From NCBI RefSeq assembly GCF_000426645.1, contig NZ_KE384549.1, positions 1 to 64,000 on the forward strand: a DNA stretch of 64,000 nucleotides, written 5' to 3'. This document shows, one piece after another, positions 1 to 64,000 of this stretch. The notes under the pieces are model-generated. The model was not told where the DNA came from. It was given only the letters and a program-made list of their open reading frames with translations, and made no database searches. The DNA is from Nakamurella lactea DSM 19367 (lineage in GTDB: Bacteria; Actinomycetota; Actinomycetes; Mycobacteriales; Nakamurellaceae). How positions within the stretch are numbered: the stretch's first letter is position 1; every line of letters starts with the position of its first letter. The translations under genes and the position numbers were made by a program.

Positions 1-470
1 GGGTAGTTCCACGGCGTCACCTGCCCGACGACGCCGATCGGCTCCCGCCGGATCCAGGAGGTGAAGCCGCTCAGGTACTCGGCCGACGCCCGCCCCTCGA
101 GCACCCGGGCGGCGCCGGCGAAGAAGCGCAGCTGGTCGACACCCGGTGGCAGTTCCTCGGACGCCGTCAGCCCCAGGGGTTTTCCGGTGTTCTCGCTCTC
201 GACCGCGACGAACTCGTCGGCCCGCCTCTCCAGCGCGTCAGCGATCCTGAGCAGCGCCAGTTGCCGTTCGGACGGGGTGGTGCGCCCCCAGCTCTCGAAG
301 GCCGCCTCCGCGGCGGCGTAGGCCCTGTCCAGGTCGGCCTGCCCGGACAGTGCCGCGGTGGCATAGGCCTCGCCGGTCGACGGGTTCACCACCTCGGACG
401 TCGCGCCCTCGACCGCATCGACGTACTCGCCACCGATGAAGTTGCGCAGCGCCCGCAGTTGTTGGCTCAT
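1..470 (-). CDS. Aldehyde dehydrogenase, N-terminal part (gene truncated by window edge)
   Basis: The first 156 codons of an NAD(P)-dependent aldehyde dehydrogenase are visible; the rest lies beyond base 1. The protein starts MSQQLRALRNFIGGEYVDA and shows the family's typical N-terminal order: the FIGGEYV segment, VNPSTGEAYA, then a helical stretch ending in REPIGVVGQVTPWNY, which is the start of the NAD-binding core (the PWN motif). The wording resembles gamma-aminobutyraldehyde or betaine aldehyde dehydrogenases, so a role in polyamine or amine catabolism is possible, but the substrate cannot be settled without the catalytic domain. The ATG at 470 is the only start that keeps the normal N-terminus. 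There is no link to the downstream genes, which run the other way. Confidence 0.9.
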   Translation of the reverse strand, partial: MSQQLRALRNFIGGEYVDAVEGATSEVVNPSTGEAYATAALSGQADLDRAYAAAEAAFESWGRTTPSERQLALLRIADALERRADEFVAVESENTGKPLGLTASEELPPGVDQLRFFAGAARVLEGRASAEYLSGFTSWIRREPIGVVGQVTPWNY

Positions 471-692
471 CTGTCCGCCCACCTTCCCGTTCCCGGGGTC
501 GCGGCCGGGCCCGCCCACTGCCCGGCCTCGCTGCCGGTGCCTGATCCTGCCAGCCTGCCATGCCCCGCCCGGTGGGTGTCGAAACCGGCAATGGGGTGGC
601 AACGGGGTCCGGCGGCAGCCATGATGGGGGCTGCGCCGGTGAACCTGCCGGCGTCGACGACCGCCACCCGATAGCAGCACGAGGAGTACGAG

Positions 693-926
693 ATGGCCAC
701 GTCAGACAAATCCGCGGACGAAGCAGCCCCGGCGAACGACGCCCAGCCCGCCGAGACCGAAGAGGCGCCGGTCACCGCTTCCACCAAGTCCGCAATGGCC
801 GCCGCGCTCGAGCGCAAGAATGCCGCCAACGCCGCTCGTGGCGGCCACCTGGACGGGCACGCGAAGGTCGGCGACGCCACCGAGAACCACAAGGCCACCC
901 GGACCTTCCGCCGCAAGTCGGGCTGA
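693..926 (+). CDS. DUF5302 family small protein
   Basis: A 77-residue, strongly hydrophilic protein. The N-terminal half is Ala/Glu/Pro rich and probably disordered; the C-terminal half has the conserved core seen in actinobacterial DUF5302 proteins: an AALERKNAANAARGGHL helix, a Gly/His stretch and the basic end RTFRRKSG. No signal peptide or membrane segment is present. The ATG follows an AGGAG-like ribosome site (CGAGGAGTACGAG) at proper spacing. It stands alone with about 220 nt upstream and 190 nt downstream. The family has no established function; its size and charge would fit a nucleic-acid or chaperone-like accessory protein, but that is only a guess. Confidence 0.85.
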   Translation: MATSDKSADEAAPANDAQPAETEEAPVTASTKSAMAAALERKNAANAARGGHLDGHAKVGDATENHKATRTFRRKSG

Positions 927-1099
927 TACCGCTGCCACCGGCTCGTCCTGAAACCCGTCGCCAGTTGGCAGTTTTCCCGCTCCGGCGCCCGGCGTCCTCA
1001 TGGTGAGTTCTCCCCATGGCCGGAAGGTCCCGGCGCACCTAGATTCGCAACCGGGTTCCGGGGCATCCGGGACCGGCGGGAGCGACCGGCGTTGCTGGG

Positions 1100-1112
1100 T
1101 ACGGTGACAGCC
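1100..1112 (+). promoter_or_regulatory. Candidate -10 box of a leaderless transcript for the PP2C gene
   Basis: TACGGT at 1100-1105 is followed by exactly seven bases and then the ATG at 1113. In actinobacteria a TAnnnT box at this distance places the transcription start on the start codon. The same arrangement recurs before several other genes in this window. No convincing -35 box is seen. Confidence 0.4.
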
Positions 1113-2216
1113 ATGATGACGTCCGGGCAGTCCGATCCGTCACCGGGTGCGGGAGCGGCGACAACGCCAGGAACCGAGGCGACGGAGGACTGGGATGCGG
1201 AACGGCCCGGGCGCGCCGTCATGGATGACGATCCGGCCGCTGACGACACCGCTGGTGACGACACCGCCGGTGACGACACTGCCGGTGACGACACTGCCGG
1301 TGACGACACCTCCGGCGATGAGTTCGAGCGCACCGCGCGCTGGCTCGCGAACGACCTGCGCAGCGCACGGACAGGGCCGGGCAACGCGGTGCAGGTGATC
1401 TGGGGGAGCGCGACCGACCGCGGTCGCGTTCGCAAGGTGAACGAGGACGCGCTACTTGCTGCGCCGCCGGTCTTCGTGGTGTCCGACGGGATGGGCGGGC
1501 ACGCCGCCGGGGACGTCGCCGCGGCGATCATCGTCGAGGAGTTCGGCATCGCGATCGACGGTGACGCCGGTGCCGCCATCGGCTCGGACTGGGTGCTCGG
1601 CTGCGTCCAGCGGGCCGGCCGACGGATCCGCAACGGGTCCGGCGGGGGCGCCACGGTGGTCGGCGCGGCCGTCACCGAACTGGACGGCGCCTCCTATTGG
1701 CTGGCATTCAACATCGGCGATTCCCGGGTGTACCGCAGCTTCGACGGCGAGCTGACCCAGATCAGCGTCGACCATTCGTATGTGCAAGAGCTGGTCGAGG
1801 CGGGCGAACTGCAGCGCGAGGAAATGCGCAGACACCCGCAGCGGAACGTGATCACCAGAGCGGTCGGGCTGGTCGGCGACGGCGACCTCGACTGCTGGCT
1901 GATCCCGGCGCAGGAGGGTGAGCGGCTACTGCTGTGCACCGACGGGGTGACGGGCGAACTCACCGACAGCGAACTGAGCGGGATTCTCGGTGCGCACATC
2001 GATCCGCAGCTGGCTGCCGAGGCGCTGGTCTCGTCGGCGGTGTCCGCCGGCGGGCGGGACAACGCGACCGCGATGGTGGTGGACGTGCTCACCGTCGCGG
2101 GCGGGCGGACCGACCCGGCAACGGTGCGTCATTCCGGCGGGGCCGACGGCGGCGACCCCGATGTGGAGCTCACCAGGCCGCGGGACGAACCGAGCGGTCG
2201 AGGTGGCGCGCAATGA
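1113..2216 (+). CDS. PP2C-family Ser/Thr protein phosphatase
   Basis: Metal-dependent phosphatase that would remove phosphate from Ser/Thr residues and so oppose the kinase encoded two genes later. From the ATG at 1113 (367 residues) the PP2C motifs appear in order: DRGRVRKVNEDA near 100-111, VSDGMGGHAAGD near 122-133, NIGDSRVY near 200, CTDGVTGELTDSE near 275 and GGRDNATAMVV near 312, so all metal-binding Asp residues look present. About 70 acidic residues precede the domain and include five tandem GDDT(A/S) units. Unlike PstP of mycobacteria there is no membrane segment, so it should be cytoplasmic. An alternative TTG start at 1092 has a weak GGGAG site; I prefer 1113 because of the -10 box. 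Its stop overlaps the next start (ATGA), indicating translational coupling. Confidence 0.92.
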   Translation: MMTSGQSDPSPGAGAATTPGTEATEDWDAERPGRAVMDDDPAADDTAGDDTAGDDTAGDDTAGDDTSGDEFERTARWLANDLRSARTGPGNAVQVIWGSATDRGRVRKVNEDALLAAPPVFVVSDGMGGHAAGDVAAAIIVEEFGIAIDGDAGAAIGSDWVLGCVQRAGRRIRNGSGGGATVVGAAVTELDGASYWLAFNIGDSRVYRSFDGELTQISVDHSYVQELVEAGELQREEMRRHPQRNVITRAVGLVGDGDLDCWLIPAQEGERLLLCTDGVTGELTDSELSGILGAHIDPQLAAEALVSSAVSAGGRDNATAMVVDVLTVAGGRTDPATVRHSGGADGGDPDVELTRPRDEPSGRGGAQ

Positions 2217-4192
2217 ACACTCCCGTCGGATATCTGCCCGGCGACCGCTGGTTGGTCGCGGGGGACAGAGCGATCGTCTACACCGGCGGCGAGGCGGCTG
2301 ACGCCTTGCGCTGGTGGCCGTCGGTGCGCTCCGGCGCGGATGCCGCGGAGCTGATCGGCGAGCTGTTCCGCGACGGAGCGCTGGGCACCGGACTTCCGCT
2401 GGCCATCATCTGCACTGCGCCCGCCGGCGCCGTTGCACCCGCTGACGTCGTGGCACCCGCTGACGACCCTGACGCCGACGGTTCGGCCAAGGGCAGTACG
2501 GTCCGGGCGCTGGTCCAGGGCGGCATCACGGTAGTGGTGGAAACCGTTGCCGGCGAACAGATCCCGGTCAGCGGAGCCGGACTGGTGACCTGGTCCGAGG
2601 TGCTGGTGGCGGACGCGGCCGTGGTGTACGTGGCCTGCGCCGACACCTTGCCCGCAGCGTCCGACCTGCTGCCGATGCCGGCCGGCGTGGTGCGGGCGGG
2701 ATCGGTGCGGTGGGAGCTGTGCGACGCGGCGGTGGCGGCGGCGTCCGAGCCGCCCGGTGCCGCGGTCAGCGACCTGGCACCGGTGAGCGATCCGGACGCC
2801 GACGAGGCGGTCACGGTCATCTCGATGGTGCCGGCGCCTGACCCTACGGCGCCCGCTCCGGACATCGAGTTCGCCTCGACCCTCGAGCCGGGGCCGGACG
2901 ACGCGCAGACCGTGCTCGCCGGTCCGTCCGACCCGGACCGTCCTGCTGACGATGCGGCGTTTGCCGTTGCGGGATTGTCCAAGTTGGTCAGTTCCGCCGT
3001 CGCCGCTCCCGACGCTCTCGCCGCTCCCGACGACGCCGCTGCTGACGACGCTGCTGACGACGAAGGCGCCGATGACGCGCAGCCAGCATTGCCGGCCGAA
3101 TCCATCGATGCGGATGCGACCCAATCGGTGCCGGAGGGTGACTTCGAGCAGGAGGTCGATCTCGACATCGACCGAGGCCTCGATCAGCACCTCGACCAGC
3201 ACATCGACCAGGACCGAGACCTTGACCGGGACGCCGAGATCGAGCCGCGGACGCCCGACGCCGGGCCGGTTGCCGAGCCGGACAGGCAGCTGATGACGCT
3301 GCCGAGCCTGGAGAACCCGCTCCCGATGGTCACGGTTCCACCGTTCACCCCGCCGCCGTTCATCCCGCCGACGCTCGATCTGCCGCCGATCACCCCGCCG
3401 CCGTTCGTCCCGGCCGCCACCACGCTGCCGCCGGTGGGACCGCTCGTCGTGCACGGCCCGGTGTCCGCCGGCGAGGCGGCGTCCGAGGAGCGCCCGCCGA
3501 CCGAGCGGCCGGCCCCGGCGGCGGCCGAGGGACTACCGCCGGCCGAGCGCCCACCCGCCTCCGAGGGTCGCCCGCCGACCGACCAGCACTCCCAGCAACC
3601 GCTGATGAACACCCGAATTCCGGCGGAACCCGTTGCACCGCAACTGGTCGGCGACCACGACGGGCTCACCCAGCTGGCCGAGGAGCTGCCGGCCGACTAT
3701 CGGCCGGCGCCGATGCCACCGGCGCCGGCCGCCGGCCAGGTGTACGCCAGTATCTGCCCGGTCGGCCATGCCAACGCCCCGCACAGCGGCAACTGCCGGG
3801 TCTGCGGCGCGCCCATCGCGGCCGGCCAACCGGTACTCGCGCAGCAGCCGGTGCTCGGCCGGATCAGGCTCTCGACCGGGCCGGTGTTCGACATCGACCG
3901 GCGCATCGTGATCGGCCGTGCGCCGTCGGTGGCCAGGGTGCCGTCCAGCGACCTGCCCAAGCTCGTCACGGTGCCCAGCCCGAACCAGGACATCTCGCGC
4001 TCGCATGTCGAGATCCGTGCCGAGGACTGGCATCTGGTGGTCACCGACCTGCAGTCGACCAACGGCACCGTCATCCGGCCGTCCGACCGGCCGGAGCAGC
4101 TGCTGCACCAGGGTCAGTCGGTGGTCGTCGAGATCGGCTGGACCGTCGACCTGGGCGACGGCATCGCCTTCCTGGTGGAAGGCGCGCAGTGA
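2213..4192 (+). CDS. FHA-domain protein with C-terminal zinc ribbon and FHA module
   Basis: A 659-residue phosphothreonine-reader. Residues 1-180 form an unrecognised globular region; about 180-510 is low-complexity, Asp/Ala/Pro rich, with a (D/H)-rich stretch and Pro repeats of the type PPFTPPPFIPP. A four-cysteine zinc ribbon (CPVGHxN...CRVCG) lies near 514-531. The FHA domain occupies about 555-659 and has the canonical IGR, SRSHVEI and STNGT motifs, so it should bind pThr peptides. Start at the ATG overlapping the phosphatase stop by 4 bp. The layout (phosphatase, FHA reader, kinase) suggests it is a substrate or adaptor of the kinase immediately downstream. No membrane segment is evident. 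Confidence 0.88.
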   Translation: MNTPVGYLPGDRWLVAGDRAIVYTGGEAADALRWWPSVRSGADAAELIGELFRDGALGTGLPLAIICTAPAGAVAPADVVAPADDPDADGSAKGSTVRALVQGGITVVVETVAGEQIPVSGAGLVTWSEVLVADAAVVYVACADTLPAASDLLPMPAGVVRAGSVRWELCDAAVAAASEPPGAAVSDLAPVSDPDADEAVTVISMVPAPDPTAPAPDIEFASTLEPGPDDAQTVLAGPSDPDRPADDAAFAVAGLSKLVSSAVAAPDALAAPDDAAADDAADDEGADDAQPALPAESIDADATQSVPEGDFEQEVDLDIDRGLDQHLDQHIDQDRDLDRDAEIEPRTPDAGPVAEPDRQLMTLPSLENPLPMVTVPPFTPPPFIPPTLDLPPITPPPFVPAATTLPPVGPLVVHGPVSAGEAASEERPPTERPAPAAAEGLPPAERPPASEGRPPTDQHSQQPLMNTRIPAEPVAPQLVGDHDGLTQLAEELPADYRPAPMPPAPAAGQVYASICPVGHANAPHSGNCRVCGAPIAAGQPVLAQQPVLGRIRLSTGPVFDIDRRIVIGRAPSVARVPSSDLPKLVTVPSPNQDISRSHVEIRAEDWHLVVTDLQSTNGTVIRPSDRPEQLLHQGQSVVVEIGWTVDLGDGIAFLVEGAQ

Positions 4193-4207
4193 CGAACGGG
4201 GGACAGC

Positions 4208-5818
4208 GTGGCTCGTAGGCCGCCGGCCCCGCCGCCCGACCTGCCGGGCTACACCGTCAGCAAGTTGCTCGGTTCCGGCGGGTTCGCCGATGTCTATCTG
4301 TACGAACAACATCTGCCGCGCCGGTCGGTGGCGGTCAAGGTGCTGATCCCCGGCGCCGCCGACCACGAGCTGCTCGCCCAGTTCGACGCCGAGGCGAACC
4401 TGATGGCGGCGCTGTCGACGCACCCGGCCATCGTCACCATCCATCAGGCCGGGATCTCCGGCGACGGCCGGCCCTACATGGTGATGGAGTACTGCTCCCG
4501 GCCCAACCTGTCGGCCCGCTATCGGGCCGAACGGCTGACCGTCGGCGAGGTACTGCGGATCGGCATCCGGCTGGCCGGCGCCGTCGAGACCGCGCACCGG
4601 GCGGGCATCCTGCACCGGGACATCAAGCCGGCCAACGTGTTGACCACCGACTTCGGGCACCCGGTGCTGTCCGATTTCGGCATCTCGGTGCAGAGTTCGA
4701 CGCCGCAGGCGCTGGCCGCCGGCGGCGGTGCGGTGGGGATGAGCATCCCGTGGACCGCGCCCGAGGTGTTCGGTGAGCAGACCGGCGGCGACGAGCGGGC
4801 CGACGTCTACTCGCTGGCCGCCTCGCTGTACACCGTGCTGGCCCGCCGCTCGCCGTTCGACCGGCCGGGCGGCCCGAACGGCTCGGCCGACCTGATCAGC
4901 CGGATCCGCTCGGCGCCGCTGCCCGCCCTGGGCCGCAGCGACGTGCCGCCGAGCCTGGAGCGGGTGATCGCCAGGGCGATGGACAAGAACCCGGCAGCCA
5001 GGTACGCGACGGCGCTGGATTTCGCCCGGGCCCTGCAGCAGGTGGAGGGGGAGCTCCGGCTGGCACCGACCCCGATCGACGTGCTGGACGAGGATCCGGC
5101 GACGGCCGCCGAGCAGCTCGGCGATTCCCCGGCCACCCGGGTGCGGGCGCTCACCGTGATCGAACCGGAACCGACCAGGGCGGCGGACGGGCCGATCGGC
5201 GCGGTGCCGCCGTCGGTGATGCCGGAGTACGACCTGCCGCCGGGTTTCCCGGCGGCGATGGCGTCGGCGAACGAGCAGACGGTGGTGCGCGAACCCGGTG
5301 ACGCCGCCGGGCGCCCCGGTTCCCTGCCTGTCCAGCACCATGGCCGCCACCACCCGGGCTCCCCGAGCACCGCACACACCGCCGGGGCGTCCGGGGCTCG
5401 TCATTCCCGTTTGCCGTTGTTGATCGGCGGCGGTGTCCTGGTGGTGGCGGCCGCGGTGGTCGCGGTGCTGCTCTCGACCCGCGGCACCGATACCGGACCA
5501 GGGCCGGTGCCGCCGTCCGGCGATCTGCTGGCCACCAGCACCCAGCAACAGGCGGTGGCCCCGCCGCCGGATCCGGTGGTCGCGCTGACCGGCACGGTGG
5601 TCGATGGCAAGTCGGTCTTCAGCTGGCGGAACCCGCGGCCGCAGACCGGCGACTTCTACTCCTGGCAGCGCACCGACGTCACCACCGGAGACGAAGGTCA
5701 GGCGAGGAATACGCAGCAAACAAGGATCACGGTGGACGCACCGGACGCCTGCATCATCGTCAAGGTGGTCCGGAACGGTCAGCCGTCGGGCGACGAATCG
5801 ACGTGTGCCGGGAGATGA
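4208..5818 (+). CDS. Receptor-type Ser/Thr protein kinase with small FN3-like ectodomain
   Basis: A 536-residue PknB-type (Hanks) kinase. The domain spans about 15-290: Gly-rich loop GSGGFADVYL at 22-31, catalytic Lys44 in VAVKVL, HRDIKPANVL near 137, DFGIS near 157 and WTAPEV as the APE motif. A 110-residue linker leads to one transmembrane helix near 402-420 (LPLLIGGGVLVVAAAVVAVLL). The outside part is only about 115 residues and, after a Pro-rich stretch, looks like a single beta-sandwich of FN3 type with two Cys; it lacks PASTA repeats. The GTG start at 4208 lies 15 nt after the FHA gene. Expected to phosphorylate the neighbouring FHA proteins, opposed by the PP2C enzyme. Substrate and ligand are inferred, not shown. 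Confidence 0.93.
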   Translation: MARRPPAPPPDLPGYTVSKLLGSGGFADVYLYEQHLPRRSVAVKVLIPGAADHELLAQFDAEANLMAALSTHPAIVTIHQAGISGDGRPYMVMEYCSRPNLSARYRAERLTVGEVLRIGIRLAGAVETAHRAGILHRDIKPANVLTTDFGHPVLSDFGISVQSSTPQALAAGGGAVGMSIPWTAPEVFGEQTGGDERADVYSLAASLYTVLARRSPFDRPGGPNGSADLISRIRSAPLPALGRSDVPPSLERVIARAMDKNPAARYATALDFARALQQVEGELRLAPTPIDVLDEDPATAAEQLGDSPATRVRALTVIEPEPTRAADGPIGAVPPSVMPEYDLPPGFPAAMASANEQTVVREPGDAAGRPGSLPVQHHGRHHPGSPSTAHTAGASGARHSRLPLLIGGGVLVVAAAVVAVLLSTRGTDTGPGPVPPSGDLLATSTQQQAVAPPPDPVVALTGTVVDGKSVFSWRNPRPQTGDFYSWQRTDVTTGDEGQARNTQQTRITVDAPDACIIVKVVRNGQPSGDESTCAGR

Positions 5819-5864
5819 TGGCAGGCAGGGCCGGCGACCAGGCCCGTCGGGAGGAGACGTTTCG

Positions 5865-6551
5865 GTGACCATGCATGTGGAGTTCTGCGGAGAGTGGACC
5901 CAACTCGATGAGCAGAAGCCGTTCACCATCGGCCGGGGAGGCGACCTGCAGATCGACGACAATCCTTACCTGCACCGGCATTTCCTGCAGGTGGCCAGGT
6001 CTGACGGGCTGTGGTGGCTGTCCAACACCGGCTCCCAGTTGTCGGCGACGGTGACCGACGGGGCCGGCTCGGTGCAGGCGTTCCTGGCCCCGGGCGCGCG
6101 GCTGCCGCTGGTGTTCGCCAACACCACGGTGCTGTTCACCGCCGGTCCCACCACCTACGAGCTCACCCTGGTCGGCAACGAGCCGACGTTCGAGGTCAGC
6201 GATCCGGCCGGGGCGACGTCCGGCGAGACCACCATCGGCCCGGTGCTGCTGACCGAGTCGCAGAAGGCGGTGATCGTGGCGCTGGCCGAACCGATGCTCA
6301 AGCGCGAGGGCACCGGGACCTCGGCCATGCCCTCGTCCAAGGATGCCGCCGCCCGGCTGGGCTGGGAGATGACCAGATTCAACCGGAAACTCGACAACGT
6401 CTGCGACAAGCTCGACCGCCGGGGCGTCCGCGGCCTGCGCGGCGGGCCGGGGCAGCTGGCGACGAATCGGCGGGCCCGGCTGGTCGAGCACGCCGTGGCC
6501 TCCCGGCTGGTGACCGTCGAGGACCTGAAGTTGCTCGATCTCAAGCTGTGA
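5865..6551 (+). CDS. FHA-domain protein with C-terminal helical, possibly winged-helix, region
   Basis: A 228-residue cytoplasmic protein. Residues 1-110 form an FHA-like fold: FTIGRGGDLQIDD supplies the Gly-Arg pair and LHRHFLQV the Ser/His-strand position, with a divergent STNGT loop (LSNTGSQLS). Residues from about 124 form a basic helical region (TESQKAVIVALAEPML..., MTRFNRKLDNVCDKLDRRG) that resembles a winged helix with the recognition-helix style spacing. The GTG at 5865 sits 7 nt after GGGAGGAGA, a strong ribosome site; an ATG two codons later is possible. It lies 46 nt after the kinase gene and ends 134 nt before the giant surface protein. It could be a phosphorylation-controlled regulator, but DNA binding is inference. 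Confidence 0.8.
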   Translation: MTMHVEFCGEWTQLDEQKPFTIGRGGDLQIDDNPYLHRHFLQVARSDGLWWLSNTGSQLSATVTDGAGSVQAFLAPGARLPLVFANTTVLFTAGPTTYELTLVGNEPTFEVSDPAGATSGETTIGPVLLTESQKAVIVALAEPMLKREGTGTSAMPSSKDAAARLGWEMTRFNRKLDNVCDKLDRRGVRGLRGGPGQLATNRRARLVEHAVASRLVTVEDLKLLDLKL

Positions 6552-6685
6552 ACCCGTCCCCCTGGCGGGTACAACTTCGGCGAACGGGTGCGTGCTCGCA
6601 TGTCGGTGTGGAATCCTGGGACATCGGTTGTCGTCATCGGGGAGCGCCGAGCGCGCTGACTTGACCACAGAACCGAGGAGCCTGC

Positions 6686-9600
6686 GTGGAGTCACGAGTT
6701 ACCCGCCGTGCGGTGACGGTGACGCTCACCCTGGCCGGGGTCCTGGTGGCCGCGATTGTCGGCTTCTTCGCGACCCGCTCGCCCGGATACGCCAGTACCT
6801 CGGTGCAGGCGGAGCAACGGGCGGCCTGGGTCACCAGCAACAAGGACCTGATGCTCGGCCTGCTCAACCAGCAGACCCACGAGGTCGAGTCGCCGGTCGT
6901 GCTGGACAGCCAGGACACCGAACTGCTGCAGAACGACGCGTCCGTGGTGGTGGTGGATCGGGTGCAGCACACCCTGCGCACGCTCGATCCGACCACGGCG
7001 GCGCTGTCCGGCAAGGTGACGATCCCGGAGAGCGCCGACGTGGCGATCTCCGAGACCACGGTCGCCGTCACCGATCTGCGCACCGGCAGCATCTGGGTGC
7101 TGCCGACGGCCGGTCTCGGCACCGACGACCTGACCACCGAGAAACCGAACGGCACGGCCGCGCCCGGTGCGGTGGCCACCGTCACCGGGGGGACGGTGAC
7201 GGTCGCAGCGCCCGGCGCCGACGCGCTCACCGTGCTCACCGCCGGCGGCGGCGACGCCGCCGGGCAGGGCAGTGATGCCCAGGGCAGCGATGTCCAAGGC
7301 ACCGTCCCGCTGCCGGACGGCCGGCTGACGGCTGCCTCCGAGCAGCATCCGACGCCGGTCTCGATCACCGCGGTCGGCGCGGTCCCGGTGGTGCTTGACG
7401 CTCCGGCCAACCGGATCATCGTGCAGACGGCCACCGGACCGCTCGCCTTCGGTCTGCCGGACGGCACCGCGCATCCCGTCCTGCAGCAGCCAGGGCCGGC
7501 CGCCGACAGCGTGCTGATCGGCACCGACACCGCGCTGCTCCGGGTGAACCTGGCCACCGGCGCCGTGCAGTCGCAGCCGACCACCGGCAGCGGCAGCGCG
7601 GCGGCGCCGGTGCTGGTCGCCGGCTGCGCCCACGAGGCCTGGTCGGGCGGCACGCCGACCTATCTGCTGTGGTGCGGCGATACCCCGACGGTCAGGGACA
7701 TCAGCGGGGTGGTCGACGCGAGCCGGTTGATCTTCCGGGTCAACGGGGACACCGTGGTGCTCAACGACGTCACCACCGGTAATTCCTGGGTGATCGACGA
7801 CGACATGGTGCTGGTGAACAACTGGGACCAGATCAGGTCTGACGAGAACGACGTGGAGAAGTCCGAGACCGGCGTACAGGGCCAGGCGGACCGGTTGACC
7901 ACCGCCCGCACCGACTGTTCCAAGGGGATGGCGCCGCCGCATCCCAAGGCCGACAGCTACGGCGTGCGGACCGGCACCGCGACGGTGCTGCGGGTGCTGG
8001 ACAACGACCAGAGCTCCAGCTGTTCGATCGCGGTGATCAGCCAGGTCGACGGCCCGGAGGGCGTGGCCACCGTCATCGACGGGGGACAGGCATTGCAGGT
8101 GGCGCCGCCGCTGAACGCGACCGGGCCGATCCAGCTGAGCTACACCGTCGATGACGGCGCCGGGCACGACGCCGCGGCGAAGGTCACGGTGAACCCGGTG
8201 AGCCAGGAGAAACCGGTGCCGCCGAAGAAGGTGCGCGACTCGGCGGCCACCGTCATCGTCGGTGGCACCATCACCACCGACGTTCTCGGCGACTGGATCT
8301 CGCCCACCGGCGACGCCCTGTTCCTGACGGCCGCCACCAGCAACAACCCGGACGACCGGATCTCCTACAGCCCGGACGGCAACATCACCGTCGGCGACAC
8401 CGGAACGGCCGGTCTCACCAAGAAGACGATCAACTTCACCGTGTCGGACGGCACCAACAGCGTGCCCGGCCGGCTGACCGTCGAGGTGGTCGACGAGGCG
8501 AAGGCGAACCCGGTCGCCTCACCCGTGTACGTCTCGGGGGTGGTCGGCGAGCAGATCGAGGCCGAGCCGCTGAAGTCGGTGCTGTGGCCGGGATCGGAAG
8601 AGGTGACGCTCACCAAGGTCGCCCCGCAGAAGGCGACGCCGGGGCTGAGCGTGACGCCCGACCGGCAGGCCGGCACCGTCACCCTGGTGGGGGCGAAGGC
8701 CGGCAGCTATTACCTGGACTACGAGGTGGCCGCCGGCGACAAGCAGGCCAAGGGCGTGCTGCGGGTCGACGTCCGGGACAAGCCGGTCGAGCAGCTGCCG
8801 CCGGTCCCGATGACGGACGTCGCCTACCTGCCGACCGGCGGCGAGGCGCTGGTCGACCTGACCGCCAACGACACCGACCCGGCCGGCGGGATCGTCGCCG
8901 TGCAGAGCATCGATGCCGCCGCCGGCGACGCCGCTGGCGGCGCTGCGGCCCGAGGCCTGATCATCCAGACCATCGACATGCATCTGGCTCGGATCTCGGC
9001 GCGGCACCCGTTGCCGGCGGCCGGGATCTGGCTGACATACACGGTGTCGGCCGGCGGGCCGTCGGCCGTCGGGTGGCTGCATGTGGTCCCGGTGCCGCAG
9101 CCGGCCGAACCGATGTCGCCGATCGCCTCGCCGATCCAGGTGTCGGTCCGGGCCGGCGACGCCATCACCATCCCGGTGGCCCAGCATGCCGTCGATCCCA
9201 GTGGGGACCTGGTCCGCCCGGTCGCCTTCGCCAAGGACGCGATCGGCGCCGACCAGGGGCTGCTCTTCGCGACCGGCGATTCGGTGCGCTACATGGCGCC
9301 GGCCTCCGGTCCGGTGGCGAAGGGCAAGACCCTGCGCACCCAGTACACGGTGACCAACCAGGCGGGTAAGCGGGCGTCAGCGAACCTGGCCATCACGGTG
9401 GTCCCGACCGGTGACAACGCGCCCCCACAGGCGCCGCCGACGGCGCAGGCCAGGGTGTTCGCCGGCGGCACCGTCGACATCCCGCTGCCGATCGACGGCA
9501 TCGACCCGGACGGCGACTGGGCGATCGCCGCGGCGGTCGCCGAGCCGCCGAACCTCGGCAGTGCCGCGGTCTCCGGCACCTCGACGATCCGCTACAGCGC

Positions 9601-12600
9601 CTTCGACAAGCCGGGTCTTGACACCTTCACGTACACCATCAGCGATCCGTTCGGCGGGACCGCAACCGGGACGGTCGATGTGCTGGTGGCGCCACTGCCG
9701 AAGACGGCAGAACCGCCGGTCGCACCCGATCTGCAGGCCGTGGTCGCGCCCGGCAAGGCGATCGCGGTCAACGTGCTGGACGAGGTCACCGATCCCGGCG
9801 GCCTCGCGGTGAGTTTCGCCGATCCGGCGTTCTCGTCGGCGGGGTCGCGCGGCGGCCTGCAGCTGAGCGTGCGCGACTCGACGATCGTGGCGAAGGCCGG
9901 GGCGTCGCCGGGCACGGTCGCCCTGCAGTACAACGTGAAGAACGCCCGCCAGCGCACGGCGTCCGGCACGCTGACCATCAAGGTCGACCCGAACGCCCCG
10001 AAGGTGTCGCCGACGGCCCAGGACGCACTGATCGTCGACAGCATGATCAGCCCCGACCACCAGTCGGCCCGGGTCGACCTGACGGCCTGGACGGCCAACC
10101 CTGGCGGTCTCCCCGAGGACCTCAAGGCCGCGGTGCCCCAGGTGTCGCAGGGCCGGCTGACGGTGACCGGCAAGCAGACGGTGTCGGTGAAGCTGGCCGA
10201 ACGCCGGCAGGTGCTGGCCTATCAGGTGACCAATGCCGACGGGCTCAGCGCCGAGGCCTTCCTGATCGTCCCGTCCCGCACCGAGCTGAACATCGCCGCG
10301 CCGCCGCAGAACGGGCCGCAGCAGAAGCCGGAGACGCCACCGGATCCGGAGCCGGAGGTGTACGCGCCGAAAGCCTTGAAGCCGCTGGTGGTGGACGCCG
10401 GCACCGAGGTGAGGGTCAAGGTCGCCGATTACGTCGGCGGCACCAAGGACGGCCGGAAGGTCACCCTGCCGGCGAACGGCAGCAACAAGGCCAGCACCGG
10501 CGAGCTGAGCAGGGTGGACGCCGACACCCTGCTCTGGACGGTGCCGGAGGACGGCGACGGCAAAGCACAGCTGAACGTCACCGTCACCGACGGGGTGGCC
10601 AAGCCGGTCCGGACCGGGATCCAGGCCCGGATCAGGGCCAAGAAGCCCAAGGCACCGGTGTTCCAGAACACCGAGGTCCAGGTCGAACCGGGTACCTCAT
10701 CGGCCCCGACCTCATTGTCGGACCTGGTGACCTACGACCCCGACAAGATGTCGAACCTGAAGTTCAGCCTGAAGAGCAGCAGCAGCAACGGGATCACCGC
10801 CCGGCTGGCCGGCGACAAGTTCACCGTCAGCGCGCCGGCGTCGACGGCCAAGGGCACCCAGGCGACCTTCAAGGTGGCGGTGAACGACGGGGTGAACCCG
10901 GAAGTCGTCACCGATATGCCCGTCCAGGTGATCAGCTCGACCAAGCCGCCGATCACCTTGTCGGAGCAGACGGTCGAGGCGCTGGCCGGGCAGCCGAAGA
11001 CGGTGAACGTGCTCGACGGCGCCGGCAACCCGTTCGGCGCCGACCAACCGCTGAAGCTGATCAGCGTCGGCACCGGCGCCGGATACTCGGTCGACTTCGA
11101 CGGATCGGGTTCGGTGACCGTGACCCCGGACCCGGACTACACCGGACAGCTGACCGTGCCGTTCGTGGTGGCCGATGCCTCCGGCGACCCCGACCGCAAC
11201 GTGCAGTCGCAGCTCACCGTCACCGTCCGCGGTAAGCCCGATGCCCCTGGGGTGCCGACCAAGCTGGAGGTGGGTGACGGCACCGCAACCGTGCAGTGGA
11301 CGGAGCCGGCCGACAACGGGTCGCCGATCACCGGATACACGGTGTCCGCCAACGGTTTCAGTCAGGACTGTGCGGCCTCGCCGTGCACCCTCAAGGGGCT
11401 GACGAACAACTCCACCTACAGCTTCACGGTGATTGCGCACAACGGGGCCGGCGAATCGCCGGCGTCCAGGGGGTCGGCCGGCATCCGGCCGGACACCTCG
11501 CCGGAGCCGCCGGGGCCGCCGAGACTGACCGAGGGCGACCGGACGCTCGCCGCGAGCTGGCAGCCGCCGGCGAACAACGGCTCGCCGATCTCCGGTTACG
11601 AGGTGCAGATCACCCCGGCGCCGTCGGGTTCCCCCGGCACGGTCAAGGTGGCCGCCGCCGTGCACGACCGGGACTTCGCCCACCTGGAGAACGGCACCCA
11701 GTACACGGTGAAGGTCCGGGCGCTGAACGCCTCCGGCACGCCGAGCGACTGGTCGCCGGGCACCTCGGTGGTGCCGGCCGGCAAGCCTGGTACCCCAACG
11801 GATGTGAGGCCGAACGCCGCCACCAAGGCGGGTGCGGCCAAGCGCATCGACGTGTCCTGGACGGAGGCCGACGACGGCGGCGATCCGCCGCACTACCGAA
11901 TGACCTGGCACGGTGACGACGGCAGCGGTGATGCGGTCGATCTGCCGGTCGGTACCACCTCCGCCCACATCGACCCGGCGAAGCTCGGCGTGACCTACAC
12001 GGTGACGGTGGTGGCCTCCAACAAGGCCGGGTCGTCCGCCGCCTCGGCCCCGGCATCGGTCAAGCCGTACACCGCGCCCGGCCAGGTCTCCGACCTGACC
12101 GCAACGGCCACCGGCAACAACAACGAGGTGACGCTCGCCTGGTCGGCCGCGTCGTCGAACGGCTACCCGATCACCACGTATCAGTACTCGCTGGGCGGGG
12201 ACGCCTGGAAGGACACCGGCAGCGACCAGCCGGGCGTCAAGCCCGACGGTCTGACGAACGGGACGGCGTACACCTTCCGGGTGCGGGCCTGCACGGCCGC
12301 CCCGGACGAGGGCGCCAACTGCGCCGAGCCGTCGAACACCGAGGACGCCAAGCCGTACGGCCCGCCCGCCGCGCCGCCGAACCTGACCGCCGACGCGGAC
12401 GCGGCGGCCGGCCAGCTGGTGCTGCACTGGGATGCCGCCGACGGCAATGGCCGTGACATCAAGGGGTATCAGTACGCGATCGCCGGTAGCGGCGACTGGA
12501 AGGACACCGGCAAGGGGACCGACACCTCGCTGACGGTGCCAGGTGACAACGGCACGGCGTACACCTACGTGGTCCGGGCGATCAACGGCGAGTCGGCCGG

Positions 12601-13489
12601 CAACCTCGGCGACCGCTCGAACGAAGTCACTGCGACCCCGTACGACACGCCTGGCGCCCCCACCGGCCTGACGGTGGACCGGACCGGCAGCAACAACCAG
12701 GTGAAGTTCAACTGGACCGACGGCCCGGCCAATGGCCGGCCGATCAGCAGCTACGACTACACCACCGACGGTGGCAGCAGTTGGCGTGGGATCACCAACG
12801 GCGGGACCGCGACAGTGCAGTCGGACGGGAAGACGCTGACCAACGGCAGCACGTACACGTTCCAGGTCCGTGCGCACACGGCTGCCCCGCAGCGCAACGT
12901 CTCTGCGGGGTCGAACACCAACACCGCCACGCCGTACGGCCCGGTGCCGAAACCCAACCCGTCCAAGAGCGGCGCGACGCAGGACTCGGTGTCTTTCACC
13001 TGGCCAGAGCCCGCCAGCAACGGCATCGGCGGTTACACCTATTCGGTGAACGGCGGCGGAGCACAGGCAGGTCGATCCGCAACCATGGGGACCTCCTGCG
13101 GTAAGTCCGTGACGATCTCGGTAGTGGCGATAGATTCGCAAGGACACCGCAGCGAAGCCGGTACCCAGCCCGGGAGTGCTGACGCTTGCCCGAACCCCTC
13201 CATCCAGGTCGCTGCCGGCGACGGTGTCAGCACTTCCACCTGCGATATCCGCTGCAATTACATCGCCTTCACGTACTCGCACTTCTCCGGCGGCGACTAT
13301 CACGCAAAGGTCTATACGGACGGTTCACTCTTCCGTGAATACGACTTCAGCCTCGGCGCCGGTGGTGGGAAGCATCAGTTCACCGCCTACCTCGGCGATC
13401 ATTCCATCGACAACAAGGTTCGAGTCAAGATCGTGGTTTCCGGGGCAGACAGCGCCAGCGACGAGCGAGACTTCCCCAACACCGGCTGA
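6686..13489 (+). CDS. Giant membrane-anchored Ig-like / fibronectin type III repeat protein
   Basis: A 2267-residue surface protein. A single hydrophobic segment near residues 10-28 follows a basic N-terminus and probably acts as an uncleaved anchor. Residues 40-400 are beta-rich with repeated short strands, compatible with a propeller-like domain. About 410-1510 carries a run of cadherin-like/bacterial Ig modules, recognised by recurring VLDND, YTVDDGAG and FTYTISDPFGG-type strands. About 1517-2170 holds seven FN3 domains, each with the APGxP(T/S)xL...W(T/S)xPxxNGxPIxxY pattern. The last 95 residues form a Cys-containing module (CDIRC). GTG start with an AGGAG site at proper distance. It is flanked by signalling genes upstream and MoxR/DUF58 downstream, suggesting a kinase-controlled cell-wall or adhesion component. 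Confidence 0.88.
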   Translation: MESRVTRRAVTVTLTLAGVLVAAIVGFFATRSPGYASTSVQAEQRAAWVTSNKDLMLGLLNQQTHEVESPVVLDSQDTELLQNDASVVVVDRVQHTLRTLDPTTAALSGKVTIPESADVAISETTVAVTDLRTGSIWVLPTAGLGTDDLTTEKPNGTAAPGAVATVTGGTVTVAAPGADALTVLTAGGGDAAGQGSDAQGSDVQGTVPLPDGRLTAASEQHPTPVSITAVGAVPVVLDAPANRIIVQTATGPLAFGLPDGTAHPVLQQPGPAADSVLIGTDTALLRVNLATGAVQSQPTTGSGSAAAPVLVAGCAHEAWSGGTPTYLLWCGDTPTVRDISGVVDASRLIFRVNGDTVVLNDVTTGNSWVIDDDMVLVNNWDQIRSDENDVEKSETGVQGQADRLTTARTDCSKGMAPPHPKADSYGVRTGTATVLRVLDNDQSSSCSIAVISQVDGPEGVATVIDGGQALQVAPPLNATGPIQLSYTVDDGAGHDAAAKVTVNPVSQEKPVPPKKVRDSAATVIVGGTITTDVLGDWISPTGDALFLTAATSNNPDDRISYSPDGNITVGDTGTAGLTKKTINFTVSDGTNSVPGRLTVEVVDEAKANPVASPVYVSGVVGEQIEAEPLKSVLWPGSEEVTLTKVAPQKATPGLSVTPDRQAGTVTLVGAKAGSYYLDYEVAAGDKQAKGVLRVDVRDKPVEQLPPVPMTDVAYLPTGGEALVDLTANDTDPAGGIVAVQSIDAAAGDAAGGAAARGLIIQTIDMHLARISARHPLPAAGIWLTYTVSAGGPSAVGWLHVVPVPQPAEPMSPIASPIQVSVRAGDAITIPVAQHAVDPSGDLVRPVAFAKDAIGADQGLLFATGDSVRYMAPASGPVAKGKTLRTQYTVTNQAGKRASANLAITVVPTGDNAPPQAPPTAQARVFAGGTVDIPLPIDGIDPDGDWAIAAAVAEPPNLGSAAVSGTSTIRYSAFDKPGLDTFTYTISDPFGGTATGTVDVLVAPLPKTAEPPVAPDLQAVVAPGKAIAVNVLDEVTDPGGLAVSFADPAFSSAGSRGGLQLSVRDSTIVAKAGASPGTVALQYNVKNARQRTASGTLTIKVDPNAPKVSPTAQDALIVDSMISPDHQSARVDLTAWTANPGGLPEDLKAAVPQVSQGRLTVTGKQTVSVKLAERRQVLAYQVTNADGLSAEAFLIVPSRTELNIAAPPQNGPQQKPETPPDPEPEVYAPKALKPLVVDAGTEVRVKVADYVGGTKDGRKVTLPANGSNKASTGELSRVDADTLLWTVPEDGDGKAQLNVTVTDGVAKPVRTGIQARIRAKKPKAPVFQNTEVQVEPGTSSAPTSLSDLVTYDPDKMSNLKFSLKSSSSNGITARLAGDKFTVSAPASTAKGTQATFKVAVNDGVNPEVVTDMPVQVISSTKPPITLSEQTVEALAGQPKTVNVLDGAGNPFGADQPLKLISVGTGAGYSVDFDGSGSVTVTPDPDYTGQLTVPFVVADASGDPDRNVQSQLTVTVRGKPDAPGVPTKLEVGDGTATVQWTEPADNGSPITGYTVSANGFSQDCAASPCTLKGLTNNSTYSFTVIAHNGAGESPASRGSAGIRPDTSPEPPGPPRLTEGDRTLAASWQPPANNGSPISGYEVQITPAPSGSPGTVKVAAAVHDRDFAHLENGTQYTVKVRALNASGTPSDWSPGTSVVPAGKPGTPTDVRPNAATKAGAAKRIDVSWTEADDGGDPPHYRMTWHGDDGSGDAVDLPVGTTSAHIDPAKLGVTYTVTVVASNKAGSSAASAPASVKPYTAPGQVSDLTATATGNNNEVTLAWSAASSNGYPITTYQYSLGGDAWKDTGSDQPGVKPDGLTNGTAYTFRVRACTAAPDEGANCAEPSNTEDAKPYGPPAAPPNLTADADAAAGQLVLHWDAADGNGRDIKGYQYAIAGSGDWKDTGKGTDTSLTVPGDNGTAYTYVVRAINGESAGNLGDRSNEVTATPYDTPGAPTGLTVDRTGSNNQVKFNWTDGPANGRPISSYDYTTDGGSSWRGITNGGTATVQSDGKTLTNGSTYTFQVRAHTAAPQRNVSAGSNTNTATPYGPVPKPNPSKSGATQDSVSFTWPEPASNGIGGYTYSVNGGGAQAGRSATMGTSCGKSVTISVVAIDSQGHRSEAGTQPGSADACPNPSIQVAAGDGVSTSTCDIRCNYIAFTYSHFSGGDYHAKVYTDGSLFREYDFSLGAGGGKHQFTAYLGDHSIDNKVRVKIVVSGADSASDERDFPNTG

Positions 13490-13509
13490 GAGAAAGTGAT
13501 TTCACCTTC

Positions 13510-14475
13510 ATGACCATGACCCCCGACCACGCCCAGTGGTTCGCCCAGACCTTCTCCTCGTTGGTGGGCAACGTCGGCCAGGCCGTTCTGGGCAAGCCGC
13601 GGACCATCTCGTTGGCGTTCACCTGCATGCTCAGCGAGGGCCACCTGTTGCTGGAGGATTTCCCGGGCACCGGCAAGACCTCACTGGCCAAGGCGATGTC
13701 GGCAACTGTGCAGGGCAGCAACTCCCGGATCCAGTTCACCCCCGACCTGCTGCCCTCCGACGTCACCGGCGTCACCATCTACGACCAGAAGAGCGGCAGC
13801 TTCGACTTCCACAAGGGCCCGATCTTCGCCTCCGTGGTGCTGGCCGACGAGATCAACCGGGCGTCACCGAAGACGCAGGCCGCGCTGCTGGAGGTGATGG
13901 AGGAATCCAAGGTCACCGTCGACGGCGTCAGCCATGAGGTCGGGAATCCGTTCATGGTGATCGCCACCCAGAACCCGATCGAGCAGGCCGGCACCTACAA
14001 GCTGCCGGAGGCGCAGCTGGACCGGTTCCTGATGAAGACCTCGCTGGGCTACCCGGATCACGCCGCCACGGTGGAGATCCTGGCGGCCAGCAGTACCAAG
14101 ACGCACGTCCGGACCGTCAGCCCGAAGATCACCACGTCGGCGGTGGTCGACATGGCCGAACTGGCGGCCACCGTGCACACCGATCCCGCGGTGCTGGACT
14201 ACATCGCCCGGATCGCCGAGGCGACCAGGACCACCCCGGAAACCACCGTCGGTGTCTCGGTCCGCGGCGCGCTGTCGCTGACCAGGGCCAGCCGGACCTG
14301 GGCGGCCGCCCACGGCCGGCACTACGTGGTCCCGGACGACGTCAAGGATCTGGCCGAACCCGTTCTGGCGCACCGGATCCTGCTGGATGCCGAGGCCGAA
14401 TTCACTGGCACCACCGTCGCCTCCGTACTGCACCGGATCCTCGGCGAGGTCTCGCCACCCGAGCGGCGGCGATGA
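13510..14475 (+). CDS. MoxR-family AAA+ ATPase
   Basis: A 321-residue cytoplasmic ATPase of the MoxR group, which act as chaperones in maturation of secreted or membrane complexes, usually together with DUF58/VWA proteins. Walker A is GTGKT at 53-57 (in EDFPGTGKTSLAKAM); Walker B is VVLADE near 109-114, followed by INRASPKTQAALLEVMEE, the MoxR signature; sensor 1 is FMVIATQNPIEQAGTYKLPE; the C-terminal lid domain extends to the end. The ATG is 21 nt after the giant protein's stop; a second in-frame ATG lies two codons on. The DUF58 gene starts 20 nt after the stop, so the two proteins are almost certainly co-expressed and act together. Confidence 0.95.
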   Translation: MTMTPDHAQWFAQTFSSLVGNVGQAVLGKPRTISLAFTCMLSEGHLLLEDFPGTGKTSLAKAMSATVQGSNSRIQFTPDLLPSDVTGVTIYDQKSGSFDFHKGPIFASVVLADEINRASPKTQAALLEVMEESKVTVDGVSHEVGNPFMVIATQNPIEQAGTYKLPEAQLDRFLMKTSLGYPDHAATVEILAASSTKTHVRTVSPKITTSAVVDMAELAATVHTDPAVLDYIARIAEATRTTPETTVGVSVRGALSLTRASRTWAAAHGRHYVVPDDVKDLAEPVLAHRILLDAEAEFTGTTVASVLHRILGEVSPPERRR

Positions 14476-14494
14476 GCGGGCGTCAGGATCCCGG

Positions 14495-15817
14495 ATGACA
14501 GCGCCGGCACCCGCACCGGCGCCGACCGCCGAGCACCCGCACCCGACCGAATCCGGTTGGGAGCACCATCGCGTCACCGAGAACGCCGGTGGCACACCGG
14601 TTCCGGACACCACCGGGACGAATGCCTGGTCCACCAGGATCCAGGCGCCGGCGCCGTCGCTGCGACGATTGTTCGCACCGGTCACCGGTACCGGGGCTAC
14701 CGCGATCTGCGGGCTGCTGCTCTGCCTGGTGGTGGCGCTGGTATTCGGGTGGAGCGAGTTCATGGTGGCCGCGGTGGCCATCGCGGCCCTGCTGCTGGTC
14801 GCCAGCCTGTTCCTGATCGGCCGCAGTTCCTATGCGGTCGAGGTGGATCTGCAGTCGACCAGGGTGGTGGCCGGCGAACGTGCCACCGGAGCATTGACGG
14901 TGCGCAACAGTGGAACCCGGCGGCTGCTGTCCTCCCGGATGGAGCTTCCGGTCGGTGGGTCGATGGCCTCGTTCCGGATCCCCGGGCTGGCCGGCGGCGC
15001 CGAACACGAGGACCTGTTCGTGATCCCGACCGCGCGCCGCGCGGTGATCCAGGTCGGCCCGGCGCTGTCCGTGCGCGGCGACCCGTTGGGGTTGCTGCGG
15101 CGTCAGGTCCGCTGGACCGTCGCCAGCAACTTGTTCGTGCACCCGAGAACGGTTGCGCTGCACGGCGCCGCCACCGGCATCGTCAAGGACCTGGAGGGTC
15201 AGCCGACCAAAGACCTGTCCAGCAACGACGTCTCGTTCCACGCGCTGCGCCAGTACGTCCCCGGCGACGACCGGCGCTACGTGCATTGGCGCACCTCGGC
15301 GCGCACCGGGGTGCTGATGGTGCGGCAGTTCGAGGAGACCCGGCGCACCCACCTGGCGGTGGCACTGTCGGTGGACCCCGACGAGTACGGCACGGTCGAG
15401 GAGTTCGAGTTGGCGGTGAGCGTCGCCGCGTCGCTGGGCGCGCAGGCGATGCGGGAGGAGCGGCCGGTGACCGTCGGCGCCGGCCGGGGCCAGGTCCGGG
15501 CCAGATCGGGCCGCACCCTGCTGGACGGCTTCTCCGGGATCGACCCGCAGCCCGGCGCCGGCATCCTGGTGGCCGGGCGGCTCACCGCGGCCGCGGTGCC
15601 CAACGCGTCGGTCGGCATGCTGATCACCGGCCCGAAGCCCGACGCGTTGACCATCCGGCGCTCCGGCATGAGTTTCGCGGTGGGCGTCAGGGTGGTGGCG
15701 ATCAGGGTGCTGGCCGGCTCGAAGCCGACGCTCGGCGCCATCGACCGGGTCGATGTCGCCACCATCGGCGCCCTGGACGACCTGCCGAAGGCACTGCGCC
15801 GATTGCGTGCGGCGTGA
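14495..15817 (+). CDS. DUF58 domain-containing membrane protein
   Basis: A 440-residue protein. After a Pro/Thr-rich 60-residue N-terminus there are two adjacent transmembrane helices (about 68-85 and 88-108), then a beta-rich ectodomain-like region and the DUF58 signature YVPGDDRRYVHWRTSA near 254-269, followed by VRQFEE. In the family this domain relates to VWA folds and partners a MoxR ATPase. I chose the ATG at 14495 because it begins just after the MoxR stop and keeps a normal N-terminus; an upstream in-frame extension would overlap MoxR by 90 nt. The transglutaminase-like gene starts 10 nt downstream. The MoxR-DUF58-transglutaminase trio is a known arrangement whose exact substrate is unclear. 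Confidence 0.93.
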   Translation: MTAPAPAPAPTAEHPHPTESGWEHHRVTENAGGTPVPDTTGTNAWSTRIQAPAPSLRRLFAPVTGTGATAICGLLLCLVVALVFGWSEFMVAAVAIAALLLVASLFLIGRSSYAVEVDLQSTRVVAGERATGALTVRNSGTRRLLSSRMELPVGGSMASFRIPGLAGGAEHEDLFVIPTARRAVIQVGPALSVRGDPLGLLRRQVRWTVASNLFVHPRTVALHGAATGIVKDLEGQPTKDLSSNDVSFHALRQYVPGDDRRYVHWRTSARTGVLMVRQFEETRRTHLAVALSVDPDEYGTVEEFELAVSVAASLGAQAMREERPVTVGAGRGQVRARSGRTLLDGFSGIDPQPGAGILVAGRLTAAAVPNASVGMLITGPKPDALTIRRSGMSFAVGVRVVAIRVLAGSKPTLGAIDRVDVATIGALDDLPKALRRLRAA

Positions 15818-15827
15818 GGGCCGCGAC

Positions 15828-18137
15828 ATGAGAGACAGGTTGCCGGTCGGCCGGATGCTGGTCGACGCCACCGCGATCGCGGTGTTGGTGGCGGGTGCCG
15901 GGCTGGCGTTCGGACCCGCCTACGGTGGCTCGCGGTTTCTGCTGGCGCTGGGACTTGGCGCCCTGGTCGGCGGCCTCGCCGCGCTGATCCCGGCGCTGGC
16001 CCGCTGGCCGGCCGTTCTCACCCTGCCGCTGGCCGCCGTCGGCTATCTGCTCGTCGGCGGCGCCGCCGCGGTGCCGCGCAGCACCGTGGGTGGGGTGCTG
16101 CCCAGCGGCGAGTCGATCCGACTGCTCTCGGTCGGCGTCATCACCTCCTGGAAGCAGATGCTCACCGTGGCGGTCCCGGTGGGCAGCGCCGGGTCGCTGT
16201 TGCTGCCGGCCTTCCTCACCTCGTTGGTGCTGACCGCCGCCGGGGTGTCGGTCGCGTTGCGGTCCGCCCGGCCGCTGACGGCCCTGCTCGCCCCGGCGCT
16301 GATGGCCGCCGGCGCCGCCCTGCTCGGCACCGGCAGTGCCTTCCACCCGGCGATCGCCGGCACCGCGCTGGCACTGGCCGCCCTGCTGTGGGCCGGCTCG
16401 CGGCGGCGGGCAGACGGCCGTCCGGGTCTGGACCTACGGCGGCCGCTGGCGCTGGTCGCGTTGCTGATCCCGGCCGTCGCGGCGGGCGTGTTCCTCGGAC
16501 CCGGGCTGCTGCCGGACGCACAGGCCAGAACCACCGTGCGTGAGCTGGTGGAGCCGCCGTTCGACCCGTCGACGCTGCCCAGCCCGCTCAGCGGCTACCG
16601 CTCCTACGTAAAACTGCAGACCAAGCAGGTGCTGTTCACCGTCGACGGGCTGCCGGCCGGGGTGCCGCTGCGGCTGGCCACCCTCGACGCCTGGGACGGC
16701 CGGATCTATTCGGCCTCGGCCGATTCCGGGGTGTTCACCCGGGTCGGCGATCGACTGGCGTCGGTCCCGGCGGGCGAGCGGGCGGACCTGACGGTGACGG
16801 TCGGCGACTATCACGACGTCTGGGCACCGACCGCCGGATACCTGGCCGCGGTCGAGTTCTCCGGCGCGGACGCCGATCGGCTGCGGGAGGGCTTCCGGTA
16901 CAACCGGCAGACCGGTGCGGCGCTGGTCACCAGCATGCTCACCGAGGGCAACAGTTACCACCTGGAGGTGTCCGTGCCGACCCAGCCGACGGTCGCGGAG
17001 CTGGCCGGCGCATCGGTCGACGATTCGGCGCCGATGGGCGACATCAGCGACGCGGTCCCGGCCGAGGTGAAGACCAAGGCGGACGAGTGGACGGCCGGCG
17101 CCAAGGACGAGATCGGGATCATCGAGGCGATCCGCAAGCACCTGCACGACGACGGCTGGTTGTCCCACGGCGACAACTGGAAGGGCGTACCGGGTGGCCA
17201 CGGCGCCGACCGGATCCGCCGGCTGCTGACCGCGAAATACATGTTCGGTGACGCCGAGCAGTACTCCGTCGCGATGGCGTTGATGTTGCGGTCCAAGGGC
17301 ATTCCGGCACGAGTGGTGATGGGCTTCGCCGGTCGGGACACCGCAGGGACGACGGCCTTCACCGGGTCGCAGATGACGGCCTGGGTGGAGGTGCCGTTCA
17401 CCGGCGCCGGCTGGGTGTCGTTCGACCCGCTGCCGCAGGAGGGCAAGGACCTGCCGGCGCCGTCCGATGACCCCGAGGCGCAGGGCGCCGCGCCGAAGCA
17501 GCGCCAGCCACCGCCGCCGCCGATCCCGCCGAAGGACGCCGACCAGAACGAGGCACAGTCGCCGCCGGACCAGCAGCCGAAGGAGCCGGACCAGAACACC
17601 CCCCGGGATGACGAGAACCCGTCGCCGGTGGCGGTGCCATGGGGCTGGATCGGGGCCGGCACCGGTGCCGGCCTGCTGGTGCTGCTGCCGATCGGCGCGA
17701 TCCTGTTGCTGAAGTCCCGCCGCAAGAAGCGGCACGGGGCGGGCAGCCCGGACCAACGCATCGCCGGAGCCTGGTCGCACCTGATGGACACCGCGGCCGA
17801 CTTCGGCCGGCGGCCGAACGCCGGCACCACCAGGGCCGAGGCCGCCGAGCAGCTCGCCGCCGCGTTCGCCCCACCACCTGCAGGCGTAGCGGGGTTGTCC
17901 CAGCCAGGCGTAGCGGGGTTGTCCCAGGGGCCGCCCGTGGCACCGGCGCCCGGCGTCTTGGTGTTGGCCCGCCGGGCCGACGCGGTCGTGTTCGCGCCGG
18001 ACCCGGTCGATCCACAGCAGGCCGATCGCTACTGGGCCGACATGGAATCCCAGCTGGCGTCGATCAAGAACACCCAGTCGGGCTGGCGCAGGTTCCGGGC
18101 CCGGCTCTCCCTCGCGTCGCTACGGAAACGGACGTGA
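15828..18137 (+). CDS. Transglutaminase-like membrane protein, catalytic Cys and His replaced
   Basis: A 769-residue protein with about seven transmembrane helices in residues 15-225, an extracytoplasmic transglutaminase-like domain whose core is at about 455-540, a Pro/Asp/Glu-rich linker, one more helix near 604-625 and a cytoplasmic tail. The core keeps the family frame (GDAEQYSVAMALML, GIPARVVMGF, AWVEV, GWVSFDP), but the position of the nucleophile Cys is Ala476 and that of the catalytic His is Thr517; only Asp533 remains. It is therefore probably not a protease or transamidase and may be a binding domain. A 24-nt direct repeat at about 17880-17930 duplicates AGVAGLSQP. The stop overlaps the next GTG start (GTGA). 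Confidence 0.9.
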   Translation: MRDRLPVGRMLVDATAIAVLVAGAGLAFGPAYGGSRFLLALGLGALVGGLAALIPALARWPAVLTLPLAAVGYLLVGGAAAVPRSTVGGVLPSGESIRLLSVGVITSWKQMLTVAVPVGSAGSLLLPAFLTSLVLTAAGVSVALRSARPLTALLAPALMAAGAALLGTGSAFHPAIAGTALALAALLWAGSRRRADGRPGLDLRRPLALVALLIPAVAAGVFLGPGLLPDAQARTTVRELVEPPFDPSTLPSPLSGYRSYVKLQTKQVLFTVDGLPAGVPLRLATLDAWDGRIYSASADSGVFTRVGDRLASVPAGERADLTVTVGDYHDVWAPTAGYLAAVEFSGADADRLREGFRYNRQTGAALVTSMLTEGNSYHLEVSVPTQPTVAELAGASVDDSAPMGDISDAVPAEVKTKADEWTAGAKDEIGIIEAIRKHLHDDGWLSHGDNWKGVPGGHGADRIRRLLTAKYMFGDAEQYSVAMALMLRSKGIPARVVMGFAGRDTAGTTAFTGSQMTAWVEVPFTGAGWVSFDPLPQEGKDLPAPSDDPEAQGAAPKQRQPPPPPIPPKDADQNEAQSPPDQQPKEPDQNTPRDDENPSPVAVPWGWIGAGTGAGLLVLLPIGAILLLKSRRKKRHGAGSPDQRIAGAWSHLMDTAADFGRRPNAGTTRAEAAEQLAAAFAPPPAGVAGLSQPGVAGLSQGPPVAPAPGVLVLARRADAVVFAPDPVDPQQADRYWADMESQLASIKNTQSGWRRFRARLSLASLRKRT

Positions 18138-19390
18138 CGGCCGCCCCGGTGGTGGACCGGTACTGCCCGAACTGCGGGGCCAGGCTGACGGCGACCACCG
18201 AGACCTGCCGGAACTGCGGCGCTCCGACCCCGCAGCGCTCGCTCCGGCTGGACGAGACGGACACGGCCCCGGTATCGCGCCGGGTATTGGCCACCGCCAT
18301 CGACGTCGCGCCGCTGGTCCTGCTACTGGCCGGGCTGCTGACCGCTGCGGCGGTCACCGAGCTGGCCTCCTGGGTGCGATTGACGTTGCCGGCCTTGATG
18401 ATCGCCTGGTGCGCGCTGGTCTGGATCTGGCAGTCGGCGACCGGGCAAGGGCCGGGGAAGGCAGTTGTGGGCCTGCGGGTGGTCGACGAACGCACCGGCA
18501 GCCGGATCGGCGCGCTCCGGACGCTGGGCCGGATGGGGACCGAGGCCGGCTCGGTGATCGGCACGCTCGGCCTCGGCGCGTTGTCCTACCGATGGGATCC
18601 GTCCGGCCGGGAGCAGACCTGGTGGGACCGGGCCGCCGGGTCCAGGGTGATCGCCGAGAGTGCCGACGGTTTCACGGTTTTCGACCCCGCTGCCCAATCC
18701 AGGTGGACACCGGTGCCGCCGGCCCCGTCAGTAGTGCCGGGTCCGCAGGCCCAGCCGGGTCCGTCAGCCCAGCCGGGTCCGTCAGCCCTGCCGGTGCCGC
18801 CTGCCCAGACGGTGCCGCCTGCCCAGCCGGGGCCGTCAGCCCGGCCTGGCTCGTCAGCTGCACCGCCCACCGCACCGGACGGACCAACGACCGTGGTGCG
18901 CCGGGAAGACATCGCGGCCGCCGACCCGTTGGCGGAGGCGCCGACGACGGTGGTCGGCCGGCACGCCCTGTCGGACGCGCCGACCTCCGAGCATCCACGC
19001 GCGCTGATCGACGACGCCGACGCCACTGCGTCGCGACCGGCCGCCGACGCCAGGCCGGCCACCGCGACCCTGGAATGGGATACCGGCGCACGGGTGACCG
19101 TCGGCGGCGTCGTGCTGGTGGGTCGCGACCCGCAACCCGTCCCCGGCGAGCAGGTGGACCGGCGACTGGCGGTGGGCACCGACTCGGTCGGGGTGTCCAA
19201 GACCCATCTGGCGCTGACCATCACCACCGCCGGAATCACCGTGGTGGACAGGCATTCCACCAACGGAGTGCGGATCTCCGGCGCCGATGACGAGATCCTG
19301 CTCTGTCCGCCGGGGGAGCCGACGCCGGTCCGGGAAGGCGACCGCATCCTGTTCGGCGGACGGTCGATCCTGGTGGCTCCGAGCGGCTGA
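18134..19390 (+). CDS. Zinc-ribbon / RDD / FHA membrane protein
   Basis: A 418-residue protein that closes the envelope-signalling block. The N-terminus has a four-cysteine zinc ribbon (Cys11, 14, 25, 28: CPNCG...CRNCG). An RDD domain follows at about 45-180, with RRVLATAIDVAPLVL starting the first of its membrane helices and GQGPGKAVVGLRVVDERTG typical of the family. Residues 190-290 are a Pro/Gln/Ser-rich linker with repeated QPGPSA units. The C-terminal FHA domain (about 310-415) has VLVGRDP, SKTHLAL and HSTNGVRI. It probably recruits phosphothreonine proteins to the membrane, which fits the kinase and phosphatase in the same operon. Translation is coupled to the preceding gene by a 4-bp overlap. 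Confidence 0.9.
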   Translation: MTAAPVVDRYCPNCGARLTATTETCRNCGAPTPQRSLRLDETDTAPVSRRVLATAIDVAPLVLLLAGLLTAAAVTELASWVRLTLPALMIAWCALVWIWQSATGQGPGKAVVGLRVVDERTGSRIGALRTLGRMGTEAGSVIGTLGLGALSYRWDPSGREQTWWDRAAGSRVIAESADGFTVFDPAAQSRWTPVPPAPSVVPGPQAQPGPSAQPGPSALPVPPAQTVPPAQPGPSARPGSSAAPPTAPDGPTTVVRREDIAAADPLAEAPTTVVGRHALSDAPTSEHPRALIDDADATASRPAADARPATATLEWDTGARVTVGGVVLVGRDPQPVPGEQVDRRLAVGTDSVGVSKTHLALTITTAGITVVDRHSTNGVRISGADDEILLCPPGEPTPVREGDRILFGGRSILVAPSG

Positions 19391-19402
19391 CGTGGGACCT
19401 CG

Positions 19403-19960
19403 TCAGACCGCCAGGCCCTCGATCACTTCGGCACCAGGCAGTTTCGCCAGCGTGGCGCCGTCGATGACGATCTTGGCGCCGCGGATGCCGGCGCCGATCA
19501 CCACCGGTCCGGCACCGACGACGGCAGCGTCGATCAGGATCGGCCAGTCGGCCGGCAGCCCGATCGGGGTGATCCCGCCGTACTCCATGCCGGTCCTGGT
19601 CACCGCCTCGTCCATCGGCGCGAACGAGACCTTCCGTACGTCCAACCGCTTGCGCACCACCGTGTTCACGTCGGCACGGGTGGTCGCCAGGATCACCGCG
19701 GCCGCCCAGCGTTGCTCACCGGAACGCTTGCCGGACATCACCACACAGTTCGCCGAGACCTCGAGCGGGACGTCGTAGCGTTCGCAGAACACCGCAGTGT
19801 CGGCCAGCTCGGCATCGATCGGGGCCACCCAGACCTGATCCAGTTGTCCGTCGGGGTGGGCGAGCGCGTCGCGGACCGGTTCGCCCAACAGCTCCGGCCG
19901 ATCGAGCGCAGTGAACAGCTCCAGCGTGCCAAGGGTCGGCGCGCTCGCCGGTTGGTTCAC
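19403..19960 (-). CDS. YbaK/EbsC-type aminoacyl-tRNA deacylase
   Basis: A 185-residue cytoplasmic protein of the YbaK/ProX editing family, which hydrolyse mischarged aminoacyl-tRNAs in trans. The features seen are VSANCVVMSGKRSGEQRWAA, the KRLDVRKVSFAPMDEAV segment and GGITPIGLPADWPILID, the Gly-Gly-x-x-Pro motif of the active pocket. The expected Lys in the (V/C)K segment is replaced by an Arg-rich KRSGEQRW stretch, so specificity is uncertain. The GTG start overlaps the fprA stop by 4 bp, so the two form a two-gene unit. It converges on the RDD/FHA gene with only 12 nt between the stops. Confidence 0.88.
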   Translation of the reverse strand: MNQPASAPTLGTLELFTALDRPELLGEPVRDALAHPDGQLDQVWVAPIDAELADTAVFCERYDVPLEVSANCVVMSGKRSGEQRWAAAVILATTRADVNTVVRKRLDVRKVSFAPMDEAVTRTGMEYGGITPIGLPADWPILIDAAVVGAGPVVIGAGIRGAKIVIDGATLAKLPGAEVIEGLAV

Positions 19961-21357
19961 TGGTGCCGGGCCTTCGCCGCGATACTCGTCATCTCCGACC
20001 GGGAGATCACCTTGACCCGCTCACGATCGTGCTCGTCGGCAACGCCGAGCTCACGTTCGTGTGCGTCCAGCCGGTCCCAGCCGTCGAAATCGGTGACGCG
20101 CAGCCCCTTCTCGGCCAGCAGGGCCTCGACCTCGGCCCGGCTCCGGTGCGGTGCCCGCGGCAGCTCAGGGGCGTCGGCCAGCAGGTTGGCCACCGTTTCC
20201 GCTGCGTCCGACTTGGTGTGCCCGATCAGCCCGACCGGTCCGCGCTTGACCCAGCCGGTGGCATAGATGCCGGTGAGCGGGGCGCCGCCGGGATCCAGCA
20301 CCCGACCGGCCTCGTTCGGCAGCACCAGCTTGGCGCCGTCGAACGGCAGGTCCGCGATCGGCTCGGAGCGATAGCCGACGGCTCGGTAAACCGCCTGGAC
20401 GTCCCAGTCGGTGAACTCGCCGGTACCGCGGACGTTCCCGTCGCCTGTCAGCTCCATCCGCTCGGTGCGCAGCCCGGACACTGTCCCGTCGCCGAGGATC
20501 TCCACCGGGTTCTGCAGGAAGTGGATGTGGATCCGGCGGTGCGGTCCCGGCCGCGGGTCCCGCAGCGCCCACTCGCTGAGCACGTCGACCACCATCCGCT
20601 GGGACTTGGCCTTGGCGATGGCCTCCTCCGAGCCGGCGTCGAACTCCATGCCGGACGGGTCGACCAGCACTTCGACGTTCGGCGAGTGATCCAGCTCGCG
20701 CAGTTCCACCGGGGTGAACTTGGCCTGTGCCGGGCCGCGCCGGGCGAACATGTGCACGTCGGTGACGGCCGATTTCCGCAGCACCTCGTGCACGTGCGGC
20801 GGAATCTCGGTGTAGAGCAGTTCGTCGCCGGTGCGGGCCAGGATCCTGGCCACGTCCAGTCCGACGTTGCCGACGCCGATCACCGCCACCTCGCGGGCGC
20901 CCGTCAGGTCCCAGGTCTGCTCGCGGTCCGGGTGTGAGTCGTAGAAGGCGACGAACTCCGCGGCGCCGTGCGAGCCGTCGAGGTCGGCGCCGGGAATGGT
21001 CAGGCCACGGTCGCGCTCGGCTCCGGTCGCGAAGACGACGGCGTCGTAGAACTGCCGCAATTCGTCGACCTTGACGTCGACGCCGACCTGCACGTTGCCG
21101 TAGAAGCTGATCCGCGGATTCTCCATCACCCGGTGCAGCGCCACGATGATCTGCTTGATCCGCGGGTGGTCGGGAGCCACGCCGTAGCGGATCAGACCGT
21201 AGGGGGTGGGCAGCCGATCGAAGATGTCGACAGAGTCGACGGCGACGCCGCCGGTCTTGGTCAGGATGTCGGCGGCGTAGATACCGGCCGGGCCGGCACC
21301 CACGACGGCGATCCGCAGTCCTGCATCCGGACGGGTGGGCGTGGTGCTCTCGGGCAT
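19957..21357 (-). CDS. fprA: FAD-dependent ferredoxin/adrenodoxin-type NADP+ reductase
   Basis: A 466-residue flavoprotein of the adrenodoxin-reductase type, as FprA of mycobacteria; it passes electrons from NADPH to ferredoxins, for example for cytochrome P450s. The FAD-binding Rossmann motif VGAGPAGIYAADIL lies at about 19-32, YGLIRYGVAPDHPRIK follows near 55-70, the NADP-binding motif GVGNVGLDVARIL is near 160, and the C-terminal FAD contact GWVKRGPVGLIGHTKSDA near 370. Length is normal for the family. An AGGAGAG site lies 11 nt before the ATG, and a TATCCT box lies upstream, next to a 14-bp palindrome. The downstream deacylase gene is translationally coupled. Confidence 0.95.
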   Translation of the reverse strand: MPESTTPTRPDAGLRIAVVGAGPAGIYAADILTKTGGVAVDSVDIFDRLPTPYGLIRYGVAPDHPRIKQIIVALHRVMENPRISFYGNVQVGVDVKVDELRQFYDAVVFATGAERDRGLTIPGADLDGSHGAAEFVAFYDSHPDREQTWDLTGAREVAVIGVGNVGLDVARILARTGDELLYTEIPPHVHEVLRKSAVTDVHMFARRGPAQAKFTPVELRELDHSPNVEVLVDPSGMEFDAGSEEAIAKAKSQRMVVDVLSEWALRDPRPGPHRRIHIHFLQNPVEILGDGTVSGLRTERMELTGDGNVRGTGEFTDWDVQAVYRAVGYRSEPIADLPFDGAKLVLPNEAGRVLDPGGAPLTGIYATGWVKRGPVGLIGHTKSDAAETVANLLADAPELPRAPHRSRAEVEALLAEKGLRVTDFDGWDRLDAHERELGVADEHDRERVKVISRSEMTSIAAKARHQ

Positions 21358-21402
21358 GCGGCGGCGCTCTCCTTCGTGATGGCAGCCCTCAGGATACCGG
21401 CC

Positions 21403-21416
21403 TCAACCGCGGTTGA
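21403..21416. promoter_or_regulatory. Perfect 14-bp palindrome upstream of fprA
   Basis: TCAACCGCGGTTGA reads the same on both strands and lies 46 nt upstream of the fprA start, just before a TATCCT box on the minus strand. Extended with one mismatch it becomes GCCT(T)CAACCGCGG-TTGAAGGC, reminiscent of SoxR/MerR-type dyads that sit between -35 and -10. Binding is inferred only. Confidence 0.4.
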
Positions 21417-21578
21417 AGGCGATGTGACGTGTACCGCACCGACGGTGACCTGCACAGATTGCCGCTTCCCCGCGGTCGCGCGTGTCCGGGATGACGTCGA
21501 CGGAACGTGATCCACCCCGGCCACGTCGTAGGCCCATCCGGCCCCGGACGGCCCGGCCTGTTCGAAAGGAATCACTTC

Positions 21579-21920
21579 ATGCGCATCCTGACCCGCATCG
21601 GCGTGCTGCTGTTGGTGCTTGGCCTCGGTTCTCTCGTGCTGCGACTGATGGACATGCACTTCACCGTGCTGGCCTGGGCCGACGACCTGCAGCCCGGCCT
21701 CGGCATCGGATTCGCCGTGCTCGGCGCAGGCTTGGTGCTGGCGGACGTGGTGAGTCGCCGCGAGAACACGCCCGCGCAGCCGCCGCTCAACCAGCAGGCT
21801 GCCTACCACCAGCCGCAGTTCAACCAGCCGGCTCCCGATAACCAGCCGCAGTTCAACACCAGCCCGCCCAGCCGCAGCAGCCGTTCCCCCCGACCAGGTA
21901 GCGGAACGTTCAACAGGTAG
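21579..21920 (+). CDS. Small two-helix membrane protein with Gln/Asn/Pro-rich tail
   Basis: A 113-residue protein. The ATG at 21579 has a good AAAGGA ribosome site; an earlier in-frame ATG would add 24 poorly conserved-looking residues without a site. Two hydrophobic helices (about 5-23, LTRIGVLLLVLGLGSLVL, and 47-64, GIGFAVLGAGLVLADVV) are separated by a short loop. The tail has imperfect repeats of (Y/F)NQPAPDNQPQFN type. I do not recognise a family; actinobacteria contain many such small membrane proteins. It stands alone, divergent from fprA and convergent with the short aldehyde dehydrogenase gene. Confidence 0.7.
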   Translation: MRILTRIGVLLLVLGLGSLVLRLMDMHFTVLAWADDLQPGLGIGFAVLGAGLVLADVVSRRENTPAQPPLNQQAAYHQPQFNQPAPDNQPQFNTSPPSRSSRSPRPGSGTFNR

Positions 21921-21978
21921 CGCAAGTCTCGCCGGCGTGTCGGCCAACATTCCGCTACCGGCCCGGTTCGGGCGCCGG

Positions 21979-22896
21979 TCAGTACGAGCCGCCGCCGGAC
22001 AGCGCGACGGCGCCGGTCGGGTGCCAGACCGTCTTGGTCTCCAGGAAGGCTCGCAGCCGGGCGGTGCCGGGCGGGGCGGTGAAGTTCGGCTGCCGCCCCG
22101 CGAAGACGCGTTTGACGGTGCCCGCAGCGGCTCGTTCCAGTGCCGCCCGCAGCTCGGCATCGCAACCGGTGAGGTCCAGTGCGTTGACGTCACCGTGCGC
22201 GGCCAGGTGCGGCATGATCTCGGCGGCGTCACCGGTCAGCAGGTTCACCACGCCGGCCGGCAGGTCGGCGGTGGCCAGCACCTCGGCGAAGGCGATCGCC
22301 GGCAGCGGCCGGGCCGCCGAGCTGACCACGACCGCGGTGTTGCCGGAGGTGATGATCGGCGCGATCACGCTGACCAGTCCGAGGAACGAGTCGTCCTGCG
22401 GTGCGGCCGCCGCCACCACCCCGGTCGGTTCCGGCGTCGAGAAGGAGAAGTACGGCCCGGCAACGGGATTGGCGCTGCCCAGGACCGACGCGATCTTGTC
22501 GGTCCAGCCGGCGTAGTGCACCAGCCGGTCGATCGCGGCGTCCACCGCGGCGGCGGCCGTGGAAGTCGTCAGCCCCTCGCCCGCGGTGACCAGCTCGACG
22601 AACTGGGCCCGCCGGCCCTCCAGCATCTCGGCGATCCGGTAGATCACCTGGCCGCGGTTGTAGGCGGTGCTGCCGGCCCATGTGCCGAAGGCCTTGCGGG
22701 CGGCCACCACCGCGTCCCTGGCGTCCTTGCGAGAACCCTGCGCGGCGTTCGCCGCGAAGCCGCCCTTCGCGTCGGTGACCTGGTAGGTGCGTCCGCTCTC
22801 GCTGCGCGGGAAGGCACCGCCGATGAACAGTTTGTAGGTCTTGGCAACGGCGACGCGCTCGCCGGCCGCGGCCCTGCCCGAATCCTTGGCCGCCAT
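21979..22896 (-). CDS. Short aldehyde dehydrogenase family protein lacking the catalytic domain
   Basis: At 305 residues this is about 60 percent of the usual length. It contains the family N-terminus (YKLFIGGAFPRSESGRTYQV), the helical coenzyme-binding region, a YFSFSTPEPTGVVAAAAPQ segment and GNTAVVVSSAARPLPAIAFAEVL plus LPAGVVNLLTG, then stops soon after a remnant of the GxxxxG helix. The catalytic Cys segment (NQGQxC) and the LELGGK Glu motif are absent. It may be a non-catalytic partner of the full-length enzyme encoded immediately upstream, whose stop overlaps this ATG (TGATG). Such short/long pairs next to deoC are, to my recollection, seen in other actinobacteria, so it is probably not simple decay. 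Confidence 0.82.
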   Translation of the reverse strand: MAAKDSGRAAAGERVAVAKTYKLFIGGAFPRSESGRTYQVTDAKGGFAANAAQGSRKDARDAVVAARKAFGTWAGSTAYNRGQVIYRIAEMLEGRRAQFVELVTAGEGLTTSTAAAAVDAAIDRLVHYAGWTDKIASVLGSANPVAGPYFSFSTPEPTGVVAAAAPQDDSFLGLVSVIAPIITSGNTAVVVSSAARPLPAIAFAEVLATADLPAGVVNLLTGDAAEIMPHLAAHGDVNALDLTGCDAELRAALERAAAGTVKRVFAGRQPNFTAPPGTARLRAFLETKTVWHPTGAVALSGGGSY

Positions 22897-24368
22897 CAGA
22901 ATCCCTCCGCCACGTCGTCGGTGTCCAGGTAGGCGCCGAGCCCGCTGCGACCACCCTCCCGGCCGAAGCCGGACTCCTTGTAGCCGCCGAAGGCGGCGGT
23001 CGGGTCGAACCGGTTGAAGGTGTTGGCCCACACCACGCCGGCCCGTAGCGACTGCGCCATACCGAGAATGCGCGAGCCCTTCTCGGTCCAGACGCCGGCG
23101 GACAGCCCGTACGGGGTGTTGTTCGCCTTGGCGACCGCCTCGTCGGGTGTGCGGAACGTCAGCACCGAGAGCACCGGCCCGAAGATCTCCTCGCGGGCGA
23201 TCCGCATCGCCTGCGACACCCCGGAGAAGATGGTCGGCGGGAAGAAGAACCCACGGTCCGGGACCGGGCACGGTGACGTCCAGCGCTGCGCGCCCTCGGC
23301 GTCGCCGACGGCGGTCAGCTCGCGGATCTTGCTCAGTTGTTCGCCCGAATTGATCGCGCCGACGTCGGTGTTCTTGTCCATCGGATCGCCGATCCGCAGC
23401 GTGCCGATCCGGGTGCGGAGCTTCTCCAGCACCTCCTCGGCCACCGATTCCTGCACCAGTAAGCGACTTCCGGCGCAACAGACGTGGCCCTGATTGAAGA
23501 AGATCCCGTTCACGATGCCCTCGACCGCCTGGTCGATCGGGGCGTCGTCGAAGACGATGTTGGCGGCCTTCCCGCCCAGCTCGAGGGTGACCTTGCGGCC
23601 GGTCCCGGCCAACGACGACTGGATCTGCCGGCCCACGTCGGTGGACCCGGTGAAGGCCACCTTGTCGATCCCGGGATGGTTCACCAGCGCCTTCCCGATG
23701 TCGCCGGCGCCGGTCAGGATGTTGACCACGCCCGGCGGCACACCGGCATCGGCGATGATCTCGGCCAACACCAGGATCGACAGCGGGGTGGTCTCTGCCG
23801 ACTTGATCACCACGGTGTTGCCGGCGGCCAACGCCGGGGCGATCTTCCAGGCGGCCATCAGCAGCGGGAAGTTCCACGGGATCACCTGCCCGGCCACTCC
23901 CAGCGGCTTCGGATCGGGACCGAATCCCGCGTGCTGCAACTTGTCTGCCCAACCGGCGTGGTAGAAGAAGTGCGCGGAGGCGGTCGGCACGTCGACGTCG
24001 CGGGACTCCTTGATCGGCTTGCCGTTGTCCAGGGTCTCGACCACGGCCAGTTCACGGGCCCGTTCGGCGATGCCGCGGGCGATCCGGAACAGGTACTTGC
24101 CGCGCTCGCTGCCCGGCATCTTCGACCAGACCGTGTCGTAGGCGGTGCGGGCCGCCGTCACCGCGGTGTCGACGTCGTCGGTCGAGACGGTGCTCACCAC
24201 TGCGAGCGGCTGCTCGGTGGCCGGGTTGATCGTCTTGATCTCCTCGCCGTTGCCCTCGACGAACTTTCCACCGATGAACGGCAGGTAGCGCTCCTTGAGC
24301 TTGCCGATCGCCGCCGATTCCGGGGCCGGGGCGTATTCCCACTCGAAGCCGCTGGTCTTCTTCGCCAT
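22896..24368 (-). CDS. Aldehyde dehydrogenase (likely acetaldehyde oxidation after DeoC)
   Basis: A full-length 490-residue NAD(P)-dependent aldehyde dehydrogenase. Visible motifs are VIPWNFPLLMAAWKIAPAL (NAD fold), GNTVVIKSAETTP, PPGVVNILTG, FTGSTDVGRQI, LELGGKAANIV with the general-base Glu, and NQGHVCCAGSRLL with the nucleophile Cys. Its start lies 5 nt after the deoC stop and its stop overlaps the short aldehyde dehydrogenase, so three genes form one operon. DeoC releases acetaldehyde, which this enzyme could oxidise to acetate or convert in a related way; substrate is inferred from context. Confidence 0.92.
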   Translation of the reverse strand: MAKKTSGFEWEYAPAPESAAIGKLKERYLPFIGGKFVEGNGEEIKTINPATEQPLAVVSTVSTDDVDTAVTAARTAYDTVWSKMPGSERGKYLFRIARGIAERARELAVVETLDNGKPIKESRDVDVPTASAHFFYHAGWADKLQHAGFGPDPKPLGVAGQVIPWNFPLLMAAWKIAPALAAGNTVVIKSAETTPLSILVLAEIIADAGVPPGVVNILTGAGDIGKALVNHPGIDKVAFTGSTDVGRQIQSSLAGTGRKVTLELGGKAANIVFDDAPIDQAVEGIVNGIFFNQGHVCCAGSRLLVQESVAEEVLEKLRTRIGTLRIGDPMDKNTDVGAINSGEQLSKIRELTAVGDAEGAQRWTSPCPVPDRGFFFPPTIFSGVSQAMRIAREEIFGPVLSVLTFRTPDEAVAKANNTPYGLSAGVWTEKGSRILGMAQSLRAGVVWANTFNRFDPTAAFGGYKESGFGREGGRSGLGAYLDTDDVAEGF

Positions 24369-24373
24369 GTGTC

Positions 24374-25414
24374 TCAGTCCACCGTCACATAGTCGGGCCC
24401 GCTGTAGTGGCCCTGGGTCTGCGCCCGGCGCTGCATCACCAGGTCGTTGAGCAGGCTGGAGGCGCCGAACCGGAACAGGAACGGATCCAGCCACTGCGGT
24501 CCGGCGACCTCGTGCACGGCCACCAGATAGCGGATCGCGTCTTTGGTGTTGCGGATGCCGCCGGCCGGTTTCACCGCCCGCAGCTCGCCGGTCTGCACGT
24601 GCCAGTCGTGCACGGCCTGCAGCATCACGTGGGTGACGGGCAGCGTGGCGGCCGGTGAGATCTTGCCGGTGGAGGTCTTGATGAAATCGCCGCCGGCCAG
24701 CAGCGCGAGCCAGGACGCCCTCCGCACGTTGTCGTAGGTGGCGAGTTCGCCGGTCTCCAGGATCACCTTGAGCCGGGTGCCGGAGCCGAGCCGGTCGCAT
24801 TCGGCCCGGACCGCGGCGATCTGGTCGAAGACCAGACCGTAGTTGCCGGCTAGGAAGGCGCCACGGTCGATCACCATGTCCACCTCGGTGGCGCCGGCCT
24901 CGATGGCGTATCTGGTATCGGCGAGTTTCACTGCCAGCGACGATCGACCGGACGGGAAAGCCGTTGCCACCGAGGCGATCCCGATGCCGGTGCCGGCGAG
25001 GGCCGGCACCGCGGTGCCGACCATGTCCGGGTAGACACAGACCGCGGCCACCATCGGCGTTTCCGGGACGTCCGGGTCGGGTCGCCGGGCCTTGGCGGCC
25101 AGCGATCGCACCTTGCCGGGGGTGTCGGCGCCCTCCAGAGTGGTCAGGTCGACCATCGAGATGGCCAGGTCGATGGCGGCCAGCTTCGAGGCCTTCTTGA
25201 TGGAGCGGGTGGCCAGCGCGGCGGCCCGGCCCTCGACGCCGACCGGGTCGACGCCGGGCAGACCGTGCAGAAAGCGACGCAGGTGCGATTCGTCGCTGAC
25301 GGCGTCGGCCAGGTGCGATGGCAGTTGGTCGGGCAGCGCGGCACTGCTCGGCAATTCGGCATCGCCGGGCAGCTCGGCCCGGCCGGGCGCGGCTTCGGAC
25401 ACGGCTCGGTTCAT
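24374..25414 (-). CDS. deoC: Deoxyribose-phosphate aldolase
   Basis: A 346-residue class I aldolase that splits 2-deoxyribose 5-phosphate into acetaldehyde and glyceraldehyde 3-phosphate. Motifs: AAVCVYPDMV, GIGIASVATAFPSG, EVDMVIDRGAFLAGNY, KVILETGEL, FIKTSTGKIS with the Schiff-base Lys near 246, and AVKPAGGIRN with the second active-site Lys. An N-terminal extension of about 40 residues makes it longer than the E. coli enzyme, as is common in actinobacteria. The ATG at 25414 is preceded by TAGGAT at six bases, so the message may be leaderless. First gene of the deoC-aldehyde dehydrogenase operon. Confidence 0.96.
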   Translation of the reverse strand: MNRAVSEAAPGRAELPGDAELPSSAALPDQLPSHLADAVSDESHLRRFLHGLPGVDPVGVEGRAAALATRSIKKASKLAAIDLAISMVDLTTLEGADTPGKVRSLAAKARRPDPDVPETPMVAAVCVYPDMVGTAVPALAGTGIGIASVATAFPSGRSSLAVKLADTRYAIEAGATEVDMVIDRGAFLAGNYGLVFDQIAAVRAECDRLGSGTRLKVILETGELATYDNVRRASWLALLAGGDFIKTSTGKISPAATLPVTHVMLQAVHDWHVQTGELRAVKPAGGIRNTKDAIRYLVAVHEVAGPQWLDPFLFRFGASSLLNDLVMQRRAQTQGHYSGPDYVTVD

Positions 25415-25426
25415 GCCGTCATCCTA
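25415..25426 (-). promoter_or_regulatory. Candidate -10 box for leaderless deoC mRNA
   Basis: On the minus strand TAGGAT (25426-25421) is followed by six bases and the deoC ATG. This distance puts the transcription start at or next to the start codon. No clear Shine-Dalgarno sequence is present, which agrees with a leaderless message. Confidence 0.4.
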
Positions 25427-25469
25427 GGTCCGGAGTACGCGTCCGGCGGTCGAGGCGTGACAACCGACA

Positions 25470-26114
25470 GTGACGGTGGAGCGTCTGAACGAGGTGGAAC
25501 AACTGGAGGCAGCGGTGGCCCCGACCAGCACCGACCGGATGAGGCCCGACCGCACCGGCACCGGGCAGCGCCCCGGGATCGCCGGTCCGGCCGGCGTCGC
25601 CTCGCCGATCGACCAGCTGTACCGCACCTATTGGGACTCGCTGGTGCGGCTGGCCTGGTTGATGACTGGCGACCAGTCGACGGCAGAGGAGGTCGTCGCC
25701 GATGCGTTGGTCGCGCTGCATCGCCGCTGGGACGGGTTGGGCACGGTCGCGAACCTGCCGGCCTACCTGCGGCGCAGCGTCATCAACGGTTGCCGATCGC
25801 ACGGCCGGCGGCGGGTGCTGGAACGGGCGCACCTGGCCAATGAGGCGAACGTGGTGGCCCGGATCGGCGACGCACCGAGCGCCGAGGCCCAGGTCCTGGA
25901 ACGGTTCGGCCGCGCCGATGTGCTGTCGGCACTTGCCCAGTTGCCGCGACGTCAACGCGAAGTGCTGGTTCTGCGTTATTACCTCGATCTGTCCGAGGGA
26001 CAGATCGCCGAAACCCTCGACGTATCGCCAGGTTCGGTCAAGTCGCACGCCCATCGTGGGCTCGCTGCGCTGCGTGACCGGATGGCCGACCACAACCCGC
26101 TGGAGGATCGATGA
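25470..26114 (+). CDS. SigE-family (ECF-type) RNA polymerase sigma factor
   Basis: A 214-residue sigma factor. After a 45-residue disordered N-terminus, region 2 runs from about 48 (IDQLYRTYWDSLVRLAWLMTG) through AEEVVADALVALHRRW, and region 4 from about 150 (LPRRQREVLVLRYYLDLSEG, QIAETLDVSPGSVKSHAHRGL). This is the SigE-type group common in actinobacteria, which lack region 3. The GTG at 25470 is the earliest plausible start; there is no strong ribosome site. The stop overlaps the next gene (ATGA), whose membrane protein may be its regulator. It lies divergent from deoC across 55 nt. Confidence 0.92.
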   Translation: MTVERLNEVEQLEAAVAPTSTDRMRPDRTGTGQRPGIAGPAGVASPIDQLYRTYWDSLVRLAWLMTGDQSTAEEVVADALVALHRRWDGLGTVANLPAYLRRSVINGCRSHGRRRVLERAHLANEANVVARIGDAPSAEAQVLERFGRADVLSALAQLPRRQREVLVLRYYLDLSEGQIAETLDVSPGSVKSHAHRGLAALRDRMADHNPLEDR

Positions 26115-27130
26115 ACGGCGACCTGCACGATCTGAGCCCACTGGAGAACGAGCTGCGTCGCGCCCTGGACGACGAGGCGTCCCGGATCCGGCCGTCCGAC
26201 CTGCGAGCGGAGATCATCGACCGGGCAGGGCAGGCCGGTCGGCGACGGACCTGGGCGAACCGGGTCGCGCCGCTCGGGGTGGCCGCCGCCCTGGTGGCCA
26301 TCGCCACGGTGATCTGGTCGGCCGGTGGTCCGGCAGGCACCGCCCCGGCCGGGCACCCGTCGGCGGATCCGTCAGCACCGGCGACCAGTCCGGACGGCGC
26401 CTACGACCGGGCCCGCGAGTTGCAGTCGGCGGATCCGTCAGCACCGGCGACCAGCCCGGACGGCGCCTACGACCGGGCGCGCGAGTTGCAGACGGCGGAT
26501 CCGTCAGCTCCGGCGACCAGTCCGGACGGCGCCTACGACCGGGCTCGCGAGTTGCAGACGGCGGATCCGTCAGCTCCGGCGACCAGCCCGGACGGCGCCT
26601 ACGACCGGGCCCGCGAGTTGCAGACGCAGGATCCGTCGGCGCCGTCGGTGAGCTCCACCGAGTTGCCGTCGCTGGGGACCGCGACGGCCGGCCCGGGGCT
26701 GACGATCGAGGCGGACGGCCCGGCCACGATCGGTGCCGGCCGCACGCCGTCGCCGGGAATGGCACTGGAGTGGACGCTGGACCGTGACGGCGTGCAGATC
26801 ACCAGCGGCCGGCTCTTCTCGGACCAGGCGACCGGTGCCTTCCGCATCCCGGTCGGGGTGCTTCGGAACGGTCGGTATCGAATGGAGGTCTGGCAGCCGG
26901 GTACCGGTCCGAGCGGGGCGCGGTATGCCATCGACAGCGACTTCGTGCTGACCGGCAACCTGCGCCCGCCGGCCACCGCGAACCCGGCATCCGCCGGACC
27001 GTCAGCCACCTCGGTGCGCCCGCCGGCCACCGCGAACCCGGCATCCGCGGGTCCGTCAGCCACCTCGACCCGGCCGCCGAGCACCCGGCCGCCGAGCCCG
27101 ACAGCGGCCCGCACCACCTCCGGCGGCTGA
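26111..27130 (+). CDS. Membrane protein with tandem 22-residue repeats, coupled to the sigma factor
   Basis: A 339-residue protein, translationally coupled to the sigma factor. The N-terminal 50 residues are a charged helical segment (LENELRRALDDEASRI) like those preceding the membrane helix in anti-sigma-like proteins. One transmembrane helix spans about 54-73. The outside part begins with four near-identical 22-residue repeats (DPSAPATSPDGAYDRARELQ plus two residues), then a beta-sandwich-like domain at about 190-285 (LEWTLDRDGV, FRIPVGVLRNGRYRMEVW) and a Pro/Thr/Ala tail with two 18-residue repeats. I do not recognise a family. A role in controlling the sigma factor is suggested by context only; no zinc-binding anti-sigma motif (HxxxCxxC) is present. 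Confidence 0.75.
   Translation: MNGDLHDLSPLENELRRALDDEASRIRPSDLRAEIIDRAGQAGRRRTWANRVAPLGVAAALVAIATVIWSAGGPAGTAPAGHPSADPSAPATSPDGAYDRARELQSADPSAPATSPDGAYDRARELQTADPSAPATSPDGAYDRARELQTADPSAPATSPDGAYDRARELQTQDPSAPSVSSTELPSLGTATAGPGLTIEADGPATIGAGRTPSPGMALEWTLDRDGVQITSGRLFSDQATGAFRIPVGVLRNGRYRMEVWQPGTGPSGARYAIDSDFVLTGNLRPPATANPASAGPSATSVRPPATANPASAGPSATSTRPPSTRPPSPTAARTTSGG
26361..26624 (+). repeat. Four tandem 66-nt in-frame repeats
   Basis: Units begin at 26361, 26427, 26493 and 26559 with CGGCGGATCCGTCAG, and a fifth partial unit begins at 26625. They differ by a few synonymous or conservative changes. Each encodes 22 residues with an Asp-Arg-Ala-Arg-Glu-Leu-Gln helix and a Pro/Ser/Ala linker, located just outside the membrane helix. 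Confidence 0.95.
26963..27070 (+). repeat. Two tandem 54-nt in-frame repeats
   Basis: Units at 26963 and 27017 each encode the 18-residue sequence RPPATANPASAGPSATS plus one residue, near the C-terminus of the same protein. They differ at very few bases. Confidence 0.9.
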
Positions 27131-27166
27131 TCGCGGCGGGTCTGTCAGCGGCGCTTGCGGGGTGGG

Positions 27167-27192
27167 ATGACGCTACGGTGATCGTGCGTCAT
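27167..27192 (+). promoter_or_regulatory. Dyad around a candidate -10 box before upp
   Basis: ATGACGC (27167-27173) and GCGTCAT (27186-27192) form a perfect 7-bp inverted repeat that encloses TACGGT (27174-27179), a plausible -10 hexamer. The upp ATG lies 57 nt beyond. This could be an operator over the promoter; no regulator is assigned. Confidence 0.3.
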
Positions 27193-27248
27193 GCCTTCCG
27201 GTGTCCACTGCGCCGTTCGTCAGCCCCGATCCCGTTCCTGGAGCGCCC

Positions 27249-27902
27249 ATGCCAGCCCCGCACGCCATTCCCGCCGACCTCGACGTGACGGTGGTGGACC
27301 ATCCACTCGCCGCGTCCCGGTTGTCGATCATGCGGGACGCCCGCACCGACAACGCCGCCTTCCGGGCGGCGCTGCGGGAGCTGACCATGATGCTGATCTA
27401 CGAGGCCACCAGGAACCTGGCCACCGAACTGGTGCCGATCCACACCCCGGTGGCCCGCACCGACGCCACCCGGCTGGCGAACCCGCCGCTGCTGGTGCCG
27501 GTGTTGCGCGCCGGGCTGGGGATGGCGGACACCGCGCACACCCTGATCCCGGAATCGCAGATGGGGTTCGTCGGGATGGCCCGCGACGAGGAGACGCACC
27601 TGCCGACGCCGTACATGGAGTCGCTGCCGGCGTCGCTGGCCGGCCGGCCGGTGTTCGTGCTCGACCCGATGCTGGCCACCGGCGGCTCCATGGTGCACAC
27701 CATCCGGCTGTTGGTCGACCGCGGTGCCACCGAGGTGACGGCGGTCTGTGCGCTGGCCGCGCCCGAGGGCCTGGTCACGCTCGCGGAGTCGGGGTTGCCG
27801 GTCCGGGTGGTCACCGGATCGGTGGACGAACGGCTGAACGACTCGGCGTTCATCGTGCCGGGGCTGGGCGACGCGGGGGACCGCCAGTTCGGTGCCGTCT
27901 GA
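27249..27902 (+). CDS. upp: Uracil phosphoribosyltransferase
   Basis: A 217-residue enzyme that makes UMP from uracil and PRPP in pyrimidine salvage. Motifs: [16 protein letters not shown] at the start, [27 protein letters not shown] (the PRPP-binding DPMLATGGS loop), and [15 protein letters not shown], the uracil-binding C-terminus. I chose the ATG at 27249 because GGAG lies five bases before it; an in-frame GTG at 27201 would add 16 residues with no ribosome site. Length then matches the family. It stands with other nucleoside-salvage genes in this part of the window. Confidence 0.96.
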
Positions 27903-28037
27903 CGGCCTGCGGTGCCGTCTGACGGCCGCCTGACCGCCTGCGGGCGACCGGCTCCGCGGGTCCGGCCTTGTCGTCCGTGCAACCCCATGATCCACTCGGC
28001 ACGTCGGGTAGCTGTGACGACCAACAGGGAGACGCTG

Positions 28038-28823
28038 ATGAGCAACCGCACAGGGCCGCGCCGCCGAACCGTTTCCGTGCTGATCGCGCTGCTGGCGGGC
28101 GGCGCGCTGGCGTTGACGGCTTGCGCGTCCGACACCCAGCCGGGGTCGGACGCGGCCGGCGCCCAGAGCCCGTCGGAGAGCCCGACGCAGGTCAGCTCTG
28201 CTCCGTCGACCCAGCAGAGCTCTGCGCCCGCAAGCTCAACCCAGGACAGCACGGCCGGCACAGCACCCGATGGCCTGGCCGGTTACCTGTTCACCTCGAC
28301 GTCGGCTACCGGTCGCACCCTGGTCAAGGACAAGCCGCTGACCATCTCGTTCGGCGACCGGGGCGAGGTCGGTCTGCATGCAGGCTGCAACGGGATGGGC
28401 GGCACGCCGGTGTTCACGGCCGCCGAACTGAAGGTCGACCAGATCGTCTCGACGATGATGGCCTGCGTCGATCCGGCCGGTGGCAACAGCGTGATGGATC
28501 AGGAGAACTGGTACGGCAAGTGGCTCACCGCCGGGGTCAGCTGGAAGCTCGACGGAACGGATCTGGTGCTCAGCGGCGACGGCGTGAGTGTCACCTTCGA
28601 ACGCACCGGTAAGGCTGACGAGAAACCCACCGCGGGCAGCGGCGAGGACGGCTCGGCCGCCGCCACGTCCTCGACGGCATCCCAGCCGTCGGTACCGGCC
28701 GAGCACACCGCGATCACCGCTCCGCTGGTCGAACCGGCGACCCCGGTCCAGTCGACGACGCCTCCCGGCAAGACCCGCGACGGCGGCGTCTCGGTCGATC
28801 CGCCGCCGACCAGCACGAACTGA
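28038..28823 (+). CDS. META-domain lipoprotein
   Basis: A 261-residue exported lipoprotein. The signal peptide (about 12-28) ends in a lipobox, ALTAC, with lipidation at Cys29. A Ser/Thr/Gln/Pro-rich linker follows, then a META (HslJ-like) domain at about 75-190: GYLFTSTSATGRTL, LHAGCNGMGGTPVF, IVSTMMACVDPAGG and MDQENWYGKWLTAG with two Cys that may form a disulfide. The C-terminal 60 residues are Pro/Thr-rich and low-complexity. META proteins are linked in other bacteria to stress or antibiotic tolerance, but no defined activity is known. The ATG has a GGGAGA site. It converges on the phosphomutase gene. Confidence 0.88.
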   Translation: MSNRTGPRRRTVSVLIALLAGGALALTACASDTQPGSDAAGAQSPSESPTQVSSAPSTQQSSAPASSTQDSTAGTAPDGLAGYLFTSTSATGRTLVKDKPLTISFGDRGEVGLHAGCNGMGGTPVFTAAELKVDQIVSTMMACVDPAGGNSVMDQENWYGKWLTAGVSWKLDGTDLVLSGDGVSVTFERTGKADEKPTAGSGEDGSAAATSSTASQPSVPAEHTAITAPLVEPATPVQSTTPPGKTRDGGVSVDPPPTSTN

Positions 28824-28829
28824 CCTCGT

Positions 28830-28849
28830 CCACCGGGCAGCTCCGGTGG
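28830..28849. terminator. Hairpin between convergent genes, candidate bidirectional terminator
   Basis: CCACCGG, a 6-nt loop GCAGCT and CCGGTGG form a perfect 7-bp stem in the 44 nt between the stops of the META lipoprotein and phosphomutase genes. No U-tract follows, as is usual in high-GC actinobacteria. Confidence 0.5.
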
Positions 28850-28867
28850 GAGATGTCGGTGCGAGGG

Positions 28868-30553
28868 TCAGCCGGACAGCCCGAGCAGCCCGGACAGCTC
28901 GGATCGCAGTGCCGAGAGTTGTTCGGCCGCATCGGTTCTGACGCCCGTCAGCTCCGCCAGCCCGGCGGCGACCGGGAGCGTTACCTCCAGGTAGCACTTG
29001 AGTTTCGGCTCGGTGCCGGAGGGCCGCACCACCACCCGTGCCCGGTCGGTGCGCAGCACCACCGCGTCGGTGCGCGGCAGCAGGTCCTCGGTACCGGTCA
29101 CCGGGTCGCCCAGCAGCGTCGACGGCAGCGCGGCCCGGAGTCGGGCCATCGCATCGGCGATCTCGGTCAGGTCGCTGACCCGCACCGACAGCTGGTCGGT
29201 GGCGTGCAGTCCGTGCGCCCTGGCCAGATCGTCGAGGGCGTCGAAAACGGTGCGGCCGGCCGCCTTCAGTGTTGCCGCCAGGTCGGCCGCGACCACGCCG
29301 GCCGAGATGCCGTCCTTGTCCCGGACCCCGTCGGGATCGACGCAGACGCCCAGCGCTTCCTCGTAGGCGTAGACCAGCCCGGTGCCCCGGCCGTCGCCGG
29401 CCCGCACCAGCCACTTGAAGCCGGTGAGCGTCTCGTCGAACCTCGCCGATCGGGCCGCGGCGATCGACTTCAACAGTGATGACGAGACGATGGTGGTGGC
29501 CACCAACGGATCCGGGTGCACCGCCGGGTTCAGCCCGGCCAGCAGGTGGTCGCCCAGCAGGGCACCCGTCTCGTCGCCGCGCAGCATCCGCCAGCTGCCG
29601 TCGGCGGCCTTCGCGCCGAGCGCGCAGCGGTCGGCGTCCGGGTCGTTGGCGATGGCCAGGTCGGCATCCAGCTCGGTGGCCAGGGCCAGCAGCTGGTCGG
29701 TGGCGCCGGGTTCCTCCGGGTTCGGGAAGGCGACGGTGGGAAACGCCGGGTCGGGCTGTTCCTGCGCCGGGACCTGGTGCACGTCGGTGAATCCCGCTCG
29801 CCGCAACGCTTCCAGTAATGTGCTGGCGCCGACACCGTGCATGGCGGTAGCCACGATGCGCAGCTGTCGCTCGCTGCCCGACGCCAACGCCGCTGCGCGG
29901 TGCAGGTAGTTCTCCACGATCGAATCCGGCCAGGGCTGCGGAACACCATCGGTGTCGATGCTGACGGCCGGCCGGGCAGCCGCGATCGCCGCCTCGATCG
30001 CGGCGTCGGCCGGCGGCACCAACTGTGCGCCGGCCTCCAGATAGACCTTCAGCCCGTTGTCCTGCGGCGGGTTGTGTGAGGCCGTGATCTGCAGTCCGGC
30101 GGCCGCATTCAGCTCACGGACGGCGTACGCGGTGATCGGTGTCGGCAGCGGGCCGGGAGCCAGCAGAACGGTGAATCCGGCCGCCGCCAGCACCTTTGCC
30201 GCGTCCCCGGCGAATTCGGCGGACCGGTGACGGGCGTCGTACCCGATCACCACGGTGCGGCCCGGCCCGCCGTTCGCCCTGAGATAGGCGGCGATCCCGG
30301 CGGCGGCCCGGCGGACCACCGCCAGGTTCATCCCGGCCGGCCCGGCGCGCAGCGGGCCACGCAATCCCGCGGTTCCGAAGGTCAGCGGGGCACTCATCCG
30401 TTCGGTCAGTTCGGCCAGTGCGGAAGCCTTGCCGCCCATGGCGTCCGCCAGTACCTGCTGCAACTCGGTGCGGTCAGTGGCCGACGGGTCGTCGGCGATC
30501 CAGCGCATCGCCGACTGACGCAGGGTCGCGGACAATGCCGTCACCTCGGTCAC
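28868..30553 (-). CDS. Phosphohexomutase/phosphopentomutase-type enzyme
   Basis: A 561-residue alpha-D-phosphohexomutase family enzyme. It shows [10 protein letters not shown] near 54, [15 protein letters not shown] near 105, the phosphoserine loop [15 protein letters not shown] near 153, the metal loop NDPDADRC near 300, the sugar loop GDETG and the C-terminal phosphate loop [16 protein letters not shown]. Size and the TASHNP sequence fit the PGM/PMM type II group. It overlaps the purine nucleoside phosphorylase gene by 4 bp (GTGA), and deoC is nearby, so it probably converts (deoxy)ribose 1-phosphate to the 5-phosphate; classical glucose or mannose phosphomutase activity is the alternative. 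Confidence 0.92.
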
Positions 30554-31368
30554 GACCGCTCGATCAGCTCGGCCAGCAGAGTTCCCATCCGGCCGGCGGC
30601 ATCCCGGCCGGCGTCCAGCACCTCGGCGTGGTCCAGCGGTTCGCCGGTCATCCCGGCGGCCATGTTGGTCACCAGCGACAGGCCGAACACCTCGGCGCCG
30701 GCTTCCCGGATCGCGATGGCCTCCAGCGCTGTCGACATGCCGACCAGGTCGGCGCCGAGCCCGCGGAGCATCCGGATCTCGGCGGGCGTCTCGTAGTGCG
30801 GACCCGGCAGCTGGGCGTACACGCCCTCGGTCAGCGTCGGGTCGATGGTCCGGGCCAGCTCGCGTAGTCGGGGCGAGTACAGGTCCGTCAGATCCACGAA
30901 GTTCGCGCCGACGATCGGCGAGGTCGCGGTGAGATTCAGGTGATCGGAGATCATCACCGGCTGGCCCACCGACAACCCCTCGGCCAGGCCGCCGGCCGCG
31001 TTGGTCAGGATCACCGTGCGCGCGCCGGCGGCGGCGGCGGTGCGGACCCCGTGCACCACCGGGCCGACGCCGAGTCCTTCGTAGAAATGCGTCCGGCCCA
31101 ACAGCACCAGTACTCGCTTGTCGCCGACCGGGACCGATCGGACCCGGCCGGCATGGCCGGCCACCACCGGGGCCGAGAAGCCCGGCAGATCCGTCATCGA
31201 CAACTCGACCGTGGGGGTGCCCAGCTCGTCGGCGGCCGGCACCCAACCGGAACCCAGGACGAGGGCGACATCGTGATGCAGTACGCCGGTGGCCCTGGCC
31301 AGGACGGCGGCGGCCTCTTCGGCGGTGGCGCGGGTGACGGTGTTGGCGTCGATGGTCTGATCGGACAT
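30550..31368 (-). CDS. Purine nucleoside phosphorylase
   Basis: A 272-residue trimeric-type enzyme that splits purine (deoxy)nucleosides with phosphate into base and (deoxy)ribose 1-phosphate. Motifs: [10 protein letters not shown] (phosphate loop), [24 protein letters not shown] with the active-site His, [26 protein letters not shown] with the catalytic Glu/base contacts, [14 protein letters not shown] and [10 protein letters not shown] chose the ATG at 31368: a TAGGGT box lies seven bases before it and no site supports the GTG at 31377. The stop overlaps the phosphomutase GTG, so the sugar phosphate passes directly to the next enzyme. Confidence 0.95.
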
Positions 31369-31381
31369 GCTGCTCACCCTA
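31369..31381 (-). promoter_or_regulatory. Candidate -10 box for purine nucleoside phosphorylase gene
   Basis: On the minus strand TAGGGT (31381-31376) precedes the ATG at 31368 by seven bases, the recurring leaderless arrangement of this window. AGGG within the box could alternatively act as a ribosome site. Confidence 0.35.
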
Positions 31382-31417
31382 GGGCGTGATCCGCCCGGTC
31401 GGTGAAGACACTTCGAC

Positions 31418-32569
31418 TCAGACCTGACCGCCCCAGTCGGCGATCAGCCGGACCACGAAGTACCCGACGGCGGCGGCCGCGATCACGACCAGCGCGGCCA
31501 CCGGCAGCAGCCAGCCCGGCCGTCCGGGCCGATCGGCGGTCGCCGGCAGGGCGGGCAGCGGTGCGGCGTTGCTGCCCGCCCAGGGCGGCGGGGGCTGGAC
31601 CGGTGGGGTGGCCGCCCGGCGAACCGGCGGGTGCACCGGCACCCGAACCGGCGGCGACGCCGTCCCGGTGCCGGCCCGGCCGGCCGGCACCGGGACCATC
31701 CGGGCGAGCTCGGCGCGCATCCCGGTCGGGTCGTCGGCCACCTCACGCAGCCGCCGGCCGGCCTCGGCCACCGTCATCCTGGCGTTCGGGTCCTTGCGCA
31801 GCAGGCCGTCGATGATCGGCCCGAGGGATCCTGAATGTGGGTGCGGCGGAACGGGTTCGGCCACCACTGCGGTCAGCGTCGGGATTGCCTCGCCGCGGTC
31901 GAACGGTGGCCGGCCCTCGACGGTGGCGAACAGCATCGCGCCCAGACCCCAGGCGTCCGACATCGGTGATGCGGGCGCGCCGGAGGCCACCTCGGGGGAG
32001 ATGTAGGCGGGGGAGCCGAGCAACAGGCCGGTCACCGTCATCGTCGGTTCGTCGGCGCTGCGCGCGATGCCGAAGTCGGTCAGCTTGATCCGCCCGTCGT
32101 TGCCGACCAGGACGTTGCCCGGTTTCACGTCGCGGTGGGTGATCCCGGCGTCGTGCGCGGCCCGCAGCCCGCCGGCAACGGCGACCCCGATGGTGCCCGC
32201 CGCGCCGGGGCGTAGCGGTCCGTCCTGCTTGAGTACCTCGGCCAGCGACCTGGCGTCCAGCAACTCCATCACGATGAACGGCCGGCCCTCGACGGTGAGG
32301 ATGTCGAACAGGGTGATCACGTGCGGGTGGGACAGCGCGCCGATCGCCCTGGCCTCGCGCAACGTGCGGTCGGTGAGCATGCCGACCTCACCGGCCGGCA
32401 TACCGGCCGGGAAGTTGATCTCCTTGATGGCCACCCGGCGGTGCACGACGTCGTCGTAGGCCCGCCACACCGTGCCCATCGCGCCCCGGCCGATGGTCGC
32501 CTCCAGCCGGTAGCGGCCGGCCAGGTATCGCGGTGGCTGCGGCGATCGGGGCTCGGACACGGCTGCCAT
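31418..32569 (-). CDS. Ser/Thr protein kinase with C-terminal membrane anchor
   Basis: A 383-residue PknB-type kinase when read from the ATG at 32569. Domain order: [20 protein letters not shown] (Gly loop), VAIKEI (catalytic Lys), [13 protein letters not shown] (catalytic loop), LTDFGIARS (DFG), [10 protein letters not shown] (P+1/APE). A Pro-rich linker follows, then one transmembrane helix ([20 protein letters not shown]), with only about ten residues outside, so it has no sensory ectodomain. A GTG 15 codons upstream is possible, but it would run into the GTCA repeats of the divergent kdp control region. The kinase lies 49 nt before purine nucleoside phosphorylase on the same strand; a functional link is not evident. 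Confidence 0.9.
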
Positions 32570-32603
32570 TCTCGCACCGGGGGCGCCGTCCGACGGGGCC
32601 GGT

Positions 32604-32650
32604 GTCAAGGACACGTCAAGATCCGCTGCCTCGGCGTCAGGACGGCGTCA
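32604..32650. promoter_or_regulatory. Phased GTCA direct repeats upstream of kdpFABCDE, candidate KdpE operator
   Basis: GTCA occurs at 32604, 32615, 32636 and 32647, i.e. spacings of 11, 21 and 11 bp, within GTCAAG/GTCAAG and CGTCAG/CGTCAG pairs. OmpR/PhoB-type regulators, the family of KdpE, bind direct repeats with a period of about one helical turn. A possible -10 box, TAGCGT, lies at 32681-32686 and kdpF starts at 32727. Binding is inferred. Confidence 0.5.
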
Positions 32651-32726
32651 GCGCCGGCACCGAACCCGCGCGCGGGCTCCTAGCGTCGGGGTGCCGGCCA
32701 TCCGGGCAGGCGAGAGGTGAGGTTCG

Positions 32727-32810
32727 ATGGTGATCGTTGCCGCCGTGTGCGGACTCCTGTTGCTCGGCTACCTGGTGGTCGCCCTGGTGATTCCGGAGCG
32801 TCTCGGATGA
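32727..32810 (+). CDS. kdpF: KdpF, small subunit of the potassium-transporting ATPase
   Basis: A 27-residue single-helix membrane peptide: it begins MVIVAAVCGLLLLGYLVV and ends in VIPERLG. Size, hydrophobic helix with central GYL and position directly before kdpA identify KdpF, which stabilises the KdpABC complex. A strong GAGGTGAGG ribosome site precedes the ATG. Its stop overlaps the kdpA start (ATGA). Confidence 0.92.
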   Translation: MVIVAAVCGLLLLGYLVVALVIPERLG

Positions 32811-34468
32811 CCGGGTGGCTGGCCACCGGCCTGGAAATACTGACCCTGGTGGTGCTGCTCGGGATCGTGCAGCGGCCACTGGGTGACTACATCGCGGTCA
32901 CGCTGGAGAGTAAGCGACATCTGCGGGTGGAGCGCGGCCTCTACCGATTCCTGCGGATCGACTCGGCTGCCGATCAGAAATGGTCGACGTACCTGATCTC
33001 ACTGCTGGCCTTCTCGCTGGCCGGATTCGGGTTGCTGTGGTTGATCCTGTCGACCCAACAGTGGCTGCCGCTGAGCCTCGGCCACGGACCGATGAGCGCC
33101 GATCAGGGATTCAACACGGCGGCGTCGTTCGTGGCCAACACGAACTGGCAGTCCTACGCCGGTGAGTCCACCTTGGGGCACACCGCTCAGGCCGCCGGGC
33201 TGACGGTGCAGAACTTCGTGTCGGCGGCGGTCGGCATCGTTGTTGCGGTCGCGTTGATTCGTGGATTCGTCCGCAACCACACCGACCGGCTCGGAAACTT
33301 CTGGGTCGACCTGACCAGGGTGGTGGTGCGGGTACTGCTGCCGATCGCGGTGGTCGGCGCCACCCTGCTGATCGTCTGTGGGGTGATCCAGAACCTGGCA
33401 TCGCCGACCACGATCACCACGCTGGCCGGCGTCGGCCAGACCATTCCCGGTGGCCCGGTCGCCTCCCAGGAGGTGATCAAGCTGTTGGGTACCAACGGCG
33501 GCGGCTTCTTCAACGCCAATTCGGCGCATCCGCTGGAGAACCCGAACGCGGCGTCGAACTTCCTGCAGTACTTCCTCATCCTGCTGATCCCGGTGTCGTT
33601 GCCAAGGACCATCGGCCGGTTGCTCGGCAACTACCGACAGGGGCTGGCCATCCTCGGCGTGATGGTCGCATTGTGGGCGATCTCGCTGACCGTCACGATG
33701 GTCTCCGAGTCGGCGCATCCCGGTTCCGCGTTGCAGGCGGCCGGCGGGGCGATGGAGGGCAAGGAGACCCGTTTCGGGGTAGCGAGTTCGGTGTTGTTCG
33801 CCACCGCGACAACGCTCACCTCGACCGGTGCCGTCGACTCCATGCATTCGTCCTACACCGGCTTCGGCGGCGGCATGCTGCTGCTGAACATGCTGATCGG
33901 CGAGGTGGCGCCCGGTGGCGTCGGATCCGGCATCTACGGAATCCTGATCCTGGCTGTCATCACCGTGTTCGTCGCCGGGTTGATGGTCGGCCGCACGCCG
34001 ACCTTCCTGGGCAAGCAGATCGGCACCACCCAGATGAAGTGGGCCGCCGGCTACCTGCTGGTCGTGCCGGCTCTGGTCCTGGTGAACACCGCGATCGCCC
34101 TGCTGGGCGGCAATCAGGACACCGCCGCCAATCCCGACTCGCCGCACGGGCTGACCGAGCTGCTCTATGCCAGCGGATCGGCGGCCAACAACAACGGATC
34201 CGCATTCGCCGGGCTCAGTGCCAATACACCGTTCTGGAACATCTCGTTGGGCGTGTTGATGCTGCTCGGCCGGTTCGTCTGCATCGGCATGGTGTTGGCA
34301 CTGGCCGGATCCGTTGCCCGGCAAGGTAGTAGGCCCGACGACGCAGGAACCCTACCGACCCACCGGCCGCTGTTCGCCACCATGCTTTTCGGCATGGTGA
34401 TCCTGGTCTCCGCACTGACCTACCTGCCCGCGCTCGCGCTCGGGCCGATCGCAGAAGGACTGTCATGA
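32807..34468 (+). CDS. kdpA: Potassium-transporting ATPase subunit A
   Basis: A 553-residue integral membrane protein, the K+-selective subunit of the high-affinity KdpFABC pump. It has about ten hydrophobic helices and the conserved filter-associated motifs: [57 protein letters not shown] and [13 protein letters not shown]. Length agrees with the family. It overlaps kdpF and kdpB by 4 bp each, so the operon is translationally coupled. Confidence 0.98.
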
Positions 34469-36558
34469 ACACCCCGACCCTAGATCGAACCGAAGCCGGG
34501 ACGGTGAACCGGCAGTCGACCGCACGGGTGGCCGGCGGCGGATTCCGGCCGTCCGCCCTGGTCGCCGCGCTCCCGGCCGCGCTGCGCAAGTTGCATCCCC
34601 GGCACATGATTGCCACCCCGGTGATGTTCGTGGTGTACGTCGGTGCCGTCATCTGCACCGTGCTGTGCGTCACCGAGGAGCAGAAGACTTTCACCATCCT
34701 GGCCACCTGCTGGCTGTGGTTGACCGTCGTCTTCGCCAACGCCGCCGACGCGGTAGCCGAGGGCAGGGGTAAGGCGCAGGCCGCGACATTGCGCGCCGGC
34801 CGGGACACGCTGACCGCCAGGCGGCTGCGGGCCGACGGTACCGAGGAATCGGTGCCGGCCGCCGAGCTGAAGGTCGGTGACCGGGTCGTCTGTACTGCCG
34901 GAGACGTGATTCCCGGTGACGGTGACGTCACCGAAGGTGTTGCCTCGGTCGATGAATCGGCAATCACGGGGGAGTCCGCGCCCGTCGTACGGGAATCGGG
35001 CGGCGACCGATCGTCGGTGACCGGTGGTACCAGGGTGCTGTCCGACCGGATCGTCGTCACCATCACCACAAAGCCGGGCGAGTCGTTCGTCGACCGGATG
35101 ATCGCCCTGGTCGAGGGGTCGAAGCGGCAGAAGACACCCAACGAGATCGCCCTGAACATCCTGCTGGCGACGATGACGATCATCTTCCTGTTGGTGGTGA
35201 TGACGCTGTACCCGATGGCCGAGTACTCCGGTGCGGTGCCGTCGATCGTCGTGTTGGTCTGCCTGCTGGTCTGCCTGATCCCGACCACCATCGGCGCCCT
35301 GGTCTCCTGCATCGGGGTGGCCGGGATGGATCGGCTGGTGCAGCGCAACGTGTTGGCGATGAGCGGCCGGGCGGTCGAGGCCGCTGGTGACGTATCAACT
35401 CTGCTGTTGGACAAGACCGGCACCATCACCTACGGCAACCGGCAGGCCGCCGCGTTGATCCCGGATCCCGAGGTCGATGCGGACGTGCTGCGCGACGTCG
35501 TGCTGCTGTCGTCGCTGGCTGACGAGACTCCGGAAGGCAGATCGATCGTCGAGTTGTGCCAGCAGTACGGCGCCGACATCGATGCCGCCCGCCGGCGGGC
35601 AGACCATGGCACCATCGTCGAATTCTCCGCGGCCACCAGAATGAGCGGTGTTGATCTGCCGGACCGGCAGATCCGCAAGGGCGCGGTGACCGCGGTGTCC
35701 GATTGGCTTGCCGAGAACCATTTCCACGTGCACCAGCAACTTCTCGGCGAGGCCGACGAGATCTCCGCCGACGGCGGCACGGCGTTGTTGGTCGCCGAGG
35801 TCACCCCGGCCAGTGGCCGGGCGCTCGGCGTCATCCACCTCAAGGACGTCGTCAAACCCGGTATCAAGGAACGGTTCTCCGAGTTGCGGGCGATGGGCAT
35901 CAAGACGGTGATGATCACCGGTGACTCCGAGTTGACCGCGCGCAGCATCGCCGCCGAGGCCGGCGTCGACGACTATCTGGCGGAGGCAACACCGGAGGAC
36001 AAGCTGGCGCTGATCAAGCGGGAGCAGATCCAGGGCCGGATCGTCGCGATGACCGGTGATGGCACCAACGATGCCCCGGCGCTCGCCCAGGCCGATGTCG
36101 GGGTGGCGATGAACACCGGCACCGCGGCCGCCAAGGAGGCCGGCAACATGGTGGACCTGGACTCGAGCCCCACCAAGCTGATCGACATCGTGGAGATCGG
36201 CAAGCAGTTGCTGATCACCCGTGGAGCACTGACCACGTTCTCGTTGGCCAACGACATCGCGAAGTACTTCGCGATCCTGCCGGCAATGTTCATGGGGGTC
36301 TTCCCCGGGCTAGCGGCGTTGAACATCATGCGGCTGTCCTCGCCCACGTCGGCAATCCTGTCCGCCGTGATCTTCAATGCGTTGGTGATCGTCGGGCTGA
36401 TTCCGTTGGCCCTCAAGGGCGTCAGCTACCGCCCGTCGTCGGCAGCAAAACTGCTGGCCCGCAACCTCGCCATCTACGGCATCGGCGGTGTTGTGGTGCC
36501 GTTCGTCGGCATCAAACTCATCGACCTGCTCGTCTCACTCATCCCCGGAATTGGTTGA
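34465..36558 (+). CDS. kdpB: Potassium-transporting ATPase subunit B (P-type ATPase)
   Basis: A 697-residue catalytic subunit that hydrolyses ATP to drive K+ uptake. It has the actuator motif [15 protein letters not shown], the phosphorylation motif DKTGTIT with Asp316, a shortened nucleotide-binding domain as usual for KdpB, the hinge [10 protein letters not shown] and the [11 protein letters not shown] motif near 530. KdpB-specific stretches such as [12 protein letters not shown] and AANMVDLDS-like [17 protein letters not shown] are present. The ATG overlaps the kdpA stop. Confidence 0.98.
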
Positions 36559-36563
36559 TCGCC

Positions 36564-37250
36564 ATGATCGCAACGGAATACTCCGATCCCAGGCCGCACG
36601 AACCGCGTGGCCACGACACCCTGGCCAATGACGACCCACCGCCGCGGCGCCGCTGGTCCTGGCTGCCGACCGGCGGCCGACAGCTGCTGATCGCTGTCCG
36701 GGTGATGGTGACGCTGACCGTCATCCTCGGAATCGCGTACCCAGCGGTGGTGCTGGGCATCGGCCGCCTGATGCCGACCGCCAGCGACGGATCCTGGGTG
36801 AAGGACTCGGCCGGCCGGGTGGTCGGATCTGCGCTCATCGGGCAGCAGTTCGAGGGTGACCAATGGTTCATCGGGCGGCCGTCTGCGGCCGGTGACGGGT
36901 ATGACGCGATGTCCTCCGGCGGCAGCAACCTGGCGGCGAACTCGCCAAAGCTGACGGCCGAGATCGAACAGCGCCGGGCGGAGATCGCCGCGTCGAACGG
37001 TGTTGATCCGTCGCAGGTGCCGGCAGACGCCGTCACCGCGTCGGCCTCCGGATTGGACCCGGATATCTCGCCCGCCTACGCTGAGATCCAGGTCCGGCGG
37101 GTTGCTACGGCCCGCCATCTGTCGGAGGTCACGGTGCGCCAGCTCGTCACGGACAACACCAGCGGCAGGTCGCTCGGATTTCTGGGTGAGCCACGGGTGA
37201 ACGTGCTGCGGGTGAACCTTGCCTTGGAGGAACTGAGCGACCAACGGTGA
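36564..37250 (+). CDS. kdpC: Potassium-transporting ATPase subunit C
   Basis: A 228-residue protein with one transmembrane helix near 40-60 after a 35-residue cytoplasmic N-terminus, longer than in E. coli. Family motifs are GSALIGQQFEGDQWFIGRPSA, SGGSNLAANSPKL, LDPDISPAYAEIQVRRVA and GEPRVNVLRVNLAL. The ATG at 36564 is preferred; a TTG three codons upstream overlaps the kdpB stop. The stop overlaps the GTG of kdpD. KdpC stabilises the complex and assists ATP binding. Confidence 0.96.
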   Translation: MIATEYSDPRPHEPRGHDTLANDDPPPRRRWSWLPTGGRQLLIAVRVMVTLTVILGIAYPAVVLGIGRLMPTASDGSWVKDSAGRVVGSALIGQQFEGDQWFIGRPSAAGDGYDAMSSGGSNLAANSPKLTAEIEQRRAEIAASNGVDPSQVPADAVTASASGLDPDISPAYAEIQVRRVATARHLSEVTVRQLVTDNTSGRSLGFLGEPRVNVLRVNLALEELSDQR

Positions 37251-39876
37251 CGGCCGAGCGGATGCCGCCCGGCCCGGACGGCACAGACGAGGCGCTGCCG
37301 CCCGGCTCGGCCGATGATGCCGACGCTGCCCGGTCGACCGCGCCCAAACGGGGTGTGCTGCGGGTGTACATCGGTGCCGCGCCGGGTGTGGGCAAGACGG
37401 TCGCCATGCTCAACGAAGGTCATCGACGGATGTCACGGGGGACCGAGGTGGTCGTCGGGGTGGTCGAAGATCACGGCCGGGAGCACACCGCAGCCCTGGT
37501 CCGCGGATTGCCGGTGATCCCCCGGCGGTCGGCCGTGCACCGTGGTGTCGCGCTGACCGACATGGACCTGCCCGCCGTGCTGGCGCGACGGCCGCAGGTG
37601 GCGCTTGTCGACGAACTCGCGCACACCAATGCGCCCGGTGGCGTCAACGAGAAGCGTTGGCAGGACGTGCAGGTGCTGTTGAATGCGGGCATCGATGTGA
37701 TCTCGACGGTGAACGTGCAGCATCTGGAGTCGCTGAACGACGTGGTCACGATGATCACCGGGATACCGCAACAAGAGACGGTGCCCGATGCCGTGGTCCG
37801 TGCGGCCGATCAGGTCGAATTGGTGGACATGGCACCGCAGGCTTTGCGCCGTCGGTTGGCGCATGGGCATGTGTATCCGGCCGATCGCGTCGATGTCGCG
37901 CTGGCCAACTACTTCCGGGAGGGGAACCTCACGGCTTTGCGTGAGCTGGCCCTGCTCTGGGTGGCCGACCGGGTCGATGAAGGGTTGTCCAAATACCGGG
38001 CGCAGCACGGGATCACGGCGACCTGGGCGGCCAGGGAGCGAATCGTGGTCGCGGTGCCGGGCGGTCCGCAGGCAGCGACCCTGATCCGTCGCGGCGCGCG
38101 GATCGCCGGGCGGGTGTCAGGGCGGGATCTGTTGGCCGTTCACGTGGTGCGGTCCGACGGATCGATCGGCTCGCCGGCCGCGGAGATCGACCAGCAGCGG
38201 CGCCTGGTGGAGTCGATGGGCGGCGTGCTTCACGTGGTGGTCGGCGAGGATATCGCTGGCGCCGTACTGGATTTCGCCCGCGGGGTGAACGGAACCCAGA
38301 TCGTCGTCGGGACGTCCCGGCACGGACGGCTGGCCCGGTTGGTCCGGCCCAGCACGTCCGGCGCGATCGTCGACGGTAGCGGCGACATCGACGTACACGT
38401 CGTGACTCAGCCACGCAGAGGCAGTCGGGCCGACAGCCGGCCTGTGCGGGCGGGCCGGTCCGGCCGGCCGCGACTGTCGCGGGCACCGTGGGCCTGGGTG
38501 GCGGGTGTGCTGGTGCCGGCGGTGCTCGCCGCCGCCCTGCTGGCGTTCCGCGATTCGATGAACCTGACGACGGTGCTGCTGATCTTCCTGCTCGGCGTGC
38601 TGGCGACGTCGCTGATCGGCGGGCTGGTGGCGGCCGGGGTGTCGGCCCTGGTCGCCGGCATCCTGGCGAACGTCGTGTTCACCCCGCCGACCGGTTCACT
38701 GACGATCGCGGAGCCACAGAATCTGTTCGCGCTGGTGGCTTTCGTGGTGGTGGCGGTGACGGTTGCCGCCCTGGTCGACGCGGTCCGGCGGCGGGCCGCG
38801 GAGGCGGCCCGCCGAACCGCCCAGGCGCAGTTGCTGGCGGCGGTGGCGCTGCGGTCGGCGCATGCGCCGGACCCGGTCGGCGAGATCCTGGAACAGGCGC
38901 GGGTCGCGTTCGGGATGACGTCGGCGCAGCTGGTGCGGACCGGACCGGACTCGGCCGTGTTGGCATCCGCGGGCGAGGGCGGCACGGTTGCTGCCGTCGA
39001 AGGCTCGGCCACCGACGACACCGTGAACACCGTGGCTGCCGGGGAGTCATTGTTGTTGGTGTTGCGCGGAAAGCCTTTGCCGGCCGCCGATACCGAGCTG
39101 GTGGAGGTGATCGCCGGGCAGGCCGCGGCGGCGTTGGATCGGACCAGGTTGACCGAACAGGCGCGACGGTCGCTGCGGCTGGAGCAGTCCGAGGAGGTGC
39201 GGACCGCGCTGCTGGCCGCGGTCTCGCACGACCTGCGGACACCGCTGTCGACGATCAAGGCGTCGGTGTCCAGCCTGCTGGACACCGACGTGCAGTATTC
39301 GCCGGCCGATCGCGCCGAGCTGTTGGCGGCCACCGACGCGGCGGCCGACGAACTCGACGACCTGCTGAGCAATTTGCTCGATCTGTCCAGGCTGCAGACC
39401 GGGGTGCTGGTGGCGGTCCGGAAGCCAGTGTCGGTCGACGAGGTGGTGAGCCGGGCGAGGATCGGGTTGCCGCCAGGGCGGATTCAGGACGACATCGGTG
39501 ACGACCTACCGCTGATCGGAACCGACGCCGGACTCTTGGAGCGGGTGATCGCCAACCTGCTGAGCAATGCCTTGCGGCACACCATGTCTGACGTACGGGT
39601 GCTGGCAGGAACGGTGGGCGACCGGATGGAGATCCGGGTGATGGATCACGGTCCAGGAGTGCCCCAGGCCGACCGGGCGACGATGTTCCGGGCATTTCAG
39701 CGGCTCGGCGACTCGCCCCGCGGGTCCGGAGTCGGGCTGGGGCTCGCGGTGGCCCGCGGGCTGGCCGAGGCGGTGGGTGCGACCATCGATGTCGACGACA
39801 CTCCCGGAGGTGGGCTGACCATGGTGGTGTCGGTGCCGTTGGCCGCAGACTCGGGCAGTGCGGGGGTGGGGGACAG

Positions 39877-39880
<4 letters not shown>
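37247..39880 (+). CDS. kdpD: Osmosensitive K+ channel histidine kinase KdpD
   Basis: An 877-residue sensor kinase. The N-terminal KdpD domain has GAAPGVGKTVAML (Walker A, residues 43-51), VDELAHTNAPG and STVNVQHLESLNDVV. A universal-stress-protein-like domain follows at about 250-385, then four closely spaced transmembrane helices at about 415-510, a GAF-like region, the dimerisation domain with AVSHDLRTPLSTIKAS (His661), and the ATPase domain with NLLSNALRHT and GSGVGLGLAV. It senses K+ limitation and phosphorylates KdpE. The GTG overlaps the kdpC stop, and its own stop overlaps kdpE. Confidence 0.97.
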
Positions 39881-41024
<1,144 letters not shown>

Positions 41025-41380
41025 TCACGCAGTGCGGCCGATGGCCGATACACACTGCGTCCGTAGTCGATTTCGGTGCCGCACCAACGATTGTTCGCGG
41101 CATCACCGCTGCCACAGTTGGGGTGTTCGCAGGGCCGCCCGTCCGGTGGGTGAGCTTCGGTATCGCGGATGATCAGCGCGCGGGCGCTGCGGGCGGAAGT
41201 CGCGAGCGCCCGGGCAAGGTCGGCGGTGATCCAGCCGTAGCCGGCGAGCAGCGCAGGGTCGTTGTCCACGCCGGCCAGCGTCGAGGCCGCCACGGTTACC
41301 GAGACACTGCTGCCCAACGGCTTCCACGGTGCGACCGTCGGGGTTGACGGGCCGCCAGCCTCGCCGCCGAGGTCGATGGG

Positions 41381-41470
41381 GTCGTTGGTGGCGTCGGCGG
41401 GGCCGTTGGGGTCGTTGGTGGCGTCGGCGGGGCCGTTGGGGTCGGTGGTGGCGTCGGCGGGGCCGTGCTG
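41381..41470 (-). repeat. Three tandem 30-nt repeats in the DUF222/HNH gene
   Basis: Copies at 41381, 41411 and 41441; the first two are identical and the third differs at a few bases. They encode the ten-residue unit (A/T)(N/T)DPNGPADA of a linker between the DUF222 and HNH parts. Confidence 0.9.
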
Positions 41471-42871
41471 GGCGTCGCGCTCGGTGTCGCCGGCGGAACT
41501 GGCGCGAGTTGCGCGGGCGTCGTGCTGAGCGGAGCCGCCAGCACCGCATTCGGGACAGCTCGAGGACCCGCGGAGATCGACGAAGCCGTTCCTGGCCAGA
41601 CCGTCGACGATGTCGGCGAAGACATCCGCGCGTAGTTGGTCGAGCGTCCGGCCGGCGCGGGCATCCTTCGGAAGGCTCTTGGCGGCGACGTCGAGCACCT
41701 CGTTGGCGAGGGCGGCCGTCGGAGCGGGGACATCCGCACTGAATCGCGACATGTCGTCGCCGAGCGGGGTGACCTGGGTCTTGCGATTTGCGCGTGCCTT
41801 CTCGGCCCGTTTGCCGGCTGCGGCTGGATCGGTCGCGATCACGGTCCGGTCGACCTCCCTCCGCAACCGTCCGGGGGTGAGAAGCGCCGGATCCTTCGTT
41901 TCCGAAATGAGCAGCGAATCTTCCACTGCGCTCCGGGCGGCGGCGTCGAGCATGGAGGTTCGGTCGGCGATGATCCGGGTCCGGTTGCGATCGAGCCGGC
42001 CATTGCGCCAGGCCTCGAGCGTCCCGGCAACTGATCGACGAGCTCCACCGCGTCATCGACCATGCCGCGGGCGGTAATCGGCGACAGGTGCAGCGTCGCG
42101 CCGATCTCGACCGCCGCGAACCGGGCAGAGCTCCTGGCCACCACGATGTCCCACGCAGGGTCGCCGTACACGGATGTCTGCGTGTAGCTCCGTTCGACGT
42201 AGAGGTCTTCGTCGTTCGGCTGCACCGGATGGGACGAATCGATGGCCATGTCAGCGTCCGAGGCCATCGCTGCCTCGAGTACATCGCCGACAGGCACGGC
42301 GACACCCGGACGGGCAAAGCGAGCCAGCCACTCCGTCTGAGTCGCCTGAGCCCAGGAGGTGAGGCGGGCAAGCTGCTGGATCACCATCGGCATCGATGCG
42401 GGCTTGACCGTGTCCGGGGCACTGAGCAGGTCGGTGAGTTCGGAGATCCAGTCCGCATCGATGACCGGGCGACCGAGGGCCGCGATTCGTTCGCCGGTGG
42501 ACGGCAACAACACGATCTCGAGGCCGACCGCCGGGGTGCGGATCTCGAATGGCGGACGCGCGTCGCGCCGGCGCATCCGGTCGCGGCGGTAGCCCATCAG
42601 TTCGAAGCGGCGACGCGACTGTCGGCGCTGGGTGCGACACTGACGCAAGGCAGATCTGAGATGCGTTTCGACCGGGCTCTGAATGCTCTCACCGGACGAG
42701 CCGGTACCGGACGGCAGGTGATCTGCTATCGACATCCCGGACCCCCGTCCAGCGAATGGGACCCGCTTCTCCTGCGAGGTCCCGATGCTTTAATCATACA
42801 GATGTTCGATGGGAACGCATCCGCCGAACGAGTGAAACTTCGGCCCCAAGTTCCAGGTGCGCAAGCGACCC

Positions 42872-43166
42872 AGAGCGGCACGGTCGGCGTTGGCGCGTGC
42901 AGGTGGGATCGAGCGCGCAGCGGGATGGGTTGCGGCACAGTCAGAGTGGCACGGTGAGAATGGCACGGTGAGAGTGGCACGGTGAGAGTGGCACGGTGAG
43001 AGTGGCACGGTGACGGTGGCACGGTGAGAGTGGCGCGGTCGGCGTGGCTGGTGCAAGTTGGGCCGAGCCCGCAGTGGGATGGATTGCGGCACAGCCAGAG
43101 TGGCGCGGTCGGCGTGGCTGGTGCAAGTTGGGCAGGGCCCCGCAGTGGGATGGGATGCGGCGCGTA
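42872..43166 (+). repeat. 14-nt and 70-nt repeat array, plus orientation
   Basis: Three copies of a roughly 70-nt unit lie at 42872-42942 (71 nt), 43027-43096 and 43097-43166. Six tandem copies of the 14-mer AGAGTGGCACGGTG lie between the first and second, at 42943-43026. The 14-mer is also the first fifth of the 70-nt unit. The last 42 nt of the unit (AAGTTGGGCCGAGC, then CCGCAGTGGGATGG, then a third 14-mer) match the 42-nt units further right, but in opposite orientation. No credible coding capacity is seen; all frames give low-complexity products. Confidence 0.85.
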
Positions 43167-43218
43167 TGGCGGCGTGGTGAGCCAAGCACAGAACGAGACC
43201 CGACGGCGACCGCCGCCA

Positions 43219-43436
43219 GCGCCTCATCCCAGCCCACGGAGGGTTCGGCCCAACCCGGCAGTGCCGCATCCCAACCCACGGAGGGCTCGGCCCAACCCGG
43301 CAGCGCCGCATCCCAACCCACGGAGGGCTCGGCCCAACCCGGCAGCGCCGCATCCCAACCCACGGAGGGCTCGGCCCAACCCGGCAGCGCCGCATCCCAA
43401 CCCACGGAGGGCTCGGCCCAACCCGGCAGTGCCGAT
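43219..43436 (-). repeat. Five tandem 42-nt repeats, minus orientation
   Basis: CCCACGGAGGG recurs at 43233, 43275, 43317, 43359 and 43401, exactly 42 bp apart, with partial units at both ends. Copies are almost identical. Read on the minus strand the unit starts GGGTTGGGCCGAGC and is about 80 percent identical to the last 42 nt of the plus-strand 70-nt units. Together with them it fills the 730-nt gap (42736-43467) between the carboxypeptidase stop and the DUF222/HNH start; 42736-42871 shows nothing recognisable. Confidence 0.88.
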
Positions 43437-43467
43437 TGGCGGCACCGCCGGGTCAGAACTGCCCGAG

Positions 43468-45903
43468 CTACAGCTTCTTCACCGTCACCAGCTTGCTGCG
43501 GTAGCCGTCATCGGTACCGGTCGGTTGGTAACCCTTCTCGATGTTCCCGGCGACGTCGGTGGAGAACCACTTGACGGTGGTGTTCGCGGTGACCGTCAGC
43601 GTCTGCGGACCCTCGCGGGTGCCGGCCGCCTCCAGCTTGGGCGAATTGAAATCAGGACGACTGCCGTCCAGCGTGTAGTAGACGGTGGCCGGCTCGTTCA
43701 CCGTGAAGCTGAAATCGGTGTAGCCGGGCTTCTTCTCGGACACCACCAGCTTGCTGTTGGGCGCCTTCTTGTCCTTCCCGTAGGCCATCGCCACCTCGAG
43801 GATGCCGATCTGACCGTTGGCGAACTCCATCGCCTCCTCGTGCCCCTCGGAGAAGTCCGGCTGGAATCCCACGCCCTGCCACTGCTGGGTATCGGGATTC
43901 CACAGGTCCGCGCCGACCTCGAAGTCCCAGCCGATGATGCCGCGGTTGTACCAGACCTCATCCGCCGAGTTCCCGGCCGCCGAGTACAGCACATCGATCA
44001 CCGGACCGGTGTAGCCCGGCCAGATCGCCGTGCCGCGGTAGTCCTGCACTGCCGAGAGGATGTGGCCCGATGACGCCCAGAAGTATTCCTCTGTACCGAG
44101 ATCGGGTCGCGGCAGGGTCACTCGTCCTTCGGCCTTGTAGGCTCCCGGCGGCCACATGAAGTATCCGCCGTAGGAATGCGTGTTCATCGCGAACTTGATG
44201 TTCGGGTACTGCTCTGTGAGCCAGACCTCGTTCTTCGCTTCGGGTTCGCTCAGTTCGGCCGGTCCGGCGAAGGTGCCACTCGTGCAGTTGGTGGTGGACG
44301 CGCCGACGAAACCGTCGAAGGCGGAACCGACGGTGAAGTTGCGGTTCAGGTCGACGCCCCAGGAATTCCGACGGGCCGGATCACTGTTCGCAGCGTCGCA
44401 GTGATCGGTCATGTTCTTCCGCTGACTGTTGTAGTCGTAGAAGCTGTAGTGCGCGCCGTCCGGGTTCACCACCGGGACGATGAAGATGTCCAGGTTGTCG
44501 ACCAGTTTCTTGGTCGCCGCATCGGTGGCGTAGTTGCGCAGCAACCGCTCTGCCGTCTCGACACAGACGAGCGGCGTCACCCATTCCCTGGCGTGCTCCT
44601 GGCAGTACAGGAAGACACCGGGCTTGGATCCGTCGCGCGACTTGCCGATCCGCAATGCCTTCATCTGGAAGGGGTCCCGCGAGACGGATGCCGGTGCCTT
44701 CAGGTTGTCGGTGAGCGCGGTCGAGGCCGCGGGGGCGACCACGCCGGTCCCGGCGTTGCCGCGATAGGTGCTGGCGGTCAACAGGTTCGCGGCCGGCGCG
44801 CTGGCGTTCAGGGCCGCCACCACGTCGGCGGCGGTGCTCGACACCGCGCCACCGGAGTCGGTGCCGAGGGTGACCAGGACCGCGGAACCGTTGACGGCCA
44901 CCGACAACGGCCAGGACGCCGTTCCCGGGTTGACCAGGCTGACGGTGATGCCGTTGCCGCCCTCGGACCCGTATGCCTTGGAGGTCACGTAGAACGTGCT
45001 CGCCGCGGCGGTGCCGAACTGGGCCTGGGCCGCCCGGCGATAACCGTTCGTCTTGTACGGCAGGTCGATGACGTCGGCGATGTTGTCGAACTGCCCGGCC
45101 AGTTTGGTGATCCGGCCGTACACCTCGGTCGGATCCATGTAGTGGTCGATGAAGTCGGAGACATAGTGCTTCGGCGGATTCGGGCGCTTGCCACCCAGCC
45201 ACTTGGTCACCGGGATCGACAGCCGGCCGCCGTCGGTGCTGGTGACCAGCACGTTCTTCGGGACGCCGGTGACGGCGATCGGGGTATTGAACCGGTGGTA
45301 CATGTACTCGCCGTCATCGACGAATCGGTCCATCTGTTCGGACCCGCCGTTCCAGGCGACCGTCAGGATGTTCTCCGCGGTCGGGTCGTTGGTCTTCACC
45401 TCCACCGACAGGAAGGTCTGCCCGGTGGTGCTGGTGAACCATTCGGCCCGCAAGGCGGTGAGGGTGTCGGCCACCCGCGCCGCCTTCGCCTCGGCGTTGA
45501 TGCTGGCCGTGCGCTCGGCCGTGTTTGCCTTCGCCTGCGCCGGTCCGGAGATCACCCCGATGACGCTCAAGCCCTTGGCCTGCAACGCCTTCTGCTCGTC
45601 CGCAGTGGCGACCACGTTGATCTCGAAGCCGCCGGCGGTCGGCTTGCGGTACTCGGCGAGGTCGTAGCCCTGGGCCAGCAGGGTGTCGATGGTGGCCTGA
45701 TCGGGAACGATCACCCTGATCAGCGAGGTGGCGGCCGGGGTGGAGCTGGACACCGCGCCGATCGCGCCGCTGCCCGGTGGGGCGGACGAGGCCGACGAGG
45801 TGGCCGTCAGTGCGGGTATCAGCCCGATGGCGAGGAGGGCGGCGGTCCCGAGCGCGGCAAGCCGCACACTCGAGGAACGCAGGGCAGGTTTCGGCAATGA
45901 CAT
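43468..45903 (-). CDS. Secreted M14-family zinc carboxypeptidase
   Basis: An 811-residue exported metallopeptidase. The start ATG at 45903 has a GGGGAGC site; a signal peptide covers about 1-40 (LAALGTAALLAIGLIPALTAT). A propeptide-like region follows. The peptidase domain begins near 220 with KHYVSDFIDHYMDPTEVYGR and shows the zinc ligands in YCQEHAREWVTP (near 435) and MNTHSYGG, the substrate Arg/Asn segment WGVDLNRNF and the catalytic Glu in GWDFEVG. About 100 residues (TFYVTSKAYGSEGGNGITVS onwards) are inserted between YRRAAQAQ and the zinc region. The last 90 residues form a chitobiase-C-like Ig domain (VYYTLDGSRPDF). Probable role: extracellular peptide digestion. Confidence 0.93.
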   Translation of the reverse strand: MSLPKPALRSSSVRLAALGTAALLAIGLIPALTATSSASSAPPGSGAIGAVSSSTPAATSLIRVIVPDQATIDTLLAQGYDLAEYRKPTAGGFEINVVATADEQKALQAKGLSVIGVISGPAQAKANTAERTASINAEAKAARVADTLTALRAEWFTSTTGQTFLSVEVKTNDPTAENILTVAWNGGSEQMDRFVDDGEYMYHRFNTPIAVTGVPKNVLVTSTDGGRLSIPVTKWLGGKRPNPPKHYVSDFIDHYMDPTEVYGRITKLAGQFDNIADVIDLPYKTNGYRRAAQAQFGTAAASTFYVTSKAYGSEGGNGITVSLVNPGTASWPLSVAVNGSAVLVTLGTDSGGAVSSTAADVVAALNASAPAANLLTASTYRGNAGTGVVAPAASTALTDNLKAPASVSRDPFQMKALRIGKSRDGSKPGVFLYCQEHAREWVTPLVCVETAERLLRNYATDAATKKLVDNLDIFIVPVVNPDGAHYSFYDYNSQRKNMTDHCDAANSDPARRNSWGVDLNRNFTVGSAFDGFVGASTTNCTSGTFAGPAELSEPEAKNEVWLTEQYPNIKFAMNTHSYGGYFMWPPGAYKAEGRVTLPRPDLGTEEYFWASSGHILSAVQDYRGTAIWPGYTGPVIDVLYSAAGNSADEVWYNRGIIGWDFEVGADLWNPDTQQWQGVGFQPDFSEGHEEAMEFANGQIGILEVAMAYGKDKKAPNSKLVVSEKKPGYTDFSFTVNEPATVYYTLDGSRPDFNSPKLEAAGTREGPQTLTVTANTTVKWFSTDVAGNIEKGYQPTGTDDGYRSKLVTVKKL

Positions 45904-45970
45904 TGTTGCTCCCCAACAAACGTCGTTGTTCGTTCGGCTCGAGCCGGGCAAAACCGACGTTACGGCGCGG

Positions 45971-46561
45971 TCACGCTCCGTGTCGATCCGGCGGAAGGGG
46001 TAACGACGGCAACTCGAAGGTTACGGAGGGTGTTCGCGGGAACGGGTCGGTGGCCAGTCGCGAGTAGCTCAGGGTGTCGAACCGTTCGTCGCCGTAGCGC
46101 AGTTTCTGACGTTCCCGGCCCTCCGGCAGGAATCCGGCGGCCACGGCGATCGCCCCGGAAGCTGGATTGTTGACCCGATGGCCGAGTTCCAGGCGGAACA
46201 CGCCAAGCTCCTCCAGGGCCCAATTGGCCACTGCCGTAGCGGATCTGGCGACCAGGCCCCGTCCGCGGACGGCTCCGGAGGAGAAGTACGACATCCAGCC
46301 GGTGTCGTGCCGGTGCTCGATGGCCGTCACCGCGACATTGCCGACCGGCACCCCTCGGCCCTGCTGCTCGACGACGATGGCGAGGTTGCGTCGCGTGTCG
46401 TCCCAGACCAGCATGCGCTCCCAGCAGACCCGCGCTTGTGCCAGGTCCGTCACCGCCAGCGGGTATTGGCTGACCAGATCGGGGCTGACGGAGAAGATCT
46501 CCAACAGCGCCGGCAGGTCGGCCTCGGTCCATGGGCGCAACAGAATCGGTGCTGCGGTCAT
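45971..46561 (-). CDS. GNAT-family N-acetyltransferase
   Basis: A 196-residue acetyltransferase of the RimJ/RimL-like type. It starts with ILLRPWTEADLPALLEIF; the acetyl-CoA-binding motif is in SSGAVRGRGLVARSATAVANW (split here: residues about 95-115), followed by LGVFRLELGHRVNNPASGAIAVAAGF, characteristic of the family, and the GFLPEG(R) loop. The substrate is unknown; N-terminal or side-chain amino groups are possible. The ATG overlaps the meaB stop by 4 bp, so it is the last gene of the mutA-mutB-meaB transcript, though its role there is unclear. Confidence 0.88.
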   Translation of the reverse strand: MTAAPILLRPWTEADLPALLEIFSVSPDLVSQYPLAVTDLAQARVCWERMLVWDDTRRNLAIVVEQQGRGVPVGNVAVTAIEHRHDTGWMSYFSSGAVRGRGLVARSATAVANWALEELGVFRLELGHRVNNPASGAIAVAAGFLPEGRERQKLRYGDERFDTLSYSRLATDPFPRTPSVTFELPSLPLPPDRHGA

Positions 46562-47544
46562 TCGGTCGCCCCCTCGTCGAAGGCGCGCAGGATCTCGTCA
46601 GCGGCCTGGGCCGCGCCGAGTTCGCCGGCCAGCACCGCTCGCCGGATCCGCTCGCGAACGCCGGCCACCGCCGGCGAGCGGCTCAATCGCTGGGTGAGTT
46701 CGTCGGTGACCAGCGCCCAGGCCAGTTCGAGCTGCTGGTCGGATCGCTTGCGGGCGAGCCCGTCAGCCCCGAGGTGGTCGGCATGTCGCAGGCATGCCTG
46801 CCAGACCTTCTCGATCCCGTCGCCGGTGAGGGCGGAGCAGGTGAGCACCGGCGGCAGCCAGTCTGCGCCACGGCCGTACACCAGGTGCAGCGCGCCGGTC
46901 AGCTCCCTGGCTGCCGCGGTCGCCTCCACCACCCGGTCGCCGTCGGCCTTGTTGATCGCCACCACATCGGCGATCTCCAGCACGCCCTTCTTGATGCCCT
47001 GCAACTGATCTCCGGTGCGGGCCAGCCCGAGCAGCAGGAAGGTGTCGACCATGCCGGCCACCGCGATCTCGGACTGCCCGACGCCCACCGTCTCGACCAG
47101 CACCACGTCGTGTCCGGCCGCCTCCAGCACGGTGATCGCCTGCGCCGTCGCCCTGGTCACCCCGCCGAGCGTCCCGGAACTCGGGGACGGGCGGACGTAG
47201 GCCCTGGGGTCGGCCGTCAGCTTCGGCATCCGGGTCCGGTCGCCGAGCACCGAGCCGCCGGTCCGGACACTGGACGGGTCGACCGCCAGCACTCCGACCC
47301 GATGCCCGTCGGCGGTCAATCGGCCGCCCAGCGCCTCGATGAAGGTGGACTTGCCGACGCCGGGCACCCCCGAGATGCCGATCCGACGGGCACCGCCGGC
47401 CGCGGAAGCCAAGTCGGACAATAGCTCCCTGGCCATCGCACGGTGATCGGCCCGGGTCGACTCGACGACGGTGATCGCCCTCGACACGGCCGCGCGCCGG
47501 TTCTGTCTGACCCCGTCGGCCAGCGCCTGAACCTGATCGGTCAC
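46558..47544 (-). CDS. meaB: Methylmalonyl-CoA mutase-associated GTPase
   Basis: A 328-residue G3E-type GTPase that protects methylmalonyl-CoA mutase and gates cobalamin loading. The P-loop is GVPGVGKSTFIEAL; further motifs are VLAVDPSSVRTGGSVLGDRT, VLVETVGVGQSEIAVAGMVD (switch region) and AINKADGD for guanine recognition. The C-terminal helical dimerisation arm is present. GTG start, 13 nt after the mutB stop. Its presence right behind both mutase subunits confirms the B12-dependent nature of the operon. Confidence 0.96.
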   Translation of the reverse strand: MTDQVQALADGVRQNRRAAVSRAITVVESTRADHRAMARELLSDLASAAGGARRIGISGVPGVGKSTFIEALGGRLTADGHRVGVLAVDPSSVRTGGSVLGDRTRMPKLTADPRAYVRPSPSSGTLGGVTRATAQAITVLEAAGHDVVLVETVGVGQSEIAVAGMVDTFLLLGLARTGDQLQGIKKGVLEIADVVAINKADGDRVVEATAAARELTGALHLVYGRGADWLPPVLTCSALTGDGIEKVWQACLRHADHLGADGLARKRSDQQLELAWALVTDELTQRLSRSPAVAGVRERIRRAVLAGELGAAQAADEILRAFDEGATE

Positions 47545-47557
47545 CCCGTGGCCGCCG

Positions 47558-49728
<2,171 letters not shown>

Positions 49729-49732
<4 letters not shown>

Positions 49733-51555
49733 GATGTCTCCCCGGCAGCGTTGTTGAGGTATCCGCGAATGCGAACACACAGCGCCGGTATGTCGGCGCC
49801 GATCGCAATGTGGTCGTCCACCAGGACTGTGAGCTCGGCACTCGGTCTCCCGGCGAGCAGAATGGTGCGGGCTCCCGCTGCGCGTAGCGCAACGATGGTC
49901 TCGGGGCCGCGGGCGGCATAGTCGACATCGGTGCCGGTCAGGCAGACGACTTCGGTGACGGACGAATCGTAGGCGGCCAGCACGTCTTCGACATCGGCCG
50001 TCGGTCCCGCGGCAACCTTGGCGATACCGCCGGCAGCCAATGCGTTCGACGCGAACCCGGCGCGCGTCGAGTGGGCCGCCACCGGACCGAGGGTGGCCAA
50101 GAAGACCGGAGCGGACGCCGGTGCGTCGCGCAGTGCCTCGAAATCGGCCGGCCAGCTGAAGCCGGTGAACTCCGCGGCCGGCCGGCGCTGCGGCAACTGT
50201 TCGGTCGGGTTCGGGAACTCGCTGACGCCGGTCAGCGGCGCCTTGCGGGTGGCCAGCCGGCTCCGGAGGTCGTCACGCACCGCGGTGACCCGCTCGAGGA
50301 ACGATCCGTCGGCCAGCGCTTCGACTGCGCCGCCGCTGGTTTCGATCCGGCCGAACTCCGCCCAGGCGGCGGCCGCCAGTTCGTCCGTGAGCTGTTCGAC
50401 GGCCGGTGCGCCGCCCGCCGGATCGGCGACCGCGGCCACGTGCGACTCGCCGATCAGCAGGTGCGAGACGTTCCGGGCGATTCGCCGGCCGAACGCATCC
50501 GGGACGCCGAGCGCGCTGTCGAACGGCAGCACCGTCACCGCCTGGGCGCCACCGGCGCCGGCCGCGAAGGCCGCGACGGTGCCGCGCAGCATGTTGACCC
50601 AGGCGTCGTACCGGCTCATCATCGGCCGGCTGGTCACCGCATGTTGCCGCTGCGGCACCGCGGACGCGCCGGAGAGCTCCAGGACTCTGGCCCACAACTG
50701 GCGTGCCGCACGGAGTTTGGCGATCGCAGGGAACTGGTCGTCGGTCACCGAGTATCGGAAGTCGAGCAGCGCTACTGCCGGGTCGATTCCCGAACCGGCA
50801 TCGGCCAGCGCGCGGAGGTAGGTGACCCCGACGGCCAGCGTCCAGCCGATCTCCTGGGCGTCACCGGCGCCGAGATCGTGTGCCGCGGTCCCGTCGACCA
50901 CCAGCGCGCCGATGCCGTGGTCCGTTGCGCTGGAGGCAATCTCAGGAATCCGGGACAGATCGGCGGACGACCCTGCGCGCAACGCAGCGGCCAGCGGGTC
51001 GGCGCCGAACGAGGTGCCGGTGGCAGGCGTCACTCCGCTGTTCGCCAGGAACGTCGTGAAGGCGGCGCGAGCGGCCGGATCGTTGTCCGGCGAATCCAGC
51101 ACGACCGGCGCGATGTCCAGCAGCACCGGCTCCAGGACGGCGGCGACGTCGGTGGGAGCGGTACCGGCGGCACCGACCGTGAGCACGATCGAGTTCGCGC
51201 CGCCCTCGAGGTCGGCCTGCACCGCCGCCCGCGCCGCGACCGGATCGGGATCGGCGATCCAGCCCCGGATGTCCCAGCCCTCGGTGGTGTCGGTGGACCT
51301 GCGCGCCACGGGAATGCCTGCCGCGGGGTTGCCGACCTCGCGAATCCCGAGCGGTGGGACCGTCAGCCCCTCGATGGTGTGCCGGGTGATTCCGGCGAGC
51401 ACCTCGCCGGCGGCCGGGGCGTCATCCCCGATCGGGAGTCTGCCCGCCTTGCGCAGCACACCGGCGACGCCATCCACCCACTGTTGGTACGTCCCGGTGG
51501 CCACTCCCGCGGTCTCCAGCGGCAGCTGCCCGGACGACGATGTCCTGTCGCTCAT
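49729..51555 (-). CDS. mutA: Methylmalonyl-CoA mutase, small (beta) subunit
   Basis: A 608-residue homologue of the large subunit. It keeps the barrel ([53 protein letters not shown]) but the C-terminal B12-like domain lacks the DxHxxG motif, as is normal for the non-catalytic subunit. I chose the ATG at 51555: TAACAT lies exactly seven bases before it, while the ATG at 51564 would lie inside that box. First gene of the operon mutA-mutB-meaB-acetyltransferase. Confidence 0.95.
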
Positions 51556-51568
51556 GCTCTGCATGTTA
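51556..51568 (-). promoter_or_regulatory. Candidate -10 box for leaderless mutA operon mRNA
   Basis: On the minus strand TAACAT (51568-51563) is followed by GCAGAGC and the ATG at 51555. This decides the start of mutA: the upstream ATG is part of the promoter box and cannot be transcribed in this model. Confidence 0.45.
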
Positions 51569-51661
51569 GGTCCCGGCGGACGCCGATCGGGCCACCGTGG
51601 TCGTGCACCTTCTCACACCGGGCCGCCGGCCCTTGTCGGATTCAGGACCCGCGCCGCGACC

Positions 51662-53149
51662 TCAGGGCAGCGGCCAGGTGTGCACCGGTTCGTTCGAGTG
51701 CATGCCCTCGCAGTACAACTCCAACATCTTGGTCAGCGCCGCCGGCCGGTCCAGTCCGCGGTCCTCGAGCGCCGCGACGGTGTCCGACTGCCAGGACGAT
51801 CCGTTGCGCCTGGTCCGGCACCGACCCGCGACGATGCCGAGGAACTTGTCCCGGACCGCGGTGGACACGCCCCAGCGCACCAGGCCCTCCTCGGCCATCG
51901 GCAACAGGTGACGCAGGATCAGCTCGTCCCACGGCACTTCGCCGAAACCGGGCCAGTAGAAGGTGGCGTCCACCCCGCGGCGGGCGCCGGCATCGAAGTT
52001 CACCTTCGCGGCGTCGAACGTCACCTTGCTCCAGACCGGACGCTCGTCGGCCGAGAGCATTTTCAGGCAGCCGTAGTAGAACGCGGCGTTCGCCAGCACA
52101 TCGGTGACCGTCGGGCCGGCCGGCAGCACCCGGTTCTCCACCCGCAGGTGCGGCCTTCCGTCGACCACGTCGTAGACCGGCCGGTTCCAGCGGTAGACGG
52201 TGCCGTTGTGCAGCCGCAGTTCCTGCAGTTTCGGGGCCACCCCGGAAGCCAGCACGGCTTCCGGGTCCTCGTCCGTGGTCTCCGGCAGCAGCGCCGGGAA
52301 GTACCGGACGTTCTCCTCGAACAGATCGAAGATCGAGGTGATCCAGCGTTCGCCGAAGAACACCGGCGGCCGCACGCCCTGGTTGCGCAGTTCCGGGGAG
52401 CGGGTGTCGGTGGTCTGCAGGAACAGCTCGGTGCGGGTCTCGGCCCACAGCCGCTTGCCGAACAGGAACGGCGAATTCGCGCCGAGCGCCAGCTGCGGCC
52501 CGGCCAGCAGCTGCGCGGCGTTCCAGTTCGCCGCGAAATCGCCCGGCGAGACCTGCAGGTGCAGCTGCACTGAGGTGCAGGCCGATTCCGGGGCGATCGA
52601 GTCGGTCAACATCTGCAGCGACTCGGCGTCCGGCCCGACGCCGGTGATGTCCAGCTCCAGATCCTCCCGCCGGGCGGCGAACACCGCGTCGTCCAGCGCC
52701 TGGTAGCGCGGATTGGCGCTCATCCACTCGCCGGTCAGGTGGTCGGGCATCAGCGTCGGCAGGATGCCCACCATCACGATCCGCGAGTCGGCCTCGTTCG
52801 CCTTGGCCTCGGCGTGGTCCAGCGAGGTGCGCAGCAGCTCTTCCAGCTCCAGCGCGGAGTCGCCGGGCAACGGGCGGGGTGCGACGTTCAGTTCGATGTT
52901 GTAGCGACCCAGTTCGGTCTGGTAAGCCGGGTCCTCGATCGCCTGCAGCACTTCGGCATTCGCCATCGCCGGCTGCATGTCGGGGTGCACCAGATTGAGC
53001 TCGATCTCCAGGCCGGTGAGTGGGCGTTCGAAGTCGAAGTGGTGTTCGACCAGCATCCGTTCGAAGACGTCCAAGCACAGTCGGACCTTCTGCCGGTACT
53101 TCTGCCGCTGCTCGCGGGTGAACGTGCCGCTGGAGATGTCGTCGCCCAT
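51662..53149 (-). CDS. Glutamate-cysteine ligase family protein
   Basis: A 495-residue member of the GCS2-type carboxylate-amine ligases that join glutamate and an amine with ATP. Recognisable stretches are LTGLEIELNLVHPDMQPAMA with the metal-binding Glu residues, ELGRYNIELNVAPRPL, SACTSVQLHLQVSP and FGERWITSIFDLFEENV. This ~500-residue subgroup occurs widely in actinobacteria, often beside enzymes of unknown pathway. A true gamma-glutamylcysteine synthetase cannot be asserted, since many actinobacteria make mycothiol instead of glutathione. The ATG has an AAGAGG site. It is divergent from the M20 peptidase gene. Confidence 0.88.
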   Translation of the reverse strand: MGDDISSGTFTREQRQKYRQKVRLCLDVFERMLVEHHFDFERPLTGLEIELNLVHPDMQPAMANAEVLQAIEDPAYQTELGRYNIELNVAPRPLPGDSALELEELLRTSLDHAEAKANEADSRIVMVGILPTLMPDHLTGEWMSANPRYQALDDAVFAARREDLELDITGVGPDAESLQMLTDSIAPESACTSVQLHLQVSPGDFAANWNAAQLLAGPQLALGANSPFLFGKRLWAETRTELFLQTTDTRSPELRNQGVRPPVFFGERWITSIFDLFEENVRYFPALLPETTDEDPEAVLASGVAPKLQELRLHNGTVYRWNRPVYDVVDGRPHLRVENRVLPAGPTVTDVLANAAFYYGCLKMLSADERPVWSKVTFDAAKVNFDAGARRGVDATFYWPGFGEVPWDELILRHLLPMAEEGLVRWGVSTAVRDKFLGIVAGRCRTRRNGSSWQSDTVAALEDRGLDRPAALTKMLELYCEGMHSNEPVHTWPLP

Positions 53150-53250
53150 GGGACCTCTTCTCGTGCCTGCCGACCCCTGCAGTGTGGCTGGCTGTTGCTG
53201 AATCGGCTACCCGTGAGCCGCGGAGGCGAAGAGTGACACTGGTTCACCGG

Positions 53251-53264
53251 TAGCATCCGGATGC
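53251..53264 (+). promoter_or_regulatory. Candidate -10 box before the M20 peptidase gene
   Basis: TAGCAT at 53251-53256 is followed by eight bases and the GTG at 53265, another leaderless-type arrangement. No ribosome site is seen before the GTG. Confidence 0.35.
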
Positions 53265-54521
53265 GTGAGTGCCGCAGAGACCGATACCGACACGTCCGAT
53301 GCCGTCAGACCCGTCGGTGAGGCCGTTGCCGACCTGGGCGCCGGCCGCGGGCCGGACTGGTTGGACGACTTCCTCGCCGAGCGGCTGGCCGAGCTGATCG
53401 CGCTGCGCCGGGACGTGCACCGTCATCCCGAGTTGGGCTTTGCCGAGCACCGCACCACCGAGCTCATCGAATCCTGGCTGACCCGAGCCGGTATCGAGCA
53501 CCGTCGACTCCCCGGCGGTACCGGCGTGATCGCCGAGATCGGCAGCGGGTCGTCGGTGGTCGCGTTGCGCGCCGACATCGACGGGCTGCCGCTGCGCGAG
53601 ACCAGCGGGCTGCCGTTCAGCTCGACGATCCCCGGCACGGCGCACGCCTGCGGCCACGACCTGCACCTGACCGCCGTGCTCGGCGCCGGGCTCGCCCTGC
53701 ACGCCTCCGGCGCGTTGACCGGCCGGGTCAGGCTGCTGTTCCAGCCGGCCGAGGAGGTGATGCCGGGCGGCGCCGCCGAGGTGATCCAGGCCGGCGGACT
53801 GAACGACGTCGACCAGGCGTTCGCGCTGCACTGCGAACCGCGCACCCCGGTCGGCCGGATCGGGCTGAAGGTCGGCCCGATCACCTCGACCTCGGACCTG
53901 ATCGAACTGCGGATCACCGGTCCCGGCGGGCACACCTCCCGGCCGCATCTGACGGCCGACGTGGTGAACGCCCTCGGCACGGTGATCACCGGGCTCCCGT
54001 TGCTGCTGACCAGGCGGATGGACCCGAGGGCCGGCGCGGTGCTGGTCTGGGGAGCGGTGCAGGCCGGCGACGCGGCCAACGCCATCCCGCAGGAAGGCGT
54101 ACTGCGGGGCACCCTGCGGCTGATGCGGCGAGAGGCCTGGGACGGCGCCGAAGGACTGATCCGCGAGCTGGTCGCCGGACTGCTGGCGCCGACGTCGGTG
54201 AGCTACGACCTGCGCGTGCATCGCGGCGTCCCGCCGGTCGAGAACGATGCCTACGCAACGGCTCTGCTGCGCGCCGGGGTCGCCGCCGCGCTCGGCCCGG
54301 ACGCCGCGATGGACGCCGAACAGTCGACCGGGTCCGAGGACTTCGCCGAAATGCTCGAGCACGCGCCGGGTGCGCTCGCCCGGCTCGGCGTGTGGGACGG
54401 CGTCGGTCCGCAGAGCGACCTGCACTCCGCCGCCTTCACCGCGGACGAACGCGCGATTCCGGTCGGGATCAGGGTGCTGGTGCAGACGGTGCTGGCCGCC
54501 CAGTCCGGCGGCTCGCGGTAA
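53265..54521 (+). CDS. M20-family amidohydrolase / metallopeptidase
   Basis: A 418-residue di-metal hydrolase of the hippurate/IAA-amino-acid hydrolase type. Motifs: LRRDVHRHPELGFAEHRT, VALRADIDGLPLRET, GTAHACGHDLHLTAVLG with metal ligands Cys/His, LLFQPAEEVMPGGA with the catalytic Glu pair, AFALHCEP, and GPGGHTSRPHLTADVV from the dimerisation domain. C-terminal STGSEDFAEMLEHAPGAL supplies the last metal ligand region. The substrate, an N-acyl amino acid or similar amide, is unknown. GTG start with a -10 box eight bases before it. It stands alone. Confidence 0.94.
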   Translation: MSAAETDTDTSDAVRPVGEAVADLGAGRGPDWLDDFLAERLAELIALRRDVHRHPELGFAEHRTTELIESWLTRAGIEHRRLPGGTGVIAEIGSGSSVVALRADIDGLPLRETSGLPFSSTIPGTAHACGHDLHLTAVLGAGLALHASGALTGRVRLLFQPAEEVMPGGAAEVIQAGGLNDVDQAFALHCEPRTPVGRIGLKVGPITSTSDLIELRITGPGGHTSRPHLTADVVNALGTVITGLPLLLTRRMDPRAGAVLVWGAVQAGDAANAIPQEGVLRGTLRLMRREAWDGAEGLIRELVAGLLAPTSVSYDLRVHRGVPPVENDAYATALLRAGVAAALGPDAAMDAEQSTGSEDFAEMLEHAPGALARLGVWDGVGPQSDLHSAAFTADERAIPVGIRVLVQTVLAAQSGGSR

Positions 54522-54563
54522 GCCGAGTCAGTTTCCGGCCGGCGGGTGATGATCCGGGCTGAC

Positions 54564-54703
54564 GGGGCGGGTCAGGTTCCGGCGGACTTGCGGGTGACGA
54601 TCGGGGGCTGACGGGCGGGTCATGTGCCCGACGGCTCGCGGGTGATGAGACGGGCTGACGGGCGGGTCAGGTTCCGGCGGACTTGCGGGTGACGATGCGG
54701 CCG
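54564..54703. repeat. Degenerate ~48-nt repeats running into the 3' end of the SnoaL-like gene
   Basis: Units at 54564, 54613 and 54661 share GGCGGGTCA...GCGGGTGA and GGGCTGACG. The first and third share about 35 almost identical bases, beginning GCGGGTCAGGTTCCGG. The third unit contains the stop and last ten codons of the gene at 54667-55155, so the gene's end seems to have been copied outward. Confidence 0.75.
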
Positions 54704-55155
54704 ATCAGGGACTCCGCGAACGGCCGGTATCTGGTGTTCTGGAACGACGTCAACAGCCACCGGCCGTCGCCGTCACGGACCGCGAGCAGGGTGATGGTCG
54801 ACATCCGCTTGCGGCGCGGCTTCGGCCTGCGCTGCCAGCGCATGATCACTGCGCCGCGAGCGGTCAACAGGGTCAGATCCGGTGTCACGTCACGCATCTC
54901 GGACTGTGACCAGTGCAGGCTCGATCCGCGCAGGAACTTGTCGAACAGTGGCTGATGGGCGTTACGAATCTCGTCCCGACCACGGAGGTGGGTGCCGTCG
55001 TAGGTGACGTAGTCCGCATCCGGGGTGAACAGCGCGGCGTACCCGGCCGCATCGCCGCGCCCCCAGGTGTCGGTGAGTCGATCGAGCAGTTCGGCCGGGG
55101 AGTCGGTGGCCCCCGACTGGTCGGCGGCCTGTCGTCGATGGGTGGGGCTGGTCAT
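54667..55155 (-). CDS. SgcJ/EcaC-like, SnoaL-fold protein
   Basis: A 162-residue protein of the NTF2/SnoaL-like fold. It has AELLDRLTDTWGRGDAAGYA, ALFTPDADYVTYDGTHLRG, the DEIRNAHQPLFDKFLRGS helix and the strand-rich end LLAVRDGDGRWLLTSFQNTR, close to the SgcJ/EcaC oxidoreductase-like family and DUF4440 relatives. A true enzymatic role is not established. Ends within a local repeat. It is divergently transcribed from a MarR regulator across 78 nt that contain two dyads, so it is probably the regulator's target. Confidence 0.85.
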   Translation of the reverse strand: MTSPTHRRQAADQSGATDSPAELLDRLTDTWGRGDAAGYAALFTPDADYVTYDGTHLRGRDEIRNAHQPLFDKFLRGSSLHWSQSEMRDVTPDLTLLTARGAVIMRWQRRPKPRRKRMSTITLLAVRDGDGRWLLTSFQNTRYRPFAESLIGRIVTRKSAGT

Positions 55156-55164
55156 CGCGTATCC

Positions 55165-55199
55165 TTCGATTGATCGAATAGTTCAACGAAGTGAACTAT
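55165..55199. promoter_or_regulatory. Two dyads between the SnoaL-like and MarR genes, candidate MarR operator
   Basis: TTCGAT-TG-ATCGAA (55165-55178) is a perfect 6-bp inverted repeat. It overlaps by one base ATAGTTCA-acgaag-TGAACTAT (55178-55199), a perfect 8-bp inverted repeat. AT-rich dyads in a divergent promoter next to a marR gene are typical MarR operators. Confidence 0.6.
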
Positions 55200-55233
55200 A
55201 CAGGCCGGCCCGACAGGTGGCACAGGGAGATTC

Positions 55234-55686
55234 ATGGACGACCCGAACGACGGCGCGACGGACGGCCCGCTGCTGGGCCGCCGGCTGAGCGCGGCGGTGG
55301 TGATGTTCCACCAGGCGCTGGCCGACCGGATGGGCCTGAGCGCCGCCGACCACAAGGCGCTGGACATCATCGACCGGAGTGGCCCGCTGACCGCCGGAGC
55401 GCTGGCCGAGCAGACCGGGTTGACCCGCAGCGCCATCACCGCGTTGGTCGATCGCCTGGTGCGCGTTGGTTACGCCAGCCGGGACCCGGACCCGGACGAC
55501 CGCCGGCGGGTGCTGATCACCGCAGTGATCGACCACCCGCCGGCGGTCCGCCGGGCCTTCGCCGACCTGGCGACGGCGATGGAGGAGATCCTCGCCGGCT
55601 ACAACCGGTCGGAGCAGGCCGCAATCCGCGGTTACCTGGCGGCCACCATCGAGGTGTTGGAGGAGGCGGCGCGGCGGCTCGGCTGA
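55234..55686 (+). CDS. MarR-family transcriptional regulator
   Basis: A 150-residue winged-helix regulator. VMFHQALADRMGLSAADHKA forms the first helices, LAEQTGLTRSAITALVDRLV the helix-turn-helix with its recognition helix, and GYASRDPDPDDRRRVLI the wing with the DxRxxR pattern characteristic of the family. The C-terminal helix completes the dimer interface. The ATG has a GGGAGA site. It probably represses itself and the divergent SnoaL-like gene; it is convergent with the efflux pump, which has its own TetR regulator. Confidence 0.93.
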   Translation: MDDPNDGATDGPLLGRRLSAAVVMFHQALADRMGLSAADHKALDIIDRSGPLTAGALAEQTGLTRSAITALVDRLVRVGYASRDPDPDDRRRVLITAVIDHPPAVRRAFADLATAMEEILAGYNRSEQAAIRGYLAATIEVLEEAARRLG

Positions 55687-55717
55687 TCGGTCAGGTCATT
55701 GGGCCGCGCGGTTGCGG

Positions 55718-57292
55718 TCACCTGCCCACCTCGACGACTTCGGAGACCGTCCGCTCGGTGGCCGTCATCCGCGGAACCGCCCAGGCCGCAACGACTGCCA
55801 GCGCGGCGACCACGGCGGCCGCCCAGAACAGGATCGAGTTCGCGGACACGGCGGCGTCGATCACCGTCCGGTGGGCATCGGCCGGCAGCGCGGCCAACTG
55901 CGCCGGGCCGAGATCGCCGATGCTCATCCCGGCCGTCCCGGTCGCGGGATGGCTGGTCAAGTAGTCGGAGAACCGGGAGCCGAACAGTGCCCCGAGGCCA
56001 CCGACACCGATGGCTCCACCCACGCTGCGCAGGAACGATGCCGCGCCGGTGGCGGCTCCCACCTCGCCGGCCGGTGCGCTGTTCTGCACCAACACCAGCG
56101 GGGTCTGGAACAACAGTCCGATGCCCGCACCACCCAGCACCATGAACACCGCGGTCAGCAAACCGGGTGTCCCGCTGGTCATCGTCGCCAGCAACGCCGA
56201 CGAGACGGCCAACAGGGCGGTACCGGCGATCATCACCGGACGGAATCGGTTGCCCTTGCTGGTCCAGCCGCCGACCAGCATCGCCACCGCGATCGCCGGC
56301 AGCAGCATCGGCAGCAGCAACAGGCCGCTGTTGCTGGCCGAATGACCCTGCACCACCTGCAAGAACACCGGCAGGTAGTTCATCGAGGCCATCATCACCG
56401 CGCCGGGGGCCAGCGCCATCACACAGAACGCCATCAGCACCGACCGGTTCCGGAACAGATCCAGCGGGAGCACCGGATTCACGGCTCGCCGTTCGGCGTA
56501 GACCGTGGCGGCAACGCCCAGCAGGCCGACCATGGCGGCGCCGATCACCTGCCAGGACAGCCATGGGTACTGGTTGCCGCCCCAGCTGACGGCCAGCACG
56601 ATGCCGGCGGCGGCTACCGAGACCGAGATCAGGCCGGCGACGTCGACCCGGCCGCCGCGGTGGGTCTTGGGAAGTCGCAGCAGTACGGCGATGCCGGTCA
56701 TCGCGATGGCCACCAGCGGCAGGTTCAACAGGAAGATCCACCGCCAGCCGAGGTGATCGGTGATCAGGCCGCCGACCCACGGCCCGATGATCATCGAGAA
56801 CGGTGCCACCGCGCCGAAAACCCCTTGGTAGCGGGCCCTTTTCTCCGGCGGCGCGATGTCGGCCACCGAGGCCAGCAGCGAGGTGAAGGTCATCCCGGCG
56901 CCGATGCCCTGCAGGGCCCTGGCGAGGATCAGCTCCGTCATCGAAGTGGAGATTCCCGACCAGAGCGAGCCGAGGAAGAACACCGCAAGCGCGGCCAGCA
57001 GCAGCCGGCGGCGGCCGAACATGTCGCCGAGCCGGCCGGCCACCACGGTGCCGATCGCCATCGCCAGCAGGAAGCTGGTGGCGATCCAGGCGATCCGATC
57101 GAACCCGCCGAGGTCACCGGCGATGGTCGGCATCGCGGTGGCGGCGACCAGGCCGTCCAGTTGCACCGGGATCAGCGCGAGGACCAGCGAGACCATGATC
57201 GGCCAGAGTTTTCGGCCGCCGGTGCGCGACGGTTCGGCGGGAGCATCGGGCGGGGCGGACGTGTTGGGTTGGGACGAAGGTACAGTCGTCAT
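55718..57292 (-). CDS. MFS multidrug transporter, DHA2 (14-helix) type
   Basis: A 524-residue drug:H+ antiporter. It begins with a 25-residue hydrophilic stretch, then about fourteen transmembrane helices. Motif A-like GRLGDMFGRRRLLLAALAVF lies near 85, the DHA2-type motif LDGLVAATAMPTIAGDLGG near 45, and motif C LQGIGAGMTFTSLLA near 130 with GPWVGGLI. The starting ATG is 16 nt from a TetR-type dyad that overlaps its promoter, and the tetR gene is divergent, the usual arrangement of a substrate-inducible efflux pump. Export substrate unknown. Confidence 0.94.
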   Translation of the reverse strand: MTTVPSSQPNTSAPPDAPAEPSRTGGRKLWPIMVSLVLALIPVQLDGLVAATAMPTIAGDLGGFDRIAWIATSFLLAMAIGTVVAGRLGDMFGRRRLLLAALAVFFLGSLWSGISTSMTELILARALQGIGAGMTFTSLLASVADIAPPEKRARYQGVFGAVAPFSMIIGPWVGGLITDHLGWRWIFLLNLPLVAIAMTGIAVLLRLPKTHRGGRVDVAGLISVSVAAAGIVLAVSWGGNQYPWLSWQVIGAAMVGLLGVAATVYAERRAVNPVLPLDLFRNRSVLMAFCVMALAPGAVMMASMNYLPVFLQVVQGHSASNSGLLLLPMLLPAIAVAMLVGGWTSKGNRFRPVMIAGTALLAVSSALLATMTSGTPGLLTAVFMVLGGAGIGLLFQTPLVLVQNSAPAGEVGAATGAASFLRSVGGAIGVGGLGALFGSRFSDYLTSHPATGTAGMSIGDLGPAQLAALPADAHRTVIDAAVSANSILFWAAAVVAALAVVAAWAVPRMTATERTVSEVVEVGR

Positions 57293-57303
57293 CAGAGCCT
57301 CAC

Positions 57304-57370
57304 TTACTTGTCGACCGGCTAGTTACTAGCCTGCCGACAGGTAAACACAACACTAGCCGGTCGTCAAGTA
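57304..57370. promoter_or_regulatory. TetR operator with three half-sites between efflux pump and tetR
   Basis: Half-site 1 is TTACTTGTCGACCGGCTAGT (57304-57323). Half-site 2 (57325-57344) is its inverse with four to five mismatches. Half-site 3, ACTAGCCGGTCGTCAAGTA (57352-57370), is the inverse of half-site 1 with one mismatch. They cover the intergenic region and likely both promoters. Confidence 0.65.
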
Positions 57371-57414
57371 GGATTTCCGGACCCGGCATGGGCCGAACTT
57401 CGAACGGAGGCACG

Positions 57415-57987
57415 GTGGCGCAGACCAAGCGCAATACGCGGGACGAGATCGTCGCGGTGTCGATGCGGAAGTTCATCGACCAGGGCTACGACAAGACCTC
57501 CTTGCGGGAGATCGCCGACGAGATCGGCGTGACCAAAGCCGCGCTGTACTACCACTTCCGCACCAAGGACGACATCGTCACCGCGGCGATGGACGCGCAC
57601 GCCGCCAGGGTCAATGACCTGATCGAGTGGCTGGAGGGAACGGAGCCGTCCATCGATCGGAACGAGCAGCTGATCGACCGGTTGATCGATCTGTTCAGCG
57701 GCGACTCGGGTCTGGTGATGCGGTTCGGCCAGGCAAACCCCACGTCGATGAGTTCCAAGGACTTCGGCCGGCGACACGTCGGCCAGATCATGCGGCTGAT
57801 GCAGCAGTTGGCCGGACCGGAGCCCGACGCGGCGCAGTCGATCCGGGCCACCCTCGGGTTCGGCGCGCTGGTGATGGGGACGATGCCATCGGAGCTGCCG
57901 GTCGCCGTCGGGACGCCGGACGAGCGCCGTGCCGCCGGCCGGGCACTGGCGTTGGAACTACTGGCGCCGCTGGTAAAGCAGGACTGA
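57415..57987 (+). CDS. TetR-family transcriptional regulator
   Basis: A 190-residue repressor. The DNA-binding domain has the TetR signature DEIVAVSMRKFIDQGYDKTS, LREIADEIGVTKAALYYHF and RTKDDIVTAAMD. The remaining helices form the ligand domain. The GTG at 57415 is preferred, with GGAGG five bases before it; the ATG nine codons upstream would leave no site. It very likely controls the divergent MFS pump through the dyad between them. Confidence 0.94.
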   Translation: MAQTKRNTRDEIVAVSMRKFIDQGYDKTSLREIADEIGVTKAALYYHFRTKDDIVTAAMDAHAARVNDLIEWLEGTEPSIDRNEQLIDRLIDLFSGDSGLVMRFGQANPTSMSSKDFGRRHVGQIMRLMQQLAGPEPDAAQSIRATLGFGALVMGTMPSELPVAVGTPDERRAAGRALALELLAPLVKQD

Positions 57988-58007
57988 TCCGGCTGACGGC
58001 GCCGTTC

Positions 58008-58481
58008 TCAGCTGCCGATCGAGCGGCACGGCCGGGTACGCAGTTCGCGCACGTACTCGGTGGGGGCGTCGGCCGCCTCGGCGGCGTCCGCGATCACCCC
58101 GAGGTACCGGGCTGACGGCAACCCGCCCTCGAAGGCATCCAGCACGTACAGCCAGGCCAGCTTGTCGCCCTCCAAGGTGTGCACCCGCAGCCGGATCTTG
58201 GTGTACAGCCCCAGGTCTGCGCCCTCCCACGAATCCAGCGTGCGCTCGTCGGCGGCCGACAGGTCGTAGAGCACCACGAATACCGAGGACGCGGCGGCAC
58301 TGCCGCTGGGCGAGTCGTCCTGGACGATGGTGGCCAGCGCACCCTCCCAACCCAGGTCCTCGCCGCCGAAGGTCAGTCGCCAGCCCGGCAACCAGCCGGT
58401 GCCGGCCATCGGTGAGGACGGGCAGCGCTGGAGCATCTGGGTCGGATCCATGTTGGATCCATAGGCGGCATACAACGGCAT
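58008..58481 (-). CDS. Gamma-glutamylcyclotransferase-like protein
   Basis: A 157-residue protein of the GGCT-like fold. It begins MPLYAAYGSNMDPTQM with the YGSN substrate loop, followed by GWRLTFGGEDLGWEGALATI and the VLYDLSAADERTLDSWEGADLGLY segment, with a candidate catalytic Glu in the DSWEG region. In the family the enzyme cyclises gamma-glutamyl groups to 5-oxoproline, but many bacterial members have other or unknown substrates. The ATG is the natural start. Convergent with tetR, 20 nt apart. Confidence 0.88.
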   Translation of the reverse strand: MPLYAAYGSNMDPTQMLQRCPSSPMAGTGWLPGWRLTFGGEDLGWEGALATIVQDDSPSGSAAASSVFVVLYDLSAADERTLDSWEGADLGLYTKIRLRVHTLEGDKLAWLYVLDAFEGGLPSARYLGVIADAAEAADAPTEYVRELRTRPCRSIGS

Positions 58482-58518
58482 GGCAAGCAGGGTAGTGGGT
58501 CCGTCGTGACCCGGCGTC

Positions 58519-59088
58519 CTACACCGGTCGGGTCGCTGCGGCCGGTCGCTTCAACAGCAGGTCCAGCAGCACGACGCAGGTGGCCGCAATCAGCGCCGAG
58601 TCGAGGTAGTGGCAGGCCATCGCACCGAGGTAGGTCGGACCGCCCCAGGCGTTGCTCACGAAATTGGGATCCAGTCCGGCGATCAACTGCTCGCCGACCC
58701 GTACCGGCGTGAACAGCAGCAGCGCCAGCGCCGGCAGACCGACCAGGAGGCGCCACGGGGCTTGCCGCAGGGTCAACCGGAGTCGTTGCGCCGCAGCGCG
58801 ACCGAGCGGTGCCAACAGAAAAAGACCGGCGCCCGCGGTCCGTCGGCGACGCAGCATTGCTGCCGTCAGCCAACCGAGGCCGACGACGGCCAGGACCAGG
58901 TGGACCGGCCAGGCGGAGGTTCCCGGACGGACGGCCTCACGGACGTCCGACCTGCCCGCGAAGGTGATCGCGCCGGCGCCCACGCCAACGATCAGCAGAA
59001 CGGCGCAGAGCGTCAGCGACGCCGGCGACAGCCGGCCGGTGGGGGTCGCGGTGTCGGTTTCGGTAGTGGTCCTGGTGTTCATCCTCAT
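58519..59088 (-). CDS. Small four-helix membrane protein
   Basis: A 189-residue protein with four predicted transmembrane helices (about 25-45, 62-80, 112-135 and 160-180) and a cytoplasmic-looking Arg-rich loop RRRRTAGAG between helices 2 and 3. No family is recognised. I chose the ATG at 59088, but the ATG two codons later is equally possible; neither has a strong ribosome site. It is divergent from the histidine kinase and shares a promoter region with a perfect dyad, so the two-component system may regulate it, possibly as target membrane protein. Confidence 0.7.
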   Translation of the reverse strand: MRMNTRTTTETDTATPTGRLSPASLTLCAVLLIVGVGAGAITFAGRSDVREAVRPGTSAWPVHLVLAVVGLGWLTAAMLRRRRTAGAGLFLLAPLGRAAAQRLRLTLRQAPWRLLVGLPALALLLFTPVRVGEQLIAGLDPNFVSNAWGGPTYLGAMACHYLDSALIAATCVVLLDLLLKRPAAATRPV

Positions 59089-59175
59089 GTGATCCAGCCT
59101 GGTCACCGGCCGGCCCATCGTCGTCGGCCCGAAGGCTCGATCCGGGATCCGCCGCGCGCCGGTGACCCGGCCTCC

Positions 59176-59219
59176 CGTCATCCCCCGGGATGACGACGGC
59201 TCCGGTCTGCCGGATGACG
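59176..59219. promoter_or_regulatory. Perfect 9-bp dyad plus extra half-site before the two-component genes
   Basis: CGTCATCCC-CC-GGGATGACG (59176-59195) is a perfect inverted repeat with a 2-bp centre; a further GGATGACG lies at 59212-59219. It lies between the membrane-protein gene and the histidine kinase, 22-78 bp before the kinase start. A NarL/LuxR-type regulator binding site is likely, suggesting autoregulation. Confidence 0.55.
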
Positions 59220-59253
59220 CGACGGCGGGTGGCGCGCCGCTACCGTGTCTGGA

Positions 59254-60450
59254 ATGTTCACTCGGCCGCGGATCAGCGGACCCCGACCGGCGCCCGATCT
59301 CACCGACCTGCTGGTGGCACTGAGCTGTCTGGTGGTGTTCAGCGGCCCCGTATTGATCGGGCTGGACGCCGGTCGCGGACCGTGGTGGGCGATCGCCGGT
59401 TTCGCGATCGCAGACACTGCGCCGCTGGTGTTCCGTCGATGGGCGCCGGTACCGGTATTGGCCGCGGTCGCGGCGGTCGAGCTGGCCGCGTTGCTCACCG
59501 GCGTCCGGTTCACCTTCCTGGTGAGCAACGCAGGGTTGGCGATCGCGGTGGCGGTGTTCACCGTTGCCGCCTGGCTGGCCCGTCGCCGCGCGCTGGTGGC
59601 CTCCGTGGTGGTGATCGCTGTGCTGGGCGCCGGAGGGTTGCTCGCGCTGCGGTGGTATCCGGATCAGGACCAGAACTTCGTGCAGCTGGTCATCGCGCTG
59701 CCTGCCTATCTGCTCGGCGACGCGGTCCGGGGGCGACGGGAGACGCGGCGCGAGCTGGCCGAGCAGACGGCAAGGGCACGGTCGGAGCGGGAGGCCCGGA
59801 TCCGGGCCGAGGAACGGGTCAGGGTGTCAAGGGACGTGCACGACATCGTGTCGCACACCCTGAGCATGATCGCGGTCAGGGCCGGTGCCGGCAGAATGCT
59901 CGCCGATGCAGACCCCGACCAAGCGAGGCAGGCGTTCGCTGCCATCGAACAGGGCAGCAGGTCGGCGCTGATCGAGCTGCGTCGGGTGTTGCGGTCCACC
60001 AGGGAGCCGGCGATCGGCCCGGACGCCGTTGGCACGCCTACGCTGGCAGATCTGGACGTCCTGCTGAACGGTGTGCGGGCCGGCGGCATCGAGGTCGTCG
60101 TGAGTTCGACGGGCACCGGGAACGGACTGCCCCCGCTGCTGGAAACGACCGGATATCGACTGATCCAGGAAGCGCTGACGAACGTGGTCAAGCACGCAGC
60201 GGCCGATCGGGTGCAGGTGACCATGGTCCGGACGGAACAGCGGTTGCGGATCGAGGTGACCGATAACGGCCGCGGTGTCCAATCCGTCCGGGATCCGCAG
60301 GCAGCCGGCGGGTTCGGGCTCACCGGGATGCGTGAGCGGGTCGAGTTGTGGGGCGGCACGCTGGTCGCCGAAAGCCTTGCGGGCGGCGGATTCTCGGTCC
60401 GGGCCGAGTTGCCCTTGGTCGCCCCGACACCGGTCGGTGGTCGACGGTGA
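59254..60450 (+). CDS. NarL/DesK-type sensor histidine kinase
   Basis: A 398-residue kinase from the ATG at 59254, which lies seven bases after TACCGT (59241-59246), a likely -10 box of a leaderless transcript; the GTG at 59245 overlaps this box. About five transmembrane helices occupy residues 20-155. A coiled segment leads to the HisKA_3 domain with RDVHDIVSHTLSMIAVRAGA, phospho-acceptor His196. The ATPase domain has TGYRLIQEALTNVVKHA, VTDNGRGV and GFGLTGMRERV. There is no large external sensor domain, so the membrane helices probably sense the signal. The stop overlaps the response regulator. Confidence 0.93.
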   Translation: MFTRPRISGPRPAPDLTDLLVALSCLVVFSGPVLIGLDAGRGPWWAIAGFAIADTAPLVFRRWAPVPVLAAVAAVELAALLTGVRFTFLVSNAGLAIAVAVFTVAAWLARRRALVASVVVIAVLGAGGLLALRWYPDQDQNFVQLVIALPAYLLGDAVRGRRETRRELAEQTARARSEREARIRAEERVRVSRDVHDIVSHTLSMIAVRAGAGRMLADADPDQARQAFAAIEQGSRSALIELRRVLRSTREPAIGPDAVGTPTLADLDVLLNGVRAGGIEVVVSSTGTGNGLPPLLETTGYRLIQEALTNVVKHAAADRVQVTMVRTEQRLRIEVTDNGRGVQSVRDPQAAGGFGLTGMRERVELWGGTLVAESLAGGGFSVRAELPLVAPTPVGGRR

Positions 60451-61136
60451 CCGACGCGACGACGACGCCGATCCGGGTGTTGATCGCCGATGACGAGGCG
60501 CTGATCCGGGCCGGTTTCCGCGCACTCATCTCGGCAACGCCCGACCTGACGGTCGTCGGCGAGGCGGCCAACGGCGCCCAGGCGGCGCAACTGGCCAGGC
60601 AGGAATCACCCGACGTGGTGCTGATGGACCTGCGGATGCCGGTGATGGACGGCATGGAGGCGACCGCGCTGATCTCGTCGACCACCTCTGTGGGTTCCGG
60701 ACCGAGAGTGCTGGTGGTGACCACTTTCGATGACGACGAGTACGTCTTCGGATCGTTGCGAGCGGGTGCTGCCGGCTTCCTGCTGAAGGACACCCCGCCC
60801 GAGCAGCTGCTGGCAGCCATCAGGGTGGTGGCGGCCGGTGACGGGTTGCTCGCGCCGGCGGCTACCCGGCGGCTGATCGGCGAATTCGTCCGGCGATCGC
60901 CGGTGACCGGACTCGCGGCGCCGCCTGGTTGGGGTGAGCTGACCGATCGTGAACGCGAGGTGCTCGCCGAGGTGGCCACCGGCCGGACGAACGCCGAGAT
61001 CGCCGCTCGGATGGTGGTGAGCGTCCCGACGGTGAAGACGCACGTCAGTCGACTGCTGGGCAAGCTCGGCCTGCGGGATCGGACACAGTTGGTGGTGCTC
61101 GCCTACGAGAGCGGCATCGCGACTCCCGGCGGGTGA
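60447..61136 (+). CDS. LuxR/NarL-type response regulator
   Basis: A 229-residue regulator. The receiver domain shows VLIADDEALIRAGFRAL, phosphorylation site Asp61 in VLMDLRMPVMDG, VVTTFDDDEYVF and GFLLKDTPPEQLL. The C-terminal HTH has LTDREREVLAEVATGRTNAE and MVVSVPTVKTHVSRLLGKL, the LuxR signature. GTG start overlapping the kinase stop (GTGA). It probably binds the dyad upstream of the kinase gene. Confidence 0.95.
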   Translation: MTDATTTPIRVLIADDEALIRAGFRALISATPDLTVVGEAANGAQAAQLARQESPDVVLMDLRMPVMDGMEATALISSTTSVGSGPRVLVVTTFDDDEYVFGSLRAGAAGFLLKDTPPEQLLAAIRVVAAGDGLLAPAATRRLIGEFVRRSPVTGLAAPPGWGELTDREREVLAEVATGRTNAEIAARMVVSVPTVKTHVSRLLGKLGLRDRTQLVVLAYESGIATPGG

Positions 61137-61245
61137 CCTGCCGGCGGCCCGGATCCCGATACGGTTGTCCTGACGTGAGTGAGCTTGCGAACGAACGAAT
61201 GACACTGAGCGGGGCCGACCCGTGAGGGACGAGAGGGGAGGCAAC

Positions 61246-62664
61246 ATGACCAGCATCGTGATCATGGGTGGCGGGCCGGCGGGCTACGAGGCCGCCCTGG
61301 TAGCTGTGCAGTACGGGGCCGACGTGTCGTTGGTCGAGGACCAGGGTGCGGGCGGCAGCTGCGTGCTGCTCGACTGCGTTCCGTCCAAGACCTTTATCGC
61401 ATCGGCCGGCGGCCGGACCTCGGTGCGCGAGGCGGGCGAGCTGGGCATCGACGTCCCGGCCGACGACGTGGTGGTGAACGTGGCGGCCGTGCACGGGCGG
61501 GTGAACCAGCTCGCCGCAGCGCAGTCCGCGGACATCAGGACTCGGCTGCTGGCCGACGGGGTGACGCTGATCGACGGTCGGGCGCAGCTCGACGACTCCG
61601 AGCCCGGTCTGGCCAGGCACGTCGTCAAGGTCACCGAACCGGGTGGGGCGGAGCACACCCTGGCCGCCGATGTGGTGCTGATCGCCACCGGCGCGACCCC
61701 GCGGGTGGCGGTCGGTTGCGAGCCGGACGGCGAGCGCATCCTGACCTGGCGGGACGTCTATTCGCTGAGCGAGCTGCCGGAACACCTGATCGTCGTCGGC
61801 TCCGGCGTGACCGGGGCGGAGTTCGCCTCCGCCTACACCGAGCTGGGGGTCAAGGTGACCCTGGTGTCCAGCCGGGACCGGGTGCTGCCGGGTGAGGACG
61901 CCGACGCCGCCGCGGTGATCGAGGAGGTCTTCGCCGAGCGCGGCTCGACCCTGGTGAAGAGGTCCCGCGCGGAGGGGGTCCGGCGGGACGGCGACGAGGT
62001 GGTGGTGACCGTCACCGGCGGCGACGAGGTTCGCGGTTCGCACTGCCTGATGACCGTCGGTTCGGTGCCCAACACCACCGGGATCGGCCTGGACAAGGTC
62101 GGGATCGAGACGGACAAGGGCGGCTTCGTCGGCGTCGACCGGGTGTCGCGCACCTCGGTTCCCGGCATCTACGCCGCCGGCGACTGCACCGGTGTGCTGA
62201 TGCTGGCCTCGGTCGCGGCCATGCAGGGCCGGATCGCGATGTGGCACGCGCTCGGTGAGGGTGTCCCGCCACTCAAGCTGAACACGGTGTCCGCCAACGT
62301 GTTCACCCATCCGGAGATCGCGACCGTCGGTGCCACCCAGAGCGACGTCGATGCCGGGATGACGAACGTGCAGACCCTGATGCTGCCGCTGGCGACGAAC
62401 CCGCGGGCGAAGATGGCCGGCGTCCGGCAGGGCTTCGTGAAGCTGATCGTGCTCCGGCCCAGCGGAACAGTGATCGGCGGCGTTGTAGTGGCGCCGGAGG
62501 CCTCGGAGCTCATCCTGCCGATCGCGGTGGCGGTGCAGAACAGCCTGACGGCCAAGGATCTGGCCTACAGCTTCTCGGTCTATCCGTCGCTGTCCGGCTC
62601 GATCACCGAGCTCGGGCGGCAACTGATGTCGCTGAGCGAGATCCAAGGCCGCGTGGACAGCTGA
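61246..62664 (+). CDS. lpdA: NAD(P)H-quinone dehydrogenase, LpdA-type flavoprotein
   Basis: A 472-residue flavoprotein of the pyridine nucleotide-disulfide oxidoreductase family. FAD motif VIMGGGPAGYEAALVAVQYG; then GGSCVLLDCVPSK, with two Cys four residues apart like the redox-active pair; the NAD motif VVGSGVTGAEFASAYTELG; IYAAGDCTG; and the dimerisation domain ending FSVYPSLSGSITELGRQL. It resembles mycobacterial LpdA (Rv3303c-type), a quinone reductase, more than a lipoamide dehydrogenase. GGGAGG lies six bases before the ATG; an in-frame GTG eight codons upstream is less likely. Stands alone. Confidence 0.92.
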   Translation: MTSIVIMGGGPAGYEAALVAVQYGADVSLVEDQGAGGSCVLLDCVPSKTFIASAGGRTSVREAGELGIDVPADDVVVNVAAVHGRVNQLAAAQSADIRTRLLADGVTLIDGRAQLDDSEPGLARHVVKVTEPGGAEHTLAADVVLIATGATPRVAVGCEPDGERILTWRDVYSLSELPEHLIVVGSGVTGAEFASAYTELGVKVTLVSSRDRVLPGEDADAAAVIEEVFAERGSTLVKRSRAEGVRRDGDEVVVTVTGGDEVRGSHCLMTVGSVPNTTGIGLDKVGIETDKGGFVGVDRVSRTSVPGIYAAGDCTGVLMLASVAAMQGRIAMWHALGEGVPPLKLNTVSANVFTHPEIATVGATQSDVDAGMTNVQTLMLPLATNPRAKMAGVRQGFVKLIVLRPSGTVIGGVVVAPEASELILPIAVAVQNSLTAKDLAYSFSVYPSLSGSITELGRQLMSLSEIQGRVDS

Positions 62665-62810
62665 GATCGCGTGGCGGGGATGTCCCGCGGCCCAAGACCA
62701 CACTGCTACTCCGGGGGCGCACGGCGCGGTCTTGACAGCCGGAGGTAGCCTAGCTGGGTAGTTGGTTCGCGAGCCGATCGGTAGTCGGCGGCCCGCGCCG
62801 AGTCGACACC

Positions 62811-63004
62811 CGGAGCCCCGGTACCTGTTCGGCGAGAGGGAATCCGGTGTGAATCCGGAACTGCCCCCGCAGCGGTCACTGGGAACGAACGCCGTCACCA
62901 GAGCACTGGACGCGTCCATCGCGACGATCCGGGAAGCGACGGCCAGTAGGAATTGCCGGTAGCTCCGGCGCCGCCCACGAGTCCGAAGACCTGCCAACAC
63001 ACCG
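62811..63004 (+). ncRNA. Cobalamin (B12) riboswitch controlling metE
   Basis: The conserved core of the AdoCbl riboswitch is visible: GGAATCCGGTGTGAATCCGG near 62840-62860, ACTGCCCCCGCAGCGG after it, the P6/P7 region with CACTGG and GGGAAG, and the B12-box end AGTCCGAAGACCTGCC at 62980-62995. GTACCTGTTCGGC at 62821 is the conserved start. It lies about 140 nt upstream of the metE start. When B12 is present it should lower expression of this B12-independent enzyme. A TTGACA at 62732-62737 may be the -35 box of its promoter. Confidence 0.92.
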
Positions 63005-63022
63005 GGTGCGCCGCATCCGGTG
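63000..63022 (+). promoter_or_regulatory. 10-bp hairpin after the riboswitch, candidate expression platform
   Basis: CACCGGGTGC-gcc-GCATCCGGTG forms a 10-bp stem with one G-U pair directly after the conserved B12-box. There is no U-tract, so it would act by anti-pairing or Rho-type termination. A short CCC-GAAA-GGG hairpin at 63131-63140 includes the metE ribosome site and may mask it. Confidence 0.5.
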
Positions 63023-63146
63023 GGCCGTCATCTCGTGGGATGGGGTGCGGGACTCGACCGACCCGTCGACCGGCAACGGCCACGGGTGGGTGACTTCCGC
63101 GCGTCGTTGGGTGACGACCCGGTCGAACGACCCGAAAGGGAACAGC

Positions 63147-64000
63147 ATGTCCCGCAACACCATCACCCCGCCACCGATCAGCGCGACGGTCCTCGGCTAT
63201 CCGCGGATCGGCCGGCATCGCGAACTCAAGAGGGCCATGGAGAAGTACTGGTCCGGCGGCTCCGATCGGGTTCGGCTGGACGCGGTCGCGGCCGATCTCC
63301 GCCGCAGCTCCCGCGCCGACCTGTTCGCTGCCGGCCTGGACTCGGTACCGGTCAACATCTTCTCCTACTACGACCAGGTGCTGGATACCGCCGTGCTGCT
63401 CGGCGCGGTGCCGGAGCGGTTCGCCGACATCGCCGATCCGCTCGATCGCTATTTCGCGATGGCCCGCGGCGCCGCCGACCTCCCGCCGCTGGAGATGACC
63501 AAGTGGTTCGACACCAACTACCACTATCTGGTGCCGGAGATCTCGGCGTCCACGACGTTCTCGTTGCACCCGGAGAAGGTGCTGGCCGATCTGGCCGAGG
63601 CGGTCGCCGACGGCGTGCCGGCCCGCCCGGTGGTGCTCGGGCCGGTGAGTTTCCTGTTGCTGGCCAAGGCGGTCGACGGCCGGCGGCTGCTGGATCGGGT
63701 GGACGAGCTGGTGCCGCTGTATGTCGACCTGATGGGACAACTGGCCGCGGCCGGGGCCGGCTGGGTACAACTGGACGAGCCGACCCTGGTGCAGGACAGG
63801 TCCGAGGAGGAACTGGCCCTGGTGGCCGCGGTGTACGACGCGCTGGCGGCGGTCGCGGACCGGCCGGCCCTGCTGGTGGCAAGCTACTTCGGTGATCTCG
63901 GGCCGGCCCTGCCGGTGCTGGCCGGAACCGGGATCGACGGCCTGGCAATGGATCTGGTGGCCGGTACGCTGCCTGCCGGTGCAGCCGGGCTGGGCGACAA
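63147..64000 (+). CDS. metE: Cobalamin-independent methionine synthase, N-terminal part
   Basis: The first 284 codons of MetE, cut by the window edge. It transfers a methyl group from methyl-tetrahydrofolate-polyglutamate to homocysteine, using zinc and no B12. Seen in the N-terminal barrel are GYPRIGRHRELKRAMEKYWS, YYDQVLDTAVLLGAVPERF, EMTKWFDTNYHYLVPEI and the segment LAAAGAGWVQLDEP. The catalytic zinc domain lies beyond the edge. The ATG follows AAAGGG at six bases. Regulation by the upstream cobalamin riboswitch agrees with B12-using enzymes elsewhere in this window. Confidence 0.96.
   Translation, partial: MSRNTITPPPISATVLGYPRIGRHRELKRAMEKYWSGGSDRVRLDAVAADLRRSSRADLFAAGLDSVPVNIFSYYDQVLDTAVLLGAVPERFADIADPLDRYFAMARGAADLPPLEMTKWFDTNYHYLVPEISASTTFSLHPEKVLADLAEAVADGVPARPVVLGPVSFLLLAKAVDGRRLLDRVDELVPLYVDLMGQLAAAGAGWVQLDEPTLVQDRSEEELALVAAVYDALAAVADRPALLVASYFGDLGPALPVLAGTGIDGLAMDLVAGTLPAGAAGLGD

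What the first reader, a model, noticed from the sequence alone, without database searches (positions are those of the whole stretch)
17240..17430. Transglutaminase-like protein without catalytic Cys and His
In the aligned core GDAEQYSVAM the nucleophile Cys position is Ala476, and TAWVEV has Thr517 at the catalytic His; only Asp533 remains. The rest of the fold is well kept, so the domain is probably a binding or structural domain rather than a hydrolase.
Basis: partly seen in the sequence, partly recalled or inferred. Interest (0 to 1): 0.6.

Follow-up and report, generated by a model that had tools for sequence, protein, structure and literature searches.

The report
Dead transglutaminase in the PFNA operon
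A membrane protein that looks like a protein-crosslinking enzyme has lost all or most of the residues needed for catalysis, and so have its relatives across Actinomycetota, including the bifidobacterial protein that papers call a transglutaminase or cysteine protease, so it probably binds something instead of cutting or joining it.

Summary
In the 769-aa protein at 15828-18137, Ala476 and Thr517 stand where active TgpA (PDB 6g49) has its catalytic Cys and His; Asp533 is kept. The protein contains no cysteine. The fold is intact (AlphaFold model against 6g49: Z 22).

The loss is old and shared. The gene ends the core of a kinase - giant Ig/Fn3 protein - MoxR - DUF58 - TG cluster, the layout of the published PFNA operon of Bifidobacterium, whose Tgm is described as a transglutaminase, "presumably a cysteine protease". 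In 20 of 20 PFNA loci read from the presumed bifidobacterial family, Cys, His and Asp are all replaced. In a profile-based class-wide census of 119 genes, 74 kept Cys and all 74 kept His and an acid; 45 had lost Cys and 14 of those kept His. Giant-Fn3 matches lay beside 16 of the 45 and 0 of the 74. Trees without the catalytic columns need one Cys change. The domain stays under purifying selection, and all seven Nakamurella genomes with such a gene also keep a C-H-D paralogue.

Best reading: a conserved extracytoplasmic pseudoenzyme used as a binding or assembly module of the MoxR-DUF58 membrane machine. The partner, perhaps the giant Fn3 protein, is inferred and untested.

The parts
15828..18137 (+). 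TG-like membrane protein (PFNA 'Tgm' type): 7 probable N-terminal membrane helices, extracytoplasmic pseudo-transglutaminase domain, one C-terminal membrane helix, cytoplasmic tail
   Evidence: topology inferred from model helices and positive residues
17247..17261 (+). GDAEQ (residues 474-478), the GDxEQ signature; codon 17253-17255 = Ala476 at the catalytic Cys position
17376..17378 (+). Thr517 at the catalytic His position
17424..17426 (+). Asp533, the one catalytic-triad residue retained here
17196..17213 (+). GHGADR (residues 457-462), H458 and R462 invariant in 129 of 129 PFNA-type rows
   Evidence: H458 is not exclusive:
14495..15817 (+). DUF58 protein (start 14495 inferred)
13510..14475 (+). 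MoxR AAA+ ATPase
6686..13489 (+). giant secreted or anchored protein, Big_9 and Fn3 repeats (2267 aa)
5865..6551 (+). small protein without Pfam match between kinase and giant protein (start inferred); matches to it occur in a part of the PFNA loci
4208..5818 (+). Ser/Thr protein kinase with the usual motifs (Pkb2 counterpart)
2213..4192 (+). FHA-domain protein (start inferred)
1092..2216 (+). PP2C phosphatase with the usual motifs
18134..19390 (+). zinc ribbon - RDD - FHA membrane protein, start overlaps the TG stop codon (start inferred)

Best explanation
The protein is a pseudoenzyme: a TgpA-like transglutaminase-fold domain held outside the cytoplasmic membrane that no longer does Cys-His-Asp chemistry. 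It has been kept for its ability to bind. Shown: the residues are missing, the fold and operon are kept, the loss is old and shared, and selection still acts on the domain. Inferred: the old substrate cleft recognises a ligand without modifying it, most likely the giant Big_9/Fn3 protein encoded three genes upstream, or a cell-wall peptide. Through the membrane helices and cytoplasmic tail it then passes this to DUF58 and the MoxR ATPase, which the operon's kinase, phosphatase and FHA proteins regulate. About 0.93 that the domain has no transglutaminase or cysteine-protease activity; about 0.7 that its role is binding or scaffolding within the MoxR-DUF58 machine; about 0.3 that the giant Fn3 protein is the direct partner.
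For: Missing residues and zero cysteines. Intact fold: Z 22 to TgpA 6g49, and weaker matches (Z about 5) to the Rad4 TG-like domain (that XPC is inactive is from PMC10318531 passages). Class-wide census of 119 genes: 74 Cys genes, all 74 with His and all 74 with Glu or Asp; 45 non-Cys genes, His kept in 14 and an acid in 24, as expected once Cys is gone. Phylum sample, the 29 best-scoring loci besides the window: 24 have Cys and all 24 keep His and acid. Context: 15 of 17 GDxEQ genes have a giant-Fn3 match upstream (13 at E<1e-30, 2 weaker), against 0 of 74 Cys genes and 1 of 28 other non-Cys genes; 60 of the 74 and 43 of the 45 have at least 3 kb before the frame. Presumed bifidobacterial family: 20 of 20 Ser at the Cys site, no His, no Asp. 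One Cys change on three trees built without the catalytic columns (support of the non-Cys clade 98 SH-aLRT; 100/99 bootstrap/SH-aLRT; 96 SH-aLRT). Median dN/dS 0.19 for the domain against 0.31 for the N-terminal membrane part over 121 non-independent pairs. In Nakamurella, 7 of 7 genomes with a PFNA-type gene also carry a C-H-D paralogue, and so do 10 of 10 without.
Against: No binding partner, activity or localisation was measured. Some lineages of the same clade keep the His and put Asp at the Cys site (D-H-D), which could hint at other chemistry. Conserved residues around the old site (H458, R462, Asp/Asn475, E477-Q478; H447 in part) could be a ligand site or a new active site. Two of 17 GDxEQ genes have no giant-Fn3 match. 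The second non-Cys group (28 genes) mostly lacks the giant protein, so binding it cannot explain why Cys was lost in the first place. The census rests on a profile built from Cys-less Nakamurella sequences, with E <= 1e-30 and a capped number of candidates scored per genome, so distant Cys-type genes are under-sampled.
Confidence: 0.7

Rival explanations
1. Decoy or regulator of the active paralogue: the dead domain binds the same substrate as the genome's intact C-H-D TgpA-type protein and protects or sequesters it.
For: All 7 Nakamurella genomes with a PFNA-type gene also carry a C-H-D paralogue. Scaffold residues A518-W519-x-E521 and G528-W529 are shared with nearly all Cys-type rows, E477-Q478 with a part of them.
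Against: Of the 20 bifidobacterial-family genomes with a high-scoring PFNA gene, 7 returned a second match; 5 of those were read and are C-H-D. So an active relative was not seen in the other 13, though one could lie below the threshold. The GDxEQ type tracks the giant Fn3 gene.
Confidence: 0.12
2. Retooled enzyme: the conserved His458, Arg462, Asp/Asn475, Glu477 or, in part, His447 form a new active or metal site and the domain catalyses something else.
For: H458 and R462 are invariant in 129 of 129 PFNA-type rows and E477-Q478 too; 475 is Asp or Asn in nearly all. D-H-D state in some lineages.
Against: H458 also occurs in 6 of 76 Cys-type rows of the class and 12 of 24 Cys-type loci at phylum scale, so it is not a gain tied to Cys loss. 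H447 is His in only 47% of the 19 class-wide PFNA rows. The Cys-site residue varies (Q, A, E, D, S, G).
Confidence: 0.08
3. Decaying gene: the domain is a relic without function.
For: Loss of two or three catalytic residues in many members.
Against: No stops inside the matched frames, fold residues conserved, median dN/dS 0.19, and the same place after Fn3, MoxR and DUF58 in 68 of 80 named loci, the other 12 being short upstream.
Confidence: 0.02
4. Alignment or sequencing artefact: the true Cys and His are elsewhere or were misread.
For: None found.
Against: No cysteine in the protein; independent assemblies of many species agree; PDB alignment unambiguous.
Confidence: 0.01

Closest known systems
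PFNA operon of Bifidobacterium (pkb2, fn3, aaa-atp, duf58, tgm; plus prpC, fha) and its Tgm
   Same: Same core gene order kinase - giant Fn3 protein - MoxR - DUF58 - TG (PMC8430577 and PMC6803598 passages); the TG proteins of the presumed bifidobacterial family share the GDxEQ core and lack the triad too.
   Different: In the window PP2C and FHA genes lie upstream of the kinase and a zinc ribbon-RDD-FHA gene follows TG; bifidobacteria put prpC after tgm (seen in 12 of 20 loci). The window TG keeps Asp533; the bifidobacterial-family ones do not. The papers describe Tgm as an enzyme.
TgpA of Pseudomonas aeruginosa (PA2873, PDB 6g49)
   Same: TG fold (Z 22), extracytoplasmic TG domain on a polytopic membrane protein, in a predicted operon PA2875-PA2872 (PMC3507681 passages); the window protein matches the Pfam family TgpA_N named after it.
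   Different: TgpA keeps the Cys-His-Asp triad and has in vitro transglutaminase activity (PMC3507681); here Cys and His are gone.
Second actinobacterial non-Cys group (RGTSEQF-type) behind MoxR-DUF58
   Same: Same family and MoxR-DUF58 context, Cys lost, on the same single-change branch.
   Different: Ser/Ala/Thr/Val at the Cys site, often Leu/Phe at the His site, usually no giant Fn3 match.
Known inactive TG-fold proteins (EPB42/band 4.2, Rad4/XPC)
   Same: TG or papain-like fold with lost catalysis (PMC10318531 passages; Rad4 structural matches at Z about 5).
   Different: Eukaryotic, and not part of a MoxR-DUF58 operon (recalled).

Membership tests
Transglut_core (PF01841) / transglutaminase-like fold | Profile match over the whole core | tested here: met
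   E 5.2e-16, 59.3 bits against cut-off 23
Transglut_core (PF01841) / transglutaminase-like fold | Fold | tested here: met
   VIA-align Z 22.0 to 6g49, 253 residues, rmsd 3.6
Transglutaminase or cysteine protease (active enzyme) | Cys-His-Asp/Glu catalytic triad | tested here: not met
   Ala476, Thr517, Asp533; no Cys in protein
Transglutaminase or cysteine protease (active enzyme) | Enzymatic activity | not testable with these tools
   needs a bench assay
TgpA-like membrane protein | TgpA_N region with N-terminal membrane helices and C-terminal membrane helix | tested here: met
   TgpA_N E 2.2e-15; helices in model; topology itself inferred
MoxR - DUF58 - TG operon (MRP-type MoxR context) | MoxR and DUF58 genes directly upstream | tested here: met
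   window 13510-14475 and 14495-15817
PFNA operon | Core order kinase, giant Fn3 protein, MoxR, DUF58, TG | tested here: met
   window order, with one extra small gene between kinase and giant gene. In the presumed bifidobacterial family 18 of 20 loci show five separate frames; in L208 Fn3 and MoxR matches fall in one open frame, and L202 is cut by its contig end
PFNA operon | Phosphorylation of MoxR by the kinase and cytokine binding by Fn3 | not testable with these tools
   reported for Bifidobacterium longum in PMC8430577 / PMC6803598 passages; not tested for Nakamurella

The most novel reading that the evidence does not exclude
One ancient loss of the catalytic Cys created a large family of dead transglutaminase-fold receptors across Actinomycetota. 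One branch of it became the docking or tension-sensing head of a MoxR-DUF58 machine that handles a giant Ig/Fn3 surface protein under kinase control, so the 'transglutaminase' of the PFNA operon is really a surface-protein receptor.
Probability: 0.25. Interest if true: 0.8.

Novelty: new variant of a known kind. Interest (0 to 1): 0.6.

Why it matters
The PFNA operon is studied as a possible sensor by which bifidobacteria recognise host cytokines, and the papers seen treat Tgm as a transglutaminase or cysteine protease. If PFNA Tgm proteins in general lack the triad, models built on crosslinking or proteolysis need replacing with binding models, and experiments should look for a ligand. More widely, the MoxR-DUF58-TG gene trio recurs in bacteria with unclear function. 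A natural branch in which catalysis is dispensable while the rest of the module stays says that the TG domain's recognition role, not its chemistry, can be the conserved function.

Tried and rejected
1. Idea that an invariant His (H458) was gained together with Cys loss. It looked so on the tree (one change each), and I first read, which lists only the three commonest letters, as 'no His in Cys-type rows'. The recount gives His in 6 of 76 such rows, and phylum sampling gives 12 of 24 and 6 changes of state. Dropped as a gain.

2. Idea of independent losses in the GDxEQ and RGTSEQF groups. All three trees need a single Cys change. Rows dropped: five long-branch or odd rows (L003, L152, L189, L190, L191) were left out and PFNA rows thinned to every third; L348 and L352 were left out as repeats of genes already held. 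The direction (loss, not gain) follows from rooting on Cys-type rows, not from the count.

3. The 80 named loci are biased: the scan patterns TAWVEVPF and MxGD[QA]EQ themselves exclude His at one site or Cys at the other, and only the best 80 of 347 relatives were kept. The 80 of 80 result is given only as breadth. The profile-based sets (26/64/66, 79/80) carry the argument. The census covers all 121 matches listed except the window's own, with two rows of one gene merged (119). Of one search's matches only the 30 fetched loci (29 besides the window; 2 of these, L348 and L352, are genes of the class census) were read.

4. The first alignment misread minus-strand loci; replaced.

5. The model's coordinates are not exposed, so distances of H447, H458 or D475 to the old active site were not measured.

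6. A simple pattern for the MoxR Walker A motif gave no match; the sequence reads PGTGKT there.

7. Printed searches for earlier notice of the missing triad: transglutaminase-like + pseudoenzyme + catalytic triad, 0 papers; TgpA, 5; DUF3488 + transglutaminase, 1; transglutaminase + MoxR + inactive + catalytic, 3: one seen in passages; PMC7159879 and PMC8195603 seen as listing only; PFNA/tgm papers. In PMC6803598 the terms 'cysteine' and 'active site' do not occur. Only an open-licence library was searched; subscription papers, including the 2018 Anaerobe paper on Pkb2, were not seen.

Full report
What was checked. The finding points at 17240-17430. The frame is 15828-18137 on the + strand, 769 aa. 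Pfam gives Transglut_core and TgpA_N. A phmmer search of the PDB finds one distinct sequence at E up to 1, TgpA of Pseudomonas aeruginosa (6g49, 6g4h), whose Cys, His and Asp align with A476, T517 and D533. The protein has no cysteine at all.

Structure. AlphaFold2 with 40 aligned sequences gives mean pLDDT 84.1 and pTM 0.71; most of the TG core is in the 90s, while residues 441-450 and 451-460 average 77 and 60. VIA-align places residues 251-539 on 6g49 with Z 22.0, rmsd 3.6 over 253 residues; next come other TG-fold proteins at Z about 10 down to 5, including Rad4. From the model helices and the positions of positive residues I infer seven N-terminal membrane helices with the TG domain outside, one C-terminal helix and a cytoplasmic tail.

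Surroundings. Upstream lie PP2C, FHA, a Ser/Thr kinase, a small protein without Pfam match, a 2267-aa Big_9/Fn3 protein, MoxR and DUF58; downstream a zinc ribbon-RDD-FHA protein whose inferred start overlaps the TG stop codon. Kinase and phosphatase motifs and the MoxR Walker B motif are present. [quoted passage not shown] a 2025 paper says 'a predicted transglutaminase' (PMC12607495, passages) and a 2023 one 'transglutaminase' (PMC10688814, passages).

The genus. In 17 genomes of the genus (the window's included), PFNA-type TG genes occur in 7, with second copies in 3. All 10 genes are non-Cys (A, S or Q) and non-His (T or S) with Asp kept. All 17 genomes also have a C-H-D paralogue; that it too stands behind MoxR and DUF58 was checked only in the window's genome (L230). 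The window's own genome has four PF01841 proteins: C17 with C-H-D, C15 apparently intact by eye, the window's A-T-D, and C1 with A-S-D.

Named relatives. A genome-contig scan with ten Nakamurella sequences found 347 relatives and kept 80, many of them Microbacteriaceae, and one Bifidobacteriaceae MAG. 80 of 80 lack Cys (Q 37, A 34, E 7, D 1, S 1) and His (T 40, S 35, L 2, A 1, Q 1, D 1); Asp is kept in 52 of 80. The scan patterns favour such sequences, so this shows breadth, not frequency. Fn3, MoxR and DUF58 matches are present in 68 of 80 loci; the other 12 hold at most 3.2 kb upstream of TG. A kinase match is present in 55 of 80, flank permitting.

Presumed bifidobacteria. A family found by a 16S probe was searched with a profile: 24 of 61 genomes match, 20 of them at 375 bits or more. 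In 18 of these 20 loci kinase, Fn3, MoxR, DUF58 and TG appear as five frames in this order; in L208 the Fn3 and MoxR matches share one open frame, and L202 is cut by its contig end. 12 of 20 have PP2C after TG, as published for some species. 20 of 20 have Ser at the Cys site, 20 of 20 lack His (E, A, D, T or Q), 20 of 20 lack Asp (Y, H or F). So the published Tgm type very probably lacks the whole triad; the named B. longum protein itself was not read. Among the lower-scoring matches read from that family, L191, L193-L196 and L198 keep C-H-D; L189, L190, L192 and L197 are degenerate.

Profile-based census. A search of 148 genomes of the class with a profile of ten Cys-less sequences, E <= 1e-30 and a capped number of candidates per genome, listed 121 matches. 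All were read except the window's own, with two rows of one gene merged: 119 genes. 74 have Cys; 74 of 74 have His and 74 of 74 an acid (E 71, D 3). 45 have lost Cys; 14 of these keep His and 24 an acid. Of the 45, 17 are GDxEQ-type (GD or GN), 15 with a giant-Fn3 match upstream (13 at E<1e-30, 2 weaker), and 28 belong to other non-Cys types, 1 with a weak Fn3 match. Of 74 Cys genes none has it; 60 of them have at least 3 kb before the frame, so in 14 the test is weak. Outside this census three RGTSEQF-type loci also had weak Fn3 matches (L220-L222). MoxR and DUF58 both appear near 102 of the 119. At phylum scale the 29 best loci besides the window were read: 24 Cys, all with His and acid, and 5 non-Cys (GxxEQ-type), two of them already in the class census.

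Tree. With the catalytic columns removed, Cys against non-Cys needs one change on 93 rows (non-Cys clade SH-aLRT 98, PFNA clade 99), on 56 rows (100/99 and 100/100) and on 83 rows including other classes (96). His needs seven changes. Read with the Cys-type outgroup as root, Cys was lost once, deep in the phylum, and His and Asp drifted afterwards. The D-H-D members (L137-L139) look like stages that kept His.

Constraint. For close pairs of PFNA genes the median dN/dS is 0.19 for residues 405-546 and 0.31 for residues 5-227 (121 non-independent pairs). In PFNA-type rows G443, G448, G457-H458, R462, G474, E477-Q478, R495, G499, W519, E521 and W529 are invariant or nearly so. H458 is not special to the dead clade: 6 of 76 Cys-type rows of the class and 12 of 24 Cys-type loci at phylum scale have it.

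How it likely works. Shown: the residues of the classical mechanism are absent, the fold and operon are kept, and selection acts. Inferred: the domain binds. The partner is best guessed as the giant Fn3 protein, because the GDxEQ type is the one that stands beside it; signalling would run through DUF58 and MoxR, which the kinase phosphorylates in Bifidobacterium (PMC8430577, PMC6803598, passages). Against this guess: 2 of 17 GDxEQ genes show no giant gene, and the other non-Cys genes mostly lack it too.

Novelty. Pseudoenzymes with a TG fold are known (PMC10318531, passages). I found no paper in the searches that notes the loss in PFNA or in MoxR-DUF58 TG proteins; these papers were seen as listings, abstracts or passages only, and the library holds open-licence papers only. 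It is a new variant of a known kind, and it questions a published functional description.

Noticed in passing
5865-6551: Small protein without Pfam match between kinase and giant Fn3 gene, with an FHA-like N-terminal stretch by eye; matches to it occur in a part of the PFNA loci.
   Followed up: partly
L003 / L231 (window genome, contig C1): A third MoxR-DUF58-TG set in the same genome is also catalytically empty (A-S-D) and lies beside a kinase on the opposite strand.
   Followed up: partly
L039-L043, L148-L157 in part, L219-L225: A second, widespread non-Cys TG group (RGTSEQF, Ser/Ala/Thr/Val at the Cys site, often Leu/Phe at the His site) behind MoxR-DUF58, mostly without the giant Fn3 gene.
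   Followed up: partly
L137, L138, L139: PFNA-type proteins with Asp at the Cys site and the His and Asp kept (D-H-D); whether this is a stage of decay or other chemistry is open.
   Followed up: no
L022, L023, L024: Three Nakamurella genomes carry a second, diverged PFNA-type TG gene (35-40% identical to the window's).
   Followed up: no
L208:4616-11197 (minus strand): In one bifidobacterial-family locus the Fn3 and MoxR matches lie in a single open frame of 2194 aa; fusion or missing stop not examined.
   Followed up: no
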